Made by a program: the position numbers and the translations under genes. Positions 1 through 64,000 of a stretch of DNA of 64,000 nucleotides are shown piece by piece. The notes beneath the pieces are model-generated. The model saw only the letters and a list, made by a program, of their open reading frames with translations. It did not search any database and was not told where the DNA came from. Numbering within the stretch: position 1 is the stretch's first letter; the number at the start of each line of letters is the position of its first letter. The stretch comes from Lunatimonas sp. Lineage in GTDB: Bacteria > Bacteroidota > Bacteroidia > Cytophagales > Cyclobacteriaceae. The stretch spans positions 1-64,000 of the forward strand of contig NZ_JAFIEU010000047.1 in assembly GCF_020832325.1 (NCBI RefSeq), given 5' to 3'.

Positions 1-133
1 GCTTTTTTTTCCATGATTAATAGAGTTTAAAGATTGTACATGAAATAAAAATAAGCTATTTATCTAAAAATAAGAACGTTAATAGATGAAAAGTCAAAAA
101 CTACCGACGTAGGAGGTTTTGTTCAACTTATTT

Positions 134-264
134 ATTGGCGCTACTCAGTTGCGCCTATGTGTCCGAATTTGGTTGCATTGGCGCTACTCGGTTGCGCCTA
201 TCTTTCCTCGTTTAGCTACCTAGCCGCAAGTCGGTTGCCTCTGGCCCACTTCCCGGCCCACTTT
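134..264. repeat. Degenerate 43-bp tandem repeat with GGCGC/GCGCC arms
   Basis: A 25-base unit at 134-158 recurs at 177-201 with one mismatch, and a more diverged copy starts at 220, so the period is exactly 43 bases. The first two units contain GGCGC and GCGCC arms that can form a small hairpin. A second tandem pair with a 12-base period (core GGCCCACTT) lies at 243-251 and 255-263. The 43-base period is not a multiple of three, which argues against a coding repeat. Confidence 0.6.
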
Positions 265-358
265 AACACAAGCAACACCCAACTTACTAGCCAATGTACT
301 CCGGTCATAGCGTATAGGCCATACCTCATCGCTAAAGATAAGGCTTTCGTTCATTGAA

Positions 359-384
359 AAAAATACCCTGATAGGGGTATTTTT
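359..384. repeat. Perfect 10-bp stem hairpin, also present near 9.8 kb
   Basis: AAAAATACCC and GGGTATTTTT form a perfect 10-bp stem around a TGATAG loop. The A-run on one side and T-run on the other make it look like a bidirectional intrinsic terminator, perhaps for a gene left of the window. A near-identical hairpin at 9796-9821 lies where no transcript needs ending, so it may instead be a dispersed repeat. Confidence 0.55.
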
Positions 385-559
385 GGCTACGATTGTGGAA
401 AAAGGTGACTGGTTTCCTCAGAAATATCGTCTCTCCTGTTACATCATGAGAATTTGAACCAAAATTACCCGCCTACTCGCAAACCTTTGAGTGACTTACG
501 CAATAAATGCCTAGAATTACGGAACCAGGCCTTTTTTTTGGGAAAAATTACGTAATTTG

Positions 560-573
560 TGCAATCGATTGTT
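560..573. promoter_or_regulatory. Possible LacI-family operator upstream of uxaC
   Basis: TGCAATCGATTGTT has a perfect CAATCGATTG core and matches the general LacI-family operator pattern (TG-N-AA-N-CG-N-TT-N-CA) except for the last two bases. It lies about 50 bases before the uxaC start. Sugar-acid genes are often controlled by LacI-type repressors, but no LacI gene is in the window, so this is only a candidate. Confidence 0.3.
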
Positions 574-624
574 TAGTCCCCCTGGCCTACCAATGCACGG
601 GTTATTGTCTCACAAAGCAAACAC

Positions 625-2058
625 ATGGAACATCTACTGAAGCCAAAGACCGGCACCTTTCTATCCGAGGATTTTCTACTTCAATCGGATTTTGCAAAAA
701 AACTCTACCACGGGCATGCAGCCAAGATGCCTATCATCGACTATCACTGCCACCTTTCTCCCCACGATATCGCGCATAACCGGCAATTTACCAACCTAAC
801 AGAGGTATGGCTCGCAGGAGACCATTACAAATGGCGGGCCATGCGTACCTTGGGCGTACCGGAAAAATTCATTACAGGGGAATCCACCGATCAGGAGAAG
901 TTCCAAAAATGGGCAGACACGGTGCCTTATACCATGAGAAACCCCCTCTACCACTGGACCCACCTGGAGCTTCAGCGGTATTTCGGCGTGGATAAACTGC
1001 TGACTGCCGAAACCGGACCGGAAATCTACGAGTCGGCATCCTACCAGTTGCAGGAGGAGGACTTCCGAGTCAGGGGACTGCTCCACAAGATGAACGTCGA
1101 AGTGGTCTGCACCACAGATGACCCCACCGACAGCTTGGAATACCACCAACTAGCCAAAAAAGAGGGACTCGCTCTGAAACTGCTTCCCGCATTCCGGCCC
1201 GATAAAGCCTATGCGGTAGAAAACCCTACGGATTACCATGCCTATCTGCTAAAACTGGAAGCCGTAACAGGCATCAGCATCCGAACCTTTGAAGACCTAT
1301 TGACCGCGCTGGAAAACCGCGTGGCGTATTTTCACGAAAACGGCGGCCGCCTGTCCGACCATGGGCTGGAGCAACTGTATTTCTTTCCACACGGAAAATA
1401 CCCTATAGAAAAGCTTTTTGCCTCGGTTTTGGCCGGAAACACCCTGTCTATCGAAGAAATCGCCTACTTTAAGTTCGAAGCACTGACCGCACTGGCAAAG
1501 ATGTACCACGCAAAGGGATGGACCCAACAGTATCACCTGGGAGCCCTGCGAAACACCAACGAACGCATGCTACGGGTACTCGGACCCGACACCGGGTTTG
1601 ACTCCATCGGCGATTTTACCCAAGCGACAGCCTTGGCCAAGTTCATGAACAACCTCGACAACAGCGATCAGCTCGCCAAAACCATCTTATATAACCTGAA
1701 TCCCGCCGATAACGAAGTGATGGCCACCATGGTGGGCAACTTCAACGACGGATCCGTAAAGGGAAAAGTGCAATTCGGCTCCGGATGGTGGTACCTGGAC
1801 CAAAAGGACGGCATGGAAAAGCAAATCAACGCTCTTTCTCATATGGGAATATTGAGCTGCTTTGTGGGTATGCTGACAGACTCCCGCAGCTTTCTTTCCT
1901 TCCCAAGACACGAATACTTCCGAAGGATTCTCTGCAACCTCATCGGCAAAGACGTGGCCAACGGGGAACTTCCAGCGGACGAAGCATGGCTGGGACAGAT
2001 GGTAGAAGACATCTGCTATCGAAATGCGAGGGATTATTTTGGGTTTTACGAACTGTAA
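625..2058 (+). CDS. uxaC: Glucuronate (uronate) isomerase
   Basis: Converts D-glucuronate to D-fructuronate, or D-galacturonate to D-tagaturonate, the first cytoplasmic step of hexuronate breakdown. The 477-residue product has the family's full length. It carries the amidohydrolase-type HCH metal motif at residues 41-43 in the context IIDYHCHL and is recognisably UxaC along its length, ending near RNARDYFGFYEL. There is no signal peptide. The ATG at 625 gives the normal N terminus (a LxxxTGTFLSEDF-like segment before the metal motif). It stands alone on the plus strand and converges on the next gene across a hairpin at 2084-2138. The other hexuronate genes (uxuA/B, kdg) are not here. Confidence 0.95.
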   Translation: MEHLLKPKTGTFLSEDFLLQSDFAKKLYHGHAAKMPIIDYHCHLSPHDIAHNRQFTNLTEVWLAGDHYKWRAMRTLGVPEKFITGESTDQEKFQKWADTVPYTMRNPLYHWTHLELQRYFGVDKLLTAETGPEIYESASYQLQEEDFRVRGLLHKMNVEVVCTTDDPTDSLEYHQLAKKEGLALKLLPAFRPDKAYAVENPTDYHAYLLKLEAVTGISIRTFEDLLTALENRVAYFHENGGRLSDHGLEQLYFFPHGKYPIEKLFASVLAGNTLSIEEIAYFKFEALTALAKMYHAKGWTQQYHLGALRNTNERMLRVLGPDTGFDSIGDFTQATALAKFMNNLDNSDQLAKTILYNLNPADNEVMATMVGNFNDGSVKGKVQFGSGWWYLDQKDGMEKQINALSHMGILSCFVGMLTDSRSFLSFPRHEYFRRILCNLIGKDVANGELPADEAWLGQMVEDICYRNARDYFGFYEL

Positions 2059-2083
2059 CTAGAACCGGTAGTTCCATAATAAT

Positions 2084-2138
2084 AAAGCACCATCAGCCTG
2101 TACTTACACCAATGGTAGGGAAGACTTGATGGTGCTTT
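2084..2138. terminator. Bidirectional terminator between uxaC and the next gene
   Basis: AAAGCACCATCA (2084-2095) and TGATGGTGCTTT (2127-2138) are perfectly complementary over 12 bp around a 31-base loop. They lie between two convergent stop codons. The loop is long for an intrinsic terminator and the T-run is short, but position and symmetry fit. Confidence 0.5.
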
Positions 2139-2146
2139 GGCTTTGT

Positions 2147-3628
2147 TTATTCGCTAATCACCAGATACCAACCACTATCGTCCGGTGTAGTCACATCCCT
2201 AAAATCCCCTCCTTCTACCGCATACTCCTCTCCCCATTCACCCGTAGCTACGGAAACCCACGCTGCGGAGAATCGCTCGGAGTACGCACTTAAATCCAGT
2301 TTTACCGATCCTCCTTTTGGAAAATAAAGAATATAACCTTCTCCTTGTTTGGCAGCCAAATACGCTTCATTTTCCTCCCTATCTGAAAGCAGCTCCATAG
2401 CGGGTTCCACGTCCCAGAATCTGACCCTTTCTTCTACTTTTCTGGTGGCTTCAATGATTCCGATTGCCTTGTCGTTCAAGCCATTTCCATGGGGAGGACG
2501 ATGATGCCGCACTGAGGCACTTCCTCCTAGTAAATTCCTACCGAACCTTTCTACCCCATCCTCATTCGAACCGGACCCAAAACCATAATTACCTCCCCCG
2601 TATATCTTCGTATGGTTTACCGGTCGGGGAGCATACTGATTGCGCTTTTGCATAATTACTTGAAGGGTATCCCAGTGGGCCTGTCCAAAGTTTCGGCTAT
2701 TGATCTGCGAAATATCCAAAAAGGTATAGTATTCCGGTTTTGCGATCATGTCCAGGCACTTTTCGCATTCATTCACTTTATAGAAAGAGTCGTACATATC
2801 AGTGATAGCTATCTCCTTACCCTTTTCGTGCGCTTTGGCACGAATAAAATCGATCCAGTAATTCCCCCATTCCACCGGCGTACTGGTTTCATTGTTCATG
2901 CAATAAAGCACATTGCCGAAGTCCAAGGTGTAGGACAACATTTTGTCAACAAATTTTTCCTGGTATTTTCTTACCAGATCCAGTTTAGGGTCATAGTTTG
3001 CCATACCCGGAACTGTATGAAAGAATGGCTGAAGGTCGGAAGCTGGGTGAGATGGGTATTCTTCTACCAATCCCGTTTCTTCCAGCGTGTAGGTAATCGT
3101 ATTTACCGGATTGAAGGGGTTCACATCCCAGGCCCCATCGATACCCATACTTCTGGAAAAATCAAACCGATCCCACACCTCGATCTGCACGATGATATCC
3201 CGTTCATGGCAAAGTTTCAAAAGCGACTCAAACCTCGTCCAGTACTCGTCTCCCCACCGGTCTAAATCATAAAGACCGTCTACTTGCTGATAGAATGGCC
3301 AGACATTTCCGGAGTCTCTGGAACTCATCGTATTGCGAATGTAGTTACCCCCCACCTGTCGAAGCAGGTCCAAATGTTCCTCCAACCCATTCATTTGAAA
3401 CAAGTTATCGTCGTCCGTTGCCCCCAAAAGAAGAACTGGTTTACGTTGATACTCCCAATAATGGGGGTTTTCGGCATAAGGTTTCAGCCAAGCGTCGGAG
3501 TTTTCAGCATGCTCCCGGTTCTCAGCTGTATCACAGGAGTATATCATACCATTCAAAAAGAGTGCGATAGCGGCAGGTACCAGGCCCGAAAAGCTGAGCA
3601 ATTCAAAACGACATTGAGGTATTTTCAT
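2147..3628 (-). CDS. TIM-barrel glycosidase-like lipoprotein
   Basis: Probably an envelope-anchored glycan hydrolase; substrate unknown. The 493-residue product has a hydrophobic N terminus ending in a lipobox-like MIYSC (Cys32). The centre looks like a clan-A glycosidase barrel: GGNYIRNT near 93-100, DIIVQIEVWDRF near 144-155 and an NNE pair at residues 245-247 (CMNNETST), which is where such barrels carry the acid/base Glu. The last 80 residues look like a small beta domain of the kind seen at the C terminus of putative collagen-binding or DUF4038-like hydrolases. The gene is transcribed away from the next gene to its right on the same strand (94-base gap). Family assignment is by overall look only; catalytic activity is inferred. 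Confidence 0.65.
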   Translation of the reverse strand: MKIPQCRFELLSFSGLVPAAIALFLNGMIYSCDTAENREHAENSDAWLKPYAENPHYWEYQRKPVLLLGATDDDNLFQMNGLEEHLDLLRQVGGNYIRNTMSSRDSGNVWPFYQQVDGLYDLDRWGDEYWTRFESLLKLCHERDIIVQIEVWDRFDFSRSMGIDGAWDVNPFNPVNTITYTLEETGLVEEYPSHPASDLQPFFHTVPGMANYDPKLDLVRKYQEKFVDKMLSYTLDFGNVLYCMNNETSTPVEWGNYWIDFIRAKAHEKGKEIAITDMYDSFYKVNECEKCLDMIAKPEYYTFLDISQINSRNFGQAHWDTLQVIMQKRNQYAPRPVNHTKIYGGGNYGFGSGSNEDGVERFGRNLLGGSASVRHHRPPHGNGLNDKAIGIIEATRKVEERVRFWDVEPAMELLSDREENEAYLAAKQGEGYILYFPKGGSVKLDLSAYSERFSAAWVSVATGEWGEEYAVEGGDFRDVTTPDDSGWYLVISE

Positions 3629-3722
3629 CGTGTTATTGGGTTAATATGAAGGAAACTAAAATCGCTTATCGCAAAAGGTAATCTTGCTAAACCATCAAAT
3701 TCATCGCCTGCCAGCGGTATGT

Positions 3723-5090
3723 CTATTGAACCGCCTTGCCGGCCTCGGCGGTGAAAATAATGCGTCGATAACTCGTAAGGGATGGCCGGCCGCTATCAGT
3801 AACTTCGAGTATCAGATGCAGCTGTTCTCCTACGGGCATATCCGGAAATTCAAAGCGTACCTTCCTGCTATTTTCTACAAATTGGAATTGGACAGGCTCC
3901 GAGGGTTTGTAGATTTCCTCATAGACAAACCAACGGAAACTCAGCGCATCCCCATCCGGATCCTTGCTGGCCGAAGCATCCAATGCAATGAGTTCACCCG
4001 GCCTTGCGTGTAGAAAAACGGGCAACGTTCCATCCTGCCCATTGACCACCACCTGCGGAGAGTGGTTGCTGTTTTCCACAGACTCCGTAGCCCATTTGAC
4101 CCTTGCCATGAAGTCCCGCTGAAATGCCGGCCGCCACCTGGCCACCGTGTGCCGCTCATTGAGTTTTCCATCCATAAAATCCGGGACATCGATGTAAAGC
4201 TGCTGATTTAAACGCCGGTACCTGCCTCCCCAGCCTCCCCATTCCGGGTTTTCAGGAACATTCAGCCCGTTGGCTAACAATCCCATAAATGAGGGACTAT
4301 CTCCTTCTTTCATGCCGTTGGTACCGTGCCCATGAAGCTGGTAGCGATCGCTAAGCGGCCCATTCCCATGGATGTTTCCCCTCACCCAATCTCCGTCCTG
4401 CATACTGGTATCTCCCGTCATGTACATGCCCCGAAAGGCAGACAACTCCCGGACTCCGGCACTGCCCTGCCAGGCAAACCCATTGGCAATAAAAGGTAGC
4501 TGCTTGAAATTTTGGAGGATCCACGCCCTGTGTCCGTCCTGATCGCCAATAGCGTGTACGAGGATCTTTTGGCAAAAAGCCTCAACTTCTGCCTCGCTCC
4601 TGCTGTTCTTCACCTTCCATAGAGCTTGAGCAAGCTCCCTGAGGCCTCCCCAAACAGGTATATGCACGACTGCTGTCGACTCGTCAACCACGTGGATTAA
4701 AAAATCCGAAGCCTCCGAATCAAAGCCCTCCCCCACCTGCTGATGGTTACCCCGTCCATCTTTGATGATGGATTCCAAGTAGTCCGGTGATGGAAATTCG
4801 CTGGAATGCAGCTGCAAATTTGGGTAGACCTCCCGGTAGGCCTGCACATGGGCACGGAGGAGTTCAGGTTTGGTATCCTGCCCATGCCCCAAGCGGCTAG
4901 TAGCGCAGAGCGCCTTGATGTCCAAGTGATCTGCATAGTACAGAAATCGGGTCAAGCTTTGCTCGTCATCGGTATCCCCGCCTATATCCGTCAGCAGAAA
5001 AACCTGGGGCTTGGATTGTCCGAACACCAATCCCAAGCCCAATATAAAAACGAACGAAACATTCCACAAAAACCGTAGTGCCATTTTCAT
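3723..5090 (-). CDS. DUF1593 (Sde182-type) exported protein
   Basis: Resembles the DUF1593 family, related in fold to nucleoside hydrolases and first noted as cellulose-binding protein Sde182 in a polysaccharide degrader. A signal peptide (hydrophobic run LWNVSFVFILGLGLVFG, cut before QSKPQ) begins at the ATG at 5090; an upstream start at 5120 would only lengthen the n-region. The metal-binding-like TDIGGDTDDEQS follows directly after the signal. A C-terminal immunoglobulin-like domain contains DASASKDPDGDALSFRW, a PKD/cadherin-type calcium signature. The likely role is binding or cleaving plant or algal polysaccharide outside the cell. It lies next to a glycosidase-like lipoprotein on the same strand, which fits. 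Confidence 0.8.
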   Translation of the reverse strand: MKMALRFLWNVSFVFILGLGLVFGQSKPQVFLLTDIGGDTDDEQSLTRFLYYADHLDIKALCATSRLGHGQDTKPELLRAHVQAYREVYPNLQLHSSEFPSPDYLESIIKDGRGNHQQVGEGFDSEASDFLIHVVDESTAVVHIPVWGGLRELAQALWKVKNSRSEAEVEAFCQKILVHAIGDQDGHRAWILQNFKQLPFIANGFAWQGSAGVRELSAFRGMYMTGDTSMQDGDWVRGNIHGNGPLSDRYQLHGHGTNGMKEGDSPSFMGLLANGLNVPENPEWGGWGGRYRRLNQQLYIDVPDFMDGKLNERHTVARWRPAFQRDFMARVKWATESVENSNHSPQVVVNGQDGTLPVFLHARPGELIALDASASKDPDGDALSFRWFVYEEIYKPSEPVQFQFVENSRKVRFEFPDMPVGEQLHLILEVTDSGRPSLTSYRRIIFTAEAGKAVQ

Positions 5091-5289
5091 AAAGTTGATT
5101 TTAACTCCGTATTTTATCACTTCAAATGCCCATTAAATGATCCAAGCTGCTAATTATAACAGCTTTCGGCTTTGGGGACATACAAACACCCTCTCGCCTG
5201 TTATCCATTTACACGAAAGACAGAAGACCAAAATAGCGCTTAAACAGCCTCCTGTATTTTAGTCGCTGATACTTGATTTTGGGGGAATA

Positions 5290-5520
5290 ATGTATAAATT
5301 TAAACCAATTAAACCCAAACAATTCGCAGGAAAATCCGGACGCCATATCCGCATCACCAATTTTCACGAAGAGGAGTGGTCCATCATCGAAAGCCTTTCC
5401 CCTGAGATTGCTATTGCCGATATTCTGAAGGAGTACGGCCTAAAGAGCTATGACCAACACCGGCAGGATTCGGAATCTGCCCAGATCAAAGCCCGATCTG
5501 GATTTTCGGTGGGCTTTTAA
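5290..5520 (+). CDS. Small protein of unknown function
   Basis: A 76-residue, basic-to-neutral protein without signal or membrane segment. The first 55 residues look like real protein (lysine/proline-rich start, then an HEEEWSIIESLSPEIAIADIL helix-like stretch), while the last 15 are encoded by a hairpin at 5481-5518 and may be fortuitous. I do not recognise a family. It stands alone between divergent neighbours, with 169 bases upstream. It could be a small regulator or a spurious frame. Confidence 0.4.
   Translation: MYKFKPIKPKQFAGKSGRHIRITNFHEEEWSIIESLSPEIAIADILKEYGLKSYDQHRQDSESAQIKARSGFSVGF
5481..5518 (+). terminator. Terminator-like nested hairpin at the end of the small gene
   Basis: AAAGCCC (5488-5494) pairs with GGGCTTT (5511-5517), followed by a T and the TAA stop, giving a short intrinsic-terminator shape. 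The same AAAGCCC is also exactly the loop of another hairpin, CCAGATC (5481-5487) with GATCTGG (5495-5501). The two pairings together describe an H-type pseudoknot. Confidence 0.35.
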
Positions 5521-5564
5521 ACGTCCGCAAATTTTATTTTCTCTGTTTTTATCGGTAATATTGA

Positions 5565-5595
5565 TTGGATTAAGAAAGTCGTAGTTGTACTTTTC
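5565..5595 (+). promoter_or_regulatory. Weak Bacteroidota-type promoter before the oxidoreductase
   Basis: TTGG at 5565-5568 and TACTTTTC at 5588-5595 are 19 bases apart and approximate the TTTG / TAnnTTTG boxes of the Bacteroidota primary sigma factor, one mismatch in each. The ATG at 5626 lies 30 bases downstream, a normal leader. Confidence 0.3.
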
Positions 5596-5625
5596 ATTCT
5601 ATAAACCCACAAAAAGAAGAAACCG

Positions 5626-6993
5626 ATGACCCCTCCTCCGACTGACCGTCGCCACTTTATCAAAGGTTCCACCGCCTTGCTTGCCCTTACCAGCTTGGGT
5701 ACCAATGCTTTTCCGTCTACTTCAACCGCAAAAACCTACCGAGTGGCCCTAATAGGTGCCGGTTGGTATGGTAAAAGTGACCTGTTTCGACTGATACAGG
5801 TGGCCTCGGTAGATGTGGTGGCGCTATGCGACCCCGACGCCAATATGCTCAAAGATGCAGCAGAACTGGTCAGTAAAAGGCAGGCATCGAGAAAGATTCC
5901 GAAAACCTATTCCGACTACCGAAAGATGCTGGCCGAAAATAAGGTGGACATCGTGGTGATTGGCAGTCCGGACCATTGGCATGCACTCCAAGCGATAGAC
6001 TCCCTGAAAGCGGGTGCCCATGTGTATGTCCAAAAACCAATCAGCGTGGATGTATTGGAGGGTGAAGCGATGGTAGCCGCTGCCCGCAAATACAACAAAG
6101 TGGTTCAAGTGGGTACCCAGCGAAAAAGCACCCCGCATCTGATAGAGGCAAAAAAGAAGTTTGTGGATTCGGGTATGCTCGGCAAAATATCCCATGTAGA
6201 TATGTGCTGCTACTACCATATGCGGGCAAACGGCAACCCCGATGTGGAACCTGTTCCTGACTTTTTTGACTATGAGATGTGGACCGGTCCCGCCCCATTA
6301 TTGCCCTATACCGGTCTGCCCCATAAGCGGTGGTGGCGTACCATGATGGAATACGGCAACGGAATCACCGGCGACATGTGTGTGCATATGTTTGACACCG
6401 TGCGCTGGATGCTGGACCTTGGCTGGCCCAAACGAATAAATGCCAGCGGAGGGATTTACGTGCAAAAAGGCGGCAGATCCACCATTGCGGATACCCAAAC
6501 CGCTACATTCGAATACGACGAACTGAACTGTGTGTGGCAGCATCGATCCTGGGGAACCCCAGCCGATCCGGAGTACCCTTGGGCCTTTGTCCTCTATGGA
6601 GATAAAGGAACACTAAAGGGAAGCACCATGCGCTACGATTTTATCCCCCATGGACAGGGAGAGGCTGTGCGTGGGGATGTGGTATACGAGCGGGAGAAAT
6701 ACCCCGAAGACCTCACCGAGGCCGATATTGAATTGAACGCCGCCCCTGCTACGCGCCTGCATATGCTGAATTTTCTCAAGGCCATTGAGGAAGGTGGCCG
6801 TCCGGTGGCGGATATCGAAGAAGGGCACATTTCCACCGCAAGTTGTATCTTGGCCAATCTATCCATGGAGCTCGGACGTCCTTTGGTTTACGATCCGGAG
6901 AAGAGGATCGTGGTTGGAGACGCCGAAGCCACCCAACTACTGAAAAGACCCTACCGGGACGCATGGAAGCACCCGTATGGGGAAATGGGATAA
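5626..6993 (+). CDS. Tat-exported Gfo/Idh/MocA oxidoreductase
   Basis: A NAD(P)-dependent sugar or glycoside oxidoreductase likely acting in the periplasm. The N terminus has a twin-arginine signal (DRRHFIK at residues 7-13, then a hydrophobic stretch to about residue 35). The Rossmann motif GAGWYG lies at 44-49 and the family's (E/Q)KP signature at 136-138 (QKPIS), where the Lys is catalytic. The C-terminal Gfo/Idh/MocA domain includes GNGITGDMCVHMFDTVRW. Length (455) suits the Tat-type subfamily common in Bacteroidota, which often acts with glycoside-cleaving enzymes on 3-keto sugars. Such exported members usually carry tightly bound cofactor (family knowledge). It converges on the dipeptidase gene with one base between stop codons. 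Confidence 0.9.
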   Translation: MTPPPTDRRHFIKGSTALLALTSLGTNAFPSTSTAKTYRVALIGAGWYGKSDLFRLIQVASVDVVALCDPDANMLKDAAELVSKRQASRKIPKTYSDYRKMLAENKVDIVVIGSPDHWHALQAIDSLKAGAHVYVQKPISVDVLEGEAMVAAARKYNKVVQVGTQRKSTPHLIEAKKKFVDSGMLGKISHVDMCCYYHMRANGNPDVEPVPDFFDYEMWTGPAPLLPYTGLPHKRWWRTMMEYGNGITGDMCVHMFDTVRWMLDLGWPKRINASGGIYVQKGGRSTIADTQTATFEYDELNCVWQHRSWGTPADPEYPWAFVLYGDKGTLKGSTMRYDFIPHGQGEAVRGDVVYEREKYPEDLTEADIELNAAPATRLHMLNFLKAIEEGGRPVADIEEGHISTASCILANLSMELGRPLVYDPEKRIVVGDAEATQLLKRPYRDAWKHPYGEMG

Positions 6994-6994
6994 T

Positions 6995-8248
6995 TCATTC
7001 ACCATCCTGTGTAGGAACTTTGGCAATTCGAGGGTTTGTGGATATTTTCAATTCTTTTGATCTCTGCTCTACGGCTTCAAACACCCGAAGGAAATTTTGT
7101 TGTGTTACTTTCTTCAACTCACTTTCCGTCCATCCTCGGTGGGCGAGCTCCGATAGAATATGTGGAAATGTACTCGCATCTTCCACTCCCTCAATCAGAT
7201 AGGTCATCCCATCAAAATCACTTCCGATGCCTATATGGTCTACACCAATGAGGTTTTTGACGTAGTCGAAGTGATCGGCAAAGTCTTTGACCGTAACCAC
7301 CGGTAGTGGATTGGCGTTCTCCCATGCCATCCACTCTTCATCCGCCCGTTCGATTTCTTCATCCGTCATTTGGTCGGGATCCGGGTACCTCTCGTCAAAA
7401 ACCTTCCTGACGCTATCCATCTCTACAAAAAAGTAATCATAAGCTTCCTGCGTAGTGAAATAATTGACAGGGGTCAACATAATCACACCTCCATTTTCCT
7501 TTAGCTTCAAAAGTACCTCGTCAGAGACATTCCGCCGGGTATCGGTAAGTGCCCTCGCGTTGGCGTGGCTGAAAATAACGGGTGCCTTCGTTATCTCCAA
7601 GGCATCCAACATGCCCTTTTCGGTGATATGTGAAAGATCTAGCATAATACCCAGGCGGTTCATTTCGAGCACCATCTCTTTGCCGTATGCGCTCAGCCCA
7701 TCATGGACTGGCTCATCGTAGGCACCATCCGCTATGTTGTTGGTATCGTACGCCAGAATCACCGAACGCAGCCCTAGGTGATATAAGGTTCGTAGCATTC
7801 CCAGGTCATCCACCAACTGATACGTATGCTCCATAGATGGAATGATACCTATCCTACCCTCTTTCATCGCCTGCCTCACTTCCTTGGAAGAAGTTGTCAA
7901 CTGAAAATCATCGGGATACTTCTCCGCTATTCTATAGATCAAATCCCAACCCTGGAGGTACTCGTTCATCTGTCGCCCCCTTCCAAAGATATTGGTAAGT
8001 AAAGCCCCTACTCCGCCTTTTCGCAACCGAGGCAGGTCTATATGACCCGAAGTGGCCGTGTCCAAAGGATAGGCATCCAATTCCCGCGGGCATTCCCCGC
8101 ACCATATGTAGTGGATCAGCAGATCGTTATGTCCATCTATCAGAGGTGCCTCTTGTAGGACACGGTGTACCATCTTCTCTGTACTAAGCTCGGACTTACA
8201 GCTCCAAAGGGAAATCAGCAGGAGTCCAAAGAATATATGTTCTTTCAA
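6995..8248 (-). CDS. Membrane dipeptidase, M19 family lipoprotein
   Basis: Zinc dipeptidase of the renal-dipeptidase (M19) family, cutting dipeptides, including those with a D-residue at the C terminus. Metal ligands are visible: DGHND with His40 and Asp42, SMEH with the bridging Glu near 138, and later SHITEKG and FSHANARAL histidines. Near the C terminus IGIGSDFDG is the usual family signature. The N terminus LLISLWSC (Cys17) is a lipoprotein signal, which requires starting at the TTG at 8248 because no ATG lies between that codon and residue 26. Starting at Met26 would remove the signal. It is monocistronic. Confidence 0.9.
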   Translation of the reverse strand: MKEHIFFGLLLISLWSCKSELSTEKMVHRVLQEAPLIDGHNDLLIHYIWCGECPRELDAYPLDTATSGHIDLPRLRKGGVGALLTNIFGRGRQMNEYLQGWDLIYRIAEKYPDDFQLTTSSKEVRQAMKEGRIGIIPSMEHTYQLVDDLGMLRTLYHLGLRSVILAYDTNNIADGAYDEPVHDGLSAYGKEMVLEMNRLGIMLDLSHITEKGMLDALEITKAPVIFSHANARALTDTRRNVSDEVLLKLKENGGVIMLTPVNYFTTQEAYDYFFVEMDSVRKVFDERYPDPDQMTDEEIERADEEWMAWENANPLPVVTVKDFADHFDYVKNLIGVDHIGIGSDFDGMTYLIEGVEDASTFPHILSELAHRGWTESELKKVTQQNFLRVFEAVEQRSKELKISTNPRIAKVPTQDGE

Positions 8249-8801
8249 ATGTTGAATTTTTTTCTTGTTCCGAATTCAAACCGCTTTGCGAACGCAAATT
8301 GTATAATTGGAAGAATTGCTGCATACCTTCCAACCCGATAGCTAAAATACGGATTTTTTTGAATAGATGATTTTCAAAACCAACTTGGCAAGTAGCAATT
8401 CAAAAGACACTACCTTGATGCAACGCTGGATTACGACTTGTTCCAAAAACGTTAAAACAATTATTCTTAAGCTCATTTACGACTATCAGGCCAATACCGG
8501 AAGTAGCACCTGTAACCAATAAGGTCTGCGTCATAAACAGGCCCTTTTTTTAGACTATTGGGCATTTCGGCAGGTGATTTCAAACTACCTTCACGCTACC
8601 CCATACCACTACTTAAAGCGCGAACCTATCGTTTGCCTTCGAGTGATTTAGCTTTTTGGGGAGGAACCAGCGACCTTCAGACACGTATAGGGTATCGGCT
8701 GATAAAAAGGTAGAAACCCTTCACAAGATAATTAATTTTTTTACCATTATACTGATTTTCAGCGCAAGCAAAATACTCAACAGGTGTTTCGAAGAGTAAT
8801 T
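8249..8801. other. Intergenic stretch with a gene remnant
   Basis: Between the dipeptidase start and the end of the small gene at 8802. It holds the short-chain dehydrogenase remnant at 8400-8534. The part from 8541 to 8801 has no open frame, hairpin or repeat that I can support. Confidence 0.55.
8400..8534 (-). pseudogene. Truncated short-chain dehydrogenase/reductase (SDR)
   Basis: Reading leftward from the ATG at 8534, the frame encodes 44 residues that start MTQTLLVTGATSGIG and continue with a typical first SDR helix, strand 2 and a GTSRNP segment. This is the NAD(P)-binding Rossmann start of a short-chain dehydrogenase with its TGxxxGIG motif. A TGA stop follows at 8400-8402. A one-base frame change there would read FELL, the usual next SDR strand, before similarity ends. 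The remaining 200 or so residues of an SDR are missing, so this is a decayed fragment. It is too short to appear as an ordinary gene call. Confidence 0.7.
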
Positions 8802-8990
8802 CTACGCATCACGCTTATACAATGTTGTGGGTAGCATTTCATTTGGGTCAACAGCGACAATTTTTCCGTTCCTTACCACGATCATCGGACTTTTCTTTTG
8901 CTTTTTGTATTCGATCAGCCTTCTGTATGCCTCTTCGAGGCCTTTGACTATTTTATCCCGTTCTTCTTTCAGTTGTTCTTTAGTTCCCAT
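8802..8990 (-). CDS. Small partner protein of the zeta-toxin-like kinase
   Basis: A 62-residue charged protein. The first 35 residues form one likely amphipathic helix rich in Lys/Glu, followed by a beta-hairpin-like segment (MIVVRNGKIVAVDPNEM). Its start overlaps the 3' end of the kinase gene by 11 bases, so the two are translationally coupled. I take it as the antitoxin or regulatory partner from gene order and size only. It does not clearly resemble the three-helix epsilon antitoxin. Confidence 0.6.
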   Translation of the reverse strand: MGTKEQLKEERDKIVKGLEEAYRRLIEYKKQKKSPMIVVRNGKIVAVDPNEMLPTTLYKRDA

Positions 8991-9555
8991 AGTAATTCCT
9001 TTTTAAATCTTCCCATTGTTCAACATTATTAATTGTTTCTTCCTTCAATGCTCCTTCAGCTATTATCTCATAAGTATCTCCTGAATTGTTTACAAACAGC
9101 CAGTTGTCCACCTTGGCAAGATATAGATTGAAAAAATTCTTAAGACCACTTCTATACCTCCTCCTTATCACCTCTTCCGGTATATGATGACCTCCTTCTT
9201 TTACTCTTGTTTCCACTCTTGAAATAGCCAATTCTTCCGAATTTAGCCAGAAAAACAAGCAAGTTACTTGGTAATCCATTTCTTTTGCCCTATCGATAAA
9301 TTGGACATAGCTTCTAGTTGAAAGAGTAGTTTCAAAGGCAAAACTTTCTCCTGATTCTAACAATCTTTTAATTCTTTTCAACATCAATCTGCCTGCTTCT
9401 ATTCCTGCTTTTTCTGGCCGAAAAGGAGAAATTCCTCTAGCGATTTCATCAGCATTTACAAACTCCTTACAGTCAAGTATTTCTGGTAGAATTGTGTAAG
9501 AAGCAGTTGTTTTTCCTGCTCCGTTGCATCCAGCTATTACGTATAGTATTTTCAT
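8980..9555 (-). CDS. Zeta-toxin-like P-loop kinase
   Basis: A 191-residue P-loop protein of the zeta toxin/AAA_33 type. Zeta toxins phosphorylate UDP-N-acetylglucosamine and block wall synthesis; many relatives have other substrates. The Walker A motif GCNGAGKTT is at residues 9-17. Next come FVNADEIARG, whose Asp matches the position zeta kinases use for catalysis, FAFETTLSTRSY (the ETT element) and a basic RRRYRSGLKNF segment that fits a lid arginine region. No signal peptide. It is first in a two-gene unit, overlapping the small gene downstream. In classical epsilon-zeta loci the antitoxin comes first; here the toxin-like gene leads. A housekeeping nucleotide kinase role is possible. Confidence 0.8.
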   Translation of the reverse strand: MKILYVIAGCNGAGKTTASYTILPEILDCKEFVNADEIARGISPFRPEKAGIEAGRLMLKRIKRLLESGESFAFETTLSTRSYVQFIDRAKEMDYQVTCLFFWLNSEELAISRVETRVKEGGHHIPEEVIRRRYRSGLKNFFNLYLAKVDNWLFVNNSGDTYEIIAEGALKEETINNVEQWEDLKRNYYGN

Positions 9556-9795
9556 TTCATGCTAATATACGATTTTCTATCATTGATGGTGGACTCTGGA
9601 TATTACCCACAACTTCCCCATTGGTCTGGTCTCCCCAGACCCTTCTTACGGATTTTGTTAAATTGGTCTGGTTTGGTTTTCTTCTATCTCGTCGCCGACC
9701 TCCAGATAAACCCTATCCCCTTCATGTACCTCGATAGAGGGCGAAGAATCTGCTGCCAACAGCCTTTTATAAAAATAGGACTTAATTCCAACGCA

Positions 9796-9821
9796 AAAAA
9801 TACCCTGATCGGGGTAATTTT
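9796..9821. repeat. Second copy of the TACCC-TGAT-GGGTA hairpin
   Basis: TACCC and GGGTA flank a TGATCG loop, and four A-T pairs extend the stem past one A-A mismatch. It is almost the same sequence as the hairpin at 359-384. Because it lies between divergent genes it is not an obvious terminator. Confidence 0.5.
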
Positions 9822-9835
9822 CGGGATCGGAGATC

Positions 9836-10072
9836 TAAGACAAAAGACGCAAGACTCAAGATGCAGCGGTTAGACGTTAGATGTGAGACATGAGACTCGC
9901 AAAATTCACGAACCTACATCGTCTACAAAACCGAAAAAAATGAAACGAACCTAACTTCCTAAACGTAACCCCATATATCGCCGAAGGCATATATCCACTT
10001 ATATCGCGAAGCATATATCATTTTAGTATCACCGAAGGCGTATTTCGGAGATGTAAGACATAAGACCCAAGA
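9836..10072. repeat. Purine-rich repeats flanking a triple GAA-loop hairpin array
   Basis: Two blocks of degenerate short repeats built on AAGAC/TGAGAC words (about 9836-9896 and 10050-10072) flank three hairpins with a GAA loop. These are ATAT-C-GCC-GAA-GGC-ATAT at 9975-9992, a shorter GC-GAA-GC version at 10001-10016, and a diverged copy at 10027-10043. The hairpins follow each other at 25-26 bases. The right block runs up to the start of the lipoprotein gene at 10080. Confidence 0.6.
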
Positions 10073-10079
10073 AATAAGG

Positions 10080-10580
10080 ATGGAGTTAAGAAAAGGATTG
10101 GTTACAAAAATGTTGGTAATTGGTTGGGCTGTTTGCTCTTGGTCCTGTGCATCAGACGATGACTACAGACCAATACATATTTACGGCACATGGCAACACC
10201 TATCCCAAGACGTTTCCGAAGAGCTCCTATCAACCCAAATCATTCACTTTAATACCGATCATACGTACCGCATCGTGTGGTATTTCCACAAACCTGAAAG
10301 CGACGAAATAGTGGGCTATGCGGCCGCGGTATCAGGCAAATTTACCGTATTGGGTGGAGAACTGTACCTGCTGGACGGCACGTATTATGCTGCCCGAGGA
10401 AATAGATATGTCCCATTTGACCAATTACAGCCGGCTGAAGACGGTATTTACCGGTTTAAGTATACCCTCCGAATGGCAGACGGCGGGAATGAACTGACCC
10501 TCATTTCCAATCCATGCAACTTGGAACTGGGGTTTGGATGCTACGTACATGAGCAGACATTTCAACGACGGACCCGATAG
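10080..10580 (+). CDS. Putative lipoprotein of unknown function
   Basis: A 166-residue product with a lipoprotein-type N terminus: basic start, hydrophobic MLVIGWAVCSW and Cys23 in SWSCASDDD, where the acidic residues after Cys are typical of exposed lipoproteins. The rest is beta-rich (GTWQHLSQDV, FNTDHTYRIVWYF, GKFTVLGGELYLLDG) and recalls small lipocalin-like or DUF5004-type Bacteroidota lipoproteins, but I cannot name the family. An internal ATG at 10110 would also leave a usable signal. It starts at the edge of a repeat array and converges on the AsmA-like gene with 16 bases between. Confidence 0.6.
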   Translation: MELRKGLVTKMLVIGWAVCSWSCASDDDYRPIHIYGTWQHLSQDVSEELLSTQIIHFNTDHTYRIVWYFHKPESDEIVGYAAAVSGKFTVLGGELYLLDGTYYAARGNRYVPFDQLQPAEDGIYRFKYTLRMADGGNELTLISNPCNLELGFGCYVHEQTFQRRTR

Positions 10581-10596
10581 GGAGCCAATCCTCCGC

Positions 10597-13500
10597 TTAC
10601 TGCCCCCTATCACGCCCCAGTGTCACCCGGAAATTTTCCGGGTCTCCCGAAATATTCAAATTGACAAACCTTACCCGCCGGTTCTGATCGCGAAACACGA
10701 TCGCATCCTCTTGATCTGGATCCACTTCTTCCCTCCCTTTGCCCCCAAACAGCGACCTAAAACCCACTTGGGTAACGAGCCCCAAGGGGATTCGGATAAA
10801 GTAATCCATATTGAGGTCCAGACTCTGTCTACCAGACATTTCGATAAAGCCAAGGCTCGAGTTGATGTTCATTTTGGGTATGTGAAGTACCCCATTTCTC
10901 AAGTCAAAGGTATTCTGTAGGGTATCAAACCGGACTATGTTGAGGTTTCTGTCTCTGAAATAGGACCCCATCGCTTGCAAGGGGGTAAAATTCACCAAGC
11001 TGCCATTATATACGACCAAATCCATTTTTGCCTCGCTTTTGTTTACGATAGGTGTTAGATCTGGGTGCACCAAAAACGTACTGACAATGGTGCCACTCAC
11101 CTTACCGTGCAGGTTTTCATTGATCATTACATCTTGGCCAAAGTTATCAAACTTTACCATCATCTTGTCCAGGTCCAGCTTATCCGCCACCATCGTGGAA
11201 TGAAAATAGATATTCGAAGAATCGGAACCGTTGAAATACCCATTCATGGCCAAACTCCCATCGGCCAGTCGGACTGACAGCGTGTCTACGTACAGATAAT
11301 GATCGGGGGTGGTTCTGAGCCTTGCCCTGAAATCCTCGAACCAATAGGTATGGTAATTTACCCGTTCGATATCTGCCATGAACGTCATGTGGCTAAAGGG
11401 CAACTCAAAAATATTAAAGGTATCTGCGTGGGAAACCGGCTCTGTCGAATAGGGGTCGTAATTCAACAGGGCATCTAAATCCAATGCTTTAGCTCTAAAT
11501 GCCAAATGATTTTCCCGTACCTTTAGGGTAGTGTCCTTTCCGGAAAAGTAAGCAAGATCCAAATCAAAATCACTTTGTCCCATCTTACCGCCGAACCTCT
11601 CTACCAATACATTCCCCTTTTCGAAATGGATCCGCCCTGAAAAAGCCTCTAGCTTTAGCGGGTGAACATTCAGCTTTCCATCCAGCCGCTCTATCACCAA
11701 ATCCGCCGACTTAAAAGCCGTATCGTAGTTCAGATCTAAAGCACCTCGGAGATTGAATTCCCGCAAAACTTCGTCACGATAATCGTCTGGCAAGTAGTTC
11801 TCACCGTTATAGCTCAGCAGATCCCGGACCACCAGGGATTCCGACTGCATGTTAAAGTCGAACCTTGATTTTCCCGTCTTCACATCCTTGAACCATTTGT
11901 CGTAATTGGTCAAAATCCCTGAAAACCGAAAATCACTCGTGTCAATGTATCCCCTAAAATTTTCCACTACCAGCCGGTCTGAGTCAATTTCAATCAGCAC
12001 ATCGAAATCATGGAAGGAATGGGGATAATCCTTTAACTTGCCATAAAGGTCCTCCACCTTAAATTTCCCCTTGGGTAGGTAGTTGAAATTTACCAGTTCA
12101 CTTCCTTGAGTATCCAGTGAAAAAGACACGGAAAAATCCGAAAGCTCCTCATCCGTTGAGTCTGCAAGGGTTGGGTTGAATGCCAGCAATTCCGAGAAGA
12201 TTACCTTGTTGGACTTGGCCTGTATACTCGCCGTGACAGGAGCATCCCAGCCATGAAAAACGGCCGGAAAGTCACTCAACTGACCGGAAAATTCAAAATC
12301 TGATCCACCCACTTTGAACCGCAAAAACTCTAGCTTGATTTGTCCATTTTCCATGACGGCGTGACCGTTTGCATTGGAGACAGGGTGTGGGAAACCAGGA
12401 ACTTCGAAACTAAGGTTTCGCAGGGTCAGCTCACTGTCCAAGCCTTCTTTCAATCTGGCCAGTTGATCAGAAGGCATCTCCAAATCAATCAATTCGTCAA
12501 AGTCCATATCGAGCAGCACATTTCCCCGAATTCTTCGGAGGCCCTCGATTTCAAAAAACTGGCCCAAAAACTCCAAGTCTAGATCCGCGTGCAAGTTTAC
12601 CTTGATAAAGGGGTCCTCAAAATTCCGAATCACCAACTGACCCTGAAATTCACCCTCCTCCGGTTTGGCCGAAAACTGCTGAAGGCGAAGCTCCGAGGTC
12701 TTAAGATTACGATCCTTACCGTTGGTGTAAAAACCGGAAAACCGAAGGTCATCCACTCGCTTCTCGGCTAGGGTATTGACAAAGTAGGCATTCTCACATC
12801 CAAACTCCACAGCAATAGAAGGCATGGATCCATTGCCCGCCTTGCCTCTTATCGTACCCAAAAAATAGATTTCACCCCGATTTTGATAACGCTTTAATGT
12901 CTCAGCCACCTCCTCCGGTGCGAAAGCAGCAAAAATGGAAAAGTCCGGCTTCTCGCCGTATATCTTGATGTCTGTATCAAAATCATCGTTTAGGTTTACC
13001 GTTCCCTCTACGGTGAATAGGGCATCCTGTATACCAAGGCTGGAAGGGGATATCTGCACCAGGTTCTGGGCAGACCGGTAATCCAGTTCCCAGTCCAGCG
13101 TAATGGATTTATTGGCAAAAAAGGTGGGCTTTCCATCTTTGACTATGTTCAACACCATATCGGTCAGCACATCCACAAATACGCCTTCTTCACTAAGGCG
13201 GATGAGGGACTTCAGTTTGCCTATCTCCGAGATTAGTTGCTGCCCCATGGTCTCATCCAGGTAGGAAAGCGAAAACCCGTCGAAGCGAAGCTCTTTTAAT
13301 TCAAAGGCGAGCGCTTCTTCGGTTGACTCCTTCTCTCCATCCATATTTTTGGCCCTCATGAGATTGATCGAGCCATCCCCGTATTTGATCAGGTCTAGGC
13401 TTCCCTTAGCCACTTTGATCGAATGGACCTGGAAATTGCCTTTGATAACCTCGATGATGTCAAAACCCAGGTAGACATCTTCGGCCTGATAAATAGGATT

Positions 13501-13749
13501 CGTATCCATTGCTTTCGTCTCAAAAAACCGGACGCCTTTTAGGTCAATGGAAATGTAGGGAAACTGCGCAAAAAGTGCCACATAGGAATCTTCGATCAAA
13601 AGCTGCCCGCCAAACTGTTCGTTGATGGACCCCAAAGCCATTTGGGTAAGCGCCCGTTGGTTTTTATAAATTCCTATAACCGCAGCGGCACCAATCAGCA
13701 GCGGTATGCTGATTATACCCGCAATGAGTAGCGCTCTTTTTTTTCGCAT
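10597..13749 (-). CDS. AsmA-like envelope protein
   Basis: A 1050-residue member of the AsmA/TamB-like superfamily. One N-terminal membrane anchor (KKRALLIAGIISIPLLIGAAAVIGIY) is followed by a long repetitive beta-rich body. An N-terminal AsmA-type segment contains QFGGQLLIEDSYVALFAQFPYISIDLKGVRF. The C-terminal AsmA_2-like region has GVLHIPKMNINSSLGFIEMSG and ends in a DYFIRIPLGLV stretch. Family members are thought to carry lipid across the periplasm or tune outer-membrane assembly; the role here is inferred from fold. It is single, with its own promoter at 13904-13933. Confidence 0.85.
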   Translation of the reverse strand: MRKKRALLIAGIISIPLLIGAAAVIGIYKNQRALTQMALGSINEQFGGQLLIEDSYVALFAQFPYISIDLKGVRFFETKAMDTNPIYQAEDVYLGFDIIEVIKGNFQVHSIKVAKGSLDLIKYGDGSINLMRAKNMDGEKESTEEALAFELKELRFDGFSLSYLDETMGQQLISEIGKLKSLIRLSEEGVFVDVLTDMVLNIVKDGKPTFFANKSITLDWELDYRSAQNLVQISPSSLGIQDALFTVEGTVNLNDDFDTDIKIYGEKPDFSIFAAFAPEEVAETLKRYQNRGEIYFLGTIRGKAGNGSMPSIAVEFGCENAYFVNTLAEKRVDDLRFSGFYTNGKDRNLKTSELRLQQFSAKPEEGEFQGQLVIRNFEDPFIKVNLHADLDLEFLGQFFEIEGLRRIRGNVLLDMDFDELIDLEMPSDQLARLKEGLDSELTLRNLSFEVPGFPHPVSNANGHAVMENGQIKLEFLRFKVGGSDFEFSGQLSDFPAVFHGWDAPVTASIQAKSNKVIFSELLAFNPTLADSTDEELSDFSVSFSLDTQGSELVNFNYLPKGKFKVEDLYGKLKDYPHSFHDFDVLIEIDSDRLVVENFRGYIDTSDFRFSGILTNYDKWFKDVKTGKSRFDFNMQSESLVVRDLLSYNGENYLPDDYRDEVLREFNLRGALDLNYDTAFKSADLVIERLDGKLNVHPLKLEAFSGRIHFEKGNVLVERFGGKMGQSDFDLDLAYFSGKDTTLKVRENHLAFRAKALDLDALLNYDPYSTEPVSHADTFNIFELPFSHMTFMADIERVNYHTYWFEDFRARLRTTPDHYLYVDTLSVRLADGSLAMNGYFNGSDSSNIYFHSTMVADKLDLDKMMVKFDNFGQDVMINENLHGKVSGTIVSTFLVHPDLTPIVNKSEAKMDLVVYNGSLVNFTPLQAMGSYFRDRNLNIVRFDTLQNTFDLRNGVLHIPKMNINSSLGFIEMSGRQSLDLNMDYFIRIPLGLVTQVGFRSLFGGKGREEVDPDQEDAIVFRDQNRRVRFVNLNISGDPENFRVTLGRDRGQ

Positions 13750-14121
13750 ATGTATGGGAATAGACTTGGGTTATTTAACAGGTAAACTAACGGGGTATTG
13801 CCAGGTAAGGTTCCTGCACACATGGATCTCACGATACTTCTTTTGAAAAAGTAAATTGGACTGGAAATCTGATGGATTCTCTCTTCGTTTTTAGGCATTA
13901 GTCCAAATTTAAATAACATAGTCTAAAACCAAAAAGACGAAGGCCTAGTTGTTCCTTTTCAAGAAAAATCACTAAATTTACCGTACATTTAAACGCTTTC
14001 TACCTATAATTATTGAAACATATCAACTTTGGTTTAATTAATTTTTTTGCAAAGAACCCACATATGAAGCCTGTTAAAATAGTTTTTTCTTTGCATCAAA
14101 AATCAATTCACTAGTAAGGCA
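13750..14121. other. Divergent promoter region, AsmA-like gene and TonB receptor
   Basis: No gene. The AsmA promoter (13904-13933) lies here. The right half is AT-rich and presumably drives the TonB receptor at 14122, but no clear TTTG/TAnnTTTG pair with correct spacing is visible on the plus strand. Confidence 0.5.
13904..13933 (-). promoter_or_regulatory. Bacteroidota-type promoter for the AsmA-like gene
   Basis: On the minus strand TTTG (13930-13933) is followed after 18 bases by TAAATTTG (13904-13911). This is an exact match to the TTTG and TAnnTTTG boxes of the Bacteroidota primary sigma factor with near-standard spacing. It predicts a leader of about 150 bases before the ATG at 13749. 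Confidence 0.5.
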
Positions 14122-16962
14122 ATGATACGATCTTCAGGTTGTTTAGTAATAATAATTTTTAGCCTTGTTTTCCAAGAAGCAACCGCTCAAGTTAAGGAGA
14201 TCTACGGAAAGGTTTATGAATCCGAGACGGGCGAAGCCTTAGTGGGGGCGAATGTGTACATCAAGGGTGCTACTGGCGGGGTACTTTCAGGCGAAGATGG
14301 GTGGTTTTCGCTCAAATTCAATAGATCCCTACCATTTACACTGGTAATATCTGGACTTGGATTTAAGAAGCAGGAGATTGTAGTGGATGCAAATACGGAC
14401 AACATTATTGTTGAACTTTCTCCAAGCATATTAGCTGTAAATGAAGTGGTTTTTACCGCTTCAAGATTAGAAGAATCCATTATGCGATCACCGGTTGCAA
14501 TAGAGAAGCTAACAATTCGGGACTTACGGGAATCACCGGCGGCGACACTATTCGATGCAATGGAGTACGTCAAAGGAGTACAGATGACCACTGTCAGTTT
14601 CGGGTTTAAGGTCCCAAACACGAGAGGATTCAACAATACCACCAATCCCCGCTTTTTATCGATGGTTGATGGTTCGGACACTCAGGCTCCTGGATTAGGC
14701 GTCTCGATAGCAAATAGTCTTGGGCCAAGTGAATTGGATATTGAAAGTATTGAAATTGTCCCAGGAGCAACCTCCGCCTTGTACGGCATGAATGCGCTTA
14801 ACGGGACATTTAATATGGTAACCAAGAACCCGTTTGTGTACGAGGGAATTAGCTTTTACCAAAGGACTGGTGTAAACCACATTGACGGCATCGACTTTGC
14901 CCCTCAAGTAGCTACTGAGTATGCCTTCAGAATAGCAAAAGCGCTAAACGACAAATTTGCTTTTAAGATAAACGCAGGAGACTTTCGAGGTACGGATTGG
15001 GTAGTACAGGATTACCGGGATCTAAGACCCGCGGTGAATTTATCTACAGGTTTGGTGGGGGCAGAAAATCCAGCACTTGACCCACTTAACTCCTATGGGA
15101 ACGAAAGCCAAAACAGAAGAATGCTTGATTTAGCAGACGGCAGGCGATATGAAGTTAGACGAACCGGTTACTTTGAGAGAGATTTGGTAAACAAAGCATA
15201 TGGCGTAAGAAACACTAAGTTGGACGCTGCGCTCCATTACAAGGTTAACCCCGATGCTGAATTGTCTTACACCTACCGTTTCGGCTCTACTGATGCCATA
15301 TACCAACGAGGAAATCGTATCAGACTCGATGACTACCGCGTCCAGCAACATAAAATAGCATTCAAGTCAGAAAACCTGATTATGCAGGGATACTATCTCT
15401 CAGAAAATACGAGAGACAGTTACAATTTGAGACCCTTGGCTGAAAATATGGACAAATCGTTTAAAAGCGATAACATTTGGTTCAATGAGTATTCTAGTGT
15501 TTTCAATGAGTCATTTCAGCAGGGTTTGCCTTCTGCAATGGCCCATTCAATGGCCCGGAAAACCGCAGATTCAGGTAGACTTCTTCCTGGCACTTCTGAA
15601 TTTGATTCGAAATTAAATGAGTTGATCCGTATAAATAATTGGGATGAAGGCGCACAGTTGATATTGGAGCACCAACTTTTCCATTTTGAATGGCAATATA
15701 ACTTACGGGATCGCATCGAAGCCGTTGATATTTTAATTGGATCGGACTATCGAGATTACATTATTCACCCAGAGGGAAACAGTTTTATCAATCCTTATAC
15801 CCGCGGTGATGAGACGTTAAATTACGGAAAAATCGGAGCATTTGTGCAACTGAGCAAAACGCTGAACCAAGATCGGCTTAAGTTGATGGCTTCAGGGCGC
15901 GTGGACAAAGCACAATTCTTCCCCATTCGCTTCAACCCACGGTTTGCCGCCGTATATTCTATTGATGACCACCAACACATCCGGGCATCGATCCAAAACG
16001 GATTTCGATTCCCAACAATTTTTGAAGGATTCAGTGCGGTAAATAATGGAGGAATTATCCGTTACGGAGGTACAGAATTAATGACTGGAAATCAACGGCT
16101 GTTTGAAAACTCCTATTTACGCAGTTCCGTAGAACGCTTCCAAGATGCGATCGTTACAGACATTAATCAAGGATTGAGCAAGGAGAACGCCATACTTCAA
16201 AATGGCCACCTGCTGATGGAGAACAACTACACCTATTTAATTCCGGAGGAAATCAAAGCATTGGATATCGGTTATCGGGCCTCCCTCTTCTATAACAAAC
16301 TGTTTTTTGATTTCGATTTTTACTACAACATGTACGATAACTTTATTGACCAAATTGAAATAGCGGTTCCGAACAGGGGTGAAATCCGATCGGCATCCGG
16401 AGAACCTAACCCTGATATATGGTCACAAATGGAGGATCTCAACTCCCACACCAAATACAGGATGTGGACAAATTCAAAAAGCAGGTATCACAACTTTGGC
16501 TACTCTACCCAATTCTCCCTTAATTTAGCTAAAAAGATGGTTTTGTCCGGCAATTACACCTATGCAACACTTCATAAGATAGACAGGCGTGATTTAGAGG
16601 GCTTAGAAACAGCTTTTAATACTCCAGAACACACGGTAAACTTCAGCTTGACGGATCGGGAACTTTCTAAAAAACTTGGATATTCCGTCGCTTGGCGATG
16701 GCAGAGTACATTTATCTGGAATTCCCCATTAGCCACCGGCCAGGTACCCTCATTCAATACCCTTGACCTACAGTTGAGCTACAAACTCCCAAAATTAAAT
16801 GCCATAGTAAAGGCCGGCGCCACAAACGTGTTAAACGAAAGATACACGCAATACGTAGGAGGACCTGAGATCGGCGGGTTTTATTACTTTTCAATTACTG
16901 CAGAAGGAATTTGGGACAAATTACATCTTGGTTCCCGCCAATCCAATCAATTGATGAAGTAA
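14122..16962 (+). CDS. TonB-dependent receptor
   Basis: A 946-residue outer-membrane TonB-dependent receptor. A signal peptide ends near residue 22 (EATAQ). A carboxypeptidase-regulatory-like domain follows (VKEIYGKVYESETGEALVGANVY onward, about 23-105). The plug contains SPAATLFDAMEYVKGVQ, TRGFNN and the EIVPGATSALYGMNALNG signature. The C terminus is the 22-strand barrel. It lacks the SusC GANAAALYG form and no SusD is beside it, so the ligand is unknown. Its 3' end overlaps the end of the convergent gene at 16947 by 16 bases. It is the only plus-strand gene facing the two MORN/DUF2490 cassettes and might be functionally tied to them (inference). Confidence 0.9.
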   Translation: MIRSSGCLVIIIFSLVFQEATAQVKEIYGKVYESETGEALVGANVYIKGATGGVLSGEDGWFSLKFNRSLPFTLVISGLGFKKQEIVVDANTDNIIVELSPSILAVNEVVFTASRLEESIMRSPVAIEKLTIRDLRESPAATLFDAMEYVKGVQMTTVSFGFKVPNTRGFNNTTNPRFLSMVDGSDTQAPGLGVSIANSLGPSELDIESIEIVPGATSALYGMNALNGTFNMVTKNPFVYEGISFYQRTGVNHIDGIDFAPQVATEYAFRIAKALNDKFAFKINAGDFRGTDWVVQDYRDLRPAVNLSTGLVGAENPALDPLNSYGNESQNRRMLDLADGRRYEVRRTGYFERDLVNKAYGVRNTKLDAALHYKVNPDAELSYTYRFGSTDAIYQRGNRIRLDDYRVQQHKIAFKSENLIMQGYYLSENTRDSYNLRPLAENMDKSFKSDNIWFNEYSSVFNESFQQGLPSAMAHSMARKTADSGRLLPGTSEFDSKLNELIRINNWDEGAQLILEHQLFHFEWQYNLRDRIEAVDILIGSDYRDYIIHPEGNSFINPYTRGDETLNYGKIGAFVQLSKTLNQDRLKLMASGRVDKAQFFPIRFNPRFAAVYSIDDHQHIRASIQNGFRFPTIFEGFSAVNNGGIIRYGGTELMTGNQRLFENSYLRSSVERFQDAIVTDINQGLSKENAILQNGHLLMENNYTYLIPEEIKALDIGYRASLFYNKLFFDFDFYYNMYDNFIDQIEIAVPNRGEIRSASGEPNPDIWSQMEDLNSHTKYRMWTNSKSRYHNFGYSTQFSLNLAKKMVLSGNYTYATLHKIDRRDLEGLETAFNTPEHTVNFSLTDRELSKKLGYSVAWRWQSTFIWNSPLATGQVPSFNTLDLQLSYKLPKLNAIVKAGATNVLNERYTQYVGGPEIGGFYYFSITAEGIWDKLHLGSRQSNQLMK

Positions 16963-17420
16963 CTTAATCCTACCCTGACAATTACCTCGCCATTATTTTG
17001 AGGCTGAAATTTTACTTCACCATTGATTCCGAGTTCATCCAAGAATTTATAAATCATACCGGCACCCAAGTTTACAGAATTGATATTTGTTACGGCTGGT
17101 TCTAGCGAAAACTCAAATCTGCGGCGGAAAAGCCCATATCCCAGCAAAGAATAAAACTCAAACTTCTCTTCTGTAAAATAATACCGAAAATCAAGGTGCA
17201 CATTCGTCGCCTTTCCGGTAGCTGGCAATAAAAAGGTTAAGCTGGGAGTGAATGAAATGTGCTCTAGGGGAAATGCTTCTCCTGTAAAGTTGATTCCAAA
17301 TAGTCCCGCTTGCACATTTATCTCATTGCCGGACTGTAATCTATATTGACCTTTGTATTGCCCAAACCCTTCTGTTTCAACAGACCAAAAAAGGATCACC
17401 AATAGTATTATTCTTTTCAT
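16947..17420 (-). CDS. Small outer-membrane beta-barrel-like protein
   Basis: A 157-residue protein with a signal peptide (MKRIILLVILFWSVETEGFG) starting at the ATG at 17420; a TTG at 17435 would add only five residues. The mature part alternates hydrophobic and polar residues and ends GEVIVRVGLSYF, like a small 8-stranded outer-membrane barrel. It is the last gene of the left cassette, 27 bases after the DUF2490 gene, and occupies the place held by the 219-residue barrel in the right cassette. No specific family recognised. Confidence 0.65.
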   Translation of the reverse strand: MKRIILLVILFWSVETEGFGQYKGQYRLQSGNEINVQAGLFGINFTGEAFPLEHISFTPSLTFLLPATGKATNVHLDFRYYFTEEKFEFYSLLGYGLFRRRFEFSLEPAVTNINSVNLGAGMIYKFLDELGINGEVKFQPQNNGEVIVRVGLSYFIN

Positions 17421-17447
17421 AAGATTCGAGTTCAATGCAAATTTGAC

Positions 17448-18275
17448 CTAAATTGATGGTAAACTCCTAATTATCGGAGTCCTTTTTGATCTAAAATCAA
17501 GGGTGTACATGACATTTAACCGTATAATATGCCGGTTCCTATAAATCCCAGGGTTATTAGTCGGCCCGTAGGTCCACATATGCCCTCCAAAAAACATAAA
17601 ATTATTATAGGTATACCCAATGGCAGTGTATACCCTATTTTCCTCCAGGATATCGCGCTGAAATTTTCCTGTCTCAAAAAAGATTTCATTTGAAGGTGCC
17701 AGAAAGAAAGTCTTATTTTCCATTTTTGGCTTATTCAACGGGATATAGGCCGTAATTTTATACCTATATCTATCAGTATAAATGTAATCAGCACCAACCA
17801 AATTATCCCGCTTAAATCGGTGCTCAAACCTGAATTGGTGTAGAATTTTGATACCCGACATGGATTGTGTTAGTAACCATTGATGCCATAGTCGGGGCTC
17901 TAATGTAGAATTAAGGAAGCTAGGATCATCTGGATCAGGTGTAAAATTCCAAACCAATGTAGGGCCTACCGTAACTTCAAATTGATCATTGAATAGGTAC
18001 ACAAAACCGAAGCGATTATAAATCTGGCTCATCCTGCCTACGAAATCCGACCTATTTTCTACACTATTTCTCCTTCTATAGTGATTTTCCTGATACCAAA
18101 ATACTCGATCAGACAGCCTTAATTTCAAATACAACCCGTTCCAAGATTCTGTCGTGGGTGCTAGACCTCTTCTAACAGGCGGTTCTTCCTGTTGAATTTG
18201 GCCAAAAACACTGACTGAAGCGTGAATCAGAACGAAAAGAAGCAAAGTTCTCGTATTCGAGTTTACTTTCAACAT
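17448..18275 (-). CDS. DUF2490-type outer-membrane protein, left cassette
   Basis: DUF2490 members are predicted outer-membrane barrels of unknown role. The signal peptide is LLLFVLIHASVSVFGQ. The mature part has aromatic-rich strands such as LYLKLRLSDRVFWYQENHY, a central RFEHRFKR strand and IRLNVMYTLDF near the C terminus, consistent with about 10-12 strands. The ATG at 18275 is preferred over the TTG at 18287. It follows the 653-residue gene after 14 bases and is the counterpart of the gene at 21575-22444, sharing the RFE-R(F/W)-R strand, though overall similarity is low. Confidence 0.75.
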   Translation of the reverse strand: MLKVNSNTRTLLLFVLIHASVSVFGQIQQEEPPVRRGLAPTTESWNGLYLKLRLSDRVFWYQENHYRRRNSVENRSDFVGRMSQIYNRFGFVYLFNDQFEVTVGPTLVWNFTPDPDDPSFLNSTLEPRLWHQWLLTQSMSGIKILHQFRFEHRFKRDNLVGADYIYTDRYRYKITAYIPLNKPKMENKTFFLAPSNEIFFETGKFQRDILEENRVYTAIGYTYNNFMFFGGHMWTYGPTNNPGIYRNRHIIRLNVMYTLDFRSKRTPIIRSLPSI

Positions 18276-18289
18276 AACAAGGTACAATT

Positions 18290-20251
18290 TTATAAATTAA
18301 GAGCTGATTCTATCCGACTAGCCGAGCTCCTTCTGCCCAACCTGCGCTCCAATGTCCGAGTATCTTGGGTTCTAAGTTCATGTAACCGATCTTGCAGTTT
18401 TACAATCGAATTTATATGATTCTTTATCTCTGTATAGTCCTCTTCTAAAATGAAGTTATTCAGATATTCCTTAAACAAAGTCATTCCTGCATCAAAAAGT
18501 CGTTCCTTTGCCCTCACATCATATCGACTGTAGGTAAATGGGTTAAAGGTTTCCTCCAGATATATCTTATCTAATTCTTCCATTCTTTCAAATAGAGTAG
18601 AAATATTTGGGAAACGCTTTTCAAGTTCATCTAACATATCAAGCACGACCATCCCTTTTTCTTCCTTTAACTCAAATTCCGATATTTCAGCATATTCAGA
18701 CGTTAATTTATCAAACCCACTCTCCAAGAAATTACTAACAAGTGCTTGTAGCAATTGACGTTCCTCCGCCCTTTGGGGAATGTAGCTCTGAAACAACGAA
18801 TCTATTTCTCCCTTTCTTTGAACAATTCTTGATTCCAAAACCCTCAATCGAGAGTTGACCTCAATCTCAAATAACTCCTTTTTCACATAGCTACCCATGT
18901 CCGAAACGGACTCCAATTTGTCAGATAGATAAAGAAAAAAATTAGAAAAAAAAGATTCCGACGTATCACGGGAAAACTCGGTCGGAATGAGTTTGCTCAA
19001 AGTATCTCCATTGAATAGATATGGCAACTCTTCGTCTAAAACTAATCTTTCCCACACATCGCGTTCTAGGTTGTCTAAATCCATATACCTAATCTCTCCA
19101 CTTCTTACCAAATCTACTAAGTCAGAAACAAGATACAATCGTTGCGCCTCATAGGTAAAATATGCGTAGGAAAAAGCCAATGAATCATTTCTATTTTGAT
19201 TCAATCTCAATGAATTCATTTCGGAATACATTGAAATACTATCTCTTAAGCTCTCATAAAGAATTGGAATGTTCTCAATGTGGTATACATCTTCTGTAGA
19301 CAACTCAAATTCGAATCGTCTTGTTTGAAGCGGACTCCTTTGTATAGTACCGTCGGAGTCTACTGACTCATCGAACGCAAGCAAATCTCGAACAAATCGC
19401 TTGATAAAACCATTTCCGGCTGCTTGCGCCCCAATCTCTTCCGCATCCCAAACAAATCCGTCGTTGAAATCTATTCCAAAGGAATTGCTTGACACCGTAA
19501 ATCCTAAATCCTTGCCATTTGTAAGTTTGTTTAGTTTTTCAATCGTCGAATAAAAAATAACCTCATTAATTTTCTCGTCGGTTTCCAGATCTCTGCGTAC
19601 TAACCCCAATAAAAATCCATCTTCATAAGTTCTAACCTCAGAAACAATCGTTGAATCCTCCAGATAAACCATTGACCATTCGCCCTGAAGACGCCCAGCT
19701 GGGCTTACTTCCCCTCTAATAAACTGAGTTCGCCCTCCTTCAAACCGACGGAAGTAAACGTTCCCCACCATAACTCCCCGGTCAAATTTAATCCCCTCAG
19801 ATTTTGCGCGTTCTACTATTTCTCCGTCACTGAAGGCCGACTCGGTAAATTCCCAAGCACCATGTGGCAGGGAACCTGCATAGTTCCCCTTTATTTCTAC
19901 ATCCTCACTTTCCAGACTACTTTTTACCTCGTAGTCTATCACATCCAATAAATTGACCCGATGCCTTTCTAGATCAAAAAGCCACCTGCCATCTCGCTTA
20001 TTGTCCTTAAAGTTGCCAGTTACCTTAAACTTGGTCAACTGTGTTTGGTCAAGGGAATCAATCTCCTTTGCGTCAAATCTGAAAAATCCATCGTAAATGA
20101 TGTTTCCGTCAATGCCCTCCCTGTATTCGTAAATGGCATCACCAAAAAAACTGTTAAACTCAATTTTACCCTCAAACACCGTAGTTACTTGAGCTTTAAT
20201 TGAATCAACTTGAAAATATAAAATTGCAAGAAAAAGTATAAATCTAACCAT
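18290..20251 (-). CDS. Exported MORN-like/coiled-coil protein, left cassette
   Basis: A 653-residue secreted or periplasmic protein of unknown function. A signal peptide (FILFLAILYFQVDSIKA) is followed by about four MORN-like repeats of the type G(x)6-9GxWxF in residues 20-215 (KRDGRWLFDLE, LPHGAWEFTES, LQGEWSMVYLE). The remaining two thirds is acidic and mostly helical with coiled-coil character, ending in RTLERRLGRR and a hydrophobic LNL tail. It is a clear paralogue of the 666-residue protein at 22475: shared NDSLAFS, a SFG-(x)-F-DGF segment, a NP(F/Y) segment near the end and the RT(L/M)ERRL C terminus. MORN-like repeats occur in YwqK-type proteins. Leads the left cassette. Confidence 0.65.
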   Translation of the reverse strand: MVRFILFLAILYFQVDSIKAQVTTVFEGKIEFNSFFGDAIYEYREGIDGNIIYDGFFRFDAKEIDSLDQTQLTKFKVTGNFKDNKRDGRWLFDLERHRVNLLDVIDYEVKSSLESEDVEIKGNYAGSLPHGAWEFTESAFSDGEIVERAKSEGIKFDRGVMVGNVYFRRFEGGRTQFIRGEVSPAGRLQGEWSMVYLEDSTIVSEVRTYEDGFLLGLVRRDLETDEKINEVIFYSTIEKLNKLTNGKDLGFTVSSNSFGIDFNDGFVWDAEEIGAQAAGNGFIKRFVRDLLAFDESVDSDGTIQRSPLQTRRFEFELSTEDVYHIENIPILYESLRDSISMYSEMNSLRLNQNRNDSLAFSYAYFTYEAQRLYLVSDLVDLVRSGEIRYMDLDNLERDVWERLVLDEELPYLFNGDTLSKLIPTEFSRDTSESFFSNFFLYLSDKLESVSDMGSYVKKELFEIEVNSRLRVLESRIVQRKGEIDSLFQSYIPQRAEERQLLQALVSNFLESGFDKLTSEYAEISEFELKEEKGMVVLDMLDELEKRFPNISTLFERMEELDKIYLEETFNPFTYSRYDVRAKERLFDAGMTLFKEYLNNFILEEDYTEIKNHINSIVKLQDRLHELRTQDTRTLERRLGRRSSASRIESALNL

Positions 20252-20491
20252 ATTTCACAAATCATCAATACCACTTAAACGACCAGCTTCCGCAGGAATA
20301 AGAAACAATTCATGTACCAAACCGATCATTTAGGCACTATGAAGTGGATTTCAACGCCTACAAAAATTTAAAACTAGTTAAATTCACAGTTAAATGAAAC
20401 ATAAAACCCGTAAAAATGAGCTAGTTTAGAATAGAAGAACATCACTAAAGCATGAAATGATGCCAGAAAGATTTGGGAACAATTTCCAGAA

Positions 20492-21151
20492 TCAAAATTT
20501 TAGATAAAATCCAGTATTTAAAGCAAATTGAACCAATGTTATTCCAACATTAGGATTAAATTGATATACACCTAATGAATCAGCAAACAAATCCTTCTCT
20601 CCACCATGAACAGGCATTATCATATTAATCTGCGTTACCAACCCAAACCTCTGAGAAAACGGCAACTTAACACCTCCTTCCATCGCAAACGCCAGCTTTC
20701 CAAATGACGAAAACCTGTCCTCCAACGAGGAAATATTCATTCTGCCAATTCGAAATATCCCGAACGGAACGATTGCGGCAGTCGGTTCATTGCTTTGAAA
20801 ACCTCCACCAACCATCAAAGATGAAACCTGAATTTCCCCAAGTTGTTGCCAATTTTCCATGGGAGCCGCTCTAAATTTGATATGACTGGGACTGGTCAGG
20901 TACGACGCATCCAATATAATCCCGTTTTCTAACTCAAATGAACCAACGAATTGAAAGTTAATACTTTCCCTTGGCATAACTATACCGGAGGGAGTCTTTG
21001 CATTCCCAGCTACCCTGTAGCCAACCAAAGCCCTAACACCAACTTGTTGTGAGAGAGCGAAATTACTTATGAATGTAAAGCAAAGTAATAAGTTTATTAC
21101 CAATGCGGCCTTAAATTCCTTAGTTTCCAAACATCGCTTTAACATGCTCAT
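20492..21151 (-). CDS. Outer-membrane beta-barrel-like protein, right cassette
   Basis: A 219-residue protein with a signal sequence (LVINLLLCFTFISNFALS, cut before QQVGVRALVGYR). The mature part looks like an 8-stranded barrel (VGVRALVGYRVAG, INFQFVGSFELENG, AFEMEGGVKLPF-like strands) and ends in an aromatic, NTGFYLKF. Last gene of the right cassette, 5 bases after the lipoprotein stop. It sits in the same place as the 157-residue barrel of the left cassette. Family not recognised. Confidence 0.65.
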   Translation of the reverse strand: MSMLKRCLETKEFKAALVINLLLCFTFISNFALSQQVGVRALVGYRVAGNAKTPSGIVMPRESINFQFVGSFELENGIILDASYLTSPSHIKFRAAPMENWQQLGEIQVSSLMVGGGFQSNEPTAAIVPFGIFRIGRMNISSLEDRFSSFGKLAFAMEGGVKLPFSQRFGLVTQINMIMPVHGGEKDLFADSLGVYQFNPNVGITLVQFALNTGFYLKF

Positions 21152-21155
21152 TATA

Positions 21156-21557
21156 TTATTTTCTTACCCGTTCAATGTAGGTGATTTCAAATGGCCGAAT
21201 CGTAGCCGACCTACCATCCTCCTCTATCCTGTCTTCTGTAATTGAGTCGAACTCACTTCCAAAAAAACGTATAGGAAATTCATCCACCATGTAAGCAGCA
21301 GGAAAATTACATACACGCAAAACCGACAGATTCGAATCGCCGGGAAACCGCGCGACGACGAAAAACTCCATCCTTGTTTGATCATACCTTACCATTCCAT
21401 CTACCGAGTTCCAAGATCGTAGGGGTGCTTGATTATCAAAAACACCACATGAGCCTATACTCTCAAATTCCAATATATTGCTACAAGATGAAAGCAAAAT
21501 CAACCATCCAAAAAGAAAACCTGATTTCACGCTCCAATAACATGCTTTATCGCTCAT
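21156..21557 (-). CDS. Small putative lipoprotein
   Basis: A 133-residue product from the ATG at 21557; a TTG at 21578 would make it overlap the preceding gene by four bases. FGWLILLSSCSN is a good lipobox. The mature part is beta-rich with several cysteines (GSCGVF, RVCNFP) and no recognised family. It lies between the DUF2490 and barrel genes of the right cassette and has no counterpart in the left one. Confidence 0.6.
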   Translation of the reverse strand: MSDKACYWSVKSGFLFGWLILLSSCSNILEFESIGSCGVFDNQAPLRSWNSVDGMVRYDQTRMEFFVVARFPGDSNLSVLRVCNFPAAYMVDEFPIRFFGSEFDSITEDRIEEDGRSATIRPFEITYIERVRK

Positions 21558-21574
21558 AGTTAACAAATCTGATG

Positions 21575-22444
21575 TCAATTAATGATGTTATCGATCCTAC
21601 TTCTTCCGATTCGCAACTTGGAAAAATAGTCGATGAAGAAATAAACCATGGGTCCACGGGACATGTCAATCGTACGACCATCCCCTCGAAAATTGTATTG
21701 ATGTAGATAACCAACATCAACTCTAGCCCAATCCCAAAATCTATAACCAATGCCCACAAAATTTCGGTTTTGGGCAAACTGGTTAAGATTCATGTTCGGC
21801 CCAAACTCTAGATGAAGCTCATGATAATTGACTGTGTAAAGAACATTATTGTCATAAAAATGCTTTCCATTGATTGGAACACGAAATCTGGTTCGCTGGC
21901 GCATACGATAGTTCCAAACAGGTCCGAAAGGATCGTCCACACCTCTCCATCTACTTTCAAATCGCCAACGGTGGGTCATGTTTATCCATTCCTTTCCAGC
22001 CTTTTTGATATATGCATCCTGGGTAATTTCCAGTGTAGTCCTTAGTTCATACTCGGTATCGCCTATTTGTTGCACGTCTGATGGCTGACCTTGCCGAGGA
22101 TCACTGATAAACAATGCCAGCGGACTTAAGTGAACCCTCGTAAACCGTCCAAATTGGTAGGCAATATACGGTCTTATACTGGTCCTTAAAGGCTGTTCAA
22201 ACAGGTTATTGTTTTCTAAACCACTTTGTCGTCTATGTATGATATCAAAGTAATAAAACCATGTTTTTGCATCCGAAAGATAGTCTAAAAAAATAAACTT
22301 GGAGTAAAACACTCTCTCGTCAAACATTCTCCTATCTGGCCGATCACTTACTGGAAATTCGTCCAAAATCTGTGATCTAAGCGGCAGGGCCAACATGTAA
22401 ACAGTCATCAAAAGAAATAATGACTTGTACGTATGTCTTCTCAT
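21575..22444 (-). CDS. DUF2490-type outer-membrane protein, right cassette
   Basis: A 289-residue DUF2490-like barrel. Signal peptide FLLMTVYMLALPLRSQ. Typical family strands are seen: TWFYYFDIIHRRQ, WINMTHRWRFESRW, RMRQRTRFRVPI, a conserved NxNQFAQNRNFVGIGYRF near the end and VDVGYLHQYNF. The downstream gene begins 17 bases past its stop. Second gene of the right cassette, 30 bases after the 666-residue gene. Confidence 0.75.
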   Translation of the reverse strand: MRRHTYKSLFLLMTVYMLALPLRSQILDEFPVSDRPDRRMFDERVFYSKFIFLDYLSDAKTWFYYFDIIHRRQSGLENNNLFEQPLRTSIRPYIAYQFGRFTRVHLSPLALFISDPRQGQPSDVQQIGDTEYELRTTLEITQDAYIKKAGKEWINMTHRWRFESRWRGVDDPFGPVWNYRMRQRTRFRVPINGKHFYDNNVLYTVNYHELHLEFGPNMNLNQFAQNRNFVGIGYRFWDWARVDVGYLHQYNFRGDGRTIDMSRGPMVYFFIDYFSKLRIGRSRIDNIIN

Positions 22445-22474
22445 AAAGATAATTGGTATTGATAAGGTTGGTTT

Positions 22475-24475
22475 TTATAGATCTAGGACTCTTCGGATAC
22501 GGTCAGGATTTGATTCCCGCCTAAGTCTTCTCTCCATCGTCCTCGTTTCTGCGTCAGGCATCGACGCAATTTCCACCAATCTGTCAAAGGCGTCATTCAT
22601 TTCCGCAATCAAAGGCAACAATTCTCGGTAATCTTCGACTTCAATTATCCGGTTTCTATAGTCTGGAAGCAAATACTCCATGGCTGCCAAATAGATATTT
22701 CGCTTAGTCCGTGTTTTTATATCGTGCCTGTCCATATAAGGATTGTAATCATACCGGGTGAAAGCCTCGTCAAGAATTTCCATTCTCTTACGAACCATTC
22801 CAATAGGTTCGTAGGCTTTAAGGTAGGCCTGGATAAGACCAATCATATCGAGTCCGATTTCCTGCCTCGCACGAAAACCCTCTGCATTGCTATAGGCCTG
22901 CCTGCTGATATCAAGCTTTTTGTTAAAGTTATAATAGAGGCCAAGCAGGAAGTTTGAAAGTGGTATACCATCCGAATCCATCACGTCAAAGCCCCGACCA
23001 ACATCGAAACGCGCTTCAAGGCTGTCCAAATAAGATAAAATATCCTCCTCCAATTGCTGACTAGCAATTTCACGCTCGATTTCCAATAGCGAATTACGTA
23101 AGAACGAGTCAAATCGGCTGATATACTCTGCCTTTTGCTGCGCATAAGCGAGCATGTTAAAAACTATCCCTTCTCCGTTTACAAGAGAGGCACCGTTATC
23201 GACGATGCGATACCTTGATTCCCCGTCAAATGTATAAGTAATGGTGTCAACACGATTAATCCCTTGGATACCATCTTGATAGTAAAAATCCCTACTCTGG
23301 TACTTAAATTCATCTCCCTTTAAACGCTCTACCTCCTGACTGAGCAACTCAAACTTGGCAAGTGAATTCTCGTAAAGCTTGAAAGAAAACGCCAAACTAT
23401 CATTTTTCTGCCTGTTCAACGATAAGGAAGAGTTATTGATGAATTTCTGAATATCAGAAATACTTTGATCTATCAAATCAGCGGCTTCACTTAACGCTGC
23501 CTCTTCTGCTTTTGTAAATGTATACTCAAAACGACGGGTTGCTCCGAAATCAATGAGGTCAATTCCCTCTAACTCCAATCCCCCTATTTCTCTACTTTTC
23601 AGGACGTTTAATGCTTCTCCAAGTACCTTGTTTCCCAAAAACTGAGAGGCCTCTTCCTCAGAAATACTGGGAAAACCGTCATCGAATACAAGGCCAAAAG
23701 ACCTATCTCCCATTTTAAAATCAAGATCACTATCTTCCCTTTGCAACGCAGCCAGCTTTTCAATTACACTTTCGTATTCCACATCAAACACCGCAACCGA
23801 TTCGTTCCTATTTTCTAATCTAAGGTTTGTCAAAAAACCATTATCGTACATGCGGGTTTCAAAATACTTTACGGCATCAATTGAATACTCCATCGACCAC
23901 TCACCATCAAAAAAACTATCGGCGCTAAAATTTCCCCTAACAAGCGTTTGCCCTTCCGAACCATCCATGCTAAACCGAAATGGTCCCGCTTTCATGCCCT
24001 CGCTAAAAAAAACCTCCAAAGACTTAGCGTTCTTTCCAGTTTTCCCATTCACCACTTCCTTCTCCTCGAATACCCAGTTTCCTATCGCCTTTCCGGATTC
24101 GTATACCGCCCTTAAGCTTGTTGATAATCCATTTATAGTTGTCTCGGCTTTAAAATTATCTGTTACGGTCTCTACCGTTATATCATAAAAATTATTTTTA
24201 TAAATCCAATTGCCGTGCTTCTTACCATTTTCATAGATGCCTGATATCCTTCTCTGAACAAACCTTCCTGCCTCATCAAAATATTCGGAGGAATAAAAAA
24301 ATGGTCCATCAAAAACATTTATCGAATCCCTAACAAAAAACGAATATTCAGCTTCGCCAACCTCATCACCAAGAGAAAATGATCCTTTATAGGTAAAAAT
24401 ATCCTGTGCTTCCAAATCGAAACAGGAAATTAAAAAACAGGTCAGTAAATACACTTTTAATATACTTTTGAACAT
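22475..24475 (-). CDS. Exported MORN-like/coiled-coil protein, right cassette
   Basis: A 666-residue paralogue of the protein at 18290. Signal peptide VYLLTCFLISCFDLEAQ; a Cys in the h-region makes a lipoprotein possible, but the lipobox is poor. MORN-like repeats fill about residues 25-210 (GKKHGNWIYKNN, GKAIGNWVFEE, GMKAGPFRFSMDG, FFDGEWSMEY). Then come an acidic helical region with NDSLAFSFKLYENSLAKFELL and a C terminus RTMERRLRRESNPDRIRRVLDL-like in composition, matching the paralogue. No catalytic motif is seen. It probably acts as a periplasmic or surface scaffold with the barrel proteins encoded behind it (inference). Confidence 0.65.
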   Translation of the reverse strand: MFKSILKVYLLTCFLISCFDLEAQDIFTYKGSFSLGDEVGEAEYSFFVRDSINVFDGPFFYSSEYFDEAGRFVQRRISGIYENGKKHGNWIYKNNFYDITVETVTDNFKAETTINGLSTSLRAVYESGKAIGNWVFEEKEVVNGKTGKNAKSLEVFFSEGMKAGPFRFSMDGSEGQTLVRGNFSADSFFDGEWSMEYSIDAVKYFETRMYDNGFLTNLRLENRNESVAVFDVEYESVIEKLAALQREDSDLDFKMGDRSFGLVFDDGFPSISEEEASQFLGNKVLGEALNVLKSREIGGLELEGIDLIDFGATRRFEYTFTKAEEAALSEAADLIDQSISDIQKFINNSSLSLNRQKNDSLAFSFKLYENSLAKFELLSQEVERLKGDEFKYQSRDFYYQDGIQGINRVDTITYTFDGESRYRIVDNGASLVNGEGIVFNMLAYAQQKAEYISRFDSFLRNSLLEIEREIASQQLEEDILSYLDSLEARFDVGRGFDVMDSDGIPLSNFLLGLYYNFNKKLDISRQAYSNAEGFRARQEIGLDMIGLIQAYLKAYEPIGMVRKRMEILDEAFTRYDYNPYMDRHDIKTRTKRNIYLAAMEYLLPDYRNRIIEVEDYRELLPLIAEMNDAFDRLVEIASMPDAETRTMERRLRRESNPDRIRRVLDL

Positions 24476-24703
24476 ATGATACCCTTTCGATTGGATTTAT
24501 TAACGGCGCTGTTTTTTTGATGTTTCCACCGGTAAAACTACGAAACACAATATAATTAACCTAGGCAAACAGAATTTAGTTCTTGTTTTTGATTTTAATT
24601 TAAATTAGAATGAAATTCACATTCCCAACAAATTTGGAATAATATTTGTTATTTTTGCTCTAAATAAAAAAATCTACACCAATTCCATCTCAATTAAAAG
24701 GTC

Positions 24704-25039
24704 ATGTGTAAATTCAATCCGGCTATTCTGATTACTACAATCTTTTTGATAATTTGCCTTCTTGAATCTTGCGTTTCGAACCGAAAGGCACTCAGTCAGT
24801 GGATAGGAGCCAACCAAAACGAACTGATTGAAAAGTGGGGAGAACCAGATCGAATAGAAAAGGATGGCATCATGTCAATTTGGATTTACGACCGCTTTAC
24901 CGACAAATTTCCTGGCACAACTGGCACTAGATCCATGGCCTCGGGAGAATCTGGAGAATCAGACTACGACAATGCCACCGCTGTAAGATTCATCATAGGG
25001 CCGGGCCGAAATATTGTAAAATACGAATTGGAAAACTAA
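24704..25039 (+). CDS. Small lipoprotein, SmpA/OmlA-like
   Basis: A 111-residue lipoprotein: LIICLLESCVSN is a lipobox with Cys at residue 23. The segment IGANQNELIEKWGEPDRIEKDG matches the G-x-(S/T)-x-x-x-(V/L)-x-x-x-x-G-x-P-x start of SmpA/BamE-like and DUF2845-type domains, which bind outer-membrane partners. The end is beta-rich (AVRFIIGPGRNIVKYEL). It is on the plus strand directly before the response regulator (75 bases to the preferred start) and divergent from the right cassette. Confidence 0.65.
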   Translation: MCKFNPAILITTIFLIICLLESCVSNRKALSQWIGANQNELIEKWGEPDRIEKDGIMSIWIYDRFTDKFPGTTGTRSMASGESGESDYDNATAVRFIIGPGRNIVKYELEN

Positions 25040-25114
25040 AGACAATTTCCTTTATTACAGCTAATGTATTCCAAAAATAAGGGATGCTATCGCAACAACC
25101 ATTTACAAGTCTGT

Positions 25115-26497
25115 ATGTCCGGAATTTTACTAATAGAAGATGACTTAACCTACTCAAAGGTGATCCGGAAATTTTTGGAGAAGAATAGTTTTTCCGTTAC
25201 GACCGCAATTACACTAAAGGAGGCACACCTTGCGCTTAAAAAAATTACTTTCTCCCTCGTCATAACCGATTACCGGCTACCAGACGGTACAGGCATGGAA
25301 CTCCTAGAATACTGCAATGTAAACCTGCCAGACCTACCGGTGATCCTTATCACCAACTATTCCGATATCCGAACCGCTGTACGTTCCATGAAACTGGGAG
25401 CAGTAGAGTATATCACCAAACCCATCAATCCGGATGAATTGCTGCTCACGGTAAAAGAAGCTCTCTCTATACCTAAACAGGTTATTTCCAGCCAAAAATC
25501 AACCAAGACGGCAGGGGAATCCTACTTTGTGGGAGAAAGCCTGCAAGCGCAAAATCTCGAAAAACAAATCAACCTCGTGGCACCTACGGACATGAGTGTA
25601 TTGGTCCTCGGCGAAAGCGGCACCGGAAAGGAATTTATCTCCAAGCGCATCCACCAAAAATCCCTTCGCAAAGATGGTCCATTTGTCGCGGTAGACTGTG
25701 GGGCATTGTCTGCAGAACTGGCAGCAAGCGAACTCTTTGGGCATGTAAAAGGAGCATTTACCGGTGCGGTAGAAAACAAAACCGGCCACTTCGAAGCAGC
25801 CGATAAGGGCACCTTGTTTCTGGACGAAATCGGAAACCTGAGTTATGAAATCCAGATCAAATTACTACGGGCGATACAGGAGCGCCGCATACGAAAAGTT
25901 GGTGGAAACAAAGACATCCCCGTGGATGTACGCATCATCGCTGCCACCAATGACGCCCTTCGCGACAGCGCCTCTACAGGCAGCTTCCGCGAAGACCTCT
26001 ACTACCGGATCAACGAATTCAGCATTCACGCCGCTCCGCTACGCGAGCGGACAGCAGACTTCGATGGGATTCTCTCCCTCTTTCTCCAACAAAGCAATGA
26101 AAAGCTCAACAAACACGTCACTGGCCTCAGCGAAGAGGTCAGCACATGTTTTAAAAAATACCCCTGGCCTGGAAATCTCCGTGAACTTAAAAATGTGGTC
26201 CGACGGGCCGTCCTGCTCACCGGAGAAGGCGAAATCCAACTCGATGCCATTCCGGAAGAACTAACCCTACCCCCTACAGCTATTCCCGAAACCCAGCCTG
26301 ATCAAGAACACCAGCCTGAAAAGCAGCCTATCACCTCCACAGAAGACCTGAGAGGCAGCTTTGAAGATCAGGAAAGGGCACTGATAATCCAAACCTTGGA
26401 ATCCGTTCGTCACAATAAATCCCAGGCGGCAAAAATCCTGAAAATGGACCGGAAAACCCTCTATGCCAAAATTGAAAAATACGGGATCTATTCCTAA
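25115..26497 (+). CDS. Sigma-54-dependent response regulator (NtrC family)
   Basis: A 460-residue activator with three domains. The receiver spans 1-115, with acidic pair EDD near 8-10, phospho-Asp52 in TDYRLPDG and the Lys in TKP. The AAA+ domain has Walker A GESGTGKE and a full GAFTGA loop, which contacts sigma-54. A Fis-type helix-turn-helix ends the protein (NKSQAAKILKMDRKTLYAKI). It therefore should hydrolyse ATP to open sigma-54 promoters once phosphorylated. The start at 25115 (MSGILLIEDD) fits the receiver fold; the ATG at 25064 would add 17 non-homologous residues. No histidine kinase is adjacent. It converges on the GH20 gene with 14 bases between. Confidence 0.92.
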   Translation: MSGILLIEDDLTYSKVIRKFLEKNSFSVTTAITLKEAHLALKKITFSLVITDYRLPDGTGMELLEYCNVNLPDLPVILITNYSDIRTAVRSMKLGAVEYITKPINPDELLLTVKEALSIPKQVISSQKSTKTAGESYFVGESLQAQNLEKQINLVAPTDMSVLVLGESGTGKEFISKRIHQKSLRKDGPFVAVDCGALSAELAASELFGHVKGAFTGAVENKTGHFEAADKGTLFLDEIGNLSYEIQIKLLRAIQERRIRKVGGNKDIPVDVRIIAATNDALRDSASTGSFREDLYYRINEFSIHAAPLRERTADFDGILSLFLQQSNEKLNKHVTGLSEEVSTCFKKYPWPGNLRELKNVVRRAVLLTGEGEIQLDAIPEELTLPPTAIPETQPDQEHQPEKQPITSTEDLRGSFEDQERALIIQTLESVRHNKSQAAKILKMDRKTLYAKIEKYGIYS

Positions 26498-26511
26498 AAC
26501 ACGGTAAAGCC

Positions 26512-27639
26512 TCAGTTAGCTAAGGCCTCCAACCTTTCAAACATCTTCACAAACGTAACCCAAGGGTTTTTCGCTTCGGCTTCGCTCAATTCCTTGCCCT
26601 GCTCGGCCTTATACTTATCAAAGCCATCCAGAAACTGCTCCGCGCTGGACCACACCGTCAACATAACGCCCTTAAACCTGTCTTTCATGGCATTGGTGTT
26701 ATGTGCTCGGAATGTAAGCATATCCTCTACGTGTTTTACGCCCACTTCGGGTTGATCCCAAGAACAACTTACCACATCAAATCCCTTCATGGCAAAATAA
26801 ACCGGCGTCTGCACCGGCCTTACATAATGCCAATCCGCAATCACCACATCCTTGGGTATCATATCAATCGCTCGATGCGTGTTGTTCATGCTCGCCTCCC
26901 ACATGCCAATGCCGGTCTCCTTCCCGTCGATCAACCGATCACCCCATATCCATAATTTCCTGTTTCTACCTGCTAAATGATTTCTGATCTTGGTCACTTC
27001 CCCGGCAAACAACGCTGCCTTATCCCTGCCACCGCACCTGGGGCATTTATCGTCGCCAATGTAAAACACTTCATCCATACCCGCATGGAATGCGTCGGCC
27101 TCGAAAGCATCGCATAACTCATCCACCAAAGCGAATACTACCCCGTGTACTTCCGGATGAAGCGGGCAATAACTCTTGCAGTACAATCCATCGTCGTTGG
27201 GCCACTTGTATTCAGCGGGCATTTGCACATGGGGCGTTTCGTCAAACTCGGGGTAGACCTTCAGCAAATTCCCAATAGTACCTGCCCAAGATTGATGGCC
27301 AAGCAAATTAACCTGAGGAATCAACTGTATGCCATTCCGCTTACCAGCCTCCACCAATCGCTGAATATCTTCCTTGGATAACGGGTTGGCGCCTCTCAAT
27401 TCGGGGTGGGACTCGTACGCATAGTCGAAATCCACTCGAAGCACCAAGGTATTTACGCCCCTCCTCCGCAACTCGGTGTCCATAAATCCGACAAAACGAT
27501 CTACCTGACCCTTTTTGGGCGCTGCAATGGCAAAACCTCTCACCGGTAATGTATCTGCCAAGGGAATGGCGGCAGATTCAAACGAAAACAGGCCTAGTAT
27601 GGCCGCGACAATCGATCCAAGTAGTATTAATTTTTTCAT
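26512..27639 (-). CDS. Family 20 glycosyl hydrolase-like exported protein
   Basis: Resembles the catalytic barrel of family 20 beta-N-acetylhexosaminidases. Signal peptide ILLGSIVAAILGLFSFESAA. The catalytic Asp-Glu pair is Asp189-Glu190 in HAGMDE (family pattern H-x-G-x-D-E), followed by the conserved CPRC cysteines. LIPQVNLLGHQSW near 107-118 is the usual strand with a His. At 375 residues it lacks the N-terminal GH20b domain, as in the short exported forms of Bacteroidota. It is the second gene of an operon with the DUF5009 acetyltransferase (25-base gap), pointing to hexosamine (chitin, peptidoglycan or glycan) use. Confidence 0.85.
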   Translation of the reverse strand: MKKLILLGSIVAAILGLFSFESAAIPLADTLPVRGFAIAAPKKGQVDRFVGFMDTELRRRGVNTLVLRVDFDYAYESHPELRGANPLSKEDIQRLVEAGKRNGIQLIPQVNLLGHQSWAGTIGNLLKVYPEFDETPHVQMPAEYKWPNDDGLYCKSYCPLHPEVHGVVFALVDELCDAFEADAFHAGMDEVFYIGDDKCPRCGGRDKAALFAGEVTKIRNHLAGRNRKLWIWGDRLIDGKETGIGMWEASMNNTHRAIDMIPKDVVIADWHYVRPVQTPVYFAMKGFDVVSCSWDQPEVGVKHVEDMLTFRAHNTNAMKDRFKGVMLTVWSSAEQFLDGFDKYKAEQGKELSEAEAKNPWVTFVKMFERLEALAN

Positions 27640-27664
27640 TTGAAATGAGGTTTTTGGGTATGTG

Positions 27665-28864
27665 TTAAATTTTCAGCCGAATCCGCCATCTTTCGAGCAG
27701 ACCGGTGATCAGGATGATCATCAGTGCATAAATCAGTGATTTTAGGATTCCAAGCGCGCCGGTCCTCCATACCAACGGCAGGGCTAGGCCTGTAATCGAA
27801 AGCAAGCCATAGTGGATATATGGCAACAGGTAGCAGGTAAGTGTACTGGTGCCAGCGGGTTTGATTAGCTTAAACCACTCCTTTTTGCCCTTTAGCTCCA
27901 CCAGCCAAATCAAAAAACAAAAGAAGACAATGCTGATGCCTATGCAGATAGTGACCCATGAAGGTGAGGAACCGATCTTATGTATGCCCCATAGCGGCCT
28001 GGTAAGCCATCCAAAACCCAAACAAGCAGCCGCCATTAGGCTCATCGTCATCCAAAACCTCCCGGATTTGCCAGACTCCAGGAATGGCTGATAATACAGG
28101 GCTGCGATGATTCCCGCCATAGCAAGCGCAGGGGTAGCGCCGTCATCGATCAGCCAGATATATGGTTTGACAACCCTGATTGGATCCAGCCAACCCAATT
28201 TTGATAGCACGCTAAAGGCTAAAAACCCCACAAATACCGCCCACATGGCAGAAATTTTTCCTTTGAACACCACAAAAACCAGTGAGCTAATCAAATACGC
28301 CCAACCGATCAGACCCAATATACCCCACCAATAAAACCGCATCCAGCTAGGATTGTCTGCTGTGCCTCCCTGATACACCAGTACCAATCCCAACAGCAGG
28401 ATCCACCCCAACGCCTGACCCGTATATTTCTTCGCCTTTGCCCCATCCTTTGGGTAGTCCAACCATATCATAAAAAAGGCAATGGTCGCCAAAATCTGCC
28501 ATACCGGCTTGGGCAACATGGCCAATTCCCGATTATAAGACTCCAAGTTAACGTGACAAAGCCCCATGACCAGAAGTGCAAATGACCTGGAAAGAATGTG
28601 CAAGACAATCCCCTGATTAGCCTCTCCCCGCTTCCAGCGATTTTGAAGGGCAAAGGGAATGGACAATCCCACAATGAACAGAAAGGCGGGAAAAACCACA
28701 TCCGCCAATCCCATCCCGTCCACCTTGGCCGGGACATGGCCCAGCCATTCGGGGATATCCCGAAGTGTCCAGAGGTCGTTGACAAAAATCATCAACAGCA
28801 TGGTGAGCGCCCGAAAGATATCAATCGCGTAGGACCGGAAACCGGCAACAGGTTTTGCTTGCAT
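27665..28864 (-). CDS. DUF5009 transmembrane acetyltransferase-like protein
   Basis: A 399-residue inner-membrane protein with about ten membrane helices. The N terminus has the family signature YAIDIFRALTMLLMIFVNDLW, as in heparan-alpha-glucosaminide N-acetyltransferase (HGSNAT) and bacterial NagX/YeiB-type relatives, in which an early-helix residue passes acetyl from cytosolic acetyl-CoA to a sugar amine outside. GLADVVFPAFLFIVGLSIPFAL is the second helix signature. With the GH20-like partner behind it, acetylation of glucosamine released in the periplasm is a reasonable inference. The downstream gene starts 25 bases later. Confidence 0.85.
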   Translation of the reverse strand: MQAKPVAGFRSYAIDIFRALTMLLMIFVNDLWTLRDIPEWLGHVPAKVDGMGLADVVFPAFLFIVGLSIPFALQNRWKRGEANQGIVLHILSRSFALLVMGLCHVNLESYNRELAMLPKPVWQILATIAFFMIWLDYPKDGAKAKKYTGQALGWILLLGLVLVYQGGTADNPSWMRFYWWGILGLIGWAYLISSLVFVVFKGKISAMWAVFVGFLAFSVLSKLGWLDPIRVVKPYIWLIDDGATPALAMAGIIAALYYQPFLESGKSGRFWMTMSLMAAACLGFGWLTRPLWGIHKIGSSPSWVTICIGISIVFFCFLIWLVELKGKKEWFKLIKPAGTSTLTCYLLPYIHYGLLSITGLALPLVWRTGALGILKSLIYALMIILITGLLERWRIRLKI

Positions 28865-29268
28865 CGTATGGGGTTAGGAAACAGATTACATGGTTGGAAT
28901 TTAGTTATTTTTCCGCTGCCGTGCTATACCGCAAATCCAGTTTTTGTACAAAATATTTTTTTTTAACACCCACCAGCAGGAAGTCTGGTACAAGGGAGCG
29001 CCCACCCTGGTCTCACCCGGTGAGTGGGAGTTGCGCGGCTTCGAAGCTCCCTATCCTACTGCTGGTATTAGGGAGTTTGAGGGAATTAGGTAACGTAAAA
29101 GGCAAGCTACTGTTCGGGACAACCTGTTGACAAAGGCAGCATTTTGCGGAATAATTCCCCAATTTTGGCGCAATCAGCGAGGGAAAATGCGGTAAGATGG
29201 ATTGGTATGCATTTAGGGAAATGTTAAACGATGTTAAAACTAATTTCCACTCCAAACCAAATACGACC
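28865..29268. other. Divergent intergenic region with a structured element
   Basis: No gene is supported. The frame can be extended upstream of the receptor's ATG at 29269 to 29197, but those 24 residues precede the true signal peptide. The strongest content is the nested inverted repeat at 28972-29066, listed separately. No clear promoter boxes were found. Confidence 0.5.
28972..29066. ncRNA. Candidate structured RNA or REP-like element
   Basis: Nested complementary arms span 95 bases: ACCAGCAG (28972-28979) with CTGCTGGT (29059-29066), then GGGAGC (28994-28999) with GCTCCC (29046-29051). Inside are CTCACC/GGTGAG around one base (29012-29024) and the palindrome GCTTCGAAGC (29038-29047), whose 3' half shares bases with the outer arm so that the two pairings compete. 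CCCA/TGGG (29001-29004, 29025-29028) extends the first inner arm. It looks like a multi-arm RNA or a palindromic repeat. The T-arm-like TTCGAAGC tempted me to call a tRNA remnant, but the acceptor and anticodon parts do not fit. Confidence 0.45.
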
Positions 29269-32200
29269 ATGAGATATGCATTTATCCTTTTTCAGGCTAC
29301 CTGGCTATGGACAGCCTTCGTTTCCGAGCTACATGCACAGGGTGTCACCACGGCAAGTATGACAGGCACGGTGGTAGACTCGGAGGACCTGCCACTGCCA
29401 GGGGCGACCATCCAGGCCGTACACATTCCCTCGGGGACGACCTATACCAACATCACCCGGGACAACGGACGGTTTAACATACAGGGCATGCGCACGGGGG
29501 GTCCCTACAAGGTGACGATTTCATTTATTGGGTTTGATACCCAAACCTACGAGAACATCCGGCTTCGGCTAGGCCAATCCTACACACTGAACAGTAAGCT
29601 ATCAGACGAAGGAATCGAGCTGGAGGTGGTTCAGGTTTCGGAATCAAAAGACGCGCTACTGAACGATGAAAAAACAGGCGCCTCCACCACGATCTCTACC
29701 GAGGCTATTACTTCCATGCCTACACTAAGTAGAAGTGTACAGGACTTTACGCGATTGACCCCCCAATCTTCAGGTGAATCCTTTGCCGGACAGGATCCAA
29801 AAGCCATCAACTTCTCATTGGACGGCAGCATTTTTAACAACTCATTTGGACTAAGCGGATCGATTCCCGGGGCACCTACCAATTCGACTCCGATCTCGTT
29901 GGACGCTATTGAGGAAATCCAGGTCAACATAGCCCCTTACGACGTTACACAGGGAGGTTTCACAGGTGCAGGGATAAACGCAATTACCCGATCTGGTGAC
30001 AACGAGTTCCGAGGATCGGCCTTCTTTAATACTCGGAACCAATCGCTGGTAGGAACCAGAGCCTTTGGTACGGAAGTGGTAACGGAAGAATTTAATGTAC
30101 AGCAATATGGATTCCGGCTAGGTGGTCCGATCATCAAAGACAAACTCTTTTTCTTTATCAGCGGGGAATCGGAGCGACGCAGTGATCCCAACTCTCCCTT
30201 TGTGGCAGATGCACCTGGTAGATCGGGAGCTAATGTCACCAGAGTGCTTCAATCTGACATGGAAGATGTACGCAACTTCGTAATGGATAACTTTGAATAC
30301 GATCCCGGGATGTATGAGGGGTACAACCTGCCTACTATTTCAGACAAGTTTTTGGTGAAGTTTGATTTCAATGCGCATAAAAACCACAAAATCAGTGCTA
30401 GGTTCAATACCCTTATTTCCTCTATGGACCGACCAGTGGCTCGAACCTCCCTGGGATTTGGCGGTAGGAACCAAAACTTGTTTTCGCTTAATTTTCAAAA
30501 TTCGAATTACTTGCTAAATGATAACATCTACTCAGGTATCGTAGAGGTAAACTCCAATTTTAACAACCGGTTTTCGAATGAACTCCGGTTTGGTTTGACG
30601 GCAAACCGTAATTTCCGGAGCTGGGAAGGCGGCAATTTCCCCATGATTGACATTTTGCAGGATGGGAGAAATTACATGTCACTTGGCACCGATTTGCTTT
30701 CTCCAAACCGTGCGTTAAATTCGGACACTTGGCAATTTCAAAATAACTTTACCGCCTATTTTGACAACCATACCCTAACGGCCGGCGTGAATTTCGAATA
30801 CTTTAATTTTGAGTACACCTTTACTCCTACCTTTTTTGGACACTACGTGTACAACTCCTTGGACGATTTCTACCGCCACGCAAGCGGTGAAGAGGTAGAA
30901 CTGAGAAGGTTTCAGCGCCAGTTTTCGGCATTGCCGGATGGATCAGTACCGACCGCAGTTACAAACGCCTACATAGCCAGTGCCTATGTGCAGGATGAGA
31001 TCAACGTTACCAGCGATTTTAAGCTGACCCTCGGATTGCGGCTAGACGTACCGTTTTATGAACAAACGGCGCTTAGAAACACGGCTGTCGAGTCCCTCGA
31101 TTTTCGTCGCCCAAACGGTGATCCAATGCAGATTCGCACCGATCAACTGCCGGAACCGCAATTTATGTGGAGCCCCCGTATGGGATTCAATTGGGACGTA
31201 AACGGCGATCGAAACTTTCAGATTCGGGGTGGCACAGGGCTCTTTTCGGGTCGCCCCATTTATGTCAACATCTCCAATATGGTCAACACAAACGGCATGC
31301 TGCAGGGGCAGATTCGCGAAGACAACACCACCAACTTTCCCTTTTCTCCCGATGTCAATGCCCATATTCCGGTCGGTGGTGGCTTGCCCAGTACCTACGA
31401 CCTCGCCTACATCGATCCCGGGTTTCGCAATCCACAAGTTTGGCGGTCAAATATCGGTATTGACAAAGACCTTTTCGCAGGAGTCGTGGGAACCTTTGAG
31501 GCAATCTACACCAGACAGGTCCACGATCTGCTATTTTATGACAGCAACCTAACCCCTCCCCAATCAATCCTCGGTGGCGCAGACGATCGCCCGCTTTATG
31601 GATTCTCCGATGAGGCCAACCGTATCAACCCAAACATCACCAACGCCGTAGTGATGGACAACACGAACCAGGGATATTCCTATAGCCTCACCTTTCAGCT
31701 TCAAAAGAGCTTTACCAGGGGTTTTTATGCGATGATGGCCTACAACTACGCAGTGGCAAAAAACATGGTAGACGGCAACACCCAGCACTTCCTGTCTTAC
31801 GAAAACATCCATTCCGTCCGAGGCGGAAATTATCCAATTTTGGGGTATTCGCTGGATGATCAACGGCATCGCCTTATCGGATCGCTAAGCTACAAAAAGC
31901 AGTATACCAGAAATATGGCAGGTACCCTTTCCCTGTTTTACGAGGCCAGAAATCAAGGGGTTGAATCGTATGTATACAATACAGATATTAATGGTGATCA
32001 GATAGCAGGGAACGACCTGCTTTTTATCCCAACCGAAAGTCAACTGGCAGAAATGCAGTTTGCCCCGCTAACGGTAAATGGTTCGGTGCTTTCAGCGAAT
32101 GATCAGCGCAGTTTGTTTAATGATTTTATCGAACAGGATCCTCACCTAAGCGGAAGACGGGGCATGTATGCGTTAAGAAACGGTGTCCAGTTTCCGGTGG

Positions 32201-32505
32201 TGGGCCGCTTGGACCTTTCTTATATGCATGAGTTTTTTATCAACGTAGGCGGTAAAACAAACTCGCTGCAACTTAGGGCTGATGTTTTCAATATTTCAAA
32301 CATGATCAACAACAAATGGGGCGTAGGACAAATAATAGCGAACGAATCGCCGATAGGCATCGTGGAGATAAATCCCTCCAATAATGTCCCTGTCTATCAA
32401 CTCAATCCCCGGGGAGAGGATCTCCCTACAAGTACATTTACCCGCACCGCCAACATTGGCGACGTATGGCAAATGCAGCTGGGACTTAGGTACATCTTTA
32501 ACTAG
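29269..32505 (+). CDS. Oar-type TonB-dependent receptor
   Basis: A 1078-residue outer-membrane receptor. The signal peptide begins at the ATG at 29269 (MRYAFILFQATWLW) and ends ELHAQG. Residues about 25-110 are a carboxypeptidase-regulatory-like domain (GTVVDSEDLPLPGATIQAVH). The plug has SRSVQDFTRLTPQSSG and a GGFTGAGINAITRSGDN signature, typical of Oar-like proteins, which lack the SusC motif. The long barrel closes with MQLGLRYIF. Oar relatives export or import large substrates and peptides; the ligand here is unknown. Followed by a strong terminator at 32533-32567. Divergent from the DUF5009 gene. Confidence 0.9.
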   Translation: MRYAFILFQATWLWTAFVSELHAQGVTTASMTGTVVDSEDLPLPGATIQAVHIPSGTTYTNITRDNGRFNIQGMRTGGPYKVTISFIGFDTQTYENIRLRLGQSYTLNSKLSDEGIELEVVQVSESKDALLNDEKTGASTTISTEAITSMPTLSRSVQDFTRLTPQSSGESFAGQDPKAINFSLDGSIFNNSFGLSGSIPGAPTNSTPISLDAIEEIQVNIAPYDVTQGGFTGAGINAITRSGDNEFRGSAFFNTRNQSLVGTRAFGTEVVTEEFNVQQYGFRLGGPIIKDKLFFFISGESERRSDPNSPFVADAPGRSGANVTRVLQSDMEDVRNFVMDNFEYDPGMYEGYNLPTISDKFLVKFDFNAHKNHKISARFNTLISSMDRPVARTSLGFGGRNQNLFSLNFQNSNYLLNDNIYSGIVEVNSNFNNRFSNELRFGLTANRNFRSWEGGNFPMIDILQDGRNYMSLGTDLLSPNRALNSDTWQFQNNFTAYFDNHTLTAGVNFEYFNFEYTFTPTFFGHYVYNSLDDFYRHASGEEVELRRFQRQFSALPDGSVPTAVTNAYIASAYVQDEINVTSDFKLTLGLRLDVPFYEQTALRNTAVESLDFRRPNGDPMQIRTDQLPEPQFMWSPRMGFNWDVNGDRNFQIRGGTGLFSGRPIYVNISNMVNTNGMLQGQIREDNTTNFPFSPDVNAHIPVGGGLPSTYDLAYIDPGFRNPQVWRSNIGIDKDLFAGVVGTFEAIYTRQVHDLLFYDSNLTPPQSILGGADDRPLYGFSDEANRINPNITNAVVMDNTNQGYSYSLTFQLQKSFTRGFYAMMAYNYAVAKNMVDGNTQHFLSYENIHSVRGGNYPILGYSLDDQRHRLIGSLSYKKQYTRNMAGTLSLFYEARNQGVESYVYNTDINGDQIAGNDLLFIPTESQLAEMQFAPLTVNGSVLSANDQRSLFNDFIEQDPHLSGRRGMYALRNGVQFPVVGRLDLSYMHEFFINVGGKTNSLQLRADVFNISNMINNKWGVGQIIANESPIGIVEINPSNNVPVYQLNPRGEDLPTSTFTRTANIGDVWQMQLGLRYIFN

Positions 32506-32532
32506 TAAACCACCAATCTTTTCTATGATGAG

Positions 32533-32567
32533 GGGCTGTCCGTTTTCATGGACAGCCCTTTTTTTTT
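32533..32567 (+). terminator. Intrinsic terminator after the Oar-type receptor
   Basis: GGGCTGTCC (32533-32541) and GGACAGCCC (32550-32558) form a perfect 9-bp stem with an 8-base loop, followed by nine T residues. It begins 28 bases after the stop codon and is the clearest intrinsic terminator in the window. Confidence 0.9.
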
Positions 32568-32674
32568 GAACGTTTGCTTACTAAAGCCTTTTCACTACCA
32601 TTTGTGGCACCAGCTTGTCGCTTTATTTAAAAAAACAAAATGCAATTTCCTTACACGATATTTCAGCTGGGCTG

Positions 32675-35254
32675 CTAGGGATGTTTTTGCCATTGGTGCC
32701 GCAGCGTAAACCCAAACGTACGTTGATCCCCAAGTACAGCAGCGTAATGGCCCGCATTCCCTGCACCCGGCAGCAACATCTCGAAGTAGTCGGTGTTCAG
32801 CACATTTCTCGACCACACAATGACTGAAATGCCCGTGTTGGTCCTAAATCCCGAACGCAGGTTGGCGAGGGCGTAGCCTGGAACGTTCATGTAGCGGGAA
32901 GGTGAGGGACTGGAGGAAAACTCAGACCTGAAAAAGCCATCGCCTGCGATAAAAAATTTGCCCTTCATCTCCCACAGCGTGGCGTCCTTCGTCCACTCCA
33001 TCCCCAAGGATCCGCCCCACTTGGATATTCCTGGCAACCTGCCGCCGGAAATATCCTTAAATGGCTCCCCCCCTACCTCTTCCAAAGGTACCGGTGCATT
33101 GGTAAACTTCACGTATTTGCCATCGGTGTAGGCAAGTGCCGTAAACAGGCTGAAGTTCCGGTGTAAACGCACATTTGAATCCAATTCCAACCCTGAAACG
33201 GCCACTCTTTCCGCATTCGCCAGGTACCCGCGATTTACGGACAGGTCCGGGGTTTGCACCAAGGTTTGGAAGTTGCGTATATCCGAGTGGTGATAGACCA
33301 GATTCAACGTCGAGGTGTTGGTCGGCTTGGTCTTGACCCCAACCTCCCAGTGAATCAGGTTTTCGGGCTCGATACGGGCCAACTCGGTCATGGTTCGCCC
33401 ATTTTCGCGGGGGAGCCCCCCTAGGTTGATGCCAATGGGCTTGAAACTGCTGGATACCGTGCCGAAGGCGTTGATTCGCTCGGAGGCTTTATAGGCCAAG
33501 GTCACCTGGCCGGAAAAGTTCGACTCCTCCACACGGGCATTGAACGCCTGTTCATTGTACACAGACTGCTGAAGGGCGATCAGCGCCGGATCTTCCGTCT
33601 GAAGGCCTCCATAGGTGGTACGGTTGAAGTCAACCCGCTTTTCGTCGTAGTTCCACCGAACGCCCGGGAGCACACTCAGTCTTTCGGTCACCTTCCAGTC
33701 CAATTGGCCAAACACCGCCCCGCTGAAACTCTCCAACCGGTTGCGGGTTTGGGTGCCGTATCCCTCTAGAAGACCGGGTGTCTGCCATAGGGGACTCTGG
33801 TTCGTCTGCACAAACCTCCACTGATGGATGCCGGACTCCTCGGTATGGTAGGGGCTGGACTTCAGGTCCTGCCACAGGGCAAAAACACCCACTACGCCAC
33901 TCAGCTTGCTATTGAAATCACCGGCATAGCGTACCTCCTGCGACCATTGGTCGTGACGGGAAGGTGCCTGTGAGAGAGATAGTGCCTGTAGCCCGGTAAA
34001 ATCCCGGTCATTGGAAGGATCCCAGTTCCAATATCGCCACGCAGAGGTTGCGGTAAGGGTACCGCCCCCTACTTCCGCATCCACATTTACAGATACCCCG
34101 CCCATATCGTTTCCGGACCGCCACTCGGTATCGTGGTCGATGACCCGGTCGAAGGGGTTGGCGGAAGGAAGCGAATAGTTCAGGTCGGCGATAATCTGGT
34201 TAAACTGCCTAAACGGGGCACGTCTGGTTTCCACCACCCCGGCGACCACCTGGGCATACCCATCCGGGCGTTGTCGGCTGATATCGGCGGCCAGCAGCAC
34301 CTCCACTTTTTCGGAAGGCAGGTAAAGCAATTGGCTCCGCAATCCCAGGTTGTTTAGGGTATTGGTATGGCGCTGCGTCGCTTGATTATAGATCAACCCG
34401 TCCCGCTTGGTACCCGTATACGACAGGCGGGCGGCTAGCTTTTGGGAAACCGGCCCGGTTACCGAGCCACGTGTCTGCACAAAGCCAAAGTTACCAAAAC
34501 TGGACTCCACCGCGGCATCCGGCTGAAATCTGGGACGCCTCGTAGTGATGTTGAACGCCCCAGAGGTGGTGTTCTTGCCGAACAGTGTGCCCTGCGGGCC
34601 CCGGATGACTTCTATTTGGTCCACGTCGATGAAATCCAGGGTAGTTACTGCCGGCCTGGCATAATAAACGCCATCCACATAAAACCCGACCCCCGGGTCA
34701 ATGCCGTCGTTGGTAAGCCCAAACGTCGACCCAAGGCCCCGGATGTTCAGGGTGGTGTTGCGTGGATTGGAGGAGTAGAGCTGCACGGAGGGGACCAATT
34801 CCTTAAGGCGGTTGACATTAAATGCCTGCGCATCTTCCAAGAGGGCGCCTCCCACTACGGTGAGGGAGATGGGTACCGACTGCACTTCCTCCTGACGCCG
34901 TCTGGCCGTTACCACGATTTCATTCAACTGATTATCCTCTGCCAAACGGATCTCCAAGGGCGCGGAGGGCGGTGACAACAGCTGTAATGATTGGCCTTCA
35001 AACCCGATAAAATTAACCTGAAGGGTAATGGGATAGCGCTGCTGATGGGATAGGACAAAACTCCCGTCCTCTCCCGAAAAAACAAACTGGCTGGTACCAT
35101 CTATACGAACGGTAGCCCCGGTGAGCAATTCACCGCTAGCAGACCGAACGGTACCCGTAACCGGTTGATGGGTTTGTGAAAAAACGGCATTGGCATACAG
35201 CCATAGGATTCCCAAGGGCGCAAAAAAGCGCCAAGTGTAAAATTTTTGATACAT
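32675..35254 (-). CDS. Siderophore-type TonB-dependent receptor
   Basis: An 859-residue receptor from the ATG at 35254; a frame extends upstream to 35314 but the signal peptide (FFAPLGILWLYANAVFSQ) argues for the inner start. A carboxypeptidase-regulatory-like domain (VTGTVRSASGELLTGATVRIDG) precedes the plug, which reads VPISLTVVGGALLED, NIRGLGS, VGFYVDGVYYARP and VIRGPQGTLFGKNTTSGAFNI. That plug form is typical of the FecA/FhuA-like receptors often found for siderophores, vitamin or plant compounds. The C terminus RTFGFTLRHQW closes the barrel. No regulator or transporter lies beside it. Its leader holds a perfect hairpin at 35318-35343. Confidence 0.9.
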   Translation of the reverse strand: MYQKFYTWRFFAPLGILWLYANAVFSQTHQPVTGTVRSASGELLTGATVRIDGTSQFVFSGEDGSFVLSHQQRYPITLQVNFIGFEGQSLQLLSPPSAPLEIRLAEDNQLNEIVVTARRRQEEVQSVPISLTVVGGALLEDAQAFNVNRLKELVPSVQLYSSNPRNTTLNIRGLGSTFGLTNDGIDPGVGFYVDGVYYARPAVTTLDFIDVDQIEVIRGPQGTLFGKNTTSGAFNITTRRPRFQPDAAVESSFGNFGFVQTRGSVTGPVSQKLAARLSYTGTKRDGLIYNQATQRHTNTLNNLGLRSQLLYLPSEKVEVLLAADISRQRPDGYAQVVAGVVETRRAPFRQFNQIIADLNYSLPSANPFDRVIDHDTEWRSGNDMGGVSVNVDAEVGGGTLTATSAWRYWNWDPSNDRDFTGLQALSLSQAPSRHDQWSQEVRYAGDFNSKLSGVVGVFALWQDLKSSPYHTEESGIHQWRFVQTNQSPLWQTPGLLEGYGTQTRNRLESFSGAVFGQLDWKVTERLSVLPGVRWNYDEKRVDFNRTTYGGLQTEDPALIALQQSVYNEQAFNARVEESNFSGQVTLAYKASERINAFGTVSSSFKPIGINLGGLPRENGRTMTELARIEPENLIHWEVGVKTKPTNTSTLNLVYHHSDIRNFQTLVQTPDLSVNRGYLANAERVAVSGLELDSNVRLHRNFSLFTALAYTDGKYVKFTNAPVPLEEVGGEPFKDISGGRLPGISKWGGSLGMEWTKDATLWEMKGKFFIAGDGFFRSEFSSSPSPSRYMNVPGYALANLRSGFRTNTGISVIVWSRNVLNTDYFEMLLPGAGNAGHYAAVLGDQRTFGFTLRHQWQKHP

Positions 35255-35317
35255 TTGGATGTTGTTTAGGTGTTTGAAAAAAGCTGAAGAGGCTTTCGAG
35301 TAGGGCCTGGGCAATGT

Positions 35318-35343
35318 GCCGGGACTGGTGGCTCAGTCCCGGC
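35318..35343 (-). promoter_or_regulatory. Hairpin in the leader of the siderophore-type receptor
   Basis: GCCGGGACT and AGTCCCGGC form a perfect 9-bp GC-rich stem with an 8-base loop, 64 bases upstream of the receptor ATG at 35254. No T-run follows on the minus strand, so it is more likely a leader structure than a terminator. Confidence 0.45.
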
Positions 35344-35958
35344 TATCTACCTGTCCCTTCGCTTCAAGGACCAAGATGGGGACGCCTAGGCCTTTCCTGG
35401 GATTTGTTTTCCATTACGCTATAGGTTGTTTGTTGCACTGGGCTTCTCGTTGTCAACAGACCAATCTCTCCTTTAGAAAACTCACCGAAAGCATTGGATT
35501 CGCCCTTTGCGGTCGGTAAACGATTCCTATTCTAATTCATAAAGAAGAGTTTTGAAACACGAAGATCCAGTCCTTGATTACTAGGCAAAAGTAATTGGTC
35601 GATAGTATATTTCCTAATATCCCTATATGTTTTATAGGGTTTATAGATTAAATAATTTAATTATCTTTAAACCAATTGAAAATCAATATGTTAATAAAAT
35701 TATGGTGTCGAAAAAATACGCAAACATCTCCCTAATTCACCCAAAAACACCGTGCTGCACATAGATAATGGGCAACGTGGCTTCTCCTAAATGTTATTTT
35801 TGGGAAGAGCTGGTATTACCCAGCGTCTTCATCATGTTCTCATGGTGCTTATCTATCTCAAAAGCAAATGGTTCACACTACCATCAGTCGCTCTATTGAA
35901 AATAAGGTGCAAGTGCATGAGTCCTTGGCATAAGATCGACAAGGGAACACACAAAAGA

Positions 35959-35988
35959 TTGGTCGCGTGAAAACCTAGTTTAAATTTG
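35959..35988 (+). promoter_or_regulatory. Possible orphan Bacteroidota-type promoter
   Basis: TTG, 19 bases, then an exact TAAATTTG fit the TTTG/TAnnTTTG pattern. A transcript from here would run antisense into the coiled-coil gene at 36106-36492. Nothing else supports it. Confidence 0.2.
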
Positions 35989-36105
35989 AAATGGCTCTCG
36001 AACCATTGACGTTAATTAGGGACGGTTTACTCAACTTCGGACCAACACAGAATCTTCAATACTTACAACGAATTGAATTATTGAAGAATTTAGAACTGTA
36101 TGCCT

Positions 36106-36492
36106 TTAGTTTAAAGAGCTCAAAACAACTTTCCAATCAAAGGGATACATGGACATTGCTTCATTGAAGGTGGCCGATCTATCGATCTCTTCGTTTACGG
36201 TAGGAATTTGAAGCAACTTGTGGTTGCACAGAAGCTGATTGGATTCTAGCTGCCTATGCAAGAACGAAATCCGATAATCACATCTCCTGACTACCTCCAG
36301 CAAGTGGGTTATTTGCTTATCCCGCTTTATACGTAAAACCTTACTTCTCATATTCTGAACTTGGTTCTTCAACTGAAAAACTGTTTTCAACAGGTCAGAT
36401 TTCTTTTGGAGTTCAGAGCTTATTTCTTTCTCTATTTCTTCACGTATCTTAGCCAACCGCTTAATTTGATTCACTTTATCCTGTATAGCCAT
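36106..36492 (-). CDS. Small coiled-coil protein of unknown function
   Basis: A 128-residue soluble, very basic protein. Residues 1-90 are almost continuous charged helix (KVNQIKRLAKIREEIEKEI onward), predicted coiled coil, with two Cys later. No family is recognised. No signal or membrane segment. It stands alone with long flanks and no visible ribosome-binding site, so it may be a decayed or orphan gene, but the heptad pattern suggests a real protein. Confidence 0.5.
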   Translation of the reverse strand: MAIQDKVNQIKRLAKIREEIEKEISSELQKKSDLLKTVFQLKNQVQNMRSKVLRIKRDKQITHLLEVVRRCDYRISFLHRQLESNQLLCNHKLLQIPTVNEEIDRSATFNEAMSMYPFDWKVVLSSLN

Positions 36493-36640
36493 AGATGGGT
36501 TTGCAGAAGTTCAATTAATATTACTAATTGTTGCCAAACTTCAAAAACCGGGCTAACTTGAACGAAAAAAATATTTTTATTTTTAATATTTTTTACAGGC
36601 TAATAAAACAATGTGTCAATAAATGAAACAGGAATGATAG

Positions 36641-38041
36641 TTACTCTATTCCTACTGTGCTTCGCAAAGTCTCCACCTCAGATACAGTGATCTCCAAAGG
36701 GTCACCCAAGACCTTGGCACCAACGGGAGTGATCTGATAGGCATCTTCCACCCGTATGCCCCCAAAATCCCGAAAATGGGCCACCTGCTTGTAGTCGATA
36801 AAATCCTTGTGAAGGCCGGCAGCCTCCCATTGGTCCATCAACTGCGGAATAAAATATAGGCCAGGCTCAATGGTCAGCACAAACCCTGTCTCCAATTGTT
36901 TTCCCAACCGCAGGGACCGAAGCCCAAATTGGGTACTCTTCTTCAGTGTATCGGTATAACCCACAAAGGGTTCTCCGAGGTCTTCCATGTCATGCACATC
37001 CATGCCCATCATATGGCCCAAACCACACTGAAAAAACAAAGCATGGGCCCCTTGGACCACGGCCTCGTCCAAATCACCCTTCATAAGTCCAATGGATTTT
37101 AGCCCCTCTGCCAAAGTTCGACAGGCCAGTAAGTGTACATCTTTAAAAAACACCCCTGGCCGCAGGGCCTGTACCGCCACCTGATAGGCATCCAACACCA
37201 TCTGATAAATTTCCTTTTGCTGGGAGGAAAAAACGCTTCCTACGGGAATGGTGCGGGTAATATCTCCGGCATAATGCATCGCTGACTCGGCTCCAAAGTC
37301 TCCCAATAACATACCTCCTTCCCGCAACTGATGGGAATAGTCGTGGTTGTGCAGAATCTGACCCCGAGTAGTGATGATGGGCGGAAAGGATACGGATCCT
37401 CCACCAGAGGCGGCCTCTTTCAATACCAAGCCGAGCAATTCATATTCATACATACCGGCACGGGCCTCGCGCATCAACGCCTTGTGCATCCTGACAGAAA
37501 GGTCTACCGCCCGGGAAATTTCCTCGATTTCGCTTTCCGCCTTGATAGACCTCAACGCAACCACCGACTGGATAAACCCCTCCGACACCTGCTGAGAAAC
37601 GGCAGCGGTAGAAATCCCCAGCCACTCCGACAATTTCAGCAGGTTTTCCGGCCTGTATGGAGGAAGAATATGTACGTGTTCCAGGGGAATATCTTTCAGG
37701 ACCTCAGCCACATCGCGTTTGGGCCGGGTACGATCTACACCCACCGAATCCGCAAGTTCCTGCAGTGCCGGGTGGGTGCCAAACCAAACCGAATCCTCTG
37801 TACTGATATCATCCCCAAAAATCACCTCTTGGTCCTCGTCTACGTGAATGATACCAGTCAGGCCACTCATATCCAATCCAAAGAAGTACAAAAACGTGCT
37901 ATCCTGCCGAAAGGGGTACCAATTGTCTTTGAAGTTCATGGAACTCTCCTCATTGCCCAAAAACAGCAGTACGCCAGTGCCCATCAGTTGCTTCAGCTTC
38001 TGCCTGCGCGCTATGTAAACCTCCTTTGGAAAGCGATTCAT
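36641..38041 (-). CDS. pepP: Xaa-Pro aminopeptidase (M24B)
   Basis: Releases the N-terminal residue next to proline. A 466-residue cytoplasmic protein with an N-terminal AMP_N domain (KEVYIARRQKLKQLMGTG, LFLGNEESSMNF) and a C-terminal pita-bread metallopeptidase fold. Metal-ligand segments are visible: GDFGAESAMHYAGDITRT (Asp, Asp), GLGHMMGMDVHD (His), LTIEPGLYF (Glu) and GGIRVEDAY (Glu). Last gene of a likely operon, 28 bases after the DapA-family gene, which follows dipeptidyl peptidase IV. Both peptidases act on proline peptides, so the operon is probably for uptake and use of prolyl peptides. Confidence 0.92.
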   Translation of the reverse strand: MNRFPKEVYIARRQKLKQLMGTGVLLFLGNEESSMNFKDNWYPFRQDSTFLYFFGLDMSGLTGIIHVDEDQEVIFGDDISTEDSVWFGTHPALQELADSVGVDRTRPKRDVAEVLKDIPLEHVHILPPYRPENLLKLSEWLGISTAAVSQQVSEGFIQSVVALRSIKAESEIEEISRAVDLSVRMHKALMREARAGMYEYELLGLVLKEAASGGGSVSFPPIITTRGQILHNHDYSHQLREGGMLLGDFGAESAMHYAGDITRTIPVGSVFSSQQKEIYQMVLDAYQVAVQALRPGVFFKDVHLLACRTLAEGLKSIGLMKGDLDEAVVQGAHALFFQCGLGHMMGMDVHDMEDLGEPFVGYTDTLKKSTQFGLRSLRLGKQLETGFVLTIEPGLYFIPQLMDQWEAAGLHKDFIDYKQVAHFRDFGGIRVEDAYQITPVGAKVLGDPLEITVSEVETLRSTVGIE

Positions 38042-38069
38042 AGGTGATTGGTTAAAAGGTGCTCAATCC

Positions 38070-39005
38070 TTAGGATTTTGATACAGCCTCTACTGTAGTC
38101 TTGTCCCAAACCGGTAACTCCGGTCGCGAAATTAACGATTCCTCGATGATTTTCAAGACCTCCCGACGCTCCTCTCCAATAAGTGGTAAACGAGGTGCAC
38201 GTACATATTCTGTTCCGAGTCCGGTAGCCACTTCTGCCAATTTAATGTACTGGACCAACTTGGGGTGAATATCCAACTCCAACAAGGGGAAAAACCATCG
38301 GTAGATTGTCAACGCTTCGGCAATACGGCCTTCTTTGACCAATCGGTAGATGGCAACCGTCTCTCTGGGAAAAGCGCATACCAAGCCGGCCACCCATCCA
38401 TCAGCGCCCAGCACCAAACTCTCCAACGCAAGAGGATCTACGCCGCCGAACACTTTGAATCGATCCCCAAAGCGGTTTTTCATCTTGGTCACCTGGTTCA
38501 AATCCCTCGTTGAGTCCTTGACGGCAAGGATATTTTCACACTGTGCCAGCTCTTCAAACATGTCTAAGGTCACCATGATCTTGTAGTCGATTGGGTTGTT
38601 GTAGATCATGATTGGGAGGTCAGTAGCTTCCGCTATTTCGGTAAAAAATGCCACGGTCTCCCGTTCATCTGCTTTGTACCGCATAGGTGGCAGCGCCATG
38701 TATCCGGCCAGCCCGGAATCAGCCGCCTGCTCCACCAATTGAACCGCCTTTTTGGTCGATTGCTCGGCGATAGTCAGTACTACAGGAACCTGGCCGGCCA
38801 CCAAATCGACCGTTTCCTTTACCAATACATCCTTTTCGTAATCCGTTAGCGTGCTGGCCTCGCCCAGGCTGCCTCCCAAAATAATCCCGTCTACACCTGC
38901 CTCCAATTGCGCCTCTACCCCCTTCAAGAACATTCCAATATCAAGCTTATCGGTAGCCGTAAACTTCGTAGTTATTGCCGGAAAAACTCCCTTCCACTTT
39001 AACAT
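38070..39005 (-). CDS. DapA-family aldolase/deaminase
   Basis: A class I lyase of the dihydrodipicolinate synthase/N-acetylneuraminate lyase family, 311 residues. The Schiff-base Lys163 lies in LAVKDSTR and Tyr135 in IYNNPID; the substrate loop is GGSLGE at 44-49, against GTTGE in true DapA. This loop change and the company of two proline-specific peptidases point away from lysine synthesis and towards an amino-acid or sugar-acid lyase. Hydroxyproline-derived pyrroline-4-hydroxy-2-carboxylate deaminase is one family member with such company (inference; the other hydroxyproline genes are absent). Middle gene of the operon, 72 bases after dipeptidyl peptidase IV. Confidence 0.85.
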   Translation of the reverse strand: MLKWKGVFPAITTKFTATDKLDIGMFLKGVEAQLEAGVDGIILGGSLGEASTLTDYEKDVLVKETVDLVAGQVPVVLTIAEQSTKKAVQLVEQAADSGLAGYMALPPMRYKADERETVAFFTEIAEATDLPIMIYNNPIDYKIMVTLDMFEELAQCENILAVKDSTRDLNQVTKMKNRFGDRFKVFGGVDPLALESLVLGADGWVAGLVCAFPRETVAIYRLVKEGRIAEALTIYRWFFPLLELDIHPKLVQYIKLAEVATGLGTEYVRAPRLPLIGEERREVLKIIEESLISRPELPVWDKTTVEAVSKS

Positions 39006-39077
39006 AGCTTTAAAATTTGTGTTTATCGAATCGGTTTAAGTTAGTTACTCTTTGGGGTATTTAAACTGTAGAATATG

Positions 39078-41315
39078 CTACCTACCTCCACTTGGTAGCT
39101 TCTCCAGCAAAAATTTTGTCATTGTCTCGCGTAAGTGGAGGGAGGTGTTTTCCCTTTCGTTGATTCCATGAGCCCGCATAGGATAAGACATCATGGAAAA
39201 CATCTTATTGTGTTTAATCAGTTTATCCACCAGCATTTCAAAGCTTTGATAGTGCACGTTGTCATCGGCGGTGCCATGCATGATCAGCAGGTCACCCTGG
39301 AGATTTTCTGCATGGTGCAGCGGTGATCCCTCCCTGTATCCCCACGCATTGTCCTCCAACAGCCCCATATACCGCTCCTGATACGTAGCATCATACAAGC
39401 GCTGATCGGAAACAAAGGCGATAGCAATACCTGTCTTATAGACTTCCGGGTACCTAAACATACAATTAAGCGTCATCTGGCCTCCACCGCTCCATCCCCA
39501 CATCCCTACCCGGTCGGAATCGATAAAATCATAGGTAGCAAAAATCTTTTGGGCAGCCTTGTGCTGGTCCTCAGAGGCAAGTATGCCTATTTGTCCGTAA
39601 ATGGACTTGCGCCAATCCCTGCCCCTGGGTGTCCTAGTGCCCCGATTGTCGATGCTTATAACCACATACCCCAGCTGAGCGATATAATGATGCCAGAGAT
39701 CTCCGTTCTGCCAACTATCCTGCACGGTAGCACCTGCGGGCTCTCCATACACGTAAAATAGCAAAGGATACTTTTTAGACGAATCAAAGTCTTGAGGTTT
39801 AATCATAAAAGCATCCAATACAACCTCCCCAATATCCACTTTGAAAAATTCTTTGGGATTGAGCCTTAATGCCGTGAACTTCTCCTTTAGCTCACGGTTG
39901 TCCTCCAAAACACGGAGTAAACGATGATTAGGGAGACTGACAACGGAATATAGGGGAGGTGTATCGACATTCTGAAAGGTTTGTATGGCATATCGGGAAT
40001 CCGGCGAAATCTGATAGGCGTGCTGCCCAGGATATTCAGCAGGGGTGATACGCTCTGCTTTTCCAGGTTTAGTTAGCGGACTTCTGTAAAGATACCTTTG
40101 AGTATAATTCTCTGGAGAAGCAATAAAATACACATAGCCTCCCGTTGGGTCAATGTGACTGATCCTAACCACATCAAAATCACCTTTTGTTATCAACGTA
40201 GAGGAACTTCCATCGCGGGATACTTTATAAAGATGTAGCCATCCATCACGCTCGCTGGTCCAGGTGAAATAGTTGTTATTGTCCAACCACTGTATATTAT
40301 CGTGAATATCCAAAAACGCCTCGTCGGTATCTTCCAGTATCTTTACCAAACCCATGCTATCCACATCTCCTACCCATACCGTGTTGGTGTTTTGCCTGCG
40401 GTTAAGCTGCTGCACCATAATCTCTCGGGACTCGGGAATAAACTCCATCCTGGCCAAGTAGTTATTCTGAGGATCTCCCGGAAAATCAAACCACCGAGTG
40501 TCCCCACCGCTAGCAGACACCACTCCGATTTTAACGGAGGATAGCTTCTCCCCCACCTTGGGGTAAGGCAATGGAATGGGCTTGGAATAAATGGAATCTA
40601 TATTGTTGATCAGGTAGAAAGTGCCCACATCCTTCGCATCTGAACGCCAGTAGGCGATGCTTTCTCCATCCGGACTCCACCTGAACCCGTCGCGACAGTT
40701 CAATTCTTCCTCATACACCCAGTCAAATGTCCCGTTGATGATTACATCACTCCCATCGTAGGTCAACTGGACAATCTTCCCGTCTGCCAACGTCTCCACG
40801 AAGATATTGTGTTCACTTACGTAAGCCACCTTGGTGGCATCGGGTGAAAATTTGGTAAACATCAAGGAACTCGATGGCAAACCCTTACCAAGTTGTTGAA
40901 GCGTCTTGGTAGCGACATCCATCACCCAATAGTCTCCTCTCGTGTGATAACGCCATACTTTTCGCGTATTGGTAAAGATCAATAGCTTGGTATTATCCTC
41001 AGACCACTCATAATCTGCGATTTTTAAGGGGGAAGAAGCCCCTACCCGGATCAAGTCCTGGGCAGACACCAACACCGAGCGCCTTCCCGTGCGGGCATCG
41101 TAAATCACCATGTCGTCACCGCCTACCTCGGCATTTGTCTCTATACTTGAGTAACCCTTGGAGTCCTTCATCCAGCGAATGGGACCAAACCGGTTCTGAT
41201 TGTAGGTACCGTTTGCGAAAATATCCTCCAGTCTAAGCTCGGACTGGGAGTACGCCACACAAAAACTTGCAATTTGAAAAATGGCAGTAAGTATCAGTAT
41301 CAGAAATCCTTTCAT
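39078..41315 (-). CDS. Dipeptidyl peptidase IV (S9B)
   Basis: An exported serine peptidase releasing Xaa-Pro dipeptides. A signal peptide (MKGFLILILTAIFQIASF, cut near AYSQ) starts at the ATG at 41315; the frame runs up to 41381 but a hairpin lies in that part. The N-terminal beta-propeller contains the EEL motif FDWVYEEELNCRDGFRWS, where the Glu residues bind the substrate N terminus. The C-terminal alpha/beta hydrolase has GWSGGGQM (Ser), GTADDNVHY (Asp) and RAHGINE (His). First gene of the operon with the aldolase and Xaa-Pro aminopeptidase. The AraC gene upstream on the same strand is separated by 254 bases and a hairpin. Confidence 0.95.
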   Translation of the reverse strand: MKGFLILILTAIFQIASFCVAYSQSELRLEDIFANGTYNQNRFGPIRWMKDSKGYSSIETNAEVGGDDMVIYDARTGRRSVLVSAQDLIRVGASSPLKIADYEWSEDNTKLLIFTNTRKVWRYHTRGDYWVMDVATKTLQQLGKGLPSSSLMFTKFSPDATKVAYVSEHNIFVETLADGKIVQLTYDGSDVIINGTFDWVYEEELNCRDGFRWSPDGESIAYWRSDAKDVGTFYLINNIDSIYSKPIPLPYPKVGEKLSSVKIGVVSASGGDTRWFDFPGDPQNNYLARMEFIPESREIMVQQLNRRQNTNTVWVGDVDSMGLVKILEDTDEAFLDIHDNIQWLDNNNYFTWTSERDGWLHLYKVSRDGSSSTLITKGDFDVVRISHIDPTGGYVYFIASPENYTQRYLYRSPLTKPGKAERITPAEYPGQHAYQISPDSRYAIQTFQNVDTPPLYSVVSLPNHRLLRVLEDNRELKEKFTALRLNPKEFFKVDIGEVVLDAFMIKPQDFDSSKKYPLLFYVYGEPAGATVQDSWQNGDLWHHYIAQLGYVVISIDNRGTRTPRGRDWRKSIYGQIGILASEDQHKAAQKIFATYDFIDSDRVGMWGWSGGGQMTLNCMFRYPEVYKTGIAIAFVSDQRLYDATYQERYMGLLEDNAWGYREGSPLHHAENLQGDLLIMHGTADDNVHYQSFEMLVDKLIKHNKMFSMMSYPMRAHGINERENTSLHLRETMTKFLLEKLPSGGR

Positions 41316-41357
41316 GAAGCTACTAATCGGTTGTACTATATTAAAAGAAGATAAATA

Positions 41358-41379
41358 GACCACTCCCAAAGGAGCGGTC
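41358..41379 (-). terminator. Probable terminator between the AraC gene and dipeptidyl peptidase IV
   Basis: On the minus strand GACCGCTCC and GGAGTGGTC pair over 9 bp (one G-U) around TTTG, followed by a T-rich run. It lies 190 bases past the AraC stop and 43 bases before the peptidase start, so it could end the AraC transcript or act as an attenuator for the peptidase. Confidence 0.45.
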
Positions 41380-41569
41380 ACTAGAACATGGTATAAAGTT
41401 AGCTGAATCGACGCGATGAACTATTCCATAATTTTATCCAAATCATGTGATATTTTAACGTTGTGATGTGTTTTATCAATCCGCAGTCGAAAAATCCTCA
41501 ATACCCTTCTCGAGGCTGGCTGTAAAAGAATAACAACGTCTCGTTAAGAATTCGCTCAGATGATTGTCG

Positions 41570-42445
41570 TCAATCCGGATTTTTGGTTAAGCTATTTCTG
41601 AATTCCAACGGTGTCATCCCCGTCACACTCTTAAAATGTTTATGGAAGTTTGACAAATTATTGTAACCGGAACTGTAACAGCATTCCGAAGTATTTAAAT
41701 CATCCTGGCACAACAGTCTACAGGCGTTAGCGATCCTCACTTCAATCAAAAATCTTGAAAAGGTCTTCTGGCTTTTGTATTTGAAATATCTACAAAAGGC
41801 AGTTGGTGACATATTCACCATGGCTGCAACTTCCTTCAAGGTGATTTTTTCATTGTAGTTGTTCCGTACATAGTCAAACACTACGTTTATTTTAGGTAGA
41901 TTTTCCTGCACCGAGTGAATCGGCAACCCAAGGGAAGACACAAAATCCAAGTTGTTGTCCTTGGATATCAACTCCAAAATTTCCAACAGACCCAGCACTT
42001 TACCAAAAGGCTTCTTATCTGGCAGTGCCTTTAGTTGCTGACCTACAACATCCTGCTTTTGTTGGGACACTTTGATCCCATATATCGATGAATCGACCAA
42101 CTTCTGAATGGCATAGGCTTCTGGAATATCGGTCAGTATATTTTTCAGCACATCCTGATTGAAAAACACAGAGATTGCCTGAACTTTTTTGCTGCGTCCG
42201 GTAAGAAAATCCAACTCCTTATTGCGAAATACATGGGGCAAATTCTTCCCCAACAGGTAGATTTCCCCCTTTTTAAAGGGGACCATACTTTCCGAAACAA
42301 ACAAAGCCCCGTCTCCTTGAAGGATCAAAGTGATCTGAAATTCCTCGTGGAAATGGACCGGCTCAAAAAAACTGTCAAGATCCCAACATTCAACCCTAAC
42401 CGTTTCTTCTTTTAATCTAGGTACTTTAAAGTATAGTGGCTGCAT
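41570..42445 (-). CDS. AraC-family transcription regulator
   Basis: A 291-residue regulator. The N-terminal half is a cupin-type sensor (VHFHEEFQITLILQGDG), the C-terminal 100 residues two helix-turn-helix motifs (ITLKEVAAMVNMSPTAFCRYFK and a second helix pair with SGYNNLSNFHKHFKSVTGMTP). Cupin-AraC proteins usually activate catabolic genes upon binding a sugar or amino-acid ligand. Its start is 191 bases from the divergent L-serine dehydratase, with direct repeats between them at 42523 and 42554; the operon behind it (dipeptidyl peptidase IV) is the other likely target. Confidence 0.92.
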   Translation of the reverse strand: MQPLYFKVPRLKEETVRVECWDLDSFFEPVHFHEEFQITLILQGDGALFVSESMVPFKKGEIYLLGKNLPHVFRNKELDFLTGRSKKVQAISVFFNQDVLKNILTDIPEAYAIQKLVDSSIYGIKVSQQKQDVVGQQLKALPDKKPFGKVLGLLEILELISKDNNLDFVSSLGLPIHSVQENLPKINVVFDYVRNNYNEKITLKEVAAMVNMSPTAFCRYFKYKSQKTFSRFLIEVRIANACRLLCQDDLNTSECCYSSGYNNLSNFHKHFKSVTGMTPLEFRNSLTKNPD

Positions 42446-42522
42446 AACGTAGGATGAATCATAACTACGGAGAAATAATCCGATGCATCAAGTTAACCGA
42501 ATAATTTGAATGTTTGCAAAAA

Positions 42523-42563
42523 AGTATACAAAAAAAGACTGAAATGATAAGATAGTATACAAA
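42523..42563. promoter_or_regulatory. Paired direct repeats, probable AraC-type operator
   Basis: AGTATACAAA occurs at 42523-42532 and again at 42554-42563, exactly 31 bases apart, about three helical turns. This places both on the same face of DNA, as for AraC-family half-sites, in the region between the regulator and the serine dehydratase. Confidence 0.5.
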
Positions 42564-42584
42564 TTGGCTAAAATTTGAAAGTGT

Positions 42585-42598
42585 TTATGGCGCCATAA
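42585..42598. promoter_or_regulatory. Perfect 14-bp palindrome before serine dehydratase
   Basis: TTATGGCGCCATAA is a perfect palindrome centred 45 bases before the serine dehydratase ATG. It may be a second, dyad operator for another regulator, or a hairpin in the leader. Confidence 0.4.
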
Positions 42599-42636
42599 GC
42601 CTTATTTTTAACTAACGATACTAAACGAGACAATTC

Positions 42637-44205
42637 ATGAGTTACCCAAGCATATTCAATGACGTCGTAGGCCCTGTGATGCGGGGTCCATCCAGTTCCC
42701 ACTGTGCTGCTTCCTTGCGGATCGGTCGTTTTTGCCACGACCTGATGTCAGGCAGTATTTCCAAGATTGAGATTGAGTTCGACCCCAACGGGTCGCTGGC
42801 CACTACCCACAAAGATCAAGGATCTGACATGGGACTTTTTGGGGGTTTTCTAGGCTGGGAAGCCTACGATGAACGGCTCCTTCATTCGGAGATGCACTTG
42901 GGGGCTGCTGGCATTCAATGCGACATACATATCCGCGATATTGGTGCAGAGCACCCCAATACCTATAAGATCAACTTGAAAAACCCTTGGGAATCCCACG
43001 AGGTAATCGGGATTTCAACTGGAGGTGGCATGATCGAAATCACCGAAATCGACGGGGCAGCGGTTTCTCTGGCCGGAGACTTTTTCGTAACCTTGATATA
43101 TACCGATCATCCCGAACCGTTGATCAAGTTCATTGAGGACACATGTACCTTCGATGAACTGAACCTTCGACAGGGAAAAAAATCATTTATAGAAGTCAAA
43201 TCCCAGCAGTTCCTAAACCCTTCAATCTTAGATAAAATCACCAATTTGGCGGAAGGAAACGAAGTAAAGGAAATCAAACCTGTTCTGCCTATACGGGCAC
43301 GGAAGGACCTCCAAGTTCCCTTTATAACCTGCGAAGAGATGTTGGCCTACAACGAAACGGAAAATTTATCCCTTTGGGAACTTGCCGTTCGGTACGAAAG
43401 TATACGGGGAGGAATTTCCGAGGAAGAAGTTTTAGCCAAGATGGAGGAAATACGGGTTATACTGAAAAATGCCGTGGAGACCGGACTGGCGGGGACTTCT
43501 TTTGAAGACCGTATTTTGGGGCCACAGTCGGTGACTTTCAAATCCATGATGGAAGAAAAAAAGTTGGTGGATGGGCAAGTATTGAACAAAATAATCATGT
43601 ACGTCTCGGCCATCATGGAAGTAAAAAGTTCTATGGGAGTGATCGTGGCAGCGCCAACAGCTGGTTCCTGCGGTGCCATGCCCGGAGCGGTATTGGCCGT
43701 AGCAGACACTTTGGGTCTCTCAAATGAAGAAACCGTAAAAGCACTGATGGTAGCCGGACTGATTGGGATATTTATTGCAGCACATTCCACATTCGCTGCC
43801 GAGGTCGGCGGGTGCCAGGCAGAATGTGGCTCCGGATCTTCCATGGCTGCAGCAGCTATCGTAGGCTTGGCAGGTGGAAATCTAAACCAAAGCTTGTCTG
43901 CTGCATCCATGGCTTTGCAAAGCTCCTTAGGCATGATCTGCGACCCAATTGGCAACCGCGTGGAAGCGCCCTGCTTGAACAAAAATGTCATGGCAGCATC
44001 CAACGCGCTTTCCTGCGCCAATATGGCCCTCGCCCACTACGACCACCTCATTCCACTGGACGAAGTAATCGAGACAATGTATATAGTAGGTAAGAGTATC
44101 CCCAATACGCTTAGATGTACCAACTTAGGCGGTCTGTCTATCACAAAAACTGCCAAGGAAATCGAAAAAAGACTGGGACAGCAGCAGTTTTACAAGAGCT
44201 GCTAA
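42637..44205 (+). CDS. sdaA: L-serine ammonia-lyase, single-chain Fe-S type
   Basis: Deaminates L-serine to pyruvate using a [4Fe-4S] cluster. The 522-residue protein joins the beta domain (GPSSSHCAASLRIGR near 17-31) and the alpha domain in one chain. The cluster cysteines follow the C-X41-C-X10-C spacing exactly: Cys393, Cys435 and Cys446, in GGCQAEC, GMICDP and EAPCLN. TAGSCGAMPG near 341-350 is the substrate loop. No ACT domain separates the two parts. Cytoplasmic. Divergent from the AraC regulator, with the operator-like repeats between, so probably induced as part of amino-acid breakdown. Ends before a strong terminator. Confidence 0.95.
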   Translation: MSYPSIFNDVVGPVMRGPSSSHCAASLRIGRFCHDLMSGSISKIEIEFDPNGSLATTHKDQGSDMGLFGGFLGWEAYDERLLHSEMHLGAAGIQCDIHIRDIGAEHPNTYKINLKNPWESHEVIGISTGGGMIEITEIDGAAVSLAGDFFVTLIYTDHPEPLIKFIEDTCTFDELNLRQGKKSFIEVKSQQFLNPSILDKITNLAEGNEVKEIKPVLPIRARKDLQVPFITCEEMLAYNETENLSLWELAVRYESIRGGISEEEVLAKMEEIRVILKNAVETGLAGTSFEDRILGPQSVTFKSMMEEKKLVDGQVLNKIIMYVSAIMEVKSSMGVIVAAPTAGSCGAMPGAVLAVADTLGLSNEETVKALMVAGLIGIFIAAHSTFAAEVGGCQAECGSGSSMAAAAIVGLAGGNLNQSLSAASMALQSSLGMICDPIGNRVEAPCLNKNVMAASNALSCANMALAHYDHLIPLDEVIETMYIVGKSIPNTLRCTNLGGLSITKTAKEIEKRLGQQQFYKSC

Positions 44206-44250
44206 CCACTGCTGCTATAAGCTCCAGGAGCTGCAAACGGTAACATTGAG

Positions 44251-44291
44251 AAAAGAGCGAATAGGTATTCCATACAACTATTCGCTCTTTT
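44251..44291. terminator. Bidirectional terminator, serine dehydratase and cytochrome gene
   Basis: AAAAGAGCGAATAG (44251-44264) and CTATTCGCTCTTTT (44278-44291) are perfectly complementary over 14 bp with a 13-base loop. A-run on one side and T-run on the other suit both converging genes. Confidence 0.9.
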
Positions 44292-44340
44292 TTGTGCTTG
44301 ATCAACTATTCTCGGACTAACTCCAAAATCTACCTTAGGG

Positions 44341-47091
44341 TTAAACTTCCCCCAATGTATGAATGGTATTTTGGATCAAACCCTTTACCTCAGAGCCTCT
44401 ATCATTCAAAAGGGTAAAGTCAATCTCCATAACCCAGGTGGGCTGGATTTCCGGCAGGTAAAGCTTCAGCGTCTTGCCATCTTCCATCAGTTCGGCTTTT
44501 GACACCGATAATTCTTTGACGTTGTGGTGTCCGGAGCCATACTTTCTGGATCGTAGCAGATCCCAGGTTTTCACGGTATAATTGGCTACTTGCTGTACAC
44601 TGGCCGGATCCAATTTTTCGGAGAAAGTCAATACGACACCCGATCTTTCCGCTTTGATGTCAACCGGAATATGCATGGGCTGATCAGTAACCCGTATCCG
44701 ATAAAGGCCACCCAACTGTGGTTGAGAGGAACCCCACGCAGAGAGTCCACAGGCATACAGCTGCCCATCGCCTGGATTAAAGCGTCCGCGCATGATTCCG
44801 GTTGCAAAACGCTTGATCGGCAATTCAAACACGCCGCCCTGATATTGTCCCCCTACTTTCTCATGGGGAACCACGAATATCTTGCCGTAGCCGTAGGAAA
44901 GGTTCAGTAACTTGCCGTTGAGTGCACCCCATTTTTTACTGTCCACCCACAGCAGTTCCGCGGGGGATCGATCGATGTCCCGCTCTACCCAAACCAAGGG
45001 CTGCACCATACCTGTATTTGAGCTATCCGGAGGTGTATTATAGCCGAACATATTTCCATAGAAACCTCCCTTTTTTACCCAGTTAATCCGATTCATCGGA
45101 TTCCAATGTCCTTCCTGATCCGTGACGATAAAGGTACCGTCCGGGTTGAGGCAAACGCCATTCGCAGCCCTAAAACCGGTAGCAATGGTTTCGGTCTTTT
45201 TCCCGTCACTGCTTACCTTCAGCAAGGTGCCATGCTGCGGAACCAACGCTTCCCTGGCATGGCGGGCGCTTTTGGCATAATACAAGTTTCCTTCATCGTC
45301 CGTCTGAAGGCCCATGGCAAACTCGTGGAAATGATCTGTCACCTGATGGTCGCTGTTGAAACTTTCGTAAAAATCGGTTTCCATATCTCCATTGAAATCA
45401 TGGAGACGTACGATCTGATCCCTGCAAGTAACAAAAATCTCTCCCTTGATCACCTTTACCCCTAGGGGTTGAAATAATCCGGAAGCGATACGTTGCCACG
45501 TAAGGGTGGAAGGCGTTTTGGTGAAACCCTCCACCAACCACACATCTCCGTCTGTAGAACAAATCACTCCTTTATTCGGATCACTGAAAAAATCTATGCC
45601 ACTCAGCCGAAATTGGTTTTTCCATGGGCTATCAAAAGGTGGGTTCAAGATGTCCACCTGAAAAGGTCCATCCTGTTCTCCCACGATTGCTTTGGTCGTT
45701 AGTTTCTGTGGATACCTACCCGAGGATCCCTTTGTGTAGGCCTGTAGAGATTGCTGTTGCCCCCAGTTTTTGGCTAGCTCATCCAGTCCTCCCAGACCGG
45801 GCTTACCCATGAGGACGGTAATCCTTCGATTACTTGCAGGCTGTATTTCCAAGGCCACCATTTCCTCGTTGGTTGTCAATGCGGTACCGCCACCCACAAC
45901 GGCCACAGCAGTACCGGCTTTTGCCACCATCATCATTAATGGAGACTCGACACCTGTAAGCTCGAGTTCCCGCACAAATACTAGTTCATCACCCAAATGC
46001 CTTAACCCAAAGGTTTCCAATACCTTGGCTGTTCCTACGGTGTAGGACACCACCACCTTATCTCCGTACTGGTAAAGGCCCTTGTACTGTGTCCACTCAC
46101 GGGGTAGTGGGCCAAATTTACGTCCGTCTCTTGCGGTAAACCTGGGGTCGTCAAAGCTTCCAGATTGGGGGTGGGCCCATCCTGGAAGGGTTTTACTCTC
46201 TACATGCAAATCCCCGATGGTGCGGGGTGAAATATTGTGTTTGCCATTAAACAGAATTCCTTCCCAATCGATAAAGCCCTCTCCGGTCCAAGCCCCGGCC
46301 ACTCGCATCAGATCGTGATCGAAGGCCATCCATGCCTTTCCGGCTGCGACGCCTCCCGTTCCCTCGTCCAATCGCACGGCAATACCTTTATAGGCAAAAT
46401 TTGCATATGAAAAATCCTCGTCCGGTAGAGGTGCCGGTGTACCTCCTGACCTGGGACGTACCGGGGCATCCTGTCCGGCAAGCTCGTAGGTATTAATCAG
46501 GAAATTTCCGTAATCCATATCCGCCCAAGGATGAAATGCACCCGGCAAAGGGCCGGTATTGGTTCCCTCAGGAAGCGTCGCCAAGTAAGCATCATTTATT
46601 TCCGTATATTGGTCCGGATTGTCTTCTTTAAGAAATCGTTCACGGATATAGTAGATAATATCGTACTTTTCCAACGGCGTCAGATGGGTTTGGGGAGGCA
46701 TGGAACCGTAACCCCGGGTGAGCGTTTGATACATTGAGTAGGGATCCTTCCCAACTTTGAATGCTTCATTCCAAAACTTAAACGCTGTGGGGATCGAACC
46801 TTCCTGATCCGCATCACCGTGACAATTGAAGCAATTGTTGTTGTAAATATAATCACCCACCCGAAGGGCTTCATCCTGTCGATTGGTGAGGCCTTCCAAT
46901 AGGGTTTTATGGTCTATATCCCGTTCATAATCCGGAAGGTCTGCCATAGATAAAATAAAGTTACCCACTGACTCAGATTCACCCTTGTCCGTCTCCGACC
47001 CCTTACCGCAGGATGCTACCAGTACCGCGACCGAAACCAACAAAGCGAAGCAAGCAACTACACGTATCAAACTTAAAGTTAGTTTTACCAT
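44341..47091 (-). CDS. Cytochrome c / beta-propeller dehydrogenase-like lipoprotein
   Basis: A 916-residue exported lipoprotein (VLVASC, Cys28) with a heme c domain (CFNCH, Cys87/Cys90/His91; probable sixth ligand Met131 in GYGSMPPQ). A middle beta-rich region follows (IAVRLDEGTGGVAAGKAWMAFDHDLMR), then a beta-propeller like PQQ-dependent or L-sorbosone dehydrogenases (RLHDFNGDMETDFYESF, ATGFRAANGVCLNPDGTF). It may oxidise a sugar or alcohol in the periplasm and pass electrons to its own heme; I cannot show that PQQ is bound. Last gene of the SusCD-sulfatase operon, 44 bases after the sulfatase. Ends at the bidirectional terminator. Confidence 0.85.
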   Translation of the reverse strand: MVKLTLSLIRVVACFALLVSVAVLVASCGKGSETDKGESESVGNFILSMADLPDYERDIDHKTLLEGLTNRQDEALRVGDYIYNNNCFNCHGDADQEGSIPTAFKFWNEAFKVGKDPYSMYQTLTRGYGSMPPQTHLTPLEKYDIIYYIRERFLKEDNPDQYTEINDAYLATLPEGTNTGPLPGAFHPWADMDYGNFLINTYELAGQDAPVRPRSGGTPAPLPDEDFSYANFAYKGIAVRLDEGTGGVAAGKAWMAFDHDLMRVAGAWTGEGFIDWEGILFNGKHNISPRTIGDLHVESKTLPGWAHPQSGSFDDPRFTARDGRKFGPLPREWTQYKGLYQYGDKVVVSYTVGTAKVLETFGLRHLGDELVFVRELELTGVESPLMMMVAKAGTAVAVVGGGTALTTNEEMVALEIQPASNRRITVLMGKPGLGGLDELAKNWGQQQSLQAYTKGSSGRYPQKLTTKAIVGEQDGPFQVDILNPPFDSPWKNQFRLSGIDFFSDPNKGVICSTDGDVWLVEGFTKTPSTLTWQRIASGLFQPLGVKVIKGEIFVTCRDQIVRLHDFNGDMETDFYESFNSDHQVTDHFHEFAMGLQTDDEGNLYYAKSARHAREALVPQHGTLLKVSSDGKKTETIATGFRAANGVCLNPDGTFIVTDQEGHWNPMNRINWVKKGGFYGNMFGYNTPPDSSNTGMVQPLVWVERDIDRSPAELLWVDSKKWGALNGKLLNLSYGYGKIFVVPHEKVGGQYQGGVFELPIKRFATGIMRGRFNPGDGQLYACGLSAWGSSQPQLGGLYRIRVTDQPMHIPVDIKAERSGVVLTFSEKLDPASVQQVANYTVKTWDLLRSRKYGSGHHNVKELSVSKAELMEDGKTLKLYLPEIQPTWVMEIDFTLLNDRGSEVKGLIQNTIHTLGEV

Positions 47092-47135
47092 TACAAATTT
47101 TATACACTTAATTTCTATACCGTTAAATTAATTTA

Positions 47136-48773
47136 TTATTCCGACAATCTGCCCCACCAAGGTCCCTCATCTCGAATATCCAACCACAATCGTTGCATCT
47201 GGGGAATCAAATGCAATAGTTGTTCTCGCTCCGAATGCGACAAATCTACTTGCTGGGCATGGTCCTGCTGGATATCAAATAGCTCAAACTCCACAGGAAC
47301 CGTCGTCTTTAGCCAATCCACGACAGGAAACGTTCCAGCCTCTGCTGGTAAATTTTCACTCATTCGTGGGGAAAACTTACCTACCAAAACATATTCCTCT
47401 ACCCTCATCGCCATCTGGGCCATCCCTGGCATATGGGAAGCATCTAGCAAGAAGAACCATGCCGCAGGAATTGGCCGCAAATACTCTCTACCCAAAAATG
47501 CATTGAATGCGTCCACTCCGTCTATATTTCGGTCTTCAGGTAGGGGTGATCCTGCCAACGCACACAGCGTCGGTAGAAAATCGGTGCCGTTAAATAGCTT
47601 GTCGCTTACTGTTCCTGCAGGAATTCGAGTGGGCCAACGCACAATTCCAGGGACACGGTGGCCTCCCTCGTACGGAAATCGCTTCATTCCACGAAGCGTG
47701 CCCGGACTGCCATAGCATTTATCACGCAATGGGTCCTCCCATGCTCCCTTTGATTCCTCAAAAGTAACGGGGTATTCCGGACCATTATCGCTGGTAAACA
47801 CCACAAGGGTATTTGCTGCCAAATCCTCCTCCTCTAAAAATTCCATCAATCTCCCAAACGTCGCGTCCAGTTGGGAAACAGTCCCATAATACTCCCGGAG
47901 GTTTTCCAAGTCTATTTGATCTGGACGTGTTACACCTCCATAATGACCTAGTGCTAGAACCTGTTCTTCGGTAAGATCAGGATACATCGCTTTAAAGCTC
48001 GCCGGCGGATCAATGGGTGTGTGCGGTTCGTGACTTGAAAGTACCATAAAAAACGGCTTAGAGTCATCCCGCTTATTGGAAATCCACTCCATGGCTTCAT
48101 CGGAAATGATATCAATATACCATCCTTCAAGAGCTCCAGTGGGCTGACCATTGCGGATAAATTTTTCCGGGTTTCTAGGCCCCGTCCCAAAGGCGTTTAC
48201 CGAGGTAGCCAGCGAATAATCGAACCCGGTTTCATTGACCGATAGCTCAGTTTCTGACTCTAAACGGGATAGGTGCCACTTGCCAAAGAAAGCTGTTTCA
48301 TATCCCACCTCCTTTAGCAGCTGTGGCAAAGTTACTTCTTCTCGCTGCAACGTGGTGCCAAAAAAACCAGCAATGTTGTAAAATCCACTACGATAAGGAT
48401 TCCTGCCAGTAAGTAGTGCAGCCCGGGCCGGTGAGCAAACGGTTGCAGCAGAGTGCATGTCCGTCATCCTCACCCCCTCTTGCGCAAACCTATCCAAATG
48501 GGGAGTTTTCATGATCGGATGTCCGTAACACCCCAAATCGCCATAACCCAAGTCGTCGACTAATACAATCAAAATATTGGGTCTATCTTCGTTGCTAGGC
48601 GCTGCGACTACCGCAATTGGAAATAGACAGGCGAACTGGGCGACTGCCCAGAAAAACCCTAGTATCCAACCTGCATGCAAGTCAGAAAGATCTGTTTGTG
48701 TCGCTCGGTTTGAAATTTCAGTGTTCACTGAGCAACCTTTTTTCTTGACGTACGACAATAGGTACGTAGCCAT
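47136..48773 (-). CDS. Exported type I sulfatase
   Basis: A formylglycine sulfatase of the alkaline-phosphatase superfamily (545 residues). The modified Cys113 lies in the consensus CSPARAALLTGR; metal ligands begin with DDLGYGDLG near 73-81 and continue with FTSDNGPE. The signal-like hydrophobic segment is about residues 36-58, so the protein is exported and needs a sulfatase-maturating enzyme. Two starts are possible: the ATG at 48773, which overlaps the upstream gene by 56 bases, or a GTG at 48728, overlapping its stop by 11 bases and giving 530 residues; I cannot choose. Being in a SusCD operon, it probably removes sulfate from a glycan or other sulfated ligand. Confidence 0.93.
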   Translation of the reverse strand: MATYLLSYVKKKGCSVNTEISNRATQTDLSDLHAGWILGFFWAVAQFACLFPIAVVAAPSNEDRPNILIVLVDDLGYGDLGCYGHPIMKTPHLDRFAQEGVRMTDMHSAATVCSPARAALLTGRNPYRSGFYNIAGFFGTTLQREEVTLPQLLKEVGYETAFFGKWHLSRLESETELSVNETGFDYSLATSVNAFGTGPRNPEKFIRNGQPTGALEGWYIDIISDEAMEWISNKRDDSKPFFMVLSSHEPHTPIDPPASFKAMYPDLTEEQVLALGHYGGVTRPDQIDLENLREYYGTVSQLDATFGRLMEFLEEEDLAANTLVVFTSDNGPEYPVTFEESKGAWEDPLRDKCYGSPGTLRGMKRFPYEGGHRVPGIVRWPTRIPAGTVSDKLFNGTDFLPTLCALAGSPLPEDRNIDGVDAFNAFLGREYLRPIPAAWFFLLDASHMPGMAQMAMRVEEYVLVGKFSPRMSENLPAEAGTFPVVDWLKTTVPVEFELFDIQQDHAQQVDLSHSEREQLLHLIPQMQRLWLDIRDEGPWWGRLSE

Positions 48774-50460
48774 ACTCCATACCTGCCGGCGGAGTTACGA
48801 TCAATGCCGGATCTATTGCTACGAGGCTTCCTGTTGAAGGAGGCGCCATATATTCCTGATCGATGCTCCAATACCGATGTAACTGCTCCACAAAAGCCTG
48901 AAGACGCTTTTTTTCCGCATCCGACCAACCCAAATGCTGAAAGGAAGGCTGATCCACAAAACGATACCATTTGTAGGTAACCATGGACCCATCTTTCAGT
49001 AGGGCAGTAAAGGCCTCCGATGCGGGACCTGGGCTTACCCAGCCTCCGGTACTCGGCGTGGAATACGGAGCCTCCTTTTCGATGATAAAGTTCCCCTTCA
49101 CTATTTCATTGCCATTTCGCCAGTTTATGTACTGTGCTTCGGTTTCCGCTCCGGGAAACTCCATCTGCGCCAAGGCTTTCGGTACTTCATCCAATCGAAC
49201 AGGTACCCGCTCGTTTCCATGCTGTTTAAAATACTGGGGGAAATGCCCCGCTTCGGCATAAGGATTATCCCTCCAGGCCAGCCCAAATGCATTGGAATCC
49301 GTGGTAATGGTCTCAAAAACCCCATCCAGATTGGTTAGGTCCTTTTGCGCATTTTCCTTAGCATCCCGTTGATCCAATTTGATGGGTCTAGGGCTAAGTG
49401 TTGGTTTCCATGCATGATTTTCATCGAATTTACCCGAGTAAGTCTTTCCGGATTTTTTCCACTCCAACAGGCAATTGAACAAAGCGTCTTTGGAGTAATA
49501 GGTCACATCCTGAACCAATACCGACCGGCCGTTTTCATCTAACGGAAATTGTAGACGGGGAATTTTAACGTATACTTCGCCATTTTCGTCCGTCCACTCA
49601 AATGACGGTACGGTATTGATTTCCATGGCACCTCCTCCACCCATGATGCCTTCGCGGGCATCCAGGCCCATGCCTTCAATGATTGGGTAATCCTTGGACA
49701 GACGACTCCACATTTCAGGAATATAAAATGCCACAGGACCTTTGAAGTTTTCAGCATTTAAAAAGAGCGTCCAACTGTGATCTCCCGTGGCCGGTGGTCC
49801 CGGTTTTGCCTCGGTAAGGGGCAGGGCCATATGGGTGTAGCCAAGGAACTTACCCTGAAGGTCTCCTTCAAAGGTGATTCCATCCGGTGGCACGAGTATC
49901 CGGCTGCTCAATTGGGCAATGCCCAACTGCTCTTCTGGCAATGCCTCTGCCCTATAAAAGAACGGCCATCCAGGAGACGCAATCTCTGAATTGTAACAAT
50001 CCGGCACACCGTTCATGCTGAACTTGGGGGAACCGTAATGGTACCGATTTCCTCTCCAATAACCCAGACCTCCCTCTTGTGTCTGAAACACACTGGACCA
50101 AGTGGGTCCTCTAGGGGCCCAAGTTCTGGCAATGGTCCCCTCGGGGCAGCAAGGAATATCTTTATTGTCCGGATTGTCCGGAGTAATCCAGTTCCCTGGT
50201 AATCCTATTTGAAATCCCGCTAGCGGCTTTTCCACTAATGGCCACACCGCCGTATAAAAACCAATGCCGGCACCAAATCCATCGGGGCGGCGGGGCGTTT
50301 GATATCCTATGTAGCCATGCAACCCATTACCTCCTTTGGATATTTCAGCGCTGCCGTCCACCATAGGCAATTCAGAGATGGAAAACCAACGCGCTGGCAG
50401 TATTACCGTCACGAATAACACGGATAAAATCAATACATATCTTGGAAAATCAAGCATCAT
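48718..50460 (-). CDS. Exported protein of unknown function in the SusCD operon
   Basis: A 580-residue protein from the ATG at 50460; the frame extends to 50526 but the signal segment PRYVLILSVLFVTVILPARW suits this start, and a second ATG follows directly. After the signal the protein is rich in Gly, Pro, Trp and Tyr, with HGYIGYQTPRRPDGFGAGIGF and several WAPRG-, YWRG- and FFYR-like beta segments. No catalytic signature or known family is recognised. The place in the operon, between SusD and sulfatase, suggests a glycan-binding or glycan-cleaving role (inference). Its stop overlaps either sulfatase start. Confidence 0.65.
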   Translation of the reverse strand: MMLDFPRYVLILSVLFVTVILPARWFSISELPMVDGSAEISKGGNGLHGYIGYQTPRRPDGFGAGIGFYTAVWPLVEKPLAGFQIGLPGNWITPDNPDNKDIPCCPEGTIARTWAPRGPTWSSVFQTQEGGLGYWRGNRYHYGSPKFSMNGVPDCYNSEIASPGWPFFYRAEALPEEQLGIAQLSSRILVPPDGITFEGDLQGKFLGYTHMALPLTEAKPGPPATGDHSWTLFLNAENFKGPVAFYIPEMWSRLSKDYPIIEGMGLDAREGIMGGGGAMEINTVPSFEWTDENGEVYVKIPRLQFPLDENGRSVLVQDVTYYSKDALFNCLLEWKKSGKTYSGKFDENHAWKPTLSPRPIKLDQRDAKENAQKDLTNLDGVFETITTDSNAFGLAWRDNPYAEAGHFPQYFKQHGNERVPVRLDEVPKALAQMEFPGAETEAQYINWRNGNEIVKGNFIIEKEAPYSTPSTGGWVSPGPASEAFTALLKDGSMVTYKWYRFVDQPSFQHLGWSDAEKKRLQAFVEQLHRYWSIDQEYMAPPSTGSLVAIDPALIVTPPAGMEYGYVPIVVRQEKRLLSEH

Positions 50461-50541
50461 AAGTCGGTCTTTTGATATAGAAATATACGGGTTTTGGGAT
50501 AATCCCAAAACCCGTATTGAACACACGACGGTATGTTTTTT

Positions 50542-52026
50542 TTAAAATACCCCTTCTCGGGTATCCCACCAAAGTTGCTTTCCATAGAAAATATCTACTT
50601 CAACAACCCGGTCGATTGGAAAATTTTCGTTGAACGCAATTTCATTCGCAGGATAAGCCATTTTAAATGGAGGACGGTTGTGGCTCATGGCATAGTCGTT
50701 GGTTACATTCACTAACTTTGGCACATCCGTCCTTCGGACCTCCGCCCAGGCCTCCACACTTTGCTTATAAAGGCTCAACCAATTTTGCATCCGGATTTTT
50801 TCCAGATTTGAATTAGTACCGGCGCCCCATGCGACTTCAGGTTCCAGTAGGTATGCGTTTGCAGCTTCGGTGGAAATGCCGTTTTCCTGCATGGAAACAC
50901 GTATTCCCTGCTCGTAGGCTTCCCGTGCGCTACCTCCAGATATCAACCCCCGCTCCAGTGCCTCTGCACGAATGAACCAAACTTGCGCTGCGTGCATGAA
51001 CGGTGAAAATCCCCTGTCATCGTAACCGAACCTGTTGCCGATATGGGATACATTTTGGTTGTTGTTTAGGGGAAAACCTGTCTGGCCAATGCCCATTCGG
51101 TATCCGTTGAAAAAACCATTCAGGTTGAGATCAGCGTAAACGGGTAGACGAGGGTCGTTTAGATCAGACATGGGCTGGATCAGGTCGTGGTTTGTGCGGT
51201 ATTGGTCCTGCTTATTCGTTGGCACCCCCAATCGGGCCCTCCAAGGCTCCAAGTTGTTGGTTGCAATACCTGGCCACCATAAATACGCGTTGTCGGCGTT
51301 GCTCTCAAAAATTGGATAAGCAGAAGGGTTCCCGAATATTTGGCCTAGCACCTGCGCTGCAGCAGCAGGTTCTACCAAAGACATGCGCATGGCAACCCGC
51401 AAACGGATGGAATTGGCAAATTTTCTCCATTTCATGATGTCTCCCCTATATAGGAAGTCCCCCTCTCCGATGGCCGGGCCGGATGCGCTTAGCAAACCTT
51501 GGGCTTCTTCCAATTCATTAAGAATATGGGTATATACCTCCTTGTGGGTGTCAAAGCGGGGATTTAGGATGTCATCGTCCTGTAGTCTAAATGCCTCCGA
51601 GTAGGGAATATCTCCCCACATATCGGACACCTGATGGGCGGTGTAGGCCTGCATAATCAGGGAAACAGCAGCAAGATTGGTATTGCCTTCCCTTAAGGCG
51701 TTTCTGCGCGCGTCAGCAAAATACGCCATCGCACGGTATAGGTTGTCCCACTGTCCATTGTTGATGTCCACCCTAAACTCATAATCTCCCGCGCCAATAG
51801 CAGCCAACTGTCCAGACCAAGTGCCGGCGTAATAGATACCGATCCGCTCTCCAAATAGTTGACCCGCCGTCACCGTCATGCCGGAGCCAAATATGGTGGT
51901 AGCCGGAACAACAGAGGGTTGGTTAGGATTGATGTTCATTTCTGTCCAACTATCCATACAGGATGTGGAGATCAATAAGGAGCAAAAGAAGAATGCTCGA
52001 ATGAAATTGTTTTTATAACTTCTCAT
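50542..52026 (-). CDS. SusD/RagB-family nutrient-binding lipoprotein
   Basis: Surface lipoprotein that caps the SusC channel and binds substrate. 494 residues; lipobox LLISTSC at Cys23. N-terminal NPNQPSVVPATTIFGSG and YAGTWSGQLAAIGAG match the SusD-like type 2 (PF12771-like) subfamily, which is common near peptide and other non-starch systems. TPR-like helical repeats follow. The gene begins 60 bases after SusC, and the downstream unknown begins 81 bases after its stop. Confidence 0.9.
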   Translation of the reverse strand: MRSYKNNFIRAFFFCSLLISTSCMDSWTEMNINPNQPSVVPATTIFGSGMTVTAGQLFGERIGIYYAGTWSGQLAAIGAGDYEFRVDINNGQWDNLYRAMAYFADARRNALREGNTNLAAVSLIMQAYTAHQVSDMWGDIPYSEAFRLQDDDILNPRFDTHKEVYTHILNELEEAQGLLSASGPAIGEGDFLYRGDIMKWRKFANSIRLRVAMRMSLVEPAAAAQVLGQIFGNPSAYPIFESNADNAYLWWPGIATNNLEPWRARLGVPTNKQDQYRTNHDLIQPMSDLNDPRLPVYADLNLNGFFNGYRMGIGQTGFPLNNNQNVSHIGNRFGYDDRGFSPFMHAAQVWFIRAEALERGLISGGSAREAYEQGIRVSMQENGISTEAANAYLLEPEVAWGAGTNSNLEKIRMQNWLSLYKQSVEAWAEVRRTDVPKLVNVTNDYAMSHNRPPFKMAYPANEIAFNENFPIDRVVEVDIFYGKQLWWDTREGVF

Positions 52027-52086
52027 AGTTAATTCATTTTAGATAGGCAAGATGTCTAAACCGTTTATGCTGAAAACATAAGCGAA

Positions 52087-55000
52087 TTAGAAATTCAGCC
52101 TGATGTTAAACCCGTAAGACCTGGTGGTAGGCGCCATGAAATTTTCAAATCCAGTACCTCGCTCTCCTCCACCCATCTGGGCAGCGGCCTCAGGATCCAG
52201 TCCCAATTCTTTTGCCTTCGCACTTCGGTGCAGGATGGCTAGGTTTCTACCAAATACAGAGAAGTTCATGTTTTGAAATTTCCATGCTCTAAGCGTGTAG
52301 CCAAAGGTTAACTCGCGAAGTTTTAAAAAGGAACCGTCGATGATAGAGTACTCGTGGTTATTCCATACCCAGGCGCCATTGTAATAGTCTTGGGCCGAAA
52401 TCCTTACGTCGTTTGGTGAACCGTCTCCTTTCACGCCTGGTACCACGATACCCTCTGCCCGAACGTTATTTTGTACCGTGTTCACAAATGCACCGGTCGG
52501 AAAGGAATGCCAGTAGGTCCCACTAAAGAAGTCCCCGCCCACACGGCCATCCAACAATGCTCCGAAAACGAAGTTTTTGTACGTAAAGGTGTTCTGCAAT
52601 CCACCTATCCAGTTTGGTGTGACGTTACCCAAAATCTCCTGCTGATTGGTAGTTGCGGGGGTACCATTGGGTGCAATAACAATATTGCCAGCATTGTCCC
52701 TGACAAAGGGCAATCCGCTAATATCACCCCATGGCTGTCCGGGTGTGCCCACCAATCGCGCACCGCCAAAACCGGGGCTTATGGTAATGTTGTCCAAGCC
52801 TTCGTAAAGTTCGGCTACCAAGCTTCTATTCCTTGCCCAGTTTACCGTACTATTCCAACTAAAACTGCCCTTTTGCATCACCAGTCCCCTCACAATCAAT
52901 TCTATACCGGTATTCTCAATCTTAGCTGCATTGATCAATTGGGAAGCAAAACCGGTAGAACGGGCAGTGGGAACATTCAAGATCATATCCTCTGTCACCT
53001 GCCGATAGTAAGTCGCATCGAATGAAAGTCGGTCGCTAAAGAACCTAAAATCGGCACCAACCTCAAATGAGGTAGTCATTTCCGGTCTCAAATTGGCCGG
53101 AGGCCGCACCGCCGGAGAATTAAAGAGCGCCACGTTGTTGAAAAGGGAAGTACTGTAGGTACCCATTAATTGATAGGGCTCCGTATCTGCACCCACTTGG
53201 GCCAAACTGGTTCTAAACTGCATGTAGTTAAAGTTCTTAGAACCAATATCAAACGCATCGGTCAAGCTGATGGACAGGTTGGCAGAAGGGTAAAAATAGG
53301 ATCTGTTGGCCTCGGGAAGTGTAGAGCTCCAATCATTTCGTGCTGTCACACCAAAAAAGAGGTAACCGTCATATCCCAACGTTGCTGAAGAGTAGATACT
53401 GTAGTTTTCTTTGCGGTAGTCGATCATGCCCACCCCGGGTGTACCCCGTACGTTTCCGATGTTAAATAAATCCGGCACGATCAAATCCGGCGCGCTAAGA
53501 AACATGCTGTTAAACTTGTTTAACCTGAAGTTACCACCTACCAGACCAATCAGATTGAGTTTACTATTCAAATCCTTATTTACATCCAGACGGATATCGG
53601 TGTTGAATTCCTGCCGGTTTTCATCCCACTGCGAAAACTGACCGCCTCTTCGGTTATTGATATTTGCCCGTGTTCGCGACAGCGTAATCAGCTTTCGCTC
53701 TTCGTTGTAATAATCCAGCCCTACAATGGTATTCGCTACCAACCAGTCGTTTATCTCATAGGCAGCCGTGATATTTCCGAAGAAACGTTCCCTGTTCAAC
53801 GAGTTGGTTTGATCCAAATCATAAAAGAAATTATTCACATTCAGGTTATATCCGCTACCCAATTCGTTTCCATGCTCTTCGTATACTTTTCTTACTTCAT
53901 CTAGCGGGATATGCCGAAACGCTCCCCAAGCCAAGCGAGTCATGGATCCGTAGGAAACCTCGGGAATGTTGTCACTCTTTCTATTTACATAGTTAAAGGT
54001 AGACCCAACTGTCAGCCTCTCGTGGGGATTCAGAGAGAAGTTTGCATTGAACGTATTAACGGTCTGATCTGTATTCAGGAATATACCCTGCATGGTTCTA
54101 TTAGAAAATGCTACGCGTCCATGCGCTTCTTTTCCACTAGCCGTTACAGCGACCTGATTGACGTGGTTCGTTCCAGTTTGGAAATAGTTGTTTCTAATAT
54201 TATTGGGATTCGAGACCCAAGGGCTATTTGGACCCTTAATCCACTGGTCGAGGAGCAATCCAGCGTCATAGCGAGGACCCCAAGAGGTTGCGTTTTCGTT
54301 CACCCCGCCACCAATGCCATTGACGTAGTTATAGCTAAACTGCTTGGCGTATTCGTTGTAGGAAAGATTGGATCCTGGGTTATTCTGCAGATACATCTGC
54401 CAGTCGTACTCTCCTCCCCGCTGACCTATACCGTACTCATTTTGGAAATTCATAAAAAACGCCGGCTGATCAAACACCATGGAAGAACTTACCTCTACAC
54501 CCAAGCCCTGTCGACCTTTGCTACCTTTTTTGGTCTCAATCAAGATTACCCCATTAGCTGCTCTGTTTCCGTACAATGCCGCTGCATTGGCTCCCTTAAG
54601 AACGGTCAGCGAGGCGATATTTTCCGGGTCTATATCGGCAATGGCATTTCCAAAATCACGGCCGCCGTTTCCGTCCAAATTACTACTGGTATTATCCATC
54701 GGTACGCCATCCACTACAAACAAAGGCTGGTTTCCCGCAAACGAAGCATTCCCCCTGATTACTATTCGAGTAGATGCACCGATTTGCGAACCACTCTGAC
54801 TGACCTGCACACCGGCGAGCTTCCCGCTAAGGGCATTCAAAAAATTATTGTCCTGGGTTGCCAAGAGATCATCCGCACCCAAAGCTTGTACCGTGTAGCC
54901 GAGTTCCTTTCTTTCCCGCTGCACACCTAGAGCTGTCACTACCACCTCATCCAAGCTTTTGGAGTCCTCCCGAAGGGTGACGCTAAAAACTGACTGAGAG

Positions 55001-55287
55001 CCAATTTCAATCGTTTGGGTTTCAAATCCAATAAAGGAAAAAGACAACCTGTCCGATCCCGCAGGCACTGTTAAATCGAATTGACCGTCAATATTCGTAA
55101 CCGTACCAACAGTAGAACCAACGGCCAAAACGGTAACTCCAGGCAATTTTACGTTTGACTGGTCTTGGACGGATCCACTGACCCGCCGCTGGGCAAATGC
55201 TTCCGGCACGAATCCGGAGATAAACAGCAGGAAAACCGCAAGGGCAACCAGGCTGCTTCGTTGTAAATGGGTAAATGTTGCTTTCAT
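52087..55287 (-). CDS. SusC/RagA-family TonB-linked outer-membrane channel
   Basis: A 1066-residue TonB-dependent transporter forming the pair with SusD. Signal peptide to about residue 32 (EAFAQ), carboxypeptidase-regulatory-like domain (GSVQDQSNVKLPGVTVLAVG), then the DEVVVTALGVQRE TonB-box region and a plug with LAGVQVSQSG, IRGNASF and the SusC signature LKGANAAALYGNRAANG. The C terminus YGFNIRLNF closes the barrel. First gene of the five-gene operon. The SusC/D family moves glycans, glycopeptides or peptides; here sulfatase and dehydrogenase companions hint at a sulfated ligand, but no classical glycosidase is in the operon. Confidence 0.95.
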   Translation of the reverse strand: MKATFTHLQRSSLVALAVFLLFISGFVPEAFAQRRVSGSVQDQSNVKLPGVTVLAVGSTVGTVTNIDGQFDLTVPAGSDRLSFSFIGFETQTIEIGSQSVFSVTLREDSKSLDEVVVTALGVQRERKELGYTVQALGADDLLATQDNNFLNALSGKLAGVQVSQSGSQIGASTRIVIRGNASFAGNQPLFVVDGVPMDNTSSNLDGNGGRDFGNAIADIDPENIASLTVLKGANAAALYGNRAANGVILIETKKGSKGRQGLGVEVSSSMVFDQPAFFMNFQNEYGIGQRGGEYDWQMYLQNNPGSNLSYNEYAKQFSYNYVNGIGGGVNENATSWGPRYDAGLLLDQWIKGPNSPWVSNPNNIRNNYFQTGTNHVNQVAVTASGKEAHGRVAFSNRTMQGIFLNTDQTVNTFNANFSLNPHERLTVGSTFNYVNRKSDNIPEVSYGSMTRLAWGAFRHIPLDEVRKVYEEHGNELGSGYNLNVNNFFYDLDQTNSLNRERFFGNITAAYEINDWLVANTIVGLDYYNEERKLITLSRTRANINNRRGGQFSQWDENRQEFNTDIRLDVNKDLNSKLNLIGLVGGNFRLNKFNSMFLSAPDLIVPDLFNIGNVRGTPGVGMIDYRKENYSIYSSATLGYDGYLFFGVTARNDWSSTLPEANRSYFYPSANLSISLTDAFDIGSKNFNYMQFRTSLAQVGADTEPYQLMGTYSTSLFNNVALFNSPAVRPPANLRPEMTTSFEVGADFRFFSDRLSFDATYYRQVTEDMILNVPTARSTGFASQLINAAKIENTGIELIVRGLVMQKGSFSWNSTVNWARNRSLVAELYEGLDNITISPGFGGARLVGTPGQPWGDISGLPFVRDNAGNIVIAPNGTPATTNQQEILGNVTPNWIGGLQNTFTYKNFVFGALLDGRVGGDFFSGTYWHSFPTGAFVNTVQNNVRAEGIVVPGVKGDGSPNDVRISAQDYYNGAWVWNNHEYSIIDGSFLKLRELTFGYTLRAWKFQNMNFSVFGRNLAILHRSAKAKELGLDPEAAAQMGGGERGTGFENFMAPTTRSYGFNIRLNF

Positions 55288-55629
55288 AGGTATTTACTTT
55301 GTGTTACAGTGGCATGAACCATGAACGGTGAAGAATTTCTCTCCGTGCCATCCATAAACCATGCTTGGTTTCATAATTGGTTAGATTTGTATTGGAGATT
55401 AAAGTTAAGGGAGATAAAAACAGAAACAGTCCATCATGTTAGCCAAAAAATATGGTATCTTATCCTTGAACCGTATCCTGATACCCATCGAAAGTTTTGG
55501 CACTTCTTGGCTTGAAAATAAGGCAACTCTCCGAATAGTAGCGATCATCAGGAAAGAAATACGTTTTTCTTTAACCCGTAAGAAAGTCCGCCTCCCGCAA
55601 TTTTTCCGCTTATATGGTAAAATGAGCTA
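55288..55629. other. Intergenic stretch between SusC and the symporter
   Basis: No gene is supported; open frames on the plus strand in this region overlap each other and match nothing. AAACCA and TGGTTT (55356-55361, 55366-55371) form a small inverted repeat, possibly a regulator site for SusC. The leader of the symporter gene has no clear promoter boxes. Confidence 0.45.
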
Positions 55630-56799
55630 TTGTATGGTACTCGGATTACATTTCGAAAAAAACACATTACATTATACGGCAAACACATTCTATTTGTATT
55701 CAGTCCGTTGAAAACTCCGAGTGCATACCGTCTTTCCTTGGGTTTTGCGATTGCTTCCCTAGCATTCGCATTGTATTATTTTGCATCAGAAAATCTGCGG
55801 CCCGCGGGACCTTTTTTGATCACAGCACTGGCTTCTCTCTCTTTTGGGGTCAAAGGCTTTAAATGGTTTCGGGGGCTTTCCTTTACCCTATTGATTTTGG
55901 CGGTAGTTTCGGCTGCCCTTTTTTATCCCAAATTTTTCCTGACTATTGGAGATTTTGAAACGGCCGAATTGATCACGCCGCTGATTCAATTAATCATGTT
56001 CGGCATGGGAACGTCCATGGGGCTGGCAGATTTTCTGGCATTGATAAAATCCCCAAAAGCCGTGTTTATCGGTGTTGGATGCCAGTTTACTCTTATGCCC
56101 GGGCTGGCGTTTCTAATTGTGTCTCTTACTGGTTTTCCGGAAGAGATAGCCGCAGGGATCATCTTACTTGGCTGTGCCCCGACCTCGGTCGCCTCCCCCG
56201 TAATGTGTTACCTGGCTAAAGCAAACGTCGCCTTGACCATAACGATCGTCTCCATCTCCACCCTTATCGCACCCTTTATCATTCCTTTTTTGATGAAGTT
56301 TCTGGCGGAAGGATATATCGAAATCAACCCCATGGCCATGATGTGGAATATCATTCAGATTGTGTTGATCCCGATCGGCGCTGGACTATTTTTTAACAAG
56401 TTCCTTGCCGGAAAATCGGATTGGTTGGATAAGGCAATGCCTTACGTGTCCATGTTCGGGATTGTGTTGATTGTGGCAATCATCATGGCTGCGGGGCAGG
56501 AAAGTTTACTAAACATGGGCATGATGCTACTGCTCGCTGTCCTCGTTCACAATGTGCTGGGTTATGTAACCGGGTACTGGGCGGCCAAACTCTTCAAATT
56601 GGAAACACAGGACTGCCGCACCATCGCCATTACCACCGGCATGCAAAATGCAGGCTTGGTTTCGGGTATCGCCAAAACCATGGGGAAGATCGCCACCGTA
56701 GGGCTGGCATCGGCTGTCTGTGGCCCCTTGATGGGGTTCACCTCTTCGCTCCTAGCCTCCTATTGGAATACGGCCAAGGAAAACGACCGTGTGACCTAA
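55630..56799 (+). CDS. Bile acid:sodium symporter-family transporter
   Basis: A BASS/SBF-family secondary transporter (389 residues from 55630), using sodium to take up an organic anion. About ten membrane helices. Helix signatures include MFGMGTSMGLADF, PGLAFLIVSLTGFPEEIAAGIILLGCAPT and LAKANVALTI, with the sodium-site-like GCAPTSVASPVM. The start is uncertain: the first 26 residues (basic, not membrane) resemble no family member, and a TTG at 55708 gives LKTPSAYRLSLG, the usual N terminus. The gene converges on the M81 gene with 43 bases between. Confidence 0.9.
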   Translation: MYGTRITFRKKHITLYGKHILFVFSPLKTPSAYRLSLGFAIASLAFALYYFASENLRPAGPFLITALASLSFGVKGFKWFRGLSFTLLILAVVSAALFYPKFFLTIGDFETAELITPLIQLIMFGMGTSMGLADFLALIKSPKAVFIGVGCQFTLMPGLAFLIVSLTGFPEEIAAGIILLGCAPTSVASPVMCYLAKANVALTITIVSISTLIAPFIIPFLMKFLAEGYIEINPMAMMWNIIQIVLIPIGAGLFFNKFLAGKSDWLDKAMPYVSMFGIVLIVAIIMAAGQESLLNMGMMLLLAVLVHNVLGYVTGYWAAKLFKLETQDCRTIAITTGMQNAGLVSGIAKTMGKIATVGLASAVCGPLMGFTSSLLASYWNTAKENDRVT

Positions 56800-56842
56800 A
56801 TAGCCTTACCAGAACCTTTAGCTAAGCAAAACAGCAACGGAA

Positions 56843-58321
56843 TCAACCAATTTGTTCGAAGGGAAACAAGGGCTTCCTTCGATTGGAGTAGCGTAAGCTG
56901 GACATGTCCGCGGTCGTTGCACCGGGGGTATTTACCCGAATCAAGTCTTTGCAAACACTCATATAGGCGGCCAAGGGTGCATGAACTCCTTTCGCTACGA
57001 TCACCTGGTAGCTGTTTGGATCCAAGCCAAAGGCCAAAAGCTGCTGTAAACTGAAGGGGACAATTCTCCGGGATGTCAGCATCAGCGTGTTGTTTTGTGT
57101 CGTTTGAACAATGGCCGTCAGTCCCATATCAAACGATACTTGCCCTCCATGCCTAGGTTCAAACTCAAAAAATTTCCCGTCAACCATCGCACCCAACTCC
57201 GCGGTAACAGCAACCGAGCTTCCATGCAGCCGATCGGTCTTGCCGCCAATCTCGACAGTCAAGCTATCGCCTACACGAACCCGGCTAAATTGATCCACTA
57301 CATTCGGATCGTAAATGCACATAAAACCCCGTCCAAAATCACTTTCTTCCAAAAAGGCCAACAGAAACGTGCTATCACCCGGAGAACCTCCGCCTACATT
57401 GTCGCCCATATCCAATAACAACAGTGGCTTTTCGGCCTTTTCGATCAAGGCCGGCAACTCAGGTAATCCGATCTTTTTGCCGGAAAACAGGTGATGATAG
57501 GTTTCTAAATAGGATTTCAACCTGCCTGCCAATCTAGCAGCTTCGGAGGGATTATGATCTGTAACGACGATGAAACTGCTTCCCATTTCCGCTACATCCG
57601 CATACGGAAATCCCAGCAAAACACTGACTGATAGAACGCTAGGCAAAGCTGCAACCTCATCCGCCAAACGATATAGCCCCAAACAGGGCTCTGAGGCTGT
57701 ATGTTGCATTTCGATGCTAATAGCTACTTGAGTTTGCAACGCAGTCATCACAGGCCTGATTTCGCCACGTAGCATACCCAGTAAAAGTAAAGCGGCGTCC
57801 CTACCCGTTTTTCGTTGGTCGATATGAGGGTTTGTTTTATAAGCAATCCAAGCATTTGCCGAAGCTGCCATTTCTTCACTCAAATTACAGTGAGGATCCA
57901 GCGTTCCCACAATAGGTATATCCTCACCGAGCAGCTCCCGCACCATGCGCAGCCATTTTCCATCGAAATCCGGATAATCCTCACTTACCGCTGCCCCATG
58001 GGGCAACACCATGAGCCCATCCAACGGACCGGCTTTTGCCAAAAGCTCCTTCAAATTTCCGAGTAATTTGCCGGAAGCCAAACTGGATATCTTCCCGCCA
58101 GGCGTGGCCTCTGCATAAAAAATGGGAATCATATCCACATCCGCTTGGTTGGACAATACCTCTACCACCCCTCCAATCTCATGATAGGCGGTTCGGTACT
58201 CATCAACGATTTCTTTACCTAGTAATAGATGCCCCTTTTCGAAATCTTCCCATTCCGTAGCAGTTTGCAAAAAGGTATTTGACTCGTGGTAAATACCCAA
58301 AATCCCAATTCGAAATATCAT
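56843..58321 (-). CDS. M81 family metallopeptidase (MlrC-like)
   Basis: Relative of MlrC, which finishes degradation of linear microcystin fragments; most relatives act on unknown small peptides or amides. 492 residues, no signal, so cytoplasmic. The N-terminal metal site is GIYHESNTF (His12, Glu13) and later GTLDPHCNLS (Asp142, His144). MGDNVGGGSPGDST is the C-terminal conserved segment. Last gene of the leftward run, 62 bases after the RraA gene. In this company it may cut an unusual amide taken up by the cell. Confidence 0.9.
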   Translation of the reverse strand: MIFRIGILGIYHESNTFLQTATEWEDFEKGHLLLGKEIVDEYRTAYHEIGGVVEVLSNQADVDMIPIFYAEATPGGKISSLASGKLLGNLKELLAKAGPLDGLMVLPHGAAVSEDYPDFDGKWLRMVRELLGEDIPIVGTLDPHCNLSEEMAASANAWIAYKTNPHIDQRKTGRDAALLLLGMLRGEIRPVMTALQTQVAISIEMQHTASEPCLGLYRLADEVAALPSVLSVSVLLGFPYADVAEMGSSFIVVTDHNPSEAARLAGRLKSYLETYHHLFSGKKIGLPELPALIEKAEKPLLLLDMGDNVGGGSPGDSTFLLAFLEESDFGRGFMCIYDPNVVDQFSRVRVGDSLTVEIGGKTDRLHGSSVAVTAELGAMVDGKFFEFEPRHGGQVSFDMGLTAIVQTTQNNTLMLTSRRIVPFSLQQLLAFGLDPNSYQVIVAKGVHAPLAAYMSVCKDLIRVNTPGATTADMSSLRYSNRRKPLFPFEQIG

Positions 58322-58383
58322 ATTCTTATCGTGGTCTTTTCGCTAAAAAACGGATGGAATTTTTTTGCAAAATAAGGTATCTC

Positions 58384-59034
58384 CTATAGAACGCCGTATT
58401 TTTTGTATACATCGCCCGCTTTCGCGCCTTTTTTGATTTCGTCTCTGCTTACATTTTCTGCGTTTACTTTTTCCATCGCCATCTGAATGGCTTCCTGCTC
58501 GATTTCCTGCGGCACGACCACGATACCGTCTTCGTCGCAAAACACCAAGTCACCCGGTGAAAACACTACCGTCCCAATCTTTACCTGCACATCAATCTTA
58601 ATTACCATCTGCCGGTTCTTGCTGTCATAGATATTGGTTCCCTTAGCCCTTACGGGAAATCCAAGGTCTCTCATCTTAGCCAGGTCTCTCACCTGTCCGT
58701 CCACAATGGCTCCTACACAACCTCTATTCAGTGCTGCCGTAGATAGTAGCTCTCCCCAAATGCCCGACCGCTGGGAACCACCTGCTGCGGCAATCAAGAC
58801 ATCCCCGGGCATACAGGTATCCACCGCCTGAAGTTCCAACTCATACGGCGCGGGGTCCTCGTGAAAGATGTCCGCCCAAAGTGTGGTCTTGCACCTTCCC
58901 ACGATATTTCCGGACACCGTAGTGATCGGTAAGTGGACATTGGGAGACTGATTTCTATAGCCAAGACTATCAAGTGCGTCCGAAATAACCGCAGCATATA
59001 ATTGGGTAGAGATTTCTTCAATGGTATAAGTCAT
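58384..59034 (-). CDS. RraA-family protein
   Basis: A 216-residue member of the RraA/HMG aldolase family. IVDGQVRDLAKM carries the family's G-x-x-R-D active-site segment and a conserved Arg; YELELQAVDTCMPGDVLI and VVFSPGDLVFCDEDGIVVVP are the structural cores. Many members decarboxylate oxaloacetate or cleave 4-hydroxy-4-methyl-2-oxoglutarate, a pyruvate-type aldolase role; others only inhibit RNase E. The setting in a catabolic run favours the enzyme. 62 bases before M81 and 95 after the Tat-exported unknown. Confidence 0.9.
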   Translation of the reverse strand: MTYTIEEISTQLYAAVISDALDSLGYRNQSPNVHLPITTVSGNIVGRCKTTLWADIFHEDPAPYELELQAVDTCMPGDVLIAAAGGSQRSGIWGELLSTAALNRGCVGAIVDGQVRDLAKMRDLGFPVRAKGTNIYDSKNRQMVIKIDVQVKIGTVVFSPGDLVFCDEDGIVVVPQEIEQEAIQMAMEKVNAENVSRDEIKKGAKAGDVYKKYGVL

Positions 59035-59129
59035 GTAGCGATTTTTGTTTTTAGGTGTACGTACCAGTCAGACGGTTTAAAACAGTCCGGCCGGCACCTA
59101 ATTTTCATTCTAACTCGTGTAAAACTTTC

Positions 59130-60500
59130 CTATTTAAACCTATCCGGAATGATAAATTCGTAGCCCTTTGGCGGCCAAGGACCGATGCTCTGTCCAGTGG
59201 GCCTCGGTGCCGTGGGGCGTATTGGCTCGTGATCCGCTACCGAATAGGTGATGGCCAGGTGCGGTGTGTCTCTTGTCTTTCCGTCATCCAGTACGAGCGA
59301 CCGAATGGCTGCATCCATTATCCCACTTGTCATCAAGGTACGTTCTACGGGTGCGGTGGGCTTGCCACTCAGAAAAAACTTCTGAATATTCAGTGTCAAG
59401 TAGCTGAAATGAGAATAGCTCATGCTGTGGTCCAGAACAAACTCCGTGGCAACCGTCTTGCCATTTTCCAAAGCTGCATAGCCCCAACCGGAATTCACAT
59501 ACCCCGTGAGCATCATAATGGCTCCTTTCGTCCCATCCTTGTACCGAATGATCACTGCATGGGGATCTTTTTCGAGTTCCCGCATATTTCCCTCGTGCTT
59601 ATTCCGGATCGCATTGCATCCCGCTTCTACCAAATCAAGGGATATCTCACCCGAATCTACCGCATTCCACACTTCGGCCCCACGAATACCCCGGACACTC
59701 TGAACCCCGGTCTCTCCTCCCCTTCTACGCTCTACCATGCATTGAAGTATCTCTGCCACATGAAATCCATAAGCATCCAAAGAGGCATAGCCAATGGCAA
59801 CCGCCTCCGTTATGCGTGCGCCCAATGGATGCTCCAGGGCTGGATCCCTCCAGGCGAAGGGCAACGAAGAACCAGCCATCATCGGAACGTTCAGCTCCCG
59901 TCCACGATCATATATCCACTTGCTATCCAGCCAGCTATACGCCAAGTGCTTGTCGGTAAATAAAGGCACCGATCGATTGGACGCATCGAATACCCGGAAT
60001 ATCTGATCCAGGTAATTCATGCGCGGGTACATCTTCACCCCTAATCGGCTATTCGGGTACTCTCCGTGTTCCCCAATGTATATCACGGCATCCACCGCCA
60101 ACGTATTCCCGCCGAGGGTTAACGCTTCTGCAATTGTAGGGAAGACGGTCGCCCCGTTCATCGCCGCAATGCGGACACCGGTGTCGTTTTCTCCCATCTG
60201 ATCAATCCAAACCGAAACAATCTGAATCTCCGGAGTGACCATACCTTCATCCATGGGTATTCCTGCAAATATCTTCGTAGCAATCACGTCAGCATGTGCA
60301 CTGTTTCGATAAATATTAGCGATTAGCGCGATCTTTTTCTTGGCCTGATTGGGCTGCTGCATCCATGATTCCAGGGATAAAGCGAAGCCGCTCCCTGATA
60401 GGGCTAAAAAGGATGTTCCAAGTGCGGACTTTTTGATGAAATTTCTTCGTTGGTACGGATTGGGTTTTCGCATGTTAAATGTGTTGTTTTTTGTGGTCAT
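59130..60500 (-). CDS. Tat-exported protein of unknown function
   Basis: A 456-residue protein with a Tat signal (QRRNFIKKSALGTSF near 17-31, then hydrophobic LALSGSGFAL). The mature part starts like a Rossmann protein (KKKIALIANIYRNSAHADVIATKIF), then LGGNTLAVDAVIYIGEHGEYP, MAGSSLPFAWR and LQCMVERRRGGETGVQS. I recall such sequences only as unassigned conserved proteins, mainly in planctomycetes and Bacteroidota, and the shape suggests a distant Gfo/Idh/MocA-type enzyme. No function is assigned. A second ATG at 60473 would keep the signal. Fourth gene of the run, 61 bases after GGT. Confidence 0.7.
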   Translation of the reverse strand: MTTKNNTFNMRKPNPYQRRNFIKKSALGTSFLALSGSGFALSLESWMQQPNQAKKKIALIANIYRNSAHADVIATKIFAGIPMDEGMVTPEIQIVSVWIDQMGENDTGVRIAAMNGATVFPTIAEALTLGGNTLAVDAVIYIGEHGEYPNSRLGVKMYPRMNYLDQIFRVFDASNRSVPLFTDKHLAYSWLDSKWIYDRGRELNVPMMAGSSLPFAWRDPALEHPLGARITEAVAIGYASLDAYGFHVAEILQCMVERRRGGETGVQSVRGIRGAEVWNAVDSGEISLDLVEAGCNAIRNKHEGNMRELEKDPHAVIIRYKDGTKGAIMMLTGYVNSGWGYAALENGKTVATEFVLDHSMSYSHFSYLTLNIQKFFLSGKPTAPVERTLMTSGIMDAAIRSLVLDDGKTRDTPHLAITYSVADHEPIRPTAPRPTGQSIGPWPPKGYEFIIPDRFK

Positions 60501-60561
60501 TCATTGCCATGTACGCAAAGCGATCCATGGTCTTCAAATTATACTCCGTCTGCTGATACAC

Positions 60562-62355
60562 CTACCAGCCCACCGCATATCCATTCCTTCTGGGATCAGC
60601 ACCTCCCATTAGCCATCCCGTCACCGGGTCTAGGGTGATTCCCTGGGCACCACCGACTGTCATGGACCAAGGACCCAAACTCGTATCCAACTGAAAGCCC
60701 ATTTTTCGCAAATCGCTTAGCGCCTGCTCGCCCACACGGGTCTCAACGATCGCTTCGGTGGCTGGAACCGAACCTAGTTCATCCTTCCAACGAAAACGAG
60801 GTGCGCTAATGGCATCTTGGATATTCATGCCGAAGTCAATGTGGTTCATGGCGACCTGTGGCACGGACTGCAGGATGCCGAAACTGCCCGGTGATCCCAC
60901 GATCAACTCCGGTCGTCCATTCTTGTGAAACTGCATCATTCCTCCTACACACCAGCCTACGGCCTTGCCCGGCGCTACGCTATTGGCCAATCCCGGTTCC
61001 TTGGACATCCAATCCAATGCACTGTTAAAGATTAGTCCCGTCTTTCCGGCGATGTAGCCGGACCCAAAGCCTCCCCCGTGAGTCTGTATGATTACCGCTG
61101 CATTCCCCCATTGATCAACTACGGACAGGCTGGTGGTGGCATATTGATAGGACGCAGAAATTTGGCCGTCAAAGGTAGTTCTAGGAAGTGTCTCCTCGGA
61201 TGCAGTTTCTGCGGCTTTTATGCGTTGCTTCACCCGCTGCCGGACCAGCTCCCGTTGCATATCCAAATAGCCATCCGATAACAGGAAGTCCACCGGCACG
61301 TCCACGAAATCTGGATCTCCGATGTATTTGTCCGTATCCATTCGGCATAGAAAGATAGTTTCCAATAGATGCGCAAGGTACTCGCTGCTGTTATGCCCCA
61401 TTTTCTGTACATCAAAGCCCTCCATGATCTTGAGCGTCTGAAGCTGTTGGATGCCCATCCCAGGTGGGGGATTGTTATACACGGTATAGCCTTTGTAAGT
61501 AATACGAATAGGATCTACCCAGTTGACCTTTTCCGGAACCTTAGCCAAGTCCTCTGCGGTCAAAAATCCACCGTCTGCTAGGAAGGCAGCTTCAATCTCC
61601 TTTGCCAGTTCACCTTTGTAAAAGTAATCAGCGCCTTTTTCGGCAATCTGACCCATTGTTTTTGCAAGAGGTTTGTTGGTGAAGAAGTCCCCTATCCGAT
61701 ACGGGGACTGATCGTCCTTTAGTAAGATTTTCACCGATTCCCGATGAGGAAGCACGCGCTGTAGGGTGCCTTCCCACATGGCCTGGTCAAATTCCGTGAT
61801 AGGGACCCCTTCTTCCAGGTACTTGATCGCTGGGGCGAAGACCTGACCCAACGTCATGGTTCCATAGTCCGTCAATGCGCGATCCCAGCCTGCTAGGTTA
61901 CCCGGCACCGCAACGATTTTTGGACCCACCGTTTCCAGCGCGCCATGTCCCGCTCCGTCATCGGCCATCTTCGCTTCCCGAAGTCTTTCTGGATCAAAGG
62001 TCTCCGGAACCCACCCCCCAAACACCAAGGATCGGGTTCTATTTTCCCTTGCGTCGTAGTACAACAAATACCCAACACCCGCTACCCCTGACATGTACGG
62101 CTCCACGGCATTTAGGGCAGCAGCCGCAGCTACTATGGCATCCATGGCGTTGCCTCCATGGATCAACATCTCCTGTCCGGCCAAAGTAGCCAACGGATTG
62201 GCGGTCGCAACCATTCCCCGCTTACCCATAGCGGCGGGGCGGAGGTTTTCTTTGGCAACTTGGGCGTTTACCTTTGAAATCAGCAAAACACTCACTATCG
62301 TAAGAGATATAAGGAAAGTCCTTTTGGGTAAAAAGGTTGTGATCGGGTGACTCAT
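60562..62355 (-). CDS. ggt: Gamma-glutamyltransferase
   Basis: Hydrolyses or transfers the gamma-glutamyl group of glutathione and gamma-glutamyl amides in the periplasm. 597 residues, signal peptide FLISLTIVSVLLISKVNAQ. Self-processing would occur before Thr407 in TTSLSVVD; the usual sequence is TTHxSVVD, so the residue two places after the nucleophile (Ser409) differs from His. Arg103 in DARENR matches the Arg that binds the glutamyl carboxylate. Oxyanion-type GSPGSFG follows. Length and order of motifs are complete. Divided by 203 bases from the exported PLP-enzyme gene. Confidence 0.93.
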   Translation of the reverse strand: MSHPITTFLPKRTFLISLTIVSVLLISKVNAQVAKENLRPAAMGKRGMVATANPLATLAGQEMLIHGGNAMDAIVAAAAALNAVEPYMSGVAGVGYLLYYDARENRTRSLVFGGWVPETFDPERLREAKMADDGAGHGALETVGPKIVAVPGNLAGWDRALTDYGTMTLGQVFAPAIKYLEEGVPITEFDQAMWEGTLQRVLPHRESVKILLKDDQSPYRIGDFFTNKPLAKTMGQIAEKGADYFYKGELAKEIEAAFLADGGFLTAEDLAKVPEKVNWVDPIRITYKGYTVYNNPPPGMGIQQLQTLKIMEGFDVQKMGHNSSEYLAHLLETIFLCRMDTDKYIGDPDFVDVPVDFLLSDGYLDMQRELVRQRVKQRIKAAETASEETLPRTTFDGQISASYQYATTSLSVVDQWGNAAVIIQTHGGGFGSGYIAGKTGLIFNSALDWMSKEPGLANSVAPGKAVGWCVGGMMQFHKNGRPELIVGSPGSFGILQSVPQVAMNHIDFGMNIQDAISAPRFRWKDELGSVPATEAIVETRVGEQALSDLRKMGFQLDTSLGPWSMTVGGAQGITLDPVTGWLMGGADPRRNGYAVGW

Positions 62356-62558
62356 CTATTTAAATTCTTTTTTGGTCCTAGGAATTAGTGGATACATAAA
62401 ACCCTGTCTCAAATAGATTTAGAGTTTCATACCTGCACAAGGTAGGGACCTGGATTGCCAAATCAATATGACTTTGTTTCCCTTAAGTTTTTTACTTTAT
62501 GAGTAGCAGTCTGTATTCGTTGGAATATGTTCCTTCTTCAATTTTACAGAAAATCATC

Positions 62559-63785
62559 CTAAATAACTGCTTTGAGTAGGGTATCTCTAAGCTTTTTGGC
62601 GACTATCTTTTCTTCACCGTTCTGCAACATAAAGACTCCAATCCGGATATAATCTTCACTTTCCCATGAAATGGTCTCTATAGAGGGAGTGCCAATTCGC
62701 ATTTTTTCTCCCAAAAGTTTACCTGTAAGGTTGAATTTATCCTTTTCCCAAGAAATTTTGAGTGTGGGGTTTTCGTTCGCAATCTCGGGCACGAAAGTCT
62801 CCGTCACAATTCCAGGAATGTCTCCGACGGCGTTGGCGATATGGGAAACCTTTTTTTCCCAGGTAGCCCAAGTTTTAGAATGGTCCCGATTTATAAATGT
62901 CTCTAAGGCCACATACATTCCCAGAATTTCCTCCTTATTCACCTTATTGCCTCTACCAATATTTCCTCCCCTAGGTGGTGCATTTAGCCTGGCTGCATCT
63001 ATTAGATCCTTTTTTCCCATGAGTATCCCTGCACTCTGTGGTCCACAGAGTGCTTTTCCTCCGGAAATTGCCACTAGGTCATATCCCATTTCGTTGTACT
63101 TCCATAAATTCTCCACTGGAGGAACATCTGCTGCAATATCGTTCATGGTAGGTATGTGGTGTTTTTTTGCTACCTCTAACCACTCTGAGTGCTTTATCAA
63201 ACCTTGAGGTTCTTCTCTATTTAGAAACCACATCATAGCCGTTTGATCATTTATTGATTCCTCCAATTGTTCTCGTGTTTCGATCAGGACCAACGTGGCT
63301 CCAGTATTGGTAAGTGCGTGATGATACCCATTTGCATGAGATTTTTGGAGAATGATCTCAGACTTCATGCCGCTTCCTTGCAAAAAAGGAAGCAACGCAG
63401 CTTTTTTAGAATCCTTTCCAGTTAAAACACCGGCAGTTCCCAAAACCAACGCAGACCAACAGCCTGCGGTGACCATCGCTGCTTCCGACCGGCATAAAGA
63501 AGCTATTTTTTCACCTACCGCATCCTGCACATCATCTAACATGACGTAATATTTGGAGGATTCATTGATGGTTTCCATTACCTCGGCGGGCATCAGCGAC
63601 GCAGTCATGGTGGTATAATTCCCTGCTGCATTGATAAACGTTCGTAGTCCCAACTCTTTAATAAGGTTTCGGGCCGGGATGACAGAGGCTGTTGCTTTTT
63701 CCGGCAGCAAAAAGCTACCTCCAAATACCCCTCCCAATAAGGGAAGGGCCGAGATTTTCTTTAACAGTTTTCTTCTTGAAATCAT
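62559..63785 (-). CDS. Exported SelA-like PLP-dependent enzyme
   Basis: A 408-residue fold-type I PLP protein like the SelA/DgaE group (D-glucosaminate-6-phosphate ammonia-lyase, selenocysteine synthase). The presumed Schiff-base lysine is in AISGGKALCGPQSAG; the cofactor aspartate lies in TMNDIAADV. The N terminus is a Tat-like signal (ISRRKLLKKISALPLLGGVFGGSFLLP, Arg-Arg at 4-5), so the enzyme would be folded with cofactor and then exported, which is rare for PLP enzymes. It is 11 bases after the hydrolase-type gene. A beta-elimination on an amino-sugar or amino acid in the periplasm is inferred, not shown. Confidence 0.85.
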   Translation of the reverse strand: MISRRKLLKKISALPLLGGVFGGSFLLPEKATASVIPARNLIKELGLRTFINAAGNYTTMTASLMPAEVMETINESSKYYVMLDDVQDAVGEKIASLCRSEAAMVTAGCWSALVLGTAGVLTGKDSKKAALLPFLQGSGMKSEIILQKSHANGYHHALTNTGATLVLIETREQLEESINDQTAMMWFLNREEPQGLIKHSEWLEVAKKHHIPTMNDIAADVPPVENLWKYNEMGYDLVAISGGKALCGPQSAGILMGKKDLIDAARLNAPPRGGNIGRGNKVNKEEILGMYVALETFINRDHSKTWATWEKKVSHIANAVGDIPGIVTETFVPEIANENPTLKISWEKDKFNLTGKLLGEKMRIGTPSIETISWESEDYIRIGVFMLQNGEEKIVAKKLRDTLLKAVI

Positions 63786-63796
63786 TGGATGTAGAT

Positions 63797-64000
63797 TTAA
63801 AAACCTTTGACAATAGGAAGTACGATATGACTCGGAGTGGCTCCACCATGCCTGACGGTTTGTTTGGCAATTCTTATTTCGGCATCACTTCCCAAAGGTT
63901 TTCCGGTGTTAGGATTGCGATCAAACTGCGGAAAATTACTGGATGTAATATCTATTCGAATTCGATGTCCGGGCAGAAAGACATTTGCTGTACCCATCAT
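63797..64000 (-). CDS. CocE/NonD-family hydrolase, C-terminal end (partial)
   Basis: The gene runs off the right edge of the window; only 67 C-terminal residues are present. NVFLPGHRIRIDITSSNFPQFDRNPNTG is the jelly-roll segment that ends CocE/NonD hydrolases (X-prolyl dipeptidyl peptidase, cocaine esterase, glutaryl-7-ACA acylase). The active site is outside the window, so the substrate is unknown. It is upstream in the same transcription unit as the PLP enzyme (11-base gap). Confidence 0.85.
   Translation of the reverse strand: MMGTANVFLPGHRIRIDITSSNFPQFDRNPNTGKPLGSDAEIRIAKQTVRHGGATPSHIVLPIVKGF

Follow-up and report, generated by a model that had tools for sequence, protein, structure and literature searches.

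A SelA/DgaE-like PLP enzyme with a conserved Tat-type signal in Lunatimonas sp., a putative exported amino-acid or amino-sugar lyase

Main finding

The window, the whole stretch of 64,000 nucleotides from Lunatimonas sp. analysed here, carries at 62559–63785 (minus strand) the gene of a fold-type I PLP enzyme of the SelA/DgaE group that begins with a Tat-type signal. We incline slightly towards a reading in which this protein would be a Tat-exported lyase from an exported sister clade of DgaE/DGL, working alongside partner hydrolases and Rid proteins. The sequences themselves show the fold and PLP site, a conserved signal, the leaders on the partners of its relatives and the loss of the arginines associated with phosphate in DGL. 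Cells synthesise PLP and insert it into proteins in the cytoplasm, PLP enzymes of this kind normally work inside cells, and PLP lyases yield reactive enamines. A clade that exports such an enzyme in folded form, often together with an exported RidA, would place deamination chemistry outside the metabolic pool of the cell.

Family and fold of the PLP protein

The reading frame opens with ATG, encodes 408 residues and has exactly the limits given in the original prediction. The protein scored above the cut-offs of the Pfam families Aminotran_5 and SelA, and its best NCBIfam models were those of the DgaE group, TIGR01437 (E 5.9e-44) and NF047797 (E 1.1e-36); the scores reached, 150.4 and 126.6 bits, are far below the curated scores of both models (cut-off 385.3 for TIGR01437), which places the protein outside DgaE/DGL proper. 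The SelA model TIGR00474, with its cut-off at 267.9, gave just 29.3 bits (E 3.9e-07), and judged by these models the protein is much nearer to DgaE/DGL than to true SelA. An AlphaFold2 model built from 60 sequences showed a mean pLDDT of 90.7, residues 12–35 being the sole long stretch below 50. VIA-align superimposed this model on Cap15 (PDB 8t7j), which shares its fold, with Z 39.4 and an rmsd of 2.0 over 350 residues, and on DGL (7lc0; also 7lce) with Z 38.1 and an rmsd of 2.5 over 352 residues at 24% identity. SelA ranked well below (Z 26.1), and this ranking together with the TIGR00474 score rules out true SelA as the identity of the protein; the two share a superfamily and differ in the Tat-type leader of the window protein.

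Threonine aldolases came next below SelA (Z 23–25). The fold-type I scaffold that they have in common with the window protein, and the existence of PLP racemases outside the cytoplasm, would allow for an exported enzyme that acts on hydroxy-amino acids as an aldolase, racemase or epimerase; we consider this quite unlikely, since these fits are far weaker than those of DGL and Cap15 (38–39) and RidA, found in 19 of 36 related loci, is not evidently needed by a racemase or an aldolase.

The N-terminal signal

The Tat-type signal peptide spans residues 1–33 (63687–63785, minus strand). The N-terminus (MISRRKLLKKISALPLLGGVFGGSFLLPEKATASV) begins MISRRKLLKK, with the twin arginine at residues 4–5, and the ATA at residues 31–33 forms an AxA site at which cleavage would be expected. 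The Tat consensus is (S/T)RRx-hydrophobic-hydrophobic-K close to the start, and the SRRKLLK of the window protein has this form. The hydrophobic segment that the original prediction saw behind SRRKLLKK is there as well, as a weakly hydrophobic core with a best 10-residue Kyte-Doolittle mean of 1.87; such a core, like the AxA site, is a feature of Tat substrates. The same low hydrophobicity is seen across the Tat-type PLP members, with a mean core value of 1.76 versus 2.83 and 3.09 for their Sec-type partners.

A twin arginine lies near the start in 61 of 63 locus records. Removal of three duplicates left the 60 rows, window protein included, of alignment A1, where R4 and R5 are both Arg in 58; the two rows that lack the pair (L019 and L028) have leaderless starts and an identity of about 29%. 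Seven further members from a sample of the phylum (L077–L083) also carry it. Within the first 30 residues the strict Tat motif was found in 57 of 66 members, and a looser pattern in 65, compared with none in the 24,418 positions of the mature parts of the same proteins. This zero count and the conservation rule out a chance twin-arginine motif. The genome also encodes a Tat translocase (TatC, 210.1 bits; one TatA/B/E match, 73.9 bits).

The conserved motif, the Tat genes, the separate low-confidence leader in the model and the exported-type partners in related loci support Tat export well, and the PLP enzyme is very probably exported by this route, as had been predicted from the first residues. 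On the other side, the NCBIfam Tat model TIGR01409 stays below its cut-off for the window protein (12.9 versus 16.7 bits), and the location itself is a prediction. That score, and an AxA at residues 19–45 in 44 of the 66 members only, would suit a cytoplasmic enzyme whose twin arginine is fortuitous or part of a membrane anchor. Such an enzyme is very improbable given the pair conserved in 58 of 60 rows and missing from mature parts, the leaderless starts of the rhizobial and DgaE rows examined, and the leaders on partners in 23 of 36 loci, those of RidA being Sec-type, lipoprotein-like (3 of 22) or, in Granulicella, Tat-type.

The cofactor site

The predicted PLP lysine, K244 (codon at 63054–63056, minus strand), is Lys in all 60 rows of A1, and the cofactor aspartate, D216 (63138–63140, minus strand), is kept in 59. 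H150 is conserved in 56 of the 60 rows, R278 and K281 in 59 each, and K284 in 57. K244 aligns with position K213 of the DGL chain and with K230 of Cap15; the PLP lysine of DGL is named Lys-217 in the text of PMC9529869. Because the K230A mutant of Cap15 is described as retaining activity (PMC6411801), the PLP lysine of that enzyme should not be named by alignment alone. The same source describes alanine mutants of Cap15 K262 and K265 without detectable activity, and these two residues align with K281 and K284, the equivalents of which are conserved in DGL also. The fold and the PLP site are almost certainly as assigned. Thus the earlier description of a SelA-like protein with complete lysine and aspartate sites was right as to both residues and the superfamily, with DgaE/DGL as the nearer models.

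The replacement of other DGL residues, described below, could fit a PLP-binding relative that is inert or regulatory and is exported without any turnover. We find this barely credible: K244, D216, R278, K281 and K284 are kept in 57–60 of 60 rows, and the four paralogues in the genome and the placing of the gene in an operon argue for use.

The substrate pocket

In DGL the docked phosphate lies near Arg301, Arg332 and Arg346, the carboxylate lies near Arg226, and His163 is given as the proton donor (PMC9529869). At the columns of the three phosphate arginines the window protein has T341, I372 and F385. These arginines are missing altogether from 63 of the 66 Tat rows, and the other three rows retain one; all three arginines are present in DGL, two DgaE rows and Cap15, two of the three in Rhizobium, Ensifer, Martelella and Paraburkholderia, and none in two haloarchaeal rows. 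The site for the 6-phosphate of the DGL substrate is therefore gone in 63 of 66 Tat rows, and this loss suggests that the substrate of the Tat clade is probably non-phosphorylated, as expected outside the cytoplasm. The His162/His163 pair of DGL is likewise absent from the window protein, being replaced by E-E in the MAFFT alignment and by R190-E191 in the profile alignment; among the 66 Tat rows, one His stands at these columns in three and both in none. An elimination would consequently need a different proton donor. The window protein has Lys at position 258, a column with Lys in 39 and Arg in 16 of 60 rows. With the phosphate arginines and the His pair gone, a DGL acting on the same substrate was ruled out.

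On two haloarchaeal plasmids (L107 and L112), leaderless relatives that also lack the DGL arginines and the His pair have heparinase II/III and polysaccharide lyase 8 genes as neighbours, which hints at polymers of amino sugars.

The fit to Cap15, a PLP/O2-dependent monooxygenase-decarboxylase, opens a different reading, an exported O2-using enzyme (oxygenase-decarboxylase or oxidative deaminase) like Cap15 and PvdN, with export supplying O2 and extracellular substrate. In fold, Cap15 and DGL match the window protein about equally well (Z 39.4 and rmsd 2.0 versus 38.1 and 2.5), the essential K262 and K265 of Cap15 (PMC6411801) correspond to K281 and K284, and PvdN is described as a periplasmic, O2-using PLP enzyme. 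However, the presence of both lysines in DGL means that they do not point to O2, and Cap15 retains the arginine triad lost in the Tat clade. In the tree it groups with DGL outside that clade (on a long branch), and the deacetylase, RidA and aldolase neighbours of the relatives match an elimination better. O2 use is in our judgement unlikely, and a lyase remains the preferred reading.

The operon in the window

Followed past the window edge, the gene order is SusC-like TonB receptor, SusD, CocE-type hydrolase, PLP enzyme, gamma-glutamyltransferase (GGT), Gfo/Idh-fold protein, RraA and MlrC. The CocE/NonD (S15-type) hydrolase, whose 3' end lies at 63797–64000 (minus strand; TIGR00976, 485.8 bits, cut-off 66.3), has 613 residues and a hydrophobic stretch close to its start; its gene extends beyond the window and is 11 bases from the PLP gene, with the SusD (PF12771) and SusC-like receptor (plug domain PF07715) genes upstream. 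The GGT gene (60562–62355, minus strand; PF01019, 366 bits; TIGR00066 over its cut-off) follows the PLP gene after about 200 bases and encodes a Sec-type start, as do all members of its cluster by the Sec rule (13 of 13). The protein at 59130–60500 (minus strand) has the Tat-type start QRRNFIKK and no Pfam or NCBIfam family over cut-off; its AlphaFold2 model (mean pLDDT 73) has a Gfo/Idh-like fold, matching GenD2, inositol dehydrogenases and glucose-fructose oxidoreductase with E of about 1e-14 to 1e-12 and TMq of about 0.5, and its counterparts are found in 16 of 36 loci. Beyond it lie an RraA-like protein of the aldolase/decarboxylase family in which no leader was seen (58384–59034, minus strand; PF03737, 120 bits) and an M81/MlrC-like metallopeptidase, leaderless by rule (56843–58321, minus strand; PF07364 and PF07171). 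An SBF/PanS-like transporter (55630–56799, plus strand; above the cut-off of PF01758, below those of TIGR00841 and NF047939) is convergent to the operon, and its cluster recurs in 18 of 36 loci.

Neither a deacetylase nor a RidA is found in this operon, where the amine could be freed by GGT or by the CocE-type hydrolase. Sulfatases (family checked in three) occur in six of the 36 loci, all of them without deacetylase, so that the subclade of the window protein may serve sulfated material.

Gene neighbourhoods in relatives

The 36 loci compared comprise the contig of the window, the three loci of its paralogues and 32 from other genomes; several are near-copies, so that the counts are not independent, some stretches are short, and the names of the neighbour clusters rest on one or two members each. 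A deacetylase lies near the PLP gene in 23 loci and a RidA in 19, each time alongside the deacetylase; neither is found within the stretch compared in 13, that of the window and 12 others, four of which are stretches of less than 11 kb. The deacetylase is an NF006689-type amidohydrolase (452 and 433 bits for the two members scanned, cut-off 371). By the Sec rule all 37 deacetylases and all 22 RidAs have Sec-type starts; internal-Met controls passed in 1 of 442 and 2 of 39 cases, and the rule is lenient, passing 68 of 156 reading frames outside the clusters, some of which are probably exported. The RidAs have in common a near-invariant stretch, HAR.A.G..SLP, which presumably holds the catalytic arginine. 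Other neighbours are a GSDH-cytochrome c, CBM9 and SMP-30 (nine loci each, partly different ones), an exported RraA-like protein (four), SusC-like (17) and SusD-like (16) proteins and GGT (13).

Directly 3' of the PLP gene in five loci lies a further protein of 574–606 residues with a Tat-type start (L032:9376-11100, L033:9326-11125, L034:1625-3445, L035:9353-11107 and one in L065); two members scanned gave no family over cut-off, and the best solved structure in a profile search had E 0.21.

Leadered and leaderless sets of these genes are also found in other phyla. A plasmid of Granulicella tundricola carries in a row RraA, PLP enzyme, RidA, a long PLP paralogue, deacetylase and lactonase, with twin-arginine starts on the PLP enzyme (TRRRFLG), RidA (SRRGLLK), the long paralogue (SRREVLK) and the lactonase (TRRSIL). 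Its deacetylase passes the Sec rule, and its RraA fails it despite a hydrophobic start. The leader of RidA is thus Sec-type in Bacteroidota and Tat-type in Granulicella. The PLP enzyme and RidA are leaderless in Rhizobium, Paraburkholderia and Martelella, the last with a deacetylase gene nearby that is cut by the end of the stretch. In Bartonella, a leaderless DgaE and a leaderless deacetylase occur with an aldolase, the adjoining genes being annotated as amidohydrolase/deacetylase and KDGP aldolase; in these neighbours Bartonella DgaE resembles the loci of the Tat clade.

Distribution and phylogeny

The genome of the window holds four members (the window protein and one each on contigs C46, C3 and C43) with 100, 74, 63 and 31% identity, and matches were found in 16 of 59 genomes of relatives, this one included. 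Two genomes of the same genus (G001 and G002) have protein sequences identical to those in records of Lunatimonas salinarum and L. lonarensis, in agreement with the genus of the window. Among 392 Bacteroidota genomes 286 had some match at E 0.001 and just nine, again including this one, had matches below 1e-70, the next best being 2e-13. Of 21 weak loci taken from this set, one (L084) showed a frame of unrelated sequence; the remaining 20 resemble class V desulfurases by eye and lack a twin-arginine motif within the frame's first 60 residues.

An IQ-TREE tree of 80 rows (66 Tat and 14 other) places all 66 Tat rows on a single starred side (96/93), together with two long-branched leaderless sinorhizobial rows, Sinorhizobium terangae and S. 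numidicum, which adjoin the long Tat paralogues at a point flagged by the program as a meeting of long branches. The main Tat clade (61 rows, 100/98) consists of Bacteroidota except for a single Granulicella (Acidobacteriota) and an Emcibacteraceae bacterium. Outside the Tat side are DGL and Cap15, the DgaE rows of Bartonella and Lacticaseibacillus, the rhizobial group and the two haloarchaeal rows; the Martelella row, with RR at residues 21–22 and no leader, was counted among the non-Tat rows. The Tat label changes twice on the tree versus 13.2 times in shuffles, a comparison in which near-copies make labels look clustered, as the program warns. The long paralogues, of about 530–550 residues and with a Tat-type start, form a clade of their own (G000:C43:138023, seen as L004/L067; L027, L030, L031 and L105:7689-9287).

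Comparison with known systems

DGL shares the fold, the PLP lysine and the aspartate with the window protein, but its chain and the DgaE rows are leaderless. PvdN, which is exported via Tat, is the precedent here, since exported PLP enzymes are already known. It is a fold-type I PLP enzyme like the window protein and lies outside the cytoplasm, a likeness drawn from its description, PvdN being absent among the matches listed in both fold comparisons (best 50 each). It is described as a periplasmic enzyme of Pseudomonas that modifies pyoverdine using O2 (PMC7497351, PMC6411801). Cap15 is described as acting in an antibiotic pathway.

A parallel in logic is the ong pathway of Pseudoalteromonas prydzensis, in which the deacetylase OngB, the PLP deaminase OngC and the RidA OngD act on N-acetylglucosaminic acid that has not first been phosphorylated, each being needed for growth on this compound (PMC9537276). 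The loci of the Tat clade combine the same deacetylase, PLP deaminase and RidA. OngB and OngC are predicted to be cytoplasmic (PMC9537276), in contrast to the leaders on the PLP enzymes and deacetylases of the Tat clade. Among the matches listed from open-licence PMC texts, no paper was found on an exported DgaE/SelA-like enzyme or on a RidA exported with it.

Proposed mechanism

The kinship to DGL and the deacetylase, RidA and aldolase neighbours of the relatives make an amino-acid or amino-sugar lyase the most likely activity, and an enzyme of the ammonia-lyase type is rather probable. The periplasmic lyase of the original prediction is supported in part; against it stand the replaced pocket residues, the equally close Cap15 and an operon that holds neither deacetylase nor RidA. 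The argument is weakest at the deacetylase/RidA module, which is carried over from paralogues and relatives.

In the scheme that we favour, the PLP enzyme would fold and take up its cofactor in the cytoplasm before Tat export. A hydrolase cleaving an amide would first free the amine. In many relatives the Sec-exported deacetylase would do this, in the window operon probably GGT, the CocE-type hydrolase or both. Outside the inner membrane, water and ammonia would then be eliminated from a non-phosphorylated 2-amino-3-hydroxy acid, for example an amino-sugar acid, to give a 2-keto acid, and an exported RidA, where present, would hydrolyse the released enamine or imine. The keto acid would be taken up by the SBF transporter and split by a pyruvate-forming aldolase, of the RraA type in the window operon. 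What we infer here is that the protein is exported, that it acts as a lyase, which substrate it takes and in what order these steps follow.

More tentatively, and with a probability that we put as rather low, Bacteroidota and some Acidobacteriota might run a complete phosphorylation-free degradation of amino sugars (or amino acids) outside the cytoplasm. It would lead from a GSDH-like cytochrome-c dehydrogenase over an SMP-30 or seven-bladed lactonase, a Sec-exported deacetylase and the Tat-exported PLP ammonia-lyase to exported RidA and an exported RraA-type aldolase, ending with keto-acid uptake by the SBF carrier. Such a route would correspond, in exported form, to the cytoplasmic Dga and Ong routes, and reactive enamines would arise and be cleared in the periplasm. 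The clade offers a direct way to test why Bacteroidota use Tat for such an enzyme, and where RidA acts. The plasmid records examined mostly label the class 'aminotransferase class V-fold PLP-dependent enzyme'; it would fall into two parts, phosphate-sugar lyases without a leader and an exported clade whose substrate pocket differs.

Other genes in the window

Elsewhere in the window, a further protein with a Tat-type start (DRRHFIK) is a Gfo/Idh/MocA oxidoreductase at 5626–6993 (plus strand), and a Zeta-toxin-like AAA protein (PF06414) lies at 8980–9555 (minus strand). Two tandem gene pairs, similar by eye, occupy 17448–24475 (minus strand) and encode proteins of 653 and 279 and of 666 and 289 residues, the 666-residue protein having no Pfam match. 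A cytochrome c/DUF6797 protein, a sulfatase and a 602-residue protein without family are encoded at 44341–50526 (minus strand), adjoining a second SusC/SusD-like pair at 50542–55287, by eye.
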